Positions 1-13,727 of a DNA stretch of 13,727 nucleotides are shown piece after piece. The translations under genes were made by a program, and so were the position numbers. The notes under the pieces are model-generated. The model was not told the DNA's origin and searched no databases. It saw nothing but the letters and a program-made list of their open reading frames with translations. Position 1 is the first letter of the stretch, and the number at the start of each line of letters is the position of its first letter. Source of the stretch: Anaerolineales bacterium (lineage in GTDB: Bacteria > Chloroflexota > Anaerolineae > Anaerolineales > DRMV01); assembly GCA_027026295.1 (NCBI GenBank), contig JALVOR010000204.1:1-13727 (forward strand), in the 5' to 3' direction.

Positions 1-59
1 GCCAGCAACAAAGCAACCGCCAGGGCTAACACAAATGCAAAACGCCACGAATGCTTCAT
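1..59 (-). CDS. N-terminus of an exported protein (partial, runs off the left edge)
   Basis: An ATG at 59-57 on the minus strand opens a frame reading MKHSWRFAFVLALAVALLL before the window ends. It has a short basic n-region (Lys2, Arg6) followed by an unbroken hydrophobic stretch, which is a typical Sec signal peptide or N-terminal anchor. A strong ribosome binding site, AAGGAG, lies 7 bases upstream of the ATG (67-72), and a perfect TATAAT -10 box lies further upstream at 150-155. Only about 19 residues are visible, so the mature protein, and whether a lipobox cysteine follows, cannot be seen. The gene is divergent from dcd. Start and export signal are well supported; the function is unknown. 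Confidence 0.75.
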   Translation of the reverse strand, partial: MKHSWRFAFVLALAVALLL

Positions 60-149
60 AGAACACTCCTTGAAGTTGGGTAACGCGGGCATAACCGTCC
101 TTCTGATGGCAACGTAGAATGCCGCCACCTGAACGAAATTACAAGTTTC

Positions 150-155
150 ATTATA
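150..155 (-). promoter_or_regulatory. -10 box of the leftmost minus-strand gene
   Basis: Read on the minus strand, this is a perfect TATAAT. It would start transcription near 143 and give a 5' leader of about 84 bases before the ATG at 59. No good -35 hexamer is visible at 16-18 bases; the expected position falls on top of the -35 box of the divergent dcd promoter. Confidence 0.55.
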
Positions 156-174
156 CCTTACTTGGCTTTCCCGC

Positions 175-204
175 TTGACCTGCTGCCCATCGCTCGGCTA
201 TACT
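175..204 (+). promoter_or_regulatory. Sigma-70 type promoter of dcd
   Basis: TTGACC at 175-180 and TATACT at 199-204 are separated by 18 bases, each one mismatch from consensus. Transcription should begin near 211, leaving a leader of about 22 bases that carries the GGAGG ribosome binding site at 223-227. This is the best canonical promoter in the window. Confidence 0.7.
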
Positions 205-232
205 GGAAGCATCTTCCCCTTTGGAGGCAATC

Positions 233-787
233 ATGGGCTTGAAACCTGACCACTGGATTCGCAAAATGGCGTTGGAACACGGCATGATCGAGCCGTTCGT
301 GGAAAACCAGGTGCGCGAAGGCGTGCTTTCCTATGGCGTGTCTTCCTATGGTTACGACGTACGTGTGGCCGATGAGTTCAAGATTTTCACCAACGTCTAT
401 TCCACCGTCGTCGACCCCAAGGGCTTCGACACCCGCTCGATGGTGGATTTCAAGGGCGAAGTGTGCGTCATCCCGCCGAATTCCTTTGCCCTCGCCCGCA
501 CGGTGGAATACTTCCGCATCCCCCGCGGCGTGCTGACGCTGTGTGTGGGAAAATCCACCTATGCCCGCTGCGGCATCATTGTGAACGTCACCCCGCTGGA
601 ACCCGAGTGGGAAGGCTATGTCACGCTGGAAATTTCCAACACCACCCCGCTGCCCGCCAAAATTTACGCCAACGAGGGCATTGCCCAGATGGTTTTCTTC
701 GAAGCCGACGAGGAGTGCGAGACTTCTTATGCCGACAAGAAGGGCAAATACCAGCGCCAGCGCGGCATTGTGCTGCCGAAACTGTAG
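233..787 (+). CDS. dcd: dCTP deaminase
   Basis: Deaminates dCTP to dUTP, the precursor of dUMP for thymidylate synthesis, in the cytosol. The 184-residue protein contains the family signature: GVSSYGYD (35-42), GKSTYARCG (106-114) with the conserved Ser/Arg pair, and VTLEISN with the catalytic glutamate at about residue 133. It closely resembles the roughly 188-residue proteobacterial-type Dcd, and I see nothing of the extra domain of bifunctional dCTP deaminase/dUTPases, so dUTP is the expected product. I chose ATG 233 because GGAGG (223-227) sits five bases upstream; the in-frame TTG at 221 overlaps that ribosome binding site. A canonical promoter precedes it. The gene is divergent from an exported protein and is followed after 120 bases by a thiolase with no obvious functional link. 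Confidence 0.95.
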
Positions 788-793
788 GAAATG

Positions 794-894
794 GCGAGTT
801 GCGAGTTATGAATTGCGCAAAACGCCAAGGTAACCAATCGACGAAGTGACCAGGCAACCCATCCACCAATCAACCAGGCAATCAACCCATCCAC
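794..894 (+). repeat. Short tandem and direct repeats in the dcd-thiolase spacer
   Basis: The spacer begins with three 7-base units (GCGAGTT, GCGAGTT, ATGAATT at 794-814). It continues with a degenerate ACCAATC/ACCAGGC tract in which ACCAGGCAA...CCCATCCAC occurs twice (849-866 and 873-894, the second copy with a short insertion). No ORF or clear promoter is visible here. Confidence 0.6.
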
Positions 895-907
895 GCACGA
901 GGTTCCC

Positions 908-2038
908 ATGCCCGAAGCCTTCATCATTTCCGCCGTCCGCACCGCCGTAGGGAAAGGCAAACCCAACGGCGCGCTTTCCCCCTTTTTGCCTGTAGAACTT
1001 GCTGCCGCGGTGCTCACCGAGGCCGTGCAGCGGGCGGGCGTTCAGCCTGTATGGGTCGATGATGTCATTTGGGGTGTGGTGACGCCCATCCGCGACCAGG
1101 GCGCCAACCTGGGGCGGCTGGCCGTGCTCAAAGCCGGCTTCCCCGTGGAAGTGCCCGCGGTGAGCATCAATCGCATGTGCGGCTCCAGCCAGCAGGCCGT
1201 CCATTTCGCCGCGCAGGCCATCATGGCGGGTGATATGGATATTGTGGTGGCCGGCGGCACCGAGATGATGTCGCACCAGCCTCTGGGTGCAGATTACCCC
1301 GAAAAATGGCCTGAAATGCCCTACAAGATGGTGCACCAGGGCATCAGCGCCGAACTGATGGCCGAAAAATGGGGGCTGACGCGGGAAGAACTGGACGATT
1401 TCGGCTACGAAAGCCACCTGCGGGCCATGCGCGCCATCCAGGAAGGCCGCTTCGATGCCCAGATTCTGCCCCTTACCCGCCCCGACGGGCGCGTGGTGAA
1501 GGTGGACGAGGGCGTGCGGATGCCGCCCGACCGCGAGAAAATGCGCACCCTGCCGCCTGCTTTCAAGCCCGATGGCGTGGTCACGGCGGGCAACGCCAGC
1601 CAGATCAGCGACGGCGCGGCGGCGCTGGTGGTGGCTTCCGCCAAAGCCGTGGGACGCCATAATCTGGTGCCTCGCGCTCGCATCGTGGCGCGCGCCGTGG
1701 TCGGCGCCGACCTCACCCTGATGTTGGATGGCCCCATCCCGGCTACCCGCAAGGTGCTCAAAAAAGCCGGGCTGACCCTGGACGACATGGACGTGATCGA
1801 AATCAACGAAGCCTTTGCCAGCGTGGTGCTGGCATGGCAGCGGGAACTCCACCCCGACATGCGTAGGGTCAACCCCAACGGCGGCGCGATTGCCCACGGC
1901 CACCCCCTTGGCGCAACCGGTGCGATTTTGATGACCAAACTGCTCTATGAACTGGAACGCATCCGAGGACGTTATGGCCTGCAGGTGATGTGCATCGGCC
2001 ACGGCATGGCCACGGCGACCATTCTGGAGCGCGTCTGA
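908..2038 (+). CDS. Thiolase family protein (acetyl-CoA C-acyltransferase)
   Basis: Catalyses reversible thiolytic cleavage of a 3-ketoacyl-CoA, or condensation of two acyl-CoAs; typical roles are beta-oxidation or acetoacetyl-CoA formation. At 376 residues it has thiolase length and all catalytic elements: the nucleophile Cys91 in NRMCGSSQQA, the NEAF motif (300-303), the HGHPLGATGA motif with His332, and the acid/base Cys362 in MCIGHGMATATI. The final motif is usually CxGGGxGxA; here two glycines are His and Ala. The start has GAGG (899-902) five bases upstream. It is isolated from other fatty-acid genes, lying between dcd and rarA, so the substrate cannot be told; FadA-like and AtoB-like roles are both possible. 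An inverted repeat with a T-run follows the stop. Confidence 0.9.
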   Translation: MPEAFIISAVRTAVGKGKPNGALSPFLPVELAAAVLTEAVQRAGVQPVWVDDVIWGVVTPIRDQGANLGRLAVLKAGFPVEVPAVSINRMCGSSQQAVHFAAQAIMAGDMDIVVAGGTEMMSHQPLGADYPEKWPEMPYKMVHQGISAELMAEKWGLTREELDDFGYESHLRAMRAIQEGRFDAQILPLTRPDGRVVKVDEGVRMPPDREKMRTLPPAFKPDGVVTAGNASQISDGAAALVVASAKAVGRHNLVPRARIVARAVVGADLTLMLDGPIPATRKVLKKAGLTLDDMDVIEINEAFASVVLAWQRELHPDMRRVNPNGGAIAHGHPLGATGAILMTKLLYELERIRGRYGLQVMCIGHGMATATILERV

Positions 2039-2048
2039 GCGGGTTGCA

Positions 2049-2089
2049 AGATGCAGGATGCAAGTTGCAACCTGCATCCTGCAACTTTT
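2049..2089 (+). terminator. Palindrome with T-run after the thiolase gene
   Basis: Arms 2049-2066 and 2069-2086 pair over 18 bases with two mismatches, and TTTT (2086-2089) ends the right arm, giving a rho-independent-terminator shape 10 bases after the thiolase stop. The arms consist of ATGCAGG/ATGCAAG units. The same DNA covers the expected -35 region of the rarA promoter. Confidence 0.6.
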
Positions 2090-2099
2090 CCCCCCGTGC

Positions 2100-2114
2100 T
2101 ACAATATGAATATG
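2100..2114 (+). promoter_or_regulatory. Probable leaderless promoter of rarA
   Basis: TACAAT at 2100-2105 lies exactly six bases before the ATG at 2112. Transcription starting about seven bases downstream of the -10 box would begin at the start codon itself. No Shine-Dalgarno sequence is present. No convincing -35 hexamer is seen. Confidence 0.5.
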
Positions 2115-3458
2115 GACCTCTTCGACCACGCCCTCGCCAACGACGTCACTGCCCAGCCCCTCGCCGAGCGGATGCGCCCCCGCACCCTCGACGAACTCAT
2201 CGGGCAGGAGCACGTTTTGGGGCCGGGCAAGGTGCTCCGCCGCGCCATCGAGAGCGACCGCCTGTTTTCCTCCATTATCCTCTGGGGGCCGCCGGGCTGC
2301 GGCAAAACCACCCTTGCCCGCCTGATTGCCCGCCACACCCGCGGCGCGTTTGTCACCCTTTCGGCGGTGCTGGCAGGCAAAGCCGACCTGCGCAAAATCA
2401 TCGCTGCCGCCCAGGAACGCCGCAAATACCACCGCCAGCGCACCGTGCTTTTCATCGATGAGGTGCACCGCTGGAACAAAGCCCAGCAAGATGCCCTGCT
2501 GCCTCATGTGGAAAACGGCACCATCACCCTCATTGGCGCGACCACCGAAAACCCCTACTTCGAGGTCATCGCGGCGCTGGTTTCCCGCTCGCGCGTCTTC
2601 CAGTTGCGCCCGCTGGAACCGCACCACATCCGCCGCATTCTGGAAGCCGCCCTCACCGACCCCGAACGCGGCTACGGCAAGCGGAATGTGGCGCTGGCGC
2701 CCGAGGCACTTGATTTCCTCACGCAGGCCGCCCGCGGCGACGCCCGCAGCGCCCTCAACGCTCTGGAACTCGCGGTGGAAAGCACCCCGCCCGACGAGAG
2801 CGGGCGCATTGTGATCGCCCTGCCCACCGTGCAGGAAGCCATCCAGCAGCGCGCCGTGCTCTATGACAAGGACGGTGACGCCCACTACGACACGATTTCC
2901 GCCTTCATTAAATCCGTGCGCGGCTCCGACCCCGACGCTGCCCTCTACTGGCTCGCCAAAATGGTGGAAGCCGGTGAAGACCCCCGCTTCATCCTCCGCC
3001 GCCTGCTCATCCTCGCCGCGGAAGACATCGGCCTGGCCGACCCGCAGGCGTTAGTGGTGGCCCATGCCGCCGCACAGGCCTTCGAGTGGGTGGGGCTTCC
3101 CGAAGGCGTGTACCACCTCGCCGAAGCCACCCTCTACCTCGCCACTGCCCCCAAATCCAACAGCGCCAAAGCCTATTTTGCCGCCCGCGAGGCTGTGCGA
3201 AACAATGCCAATCCCGACGACGTCCCCCGCCACCTGAAAGACCCCAGCCGTGATGGCAAAGCGTTGGGCCACGGCAAGGGCTACCGCTACCCCCACAATG
3301 CTGCCGGGCATTTCGTTGTCCAGCAATACCTGCCCGACGGCCTGCAGGGGGCGCGTTTTTACACGCCTTCCGACCAGGGCTACGAGCGCACCATCGCCGA
3401 GCGGCTGGCAAAGTGGCGGGAGAAGGTGTCTGTTCAGCCCTGGCAGGGAAAAACCTGA
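2112..3458 (+). CDS. rarA: Replication-associated recombination protein A (RarA/MgsA AAA+ ATPase)
   Basis: A clamp-loader-like AAA+ ATPase acting at stalled replication forks; the E. coli and eukaryotic (Mgs1/WRNIP1) relatives bind SSB and DNA ends or gaps. The 448-residue protein starts with the family's usual MDLFD, then has RMRPRTLDELIGQEH (box II), Walker A GPPGCGKTT (59-67), Walker B FIDEVHRWNKAQQD, sensor 1 GATTENPYFEV, the SRSRVF arginine finger region and sensor 2 DARSALNALE. The C-terminal tetramerisation part begins near YDKDGDAHYDTISAFIKS. An in-frame ATG at 2106 and one at 2058 inside the palindrome would lengthen it; I chose 2112 because MDLFD is conserved and a -10 box lies six bases upstream. 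It lies 255 bases before ssb, in keeping with the RarA-SSB partnership. Confidence 0.95.
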   Translation: MDLFDHALANDVTAQPLAERMRPRTLDELIGQEHVLGPGKVLRRAIESDRLFSSIILWGPPGCGKTTLARLIARHTRGAFVTLSAVLAGKADLRKIIAAAQERRKYHRQRTVLFIDEVHRWNKAQQDALLPHVENGTITLIGATTENPYFEVIAALVSRSRVFQLRPLEPHHIRRILEAALTDPERGYGKRNVALAPEALDFLTQAARGDARSALNALELAVESTPPDESGRIVIALPTVQEAIQQRAVLYDKDGDAHYDTISAFIKSVRGSDPDAALYWLAKMVEAGEDPRFILRRLLILAAEDIGLADPQALVVAHAAAQAFEWVGLPEGVYHLAEATLYLATAPKSNSAKAYFAAREAVRNNANPDDVPRHLKDPSRDGKALGHGKGYRYPHNAAGHFVVQQYLPDGLQGARFYTPSDQGYERTIAERLAKWREKVSVQPWQGKT

Positions 3459-3459
3459 A

Positions 3460-3642
3460 AACCACAGAAGACGCAGAAGTGCCACCGAAAGCACGGAAAA
3501 CGAAACGCGGCGGGATGCGAGTCGCCGGATTGACAAAAAACTTTGCTTTGCGCTCTTTGCTCCCTCTGCGTCTCTTTGCGCCTCTTTGCGTTAAACCCGC
3601 ACTCATCCGTGATTACCCGCGTTCATCCGCGGGCTGTTTTCC
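3460..3642 (+). repeat. Composite intergenic repeat, copy A
   Basis: The rarA-ssb spacer holds no gene. A forward-oriented ACCACAGAAGACGCAGAAG tract (3460-3478) is followed by an inverse tract with TGCG spaced exactly ten bases apart (3567, 3577, 3587), ending in TTTGCGTTAA. Then come four degenerate ATCCGCG units up to GCGGGCTGTTTTCC (3629-3642). The part at 3586-3642 aligns without gaps to 8997-9053 (45 of 57 bases). Confidence 0.75.
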
Positions 3643-3655
3643 CTTCCGGGGAAAA
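3637..3655 (+). promoter_or_regulatory. Small hairpin just upstream of the ssb promoter
   Basis: TTTTCCC (3637-3643) and GGGAAAA (3649-3655) form a perfect 7-bp stem with a 5-base loop, ending 14 bases before the ssb -10 box. It partly overlaps the end of repeat copy A. Role unknown; an operator or a by-product of the repeat are both possible. Confidence 0.35.
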
Positions 3656-3666
3656 GCCCCCGCCTC

Positions 3667-3708
3667 TGGTACAATAGTGGTACACCCGTTCTAACACAGG
3701 AAAGGAGG
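3667..3708 (+). promoter_or_regulatory. ssb operon promoter, possible operator and ribosome binding site
   Basis: TACAAT (3670-3675) is the likely -10 box, predicting a start near 3682. TGGTACA occurs twice, at 3667-3673 and 3678-3684, eleven bases apart (one helical turn) and overlapping the -10 box, as an operator might. AAAGGAGG (3701-3708) is a near-perfect ribosome binding site five bases before the ATG at 3714, the strongest in the window. No good -35 hexamer is seen. Confidence 0.5.
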
Positions 3709-3713
3709 ACACC

Positions 3714-4145
3714 ATGTTTCAGCGCATTATCATTGTCGGCAATTTGGGGCGCGACCCCGAAATGCGTTACCTGCCCAGCGGCACGCCTGTGACCAACTTT
3801 TCCGTAGCCACCAACCGCACCTACACCAACGCCAACGGCGAAAAAGTGCAGGAAACCATCTGGTTCCGCGTCTCCGCGTGGGGCAAGCAGGCTGAAGTGA
3901 CCAATCAATACCTTCGCAAAGGCTCCAAAGTGCTGGTGGAAGGCCGCCTGGTTGCCGACCCCAACACCGGTGGGCCTCGCATCTGGACCCGTCAGGACGG
4001 CACTGCCGCCGCTTCCTTTGAAATTCACGCCTCCACTGTGCGTTTCCTCAGCACGCGCGAAGAAACCGCCGCAGCCGCCCAGGGCATGGGCGAAGGCGCA
4101 CCGGTGGATGACCTTCCTGCTGCTGAAGACGAAATCCCCTTCTAA
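3714..4145 (+). CDS. ssb: Single-stranded DNA-binding protein
   Basis: Coats single-stranded DNA in replication and repair and recruits partner proteins through its acidic C-terminal tail. The 143-residue protein opens with the typical MFQRIIIVGNLGRDPEMRY, continues through an OB fold (about residues 1-112, including NFSVATNR and WFRVSAWGKQAE) and ends with a short linker and DEIPF, the partner-docking tip. The linker is short compared with E. coli SSB, as is common outside Proteobacteria. A strong AAAGGAGG precedes the ATG. It is the first gene of a seven-gene run in which intergenic gaps are mostly under 25 bases. Usual ssb neighbours such as rpsF and rpsR are absent; instead it leads a nuclease-containing operon. 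Confidence 0.96.
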   Translation: MFQRIIIVGNLGRDPEMRYLPSGTPVTNFSVATNRTYTNANGEKVQETIWFRVSAWGKQAEVTNQYLRKGSKVLVEGRLVADPNTGGPRIWTRQDGTAAASFEIHASTVRFLSTREETAAAAQGMGEGAPVDDLPAAEDEIPF

Positions 4146-4151
4146 CCCTCC

Positions 4152-4178
4152 CGCGGGGCGCCAGAACGGTGCCCCGCG
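4152..4178 (+). promoter_or_regulatory. GC-rich hairpin between ssb and the next gene
   Basis: Arms 4152-4162 and 4168-4178 pair over 11 bases (one G-U type pair) around a 5-base loop. No T-run follows, so this is not a standard terminator. It could lower read-through, or protect the abundant ssb message at its 3' end from the less-needed downstream genes. Confidence 0.5.
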
Positions 4179-4190
4179 TGGTGACTTCCC

Positions 4191-4505
4191 ATGAACAAGA
4201 AGAATGCACCCCCGAGGATGCGCCTGCCCGCCGATGCGCCCCTCGTCTACACCAACATGGCGCGCATTGCCCACACCCGTACCGAATTCCTGATCGACCT
4301 GGCGCGCTACCTCCCGGGCGAACCCGACGCCGCCGTGCAGGCCCGCGTGCTGCTCACGCCCCTGAGCGCCAAACTGCTCCACCGCGCCCTGGGCGACAGC
4401 CTGGCGCGCTACGAATCCGCCTACGGCGAGATTCCCCTGCCCGGCTCGCCCAGCCTTGCCGACGTGCTTTTCCACCCGCCGAAAGACGACCCGCCCACGG
4501 AATGA
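4191..4505 (+). CDS. DUF3467 family protein
   Basis: A 104-residue protein of unknown function. The core VYTNMARIAHTRTEFLIDLA (residues 20-39), followed by a LPGEPDAAVQARVLLTP segment and SAKLLHRALGDSLARYESAYGEI, fits my memory of the DUF3467 family (small bacterial and archaeal proteins with a Y(T/S)N...H...EF(L/V)(I/L)D motif and an LTP...AK segment). The N-terminus is basic and the C-terminus Pro/Asp-rich and probably disordered. The ribosome binding site is weak. It follows ssb after 45 bases containing a hairpin and stops four bases before the TRAX-like gene, so it is probably translated in coupling with it. No membrane segment or catalytic motif is seen. Confidence 0.8.
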   Translation: MNKKNAPPRMRLPADAPLVYTNMARIAHTRTEFLIDLARYLPGEPDAAVQARVLLTPLSAKLLHRALGDSLARYESAYGEIPLPGSPSLADVLFHPPKDDPPTE

Positions 4506-4509
4506 CCCC

Positions 4510-5148
4510 ATGCCCAAACTGGAAGCCATCGCCGAAGCCCTGCACGCCGATCTGGAAGCCCGCACCGCGGCGCGCGACCGTGCCCTTGCCAACGCCCGCC
4601 AACTTATCCGCTTCTGCGCTCACGCCATCCGCGCCGTCCACCGCGACGACCACGCCCAGGCCGCCGAAAAACTGGCTGCCGCCCGTGCCCTTGCCGAGGA
4701 ACTGCGCGCCGACCTGGCCGCTTTCCCCGAACTGTATTACGCGGGCTACACCCAGGACGCGCTGAAAGAATTTGCCGAAGCCAGCATCGTGCACGCCCTG
4801 ACGCGCGACGGCGAAATTCCCGGCCCCGCCGAACTCGGCATCCCGGCATCGGCTTACGTGCGCGGCCTTGCCGAAACCGTGGGCGAACTGCGCCGTCGGG
4901 TGCTCGACCTGCTGCGGCATGGCTACTCTGCCGAAATCGAGCGCCTGCTGGGGCTGATGGACGACATCTACGCCGTGCTCGTTACCATGGATTACCCCGA
5001 CGCCGTGACCTATGGCCTGCGCCGCCTGACCGACATTGCCCGCAGCCTGCTGGAACGTACCCGCGGCGATGTCACCCTGGGCTTGCGCCAGCAGGTGCTG
5101 GAAGGCGCTCTCAGCCGCCTGGAAAGCCGCCTCGCCGACGAGACCTGA
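4510..5148 (+). CDS. TRAX/translin-like protein
   Basis: A 212-residue, almost wholly alpha-helical protein matching the translin/TRAX superfamily. Eukaryotic translin and TRAX form C3PO, an RNA/ssDNA-binding barrel whose TRAX subunit is an RNase; archaeal homologues are known to form similar assemblies. Visible hallmarks: the basic ALANARQLIRFCAHAIRAVHR helix start, GYTQDALKEFAEASIVHAL with Glu87 and Glu90 spaced as in the TRAX catalytic pair, then VGELRRRVLDLLRHG and LLGLMDDIYAVLVTMDYPD. Which acid supplies the third TRAX catalytic position is unclear (Asp in MDD or MDYPD). ATG 4510 is four bases after the DUF3467 stop; an upstream in-frame ATG would overlap that gene. The operon with ssb and a nuclease suggests a nucleic-acid role; that is inference. 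Confidence 0.8.
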   Translation: MPKLEAIAEALHADLEARTAARDRALANARQLIRFCAHAIRAVHRDDHAQAAEKLAAARALAEELRADLAAFPELYYAGYTQDALKEFAEASIVHALTRDGEIPGPAELGIPASAYVRGLAETVGELRRRVLDLLRHGYSAEIERLLGLMDDIYAVLVTMDYPDAVTYGLRRLTDIARSLLERTRGDVTLGLRQQVLEGALSRLESRLADET

Positions 5149-5169
5149 CCCGCACGGAAGGCCTTGCCC

Positions 5170-5412
5170 ATGCGAACCATCCGCGCTTCCGAACTCGGCA
5201 CGTACCTCTACTGTGCCCGCGCGTGGGGCTATGCCCGCAAGGGCTACCCCTCGGCCAACGAAGAGCGCATGCAAGCCGGTTTGGTTTACCATGAGCAGCA
5301 CGGGCGGGAGGTCTTTACCATTCGCCTGCTCAAACTGGCAGGTTGGGCGCTGCTGCTCTTTGCCCTTACTGCCCTTGCCGCGTGGTGGGCGTGGCACTTC
5401 ACCGGGGGGTGA
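5170..5412 (+). CDS. Small membrane protein carrying the N-terminal part of a Cas4-like nuclease
   Basis: An 80-residue ORF with GGAAGG eight bases before its ATG. Residues 6-45 read ASELGTYLYCARAWGYARKG...M(x2)G(x3)H, which is the N-terminal signature of Cas4/Dna2-type proteins: a Y-C-x-R segment whose Cys15 would be the first ligand of the Fe-S cluster, and a Gly37/His41 motif-I-like region. It then has one transmembrane segment (about 53-76, LLKLAGWALLLFALTALAAW) and stops. The nuclease core and remaining three cysteines are in the next ORF, seven bases downstream in another frame. A run of six G (5404-5409) sits at the stop, so the two ORFs may be separate subunits, a programmed frameshift, or an indel. 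Not independently recognised as a named family. Confidence 0.75.
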   Translation: MRTIRASELGTYLYCARAWGYARKGYPSANEERMQAGLVYHEQHGREVFTIRLLKLAGWALLLFALTALAAWWAWHFTGG

Positions 5413-5419
5413 CGCCGCC

Positions 5420-5941
5420 ATGACCGCCCTTTATTTCATCGGCATCGTTGCGCTGCTGGGCGTTTTTCTGCTGTGGCTGAGCACCCGCCGCCGCAAAAAA
5501 ATTGGGCTTCCCGCGGGCAAAGTGGTTTACAGCGATACGGGCATCCGGCGCGAACTGGAAAAGCCCCTCTACGACCGCTCGTTGGGGCTGACAGGCCGCC
5601 CCGATTATCTCATCGAGCAGGGCGATTTCCTCATTCCGGTGGAAGTCAAATCGTCCAAAGCGCCGCCTGCGCCCTATGACAGCCACATTTACCAGTTGGC
5701 TGCCTATTGCCTGCTGGTGGAACGCCAGATGGGCAAGCGGGTGCCTTACGGGCAACTGCAATACGCCGATCGCACTTTCCGCATTGATTACACCCCCAAA
5801 CTGGCTGACCAGTTACTGGAACTCCTTGCCGATATGCGCCGTGCCGAGCGCCGCGGCGGGCTGCCGCCGCGTTCCCACGAAACGGCGGCGCGTTGCCGCG
5901 CGTGCGGCTTCCAGGAAGTTTGCGACCAAAGCCTGGCTTGA
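5420..5941 (+). CDS. Membrane-anchored Cas4-like PD-(D/E)XK nuclease core
   Basis: A 173-residue protein: an N-terminal transmembrane helix (about 3-20), a basic stop-transfer stretch RRRKK, then a Cas4/Dna2-type PD-(D/E)XK nuclease. Catalytic residues visible are Asp62 in GRPDYL, Glu75 and Lys77 in PVEVKSSK, and Gln92/Tyr96 in YQLAAYCLLVE (RecB motif). The C-terminus has CRACGFQEVC (Cys159, Cys162, Cys168), three of the four Fe-S cysteines of Cas4; the fourth is Cys15 of the preceding small ORF. Cas4-family enzymes are Fe-S exonucleases or endonucleases on ssDNA ends. No cas1/cas2 or CRISPR array is in the window, so this is probably a stand-alone relative. It starts seven bases after the preceding stop and ends nine bases before nadK. 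Confidence 0.85.
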   Translation: MTALYFIGIVALLGVFLLWLSTRRRKKIGLPAGKVVYSDTGIRRELEKPLYDRSLGLTGRPDYLIEQGDFLIPVEVKSSKAPPAPYDSHIYQLAAYCLLVERQMGKRVPYGQLQYADRTFRIDYTPKLADQLLELLADMRRAERRGGLPPRSHETAARCRACGFQEVCDQSLA

Positions 5942-5950
5942 GAGGATGCC

Positions 5951-6844
5951 ATGACACCGATTTCACCCAAGGATATCCCCTTCCAGCGCATCGTGATTGC
6001 TGCTCACCCCCAGATCGGGGAAGCCCACGCCGAGGGGCAGCAGGTTGCCGCGTTCCTGCAGCGCCACGGCATTGATGTCTATGCCGGTACGCTTTACGAA
6101 GACGAAGTGCGCCGCCGGGTGAGCGAAGGCGAAGCCGACCTGCTCATTGCCTTGGGCGGCGATGGCACCATGCTACGCGCCGGGCACCTTTGCGCCCCCT
6201 ATGGCGTGCCGGTTTTGGGCATCAACATGGGACACTTTGGTTTTCTCATCGAGGTGGAACGCCACGAGTGGCCGCATACCATGCGCCAACTGCTGCTGGG
6301 CGAAGCCTGGATCGAGGAACGCATGATGCTGGCTGCCCATTTGCATCGCGGCAAGGAAATCCTCCAGCGGTGGGACGTGGTCAACGAGGTGGTGGTCAGC
6401 CGCGGCCAGTACGTGCGCCCCATCAAGGTGACGGCCTATGTGGATGACCTGCTGCTGGCGCGCTATGTGGCCGACGGGCTGATTACCGCCACGCCCACCG
6501 GCTCGACGGCCTACGCGCTGGCTGCCGGCGGCCCGATTTTGCCGCCCGAACTGCGTAACATCCTGCTGATGCCCGTCGCGCCGCACCTCTCGGTGGATCG
6601 CGCCGTGGTGCTTTCCGAAGGCAGCACGGTGACGCTGGAAATTGGCACGGAGCATGAAGCGGTCGTGAGTGTGGACGGCCACGACCCGGTGCATCTGGAA
6701 AACGGCGACCGGGTGCACGTGCGCGCCAACACCTACCCGTTGAAGTTCGTGCGCTTCCGCGGGCGCGGTTATTTCTATCGCAACCTGACTTCCTACATGA
6801 ACTGGAACCCCACCGTTGAGAAAGAAAGCCACCGGGGGAATTAA
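5951..6844 (+). CDS. nadK: NAD kinase
   Basis: Phosphorylates NAD+ to NADP+ in the cytosol. The 297-residue protein has the diagnostic LGGDGTML (68-75) with the catalytic Asp71, GINMGHFGFL (90-99, usually NxGxLGFL), the VNE motif with Asn145/Glu146, and ADGLITATPTGSTAYALAAGGPI, the NAD-binding signature. The C-terminal SVDGH segment is also present. Length is normal for the bacterial enzyme. GAGG (5942-5945) lies five bases before the ATG, overlapping the end of the preceding stop region; the gap to the nuclease gene is nine bases. Chloroflexota and related groups have several nadK placements, so co-transcription with the nuclease may be incidental. Confidence 0.95.
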   Translation: MTPISPKDIPFQRIVIAAHPQIGEAHAEGQQVAAFLQRHGIDVYAGTLYEDEVRRRVSEGEADLLIALGGDGTMLRAGHLCAPYGVPVLGINMGHFGFLIEVERHEWPHTMRQLLLGEAWIEERMMLAAHLHRGKEILQRWDVVNEVVVSRGQYVRPIKVTAYVDDLLLARYVADGLITATPTGSTAYALAAGGPILPPELRNILLMPVAPHLSVDRAVVLSEGSTVTLEIGTEHEAVVSVDGHDPVHLENGDRVHVRANTYPLKFVRFRGRGYFYRNLTSYMNWNPTVEKESHRGN

Positions 6845-6847
6845 ACC

Positions 6848-7813
6848 ATGCGCCACGGACGGCATTTGTTGCTGCTCTTTTTGCTTTTGGGGTTGCTGGG
6901 CGCCTCCGCCTGCTCGGCAAACCCGGCCATCGCGCCTGCTCCGGGCGCGCCCCAGGGCGCTGCCACGGCAACGGCCACGCCCTTCGCCCCGGCATCACAA
7001 ACGCCTATTCCCCCCACAGTGACTTTTACCCCCACGGCGGCTGCTTATCAGCCCGCCACTGTGCAATTCGCCGTGATTGGCGATTTCGGCCTGGCCGGCC
7101 CCGCCGAAGCCCACGTCGCCGACCTGGTGCATTCCTGGCACCCTGATTTCATCGTCACTGTGGGCGACAACAATTACCCCAACGGGCAGCACGATACCGT
7201 GAAGGAAAACGTCCTGCAATATTACGGCGACGACATCCGCGCCGGGCGCTTTTACCCCGCTTTGGGAAACCACGACTGGCACCAAAACGACATCAGTTCG
7301 TTCATCCACGACCTGCGCCCGCCCAATGGCCGCCGCTATTACGATTTTGTGGTGGGGCCAGTGCACATTTTCGTGCTGGATAGCGACTACCGCGAACCCG
7401 ACGGCAGCACCGCCGATAGCCCGCAAGGGCACTGGCTGCACGATGGCCTGCAGGCTTCCACTTCGCCGTGGAACATTGTCATTTTGCACCATCCGCCCTA
7501 TTCCTCAGGCCGCCACGGCAGCCAGGAACGCTCGCAGTGGCCCTTTGCCCAATGGGGTGCCGATGCCGTGATTGCCGGGCACGACCATGATTATGAGCGC
7601 ATCCTGCGCGACGGCATTGTGTATTTCATAGACGGCCTGGGTGGCATTCCCGGCCCCTATTATTTCAAGCCTGTGCCGGTGGAAGGCAGCGTGGTGCGTT
7701 ACCGCGAGAACTACGGAGCGCTGCGTGTCACAGCCACGGCCACCTCACTGAAATTTGAATTCATCAACGTTGCCAATCAGGTGGTGGATTCCTATACCCT
7801 TGGTGACCATTAA
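6848..7813 (+). CDS. Lipoprotein metallophosphoesterase (purple-acid-phosphatase-like)
   Basis: A secreted, probably lipid-anchored calcineurin-like phosphoesterase of 321 residues. The signal peptide (1-21) is strongly hydrophobic and ends in GASAC with Cys22 as the likely lipidation site, although Ala rather than Leu at -3 makes the lipobox imperfect. A Thr/Pro/Ala-rich linker (about 30-65) follows. The catalytic motifs are in order: GDFG (78-81), GDNNY (106-110), GNHDW (140-144), HHPPYSSGRHG (from 214) and GHDHDYER (244-251), all metal ligands of the binuclear site. The arrangement resembles tartrate-resistant acid phosphatases; the physiological substrate is unknown. It starts three bases after nadK and is the last gene of the operon. 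Confidence 0.9.
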   Translation: MRHGRHLLLLFLLLGLLGASACSANPAIAPAPGAPQGAATATATPFAPASQTPIPPTVTFTPTAAAYQPATVQFAVIGDFGLAGPAEAHVADLVHSWHPDFIVTVGDNNYPNGQHDTVKENVLQYYGDDIRAGRFYPALGNHDWHQNDISSFIHDLRPPNGRRYYDFVVGPVHIFVLDSDYREPDGSTADSPQGHWLHDGLQASTSPWNIVILHHPPYSSGRHGSQERSQWPFAQWGADAVIAGHDHDYERILRDGIVYFIDGLGGIPGPYYFKPVPVEGSVVRYRENYGALRVTATATSLKFEFINVANQVVDSYTLGDH

Positions 7814-7835
7814 CGACAGATGCTCGCGGGCTGTT

Positions 7836-8010
7836 GAACGCAGAGGCACAGAGGAAGCAAAGAGCGCAGAGAAATAACGCCAGGGCGCAGAGAGACGTAA
7901 AGGCGCAAAGCCAATGCAGCGCGCTCCGTTTTCCGTGTTTTCAGTGCCTGCTCTGTGCCTCCTGTGGCTTTCAGTCTGCGGCATCTGCGGTTGCTCTTTT
8001 TCGGCGCTAA
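7836..8010 (+). repeat. Degenerate CGCAGAG-type intergenic repeat in inverted arrangement
   Basis: The 223-base spacer between the phosphoesterase and the lipid kinase has no gene. Its left half repeats CGCAGAGGCACAGAGG / GCGCAGAG / GGCGCAAAG units; its right half carries the complementary form. GAGGCACAGAG (7843-7853) and CTCTGTGCCTC (7951-7961) are a perfect 11-base inverted repeat. The ATCCGCG module found in copies A-D is not evident here. Confidence 0.65.
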
Positions 8011-8036
8011 ACGATGATCACCCTTGAGGCAAAACC

Positions 8037-8966
8037 ATGACGGCGTTTATCCTTCTCAATCCCTATGCCAACCGCTGGCAGGCCGGGCGGCAGCGCGCTG
8101 CGGTGGAAGACGCTTTCCGCCGCGCGGGCGTGGCCTGCACCCTTGCCGTCACCGAGCACCCGCGGCACGCCATTGACCTGGTTGCCGAGGCCGTGCAGGC
8201 GGGCTACGCGCCCATTGTGGCCGCCGGCGGCGACGGCACCATCGGCGAAGTCGTCAACGGCATGGCGCGCGGTGCGGGCGATGCCCCTTGGCCGCCGCTG
8301 GGAGTGCTCCCGCTGGGCACCGCCAACGATTTGGTGGACAACGTCGGCCTGCCCCGCGACCTGAACGCTGCCGTGGCAGCCATTGCCCGCGGCAGGGCCC
8401 GCCCGATGGACGCGCTGCGCATGACCGTGCGCGATGCCGACGGCAACACCACCGTGTGGTACAGCGTGAACAACACGGCCTTGGGGCTGGAACCGACCAT
8501 CACCTGGTTGCAGCAGGAAATGCGCTGGGCGAAGGGCACGCTGCGCTATTTGCTGGCGACCCTGCGGGGCATCCTGAGGCACCCCATCTGGCAGGCAACC
8601 CTCAAATGGGAAGGCGGCGAATACCGCGGGGCGGTCAACCTGGTTTCCGTGGGCAATCACCGGCGCACCGGCGGGCTGTTTTACATGACGCCCCACGCCG
8701 ATGGCTTCGACGGCCTGCTGACCTTCATCTACGGTCACGCCCCCACCCGCAGGCGGGTGCTGCAAGCCCTGCCCCACGCCCTGCGCGCCGAAGAAGGTCA
8801 CATTGCCACCGTGCCCGAAATCCACGAAGTGCACAGCCCCTGGCTGGAAGTCGGCCTCACCCCCGCCAGCCCCTTCCACGCCGACGGCGAACTCTACGTG
8901 CTGAATGCGGTGCAGGTGCGCTATGAGGCGCTGGCGGGGCAGGTAAAGTTGGTGGTGGGGGATTGA
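8037..8966 (+). CDS. Diacylglycerol-kinase-family lipid kinase
   Basis: Belongs to the DgkB/YegS-type soluble lipid kinases that phosphorylate diacylglycerol or related lipids at the inner face of the membrane. The 309-residue protein starts with ILLNPYANRWQAGR (typical N-P-x-A/S-G region), has the nucleotide-binding GGDGTIGEVVNGM (64-76) and LPLGTANDLVDNVGLP (from 92; canonical GT-x-NDF/L), and ends in a beta-rich C-terminal domain containing GGLFYMTPHADGFDGLL and an HADGE motif. GAGG lies ten bases before the ATG. It stands alone between repeat-filled spacers. The exact lipid substrate cannot be told; diacylglycerol, undecaprenol-like lipids or phosphatidylglycerol are possible. Confidence 0.92.
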   Translation: MTAFILLNPYANRWQAGRQRAAVEDAFRRAGVACTLAVTEHPRHAIDLVAEAVQAGYAPIVAAGGDGTIGEVVNGMARGAGDAPWPPLGVLPLGTANDLVDNVGLPRDLNAAVAAIARGRARPMDALRMTVRDADGNTTVWYSVNNTALGLEPTITWLQQEMRWAKGTLRYLLATLRGILRHPIWQATLKWEGGEYRGAVNLVSVGNHRRTGGLFYMTPHADGFDGLLTFIYGHAPTRRRVLQALPHALRAEEGHIATVPEIHEVHSPWLEVGLTPASPFHADGELYVLNAVQVRYEALAGQVKLVVGD

Positions 8967-9057
8967 GGCAATTCAGGAATTGCACCTGGTGCGCCTTTGT
9001 GTTAAATCCGTGCCTATCCGCAATCATCCGCGTTCATCCGCGGGCCATTTTCCAAAG
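8967..9057 (+). repeat. Composite intergenic repeat, copy B, with two small palindromes
   Basis: Right after the lipid kinase stop come two small palindromes, GCAATTC-AG-GAATTGC (8968-8983) and GCACC-T-GGTGC (8982-8992). Then comes a single GCGCCTTTGTGTTAAA unit and the ATCCGTG/ATCCGCG module, ending GCGGGCCATTTTCC (9040-9053) and AAAG. The segment 8997-9053 aligns to copy A at 3586-3642. Confidence 0.75.
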
Positions 9058-9099
9058 GTTGCACAGTTACTTGTCAGGGCTGGAGAAGTTCCCCTGTAG

Positions 9100-9114
9100 T
9101 ACAATATCGCCATG
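9100..9114 (+). promoter_or_regulatory. Probable leaderless promoter of the decarboxylase gene
   Basis: TACAAT at 9100-9105 lies exactly six bases before the ATG at 9112, so the transcript should begin at the start codon. No ribosome binding site is present. TTGTCA (9071-9076) resembles a -35 box but is 23 bases away, too far for the usual spacing. Confidence 0.5.
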
Positions 9115-10542
9115 ACGTCCCCTGAACTGCCCCCTGAGGCCATCCGCGAACTGGGTCGCCGGGTGGCCGATTTCGTTACTGGGTACCTCACGGCTTTAGG
9201 CGATCAGCCTGTTGCCGCCCACACCACGGCGGCGGATTTGCGCGCCCTGCTGGAAGAACCCCTGCCCCGCCAGCCGCAGGGCATCGAGGGCGCTTTCGAC
9301 GATTTCCTGCAGAAAGTGGCCGCCCCCTCGGTGCGGGTGGGGCATCCCCGCTTTCTGGCGTGGATGCGCACCTCGCCGCTGGCGGGGGCGGTTTTCGCCG
9401 AGGCGCTGGCCGCCGCGCTCAACCAGTCGGTGGCGGTGTGGCAGGGCGCGCCCGCGGCCACCGAGGTGGAACGCTTAGTGCTGCGCTGGCTGCTCGGTCT
9501 CACCGGCTACGCGCCCGACGCCGAGGGCATCCTCACTTCGGGCGGCTCGATGGCAAATTTCATCGGCCTGCTGCTCGCCCGCCAGGCTGCTTTCCCCGAC
9601 GTGCGGGAACACGGCGTGCGCAGCCTGCCGCCGGTGGCGTTCTACCTTAGCCCGGAAACCCACTATTCTTCGGTCAAGGCCATCGAAATGATGGGCTTTG
9701 GCAAGGATGCCGTGCGCTGCGTGCCCACCGACCGCAGCCGCCGGATGCACCCGCTTTCGCTGCGCCGCGCCATCCGCAGCGACCGGCGGGAAGGCATTGT
9801 GCCCGTGGCCGCCGTCGCGACTTTGGGCACCACCGCCACCGGCGCGTGCGACCCCGTCGCCGAAATTGCCGAGATTTGCGCCGAAGAGGGCCTCTGGCTG
9901 CATGTGGATGGGGCTTATGGCGGGCTTTCGGCGGCCATTCCCACCGCCGCCAACTGCGCCCGCGGCCTCGCCCGGGCCGATTCTTTCACCGTTGACCCCC
10001 ACAAGATCCTCTTCGTGCCCTTCGAGGCAGGCGCGGTTTTCACCCGCCACCGCGGGCTGCTGCCCGCCACCTTTGCCACCCGCGCCGCTTACCTGCCCAA
10101 CGCCGAGGACGAAGGCTTTCACTTCCGCGATTACGGCCCGCAACTTTCGCGTAACTTCCGCGCCCTGAAAATCTACCTCACCCTGAAAATCTACGGCATG
10201 GACGCCATCATCCACGCCTGGGAACGCCAGCACCGCCTTGCGGCGCAGTTTGGGGCGCAAGTCGAAGCCGCCGCCGATTTCCAACTGCTCGCGCCGGTTT
10301 CGTTGGGCATTGTCACCTTCCGCTATGCGCCGCCCGACCTCGGCGAAGCCGCCCTCGATGCCCTCAACAAGGCGCTGGTGCCCGTGCTGCAGCGGCACGG
10401 CAAAGCCTTCCTTTCGCTCACCCATCTGGGGGAAACCGAAGCCCTGCGGGCGTGCTTCATCTCTTACCGCACCACCGAAGCCGACCTGCCCCTGCTGCTG
10501 GAAGCCGTGCGGGAAGCCGGGCAGGAAGCACTCGCCGCCTGA
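9112..10542 (+). CDS. Pyridoxal-phosphate-dependent (group II) amino acid decarboxylase
   Basis: A 476-residue fold-type I PLP enzyme of the aromatic-L-amino-acid/glutamate decarboxylase group, forming an amine plus CO2. Landmarks: GHPRFLAWM (77-85), the substrate-pocket region LNQSVAVWQGAPAATEVE (103-120), TSGGSMANFIGLLLAR (142-157), LGTTATGACDP (239-248), HVDGAYGG with Asp266 for the PLP ring nitrogen, and SFTVDPHK with the PLP-binding Lys298. After the lysine, ILFVPFEAGAVF replaces the WLF(V/C) segment of animal enzymes. Tyrosine, tryptophan, DOPA or glutamate cannot be distinguished from sequence alone. The ATG is six bases from a -10 box. mutY follows after six bases, with its ribosome binding site overlapping this gene's stop codon. 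Confidence 0.92.
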   Translation: MTSPELPPEAIRELGRRVADFVTGYLTALGDQPVAAHTTAADLRALLEEPLPRQPQGIEGAFDDFLQKVAAPSVRVGHPRFLAWMRTSPLAGAVFAEALAAALNQSVAVWQGAPAATEVERLVLRWLLGLTGYAPDAEGILTSGGSMANFIGLLLARQAAFPDVREHGVRSLPPVAFYLSPETHYSSVKAIEMMGFGKDAVRCVPTDRSRRMHPLSLRRAIRSDRREGIVPVAAVATLGTTATGACDPVAEIAEICAEEGLWLHVDGAYGGLSAAIPTAANCARGLARADSFTVDPHKILFVPFEAGAVFTRHRGLLPATFATRAAYLPNAEDEGFHFRDYGPQLSRNFRALKIYLTLKIYGMDAIIHAWERQHRLAAQFGAQVEAAADFQLLAPVSLGIVTFRYAPPDLGEAALDALNKALVPVLQRHGKAFLSLTHLGETEALRACFISYRTTEADLPLLLEAVREAGQEALAA

Positions 10543-10548
10543 GGCTGC

Positions 10549-11628
10549 ATGAACGCTGCCCTTTCGCCCCTCGCCGCCGCCCTGCTGGCCTGGTACGCTG
10601 TTCACAAGCGCGCCCTGCCGTGGCGCGACCATCCCGACCCCTACGCGGTGTGGGTTTCCGAAGTGATGTTGCAGCAAACCCAGGTGGCGACGGTGATGCC
10701 CTACTTCGCCCGCTGGATGCAGCGTTTCCCCACGGTGGAAGCCTTAGCCGCGGCGGACGAGCAGGAGGTGCTCGCCCTGTGGGAAGGGCTGGGCTATTAC
10801 CGCCGGGCGCGGGCGCTGCACCGGGCCGCGCGGGAAATCGTCGCCCGCCACGGGGGAAGCCTGCCCGCCGACCCCAGCGCCCTGCAAAGCCTGCCCGGTA
10901 TCGGCAAATATACCGCCCATGCGATTGCTTCGCTGGCTTTCGGGCGCGATGTGGCGGTGCTGGATGGCAATGTCAGGCGGGTGTTTGCCCGCGTGGCGGC
11001 GTTAGAAACGCCCATCGACACCGCTGCGGGCGAGAAGGCGCTGTGGGCGTTAGCGGAAAGCCACCTGCCGCCGGGGCGCGCCGTCGATTACAACCAGGCG
11101 CTGATGGATTTGGGCGCCACGGTCTGCACGCCGCGCGCGCCGCGCTGCGTTGCCTGCCCGCTAACTGCTTTTTGCAAAGCCCGGCAAAACGGCAACCCCG
11201 AAGCCTTCCCCAAAAAGCAGCGCCGCCAGCGGCAGCCCCATTACACCGTGGTGGCCGCGGTCATCCGCCGCGGCGGGCGCGTGCTCATCGCCCAGCGCCC
11301 CGCCGAGGGGTTGCTGGGCAGCCTGTGGGAGTTTCCGGGCGGCAAGGTCGAGCAGGGGGAAACGTTAGAAGCCGCCCTGCGGCGGGAAATTCGGGAAGAA
11401 CTGAATGCGGAAATTGCCGTCGAAGCCCCCTTTGGCGTCTACCGCCATGCTTACACCCATTTTCGGGTGACGCTGCACGCCTTTCTGGCACGGCTGGAAG
11501 GCAGTGAACCGCAAGCCGTGCAGGTGCAGGCGCTGCGGTGGGTTTCCCCGGAAGCGTTGGCCGGTTTCCCCATGGGCAAAATCGACCGCCAGATTGCCCG
11601 CCGCTGCCGCGAGGCATGTGGCGGCTAA
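10549..11628 (+). CDS. mutY: A/G-specific adenine glycosylase with C-terminal Nudix domain
   Basis: Removes adenine mispaired with 8-oxoguanine in base excision repair. The 359-residue protein shows WVSEVMLQQTQV with catalytic Glu38, the helix-hairpin-helix LPGIGKYTA (115-123), VLDGNVRRV with catalytic Asp139, and the [4Fe-4S] cluster C-x6-C-x2-C-x5-C at Cys193, 200, 203 and 209. The C-terminal part (about 230-355) is a Nudix domain. Unlike E. coli MutY, its Nudix box looks complete: Gly265, Glu271, Arg279-Glu280 and Glu283-Glu284, with Asn286 instead of the usual Gly. A GAGG overlapping the decarboxylase stop (10541-10544) serves the ATG. The stop codon overlaps that of the convergent DedA gene. 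Confidence 0.96.
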   Translation: MNAALSPLAAALLAWYAVHKRALPWRDHPDPYAVWVSEVMLQQTQVATVMPYFARWMQRFPTVEALAAADEQEVLALWEGLGYYRRARALHRAAREIVARHGGSLPADPSALQSLPGIGKYTAHAIASLAFGRDVAVLDGNVRRVFARVAALETPIDTAAGEKALWALAESHLPPGRAVDYNQALMDLGATVCTPRAPRCVACPLTAFCKARQNGNPEAFPKKQRRQRQPHYTVVAAVIRRGGRVLIAQRPAEGLLGSLWEFPGGKVEQGETLEAALRREIREELNAEIAVEAPFGVYRHAYTHFRVTLHAFLARLEGSEPQAVQVQALRWVSPEALAGFPMGKIDRQIARRCREACGG

Positions 11629-12224
11629 TCTTCCGCCGGCTTCCCCTCGGCCAGCCAGTCGTTCATTGCGTTGCGGGCTGCGCGGGTAATGACGAATACG
11701 AAAATGACGAACCCCACCACCGCTGCCACGCGGAAGCCTACCGCCAGGTAGGTGATTTTATCCCACAACATATAGCCGATGAAGGTGAGGAAGGCAATCC
11801 AGGAAATTTCCCCCAGCAGCACGGCGCCTAACAACTTGCGCCACGGCACCTGCGCGATGCCCGCGGCGATCAGCGCGGGCACGCCGCTCAGCGTGAACTT
11901 GGCAAACAACAGGAAAGCCACTGCCCGCTCCCGCAGTTTGCGTTCCAGCGGGCGCACTAAGGGGTAGCGTTTCTCGACTTTCTCCATCCAGTGGCCGCGT
12001 TCGCTTACCCAGCGCCCCACGCGAAACCAGAACGCGTCGGCAGCCAGGTTGGCTAATACCGCCGTCCAGAAGACCTTCCACGGGTCGAGCAGCCCGGTGG
12101 CGGCAAGCACGGCACCGGCAATGGTGGTGGTGGGGCCTTCCAGGAAGACCAGCGCACCAAACCACAAATAGTGCCAGTGCGCCGCGTGATGGAGAACCCA
12201 TTGCATCGTAGGTAGATGAGGCAT
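11625..12224 (-). CDS. DedA/VTT-domain integral membrane protein
   Basis: A 199-residue polytopic membrane protein of the DedA (SNARE-associated/VTT) superfamily, members of which act in lipid transbilayer movement, membrane homeostasis or drug resistance. Recognisable features are FLEGPTTTIAGAVLAATGLL (the conserved E-x-P/x-P re-entrant-loop-like region), DAFWFRVGRWVSERG (matching the usual D-x2-Y-x-GR-x-G), and FAKFTLSGVPALIAAGIAQVPWRKL (usual F-x-R-F-x-P-x4-AG). Here Lys stands in the usual Arg position. Hydrophobic segments lie near residues 18-44, 49-66, 100-125, 129-150 and 158-180. The ATG at 12224 is six bases from a TAAAAT box. It converges with mutY, sharing the bases of the stop codons. 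Confidence 0.85.
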   Translation of the reverse strand: MPHLPTMQWVLHHAAHWHYLWFGALVFLEGPTTTIAGAVLAATGLLDPWKVFWTAVLANLAADAFWFRVGRWVSERGHWMEKVEKRYPLVRPLERKLRERAVAFLLFAKFTLSGVPALIAAGIAQVPWRKLLGAVLLGEISWIAFLTFIGYMLWDKITYLAVGFRVAAVVGFVIFVFVITRAARNAMNDWLAEGKPAED

Positions 12225-12236
12225 TGCGCTATTTTA
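12222..12236 (-). promoter_or_regulatory. Probable leaderless promoter of the DedA-family gene
   Basis: On the minus strand TAAAAT (12236-12231) is followed by six bases and the ATG (12224-12222), the same spacing as at rarA and the decarboxylase. No Shine-Dalgarno sequence is visible. TTACCT lies 17 bases upstream of the -10 box and is only a weak -35. Confidence 0.5.
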
Positions 12237-12272
12237 CCCGATAGTTTTCCACAAGGTAACTGTTCAGCCTTT

Positions 12273-12446
12273 GAGTCTATCTGAAAATTCTTTGCAGATG
12301 AGTCACTGCGAGGTGGGCTGAGCAATGACGAAGCCCGCCGAAGCAGTCTCCTGACCGATAAAAAGGGGGGATTGCTTCGCCCTGGAGCCTGCGCCGAGCG
12401 CAGTGAGGGGGGGCTCGCAATGATACAATATTTTTCGGATAGAGTC
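12273..12446 (+). mobile_element. Palindromic MITE/REP-like element
   Basis: Most of the gene-free stretch 12225-12590 is an imperfect palindrome of about 174 bases with nested arms. Outer arms 12273-12289 and 12430-12446 match at 14 of 17 positions. Middle arms TCACTGCGAG (12303-12312) and CTCGCAATGA (12414-12423) match at 9 of 10. Inner arms 12339-12351 and 12367-12379 match at 11 of 13. The right half also has a perfect CTGCGC-CGA-GCGCAG hairpin (12389-12403). From memory, TCATTGCGAG...GAAGCAATCTC...GATTGCTTCG...CTCGCAATGA elements recur in many unrelated genomes. It encodes no protein, so any movement would need a transposase in trans. No target duplication is obvious. Confidence 0.65.
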
Positions 12447-12565
12447 TTTGGGAAACAGCTCGCAGACGAGCGCGGATAATATGCGAATGGACGCGGATCT
12501 AACACAAGGGCGCAGAGAGGCGCAAAGATGCAGAGAGAGATGCCAGGGTTGCCAAGTAGGGCGAG
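12445..12565 (-). repeat. Composite intergenic repeat, copy C (reverse orientation)
   Basis: Read on the minus strand it runs CTCTCTGCATCTTTGCG, CCTCTCTGCGCC, CTTGTGTTAGATCCGCG, further CCGCG-like units and GCGAGCTGTTTCCCAAAGAC. It has the same order of modules as copies A and B, with one extra base in the middle. Its far end (12445) abuts the palindromic element. Confidence 0.7.
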
Positions 12566-12590
12566 ATAGTTTCTCTTTGGAACCGAACAG

Positions 12591-13367
12591 TTACGCCGCG
12601 GGCAGAACCACAGTTTTGCCAGCCAGGGTGGCAACTTCCAGCGGTGTTGCATAAAGGGCGCTCAGTCGCTCGGCAGTCAGGGCTTCGGAGGGTGCACCGG
12701 CAAAGTGCAGGTGGCCTGCTTGCAGCAAGAGGATATGGTCGGCAATCTCGGCGGCGGCCTGGGGGTCGTGGGTCGAGAAAACCACCGTGCGATCTTCATC
12801 GGCGAGGGCTTTCATGAGCCTCAAAATGCGCTGCTTGTTACCCACATCCAGGTGGGCTGTTGGCTCGTCGAACAGAATCACGGCGGCATCCTGCACCAGT
12901 GCCCGCGCCACCAGCACCAGTTGGTGCTCGCCGCCGCTGAGGGAAGCCACCTCGCGCCCGGCGAGGTGCGCAATGCTTGCCCGTTCGAGGGCGGCATCGA
13001 CGCGGGCTTCGTCCTGCGCTGTGGGTTGCGCCAGCCAGCCCAAATAGGGCGAGCGCCCCAGGAGCAGGTATTCCCGCACGCGAAAGGCAAACGGCACGTG
13101 TTCCCGCTGGGGCACCAGCCCCACGTGGCGGCTCAGCGCTGCTCGCCCGTAAGCCGCGAGCGGTTTCCCGCGAAGCAGGATTTCACCTCGCCAGGGGCGG
13201 TGCAGCCCCAGGAGCAGGTGCAGCAAGGTGGTCTTGCCTGCGCCGTTGGGCCCCAGCAGGGCGGTAACCTGCCTGCCGGGTATGTGGCAGGTCACGCCCG
13301 CCAGCACCGGCGGCTTGTTTCGCTGGTAGCCAAAGGTAATGCCTTGAACTTGAAACACAGGGGCCAT
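12591..13367 (-). CDS. ABC transporter ATP-binding protein (FecE/metal-chelate type)
   Basis: The 258-residue ATPase subunit of an ABC importer, most like those for iron-siderophore, haem or cobalamin uptake. It has Walker A GPNGAGKTT (39-47), the Q-loop in GLVPQREHVPF, the signature LSGGEHQLVLVARAL, Walker B VILFDEPTAHLD and the H-loop STHDPQ. The phrase DEPTAHLDVGN(K/Q) is characteristic of the FecE/BtuD-like group. ATG 13367 is chosen because MAPVFQVQGITFGYQ is where homology to ATPases begins, and AAGG precedes it; the open frame extends 80 codons further upstream through repeat DNA without sense. No permease or binding protein is adjacent on either side within the window, so its partner and substrate are unknown. 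Confidence 0.9.
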   Translation of the reverse strand: MAPVFQVQGITFGYQRNKPPVLAGVTCHIPGRQVTALLGPNGAGKTTLLHLLLGLHRPWRGEILLRGKPLAAYGRAALSRHVGLVPQREHVPFAFRVREYLLLGRSPYLGWLAQPTAQDEARVDAALERASIAHLAGREVASLSGGEHQLVLVARALVQDAAVILFDEPTAHLDVGNKQRILRLMKALADEDRTVVFSTHDPQAAAEIADHILLLQAGHLHFAGAPSEALTAERLSALYATPLEVATLAGKTVVLPAA

Positions 13368-13401
13368 GCTGCTTCGCCTTGTTGACGTCTTGCAACAGGC
13401 G

Positions 13402-13407
13402 ATTGTA
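13402..13407 (-). promoter_or_regulatory. -10 box of the ABC ATPase gene
   Basis: TACAAT on the minus strand, preceded by TGT, predicts a start near 13395 and a leader of about 28 bases containing the AAGG ribosome binding site. No consensus -35 is seen at 16-18 bases. Confidence 0.45.
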
Positions 13408-13484
13408 ACACACTCCTCCTCGGTGCCGCGGCAACTTTCCCATACGGGCGCACGCAAATGTTGTAGAAGCGTGGTTGTTCGTCT

Positions 13485-13612
13485 TTGGGAAAATAGACCA
13501 CGGATGATCACGGAAGCACACGGTTTTTTTAACGCCAAGGTCGCCAAGATGACGCCAAGCCCGCCAGGAAGGGATAACGCCAAGGCGCAGAGGGGCACAA
13601 AGAGCAACCGTG
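13485..13612 (-). repeat. Composite intergenic repeat, copy D (reverse orientation)
   Basis: The stretch 13368-13727 has no supported gene. It holds the ABC promoter and this repeat. On the minus strand the order is GCTCTTTGTGCCCCTCTGCG, then CTTGGCGTTA / CTTGGCGTCA / CTTGGCGTTAA units (13531-13590), a run of seven A, CCGTG units and GGTCTATTTTCCCAAAGAC. It is a CTTGGCG variant of copies A-C and lacks one ATCCGCG unit. Nothing recognisable is seen from 13613 to the end. Confidence 0.65.
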
Positions 13613-13727
13613 ATAAAAGTCAAGCCTGTAGCGAGGAAAGTTGGGGCTGCCAGGGTTGCATAGAGCGAACCATCGCGTTGAGAATCACAAGCAACTTGCG
13701 CATACAAGCCACTACGGCAACCAATCT

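Follow-up and report, generated by a model that had tools for sequence, protein, structure and literature searches.

Apparent Cas4-type Fe-S nuclease encoded as two membrane-anchored halves in Chloroflexota

The window, by which we mean the whole stretch of 13,727 nucleotides analysed here, corresponds to contig C204 of a draft genome of 2.15 Mb, which comprises 388 contigs and is 82.5% complete. Its forward strand carries two short ORFs in different frames. ORF1 runs from an ATG at 5170 to a TGA at 5410–5412, and after a gap of seven bases ORF2 runs from an ATG at 5420 to a stop ending at 5941. The protein encoded just upstream of the two ORFs matches AfTRAX (3zc1) with an E value of 2.2e-19; NCBIfam models of the PRK14562 group name this TRAX/translin-like product a “haloacid dehalogenase superfamily protein.” From a look at its sequence, we take the window (1–13727) to be rich in DNA-maintenance-like genes, presumably including dCTP deaminase, a RarA-like ATPase, SSB and MutY. 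The features of the locus are as follows.

4510–5148, + strand: TRAX/translin-like gene, frequent upstream neighbour of ORF1 (profile and structure-library match, searched as 4507–5145)
5170–5412, + strand: ORF1, 80 aa, Cas4 N-lobe chain with one C-terminal transmembrane helix (ORF list, profile match, alignment)
5212–5214, + strand: Cys15 codon of ORF1, first Fe-S cysteine (invariant in the ORF1 alignment)
5290–5292, + strand: His41 codon of ORF1, motif-I-like His of the RecB/Cas4 fold (invariant in the ORF1 alignment)
5326–5382, + strand: transmembrane helix 1, ORF1 residues 53–71 (hydropathy; within predicted helix 31–77)
5404–5409, + strand: run of six G immediately 5′ of the ORF1 stop codon, unconserved
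5420–5941, + strand: ORF2, 173 aa, transmembrane helix, PD-(D/E)XK core and three Fe-S cysteines
5423–5479, + strand: transmembrane helix 2, ORF2 residues 2–20, followed by a K/R-rich stretch (within predicted helix 84–111 of the joined model)
5603–5605, + strand: Asp62 codon of ORF2, catalytic Asp in GxPDY (residue alignment)
5642–5650, + strand: Glu75-Val-Lys77 codons of ORF2, ExK (residue alignment)
5894–5923, + strand: Cys159, Cys162 and Cys168 codons of ORF2, the remaining three Fe-S cysteines (residue alignment)
5951–6844, + strand: NAD kinase gene, downstream neighbour (profile match)

ORF2 matched the Cas4 profiles of both Pfam (Cas_Cas4, PF01930; E 1e-10, 42.4 bits against a cut-off of 22.7) and NCBIfam (TIGR00372; E 5.8e-22, 78.4 bits against a cut-off of 65), the latter over profile positions 51–178. 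The likeness of ORF1 to known Cas4 is weak by sequence (E 0.0022 and 0.011); its TIGR00372 match covers positions 2–44 at E 0.0022 and 17.9 bits, below the cut-off of 65. Because ORF1 falls on positions 2–44 and ORF2 on 51–178 of one profile, the two ORFs tile a single Cas4. The residues of the PD-(D/E)XK site are present across both chains, with H41 in ORF1 and D62, E75, K77, Q92 and Y96 in ORF2, and the four conserved Fe-S-type cysteines are reached only by the chains jointly (C15 with C159, C162 and C168). ORF2 lacks an N-lobe, a motif-I His and a fourth Cys, and ORF1 supplies exactly these. M1, C15, G37 and H41 were invariant in an alignment of 78 ORF1 rows, as were D39, G59, P61, D62, P73, E75, K77, Q92, Y96, L99, Y115, C159, C162 and C168 in an alignment of 109 ORF2 rows.

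In order to see how the two ORFs are arranged in relatives, we used a sample of 199 genomes of the class, 148 of which held ORF2 relatives at E values up to 1e-3. These divided into 137 strong cases (E up to 1e-15) and 11 weak ones that were set apart, and loci were examined for 136 of the 137 (G100 was left out). An ORF1 homologue lay upstream on the same strand in 91 of the 136 stretches, and in 90 of these it was a separate ORF. The exception, L160 (G107:C23), is a single chain of 190 residues that lacks both the hairpin and membrane helices and in which the Glu of ExK is Leu and Tyr96 is His. The interval between ORF1 and ORF2, whose length rests on the start codons chosen, lay between a 4-base overlap and 200 bases in 59 of these loci; in 31 others it was at least 643 bases. 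Across the 59 short-gap loci, ORF2 occupied all three frame offsets relative to ORF1 (21, 28 and 10 loci), and a run of five or more G at the ORF1 stop occurred in only five, the window among them. Longilinea arvoryzae and Pelolinea submarina, cultured and named species, the latter with a complete chromosome, also have separate ORFs. A second set was drawn from contigs of relatives' genomes, with 80 loci kept of 276 relatives, all presumably Chloroflexota by their record names; no single frame matched both profiles in any of the 80, ORF1 lay upstream on the same strand in 65, and the flank held no ORF1 in 15. When the joined protein was used as a query, the best 120 of 4411 matches were 169–195 aa long, the length of ORF2 alone, and the nearest of these, at 94% identity, had its own Met directly before the transmembrane helix. 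Thus, the split into two ORFs is the rule in the class. The initial annotation had pointed to the six-G run and to a 256-residue fused product, and one four-base step at the run does give that protein; its suggestion of slippage or an assembly indel at 5404–5409 fails for the family. The mixed frame offsets and the rarity of the G-run mean that neither event accounts for the relatives, in which the split is conserved and the G-run is not.

In the loci with an interval of at least 643 bases (for example L046, L110 and L145), a proline-rich protein family lies between ORF1 and ORF2. The longest ORF inside the interval belonged to one BLAST-linked group in 28 of the 31 loci, and 23 of the 31 contained an IH[GS]...SxGCIR motif, which we take to be that of an L,D-transpeptidase.

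Residue conservation extended to copies that are not neighbours. C15, G37 and H41 were found in 91, 90 and 90 of the 91 linked ORF1s of the class, in all of the 20 unlinked ORF1s (20 stretches out of 44), and in 64, 65 and 65 of the 65 ORF1s of the second set. A group of eight ORF2 residues was kept complete in 89 of 91 linked loci, in 44 of 45 other ORF2s of the class and in 80 of 80 second-set loci; in the class, L160 and two rows truncated at the end of a contig were the exceptions. The class set and the second set share genomes, and their counts are not independent.

Each chain of the window has one hydrophobic segment (ORF1 53–71, ORF2 2–20). A 19-residue hydrophobic segment was present in 88 of 88 ORF1s, a count that left out L160 and the short ORF1 rows of L077 and L165. 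For ORF2, the count depends on the start codon: 24 of 130 lacked the segment at the first choice, and 132 of 135 had it once upstream in-frame codons were added; the three misses (L069, L164 and L165) look cut or frame-broken. Positive charge precedes the ORF1 helix (mean K+R 3.64 versus 0.52; 88 rows) and follows the ORF2 helix (mean K+R 0.04 before versus 3.54 after; 106 rows). By the positive-inside rule, this bias would place both catalytic halves in the cytoplasm, in a topology based on a simple hydropathy count rather than a trained predictor. Thus, in place of the one soluble polypeptide typical of Cas4, there are two ORFs with a hydrophobic helix in each.

Structure prediction of the joined chain suggested that the halves form one Cas4 fold, with the Fe-S tail predicted confidently only when ORF1 was included. 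The prediction was made on the read-through chain and 10 read-through rows, in which the linker itself could favour docking, and it speaks to fold-level correspondence and confidence only. Together with the profile tiling, it agrees with the initial annotation, which had read the two ORFs as one Cas4-type enzyme with a hairpin between lobe and core. The positions and frame difference of the ORFs, the membrane segment on each chain, and the residues it had singled out (Cys15 and a motif-I-like G/H pair in ORF1; D62, E75, K77 and Cys159/162/168 in ORF2) likewise stood, all of these residues being among those invariant in the alignments.

We then asked how often the two ORFs occur together in the 199 genomes, with thresholds of E up to 1e-15 for ORF2 and E up to 1e-10 for the 78-row ORF1 profile; weaker ORF1 matches in G060, G079 and G107 were set apart. 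Both ORFs were found in 135 genomes, ORF2 alone in 2, ORF1 alone in 2 and neither in 60 (Fisher p 7e-46, a value that ignores shared ancestry). Thus, ORF1 accompanies ORF2 in 135 of 137 genomes. The two exceptions are G043, whose ORF2 start is 312 bases away from the end of a contig, and G107, which has the single chain of L160; the genomes with ORF1 alone, G044 and G166, are 82 and 83% complete. In 44 of the 135 genomes the two genes did not lie within 4 kb of each other on a contig: they were on the same contig in 3 and on different contigs in 41, where draft breaks can hide closeness. In the single contig of G010, the genes lie at 0.24 and 3.05 Mb. On a quick tree of 132 ORF2s, with the state left blank for 7 rows that had too little sequence upstream, the near and apart arrangements switched at least 14 times. 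The pair was present in 40 of the 53 families of the class sample. Many Chloroflexota therefore look as if they make an apparent Cas4-type Fe-S nuclease as two membrane-anchored halves, both nearly always kept, even far apart.

Of 201 genomes sampled across the phylum and searched at E values up to 1e-6, 48 had ORF1 and 80 had ORF2-like sequences, weak Cas4 paralogues included. The majority of 20 further loci, mostly beyond the earlier set or from other classes, also had two ORFs, with looser residue conservation: G37 and H41 stood at the aligned place in 10 of the 19 with an ORF1 match, and among the 20 ORF2s D62 was kept in 16, E75 in 17, Y96 in 15, K77 and Q92 in 19, and the cysteines in 19. 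A divergent subgroup (L276–L280, L294 and L295) has a longer ORF1, about 138–158 residues from stop to stop, with the motif-I His off the aligned place. One distant locus, L286 (G218:C135, 1653–2714), is a single 353-codon frame comprising the N-lobe, two hydrophobic helices and the core; it has Ala in place of Asp62 and Asp in place of Glu75. Such a natural fusion speaks for the halves belonging together, but not for activity in that genome. Its genus-mate L287 (G311) is split and has Thr at 62 and Asp at 75. In G079, a short ORF1-like piece with an internal stop (G079:C119:45397–45489) lies just after a translin-like gene (44763–45389), and ORF2 was not found in this genome; it looks as though ORF1 decayed once its partner had been lost.

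Public proteins included at least 4388 ORF2-like and at least 2173 ORF1-like matches. Among the best 120 ORF2-like matches listed, those with a name were called Cas4, several of them “CRISPR-associated exonuclease Cas4.” The best 120 ORF1-like matches listed, of a family of about 84 residues without a Pfam domain, were, where they had a name, called “hypothetical protein,” “CRISPR/Cas system-associated exonuclease Cas4 (RecB family)” or, in a few cases, sulfurtransferase; automatic annotation had thus already caught the Cas4 likeness of some ORF1s.

CRISPR adaptation Cas4 is encoded with cas1, and the pair did not follow this pattern in the 199 genomes. Cas1 was not found in the window's own genome (82.5% complete). 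It was present in 120 of the 199 genomes independently of the pair (85/135 with it versus 35/64 without, p 0.28). At least 150 Cas1 places were listed, and of the 119 that fell in 80 ORF2 genomes, not one shared a contig with ORF2 at a distance of 340 kb or less, in drafts with many short contigs. From these places and the independence of Cas1, ORF2 resembles solo-Cas4 in being a Cas4 family gene outside CRISPR-cas loci. The recurrent neighbours in 90 linked stretches were a translin-like gene (64), NAD kinase (27), DUF3467 (16) and SSB (9), and a gene that we take from its sequence to be RecN was seen in 18 of 136 stretches; the locus looks like a stable chromosomal one, not a defence island. 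The translin-like gene also stood in 7 of the 20 stretches with an unlinked ORF1, and none of the 45 ORF2 stretches lacking ORF1 had it. It was commoner with the pair (131/135 versus 49/64, p 1.4e-5, ignoring ancestry), and a functional link is possible. We considered the translin/TRAX-like protein as a third subunit and set this aside, because its presence in 180 of 199 genomes marks it as a neighbour rather than a dependent partner. ComEC, considered as a hint of DNA uptake, showed no association (124/135 versus 55/64, with one of 21 match-less genomes counted as present).

Four other explanations have to be weighed. ORF2 could be a complete nuclease and ORF1 an independent small membrane protein with a Cas4-like motif by chance, as the weak ORF1 match and the 44 genomes with distant genes would allow; we consider this improbable, given that ORF1 supplies the very elements that ORF2 lacks, that it occurs in nearly every ORF2 genome, and that the Fe-S tail is confidently predicted only with it. 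A little less probable still is a CRISPR adaptation Cas4 tethered to the membrane. The Cas4 fold and profiles, and the public records named after CRISPR, are what speak for it; the Cas1 results and the housekeeping nature of the recurrent neighbours speak against it.

The catalytic losses in L160 and L286–L288 might indicate a degenerate, inactive relic that retains a structural role only, an idea we rate lower again in view of the eight ORF2 residues that stay intact in nearly all linked, other and second-set loci. Least probable of all is that the true gene is one 256-residue ORF broken at the G-run by an assembly indel or read by programmed slippage. The six G at the stop and the hairpin-bearing fusion of L286 lend it something, but for the family as a whole this explanation is already refuted by the separate ORFs in both sets, the ORF2-only length of the best joined-protein matches, the mixed frames, the inserted genes and the unlinked copies.

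We therefore think it very probable that ORF1 and ORF2 each supply one subunit of a single membrane-tethered Cas4-type Fe-S nuclease whose active site and cluster form only in the complex. The basis is computational, namely two separate conserved genes, joint occurrence, residue conservation, hydrophobic segments, charge bias and joint fold prediction, and from it we infer the physical complex, the Fe-S cluster, the nuclease activity and the topology. The N-terminus of ORF1 and the C-terminus of ORF2 would both lie in the cytoplasm, and the single transmembrane helices of the two chains would pack as a hairpin. The ORF1 lobe, bearing Cys15 and His41, would dock on the ORF2 core on the cytoplasmic side, where His41 with D62, E75 and K77 would make the metal site, and Cys15 with Cys159/162/168 the Fe-S cluster, each arising only in the complex.

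To our knowledge, Cas4-family enzymes are single soluble proteins. The Cas4 of type I CRISPR adaptation (for example 8d3l and 7mi4) shares with the pair the fold of the joined model, bar the hairpin, as well as the four cysteines and the D-ExK-QxxxY core; the pair differs in having two chains, a membrane helix in each and no Cas1 link. EXO5, MGME1 and the nuclease domains of AdnAB/AddAB share the superfamily fold of the joined model but, unlike the pair, are single chains or domains of soluble enzymes. RmuC (PF02646) is a membrane-anchored nuclease-fold protein and resembles the pair in both respects; in contrast to it, RmuC is a single chain without Fe-S cysteines, and neither ORF1 nor ORF2 matched PF02646 in a Pfam scan at E values up to 1. 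Solo-Cas4 is described in the main text of Hudaiberdiev et al. (2017, PMC5704561) as a monophyletic group present in many Chloroflexi, with a four-conserved-cysteine module in all family members. Like the pair, it is a Cas4 family gene outside CRISPR-cas loci, and the Chloroflexi solo-Cas4 of that text is plausibly the ORF2 family. The pair differs from that description in that one of the four cysteines sits in another gene, and neither “transmembrane” nor “split” occurs in the main text. A literature search, mainly of the main texts of open-access papers, turned up no account of a Cas4 that is divided or bound to the membrane.

The pair is thus a case of one fold divided over two genes, which may drift to distant loci and yet stay together; the ORF1 chain carries the catalytic His and one Cys of the cluster, and ORF2 the remainder. 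It offers a testable example in which a nuclease may exist solely when its two chains assemble in the membrane. It also suggests that the Chloroflexota records of about 170 residues named “CRISPR-associated exonuclease Cas4” are half-enzymes untied to CRISPR adaptation, and it proposes a function for the large Pfam-less family of ORF1-like proteins.

As to the role, we think it most likely, though with low confidence, that the pair is a chromosomal housekeeping single-strand DNA exonuclease or processes DNA ends, in either case on the cytoplasmic side of the membrane and outside CRISPR adaptation. A broader idea, possible but one toward which we do not lean, is that of a phylum-wide housekeeping, obligate heterodimeric membrane nuclease, with an active site and Fe-S cluster shared by two chains and switched on by membrane assembly. 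If true, Chloroflexota would have a membrane-bound step of DNA processing that RmuC or another enzyme performs in other lineages. RmuC was rarer in pair-bearing genomes (16/135 versus 22/64, p 3.8e-4, ignoring ancestry; 10/135 versus 12/64, p 0.027, at E up to 1e-30). This was one exploratory comparison out of four, the other genes being Cas1, ComEC and translin, and it is only a hint as to the pair's role. In one family (f37), RmuC was found in 7 of 9 genomes and the pair in 2 of 9.
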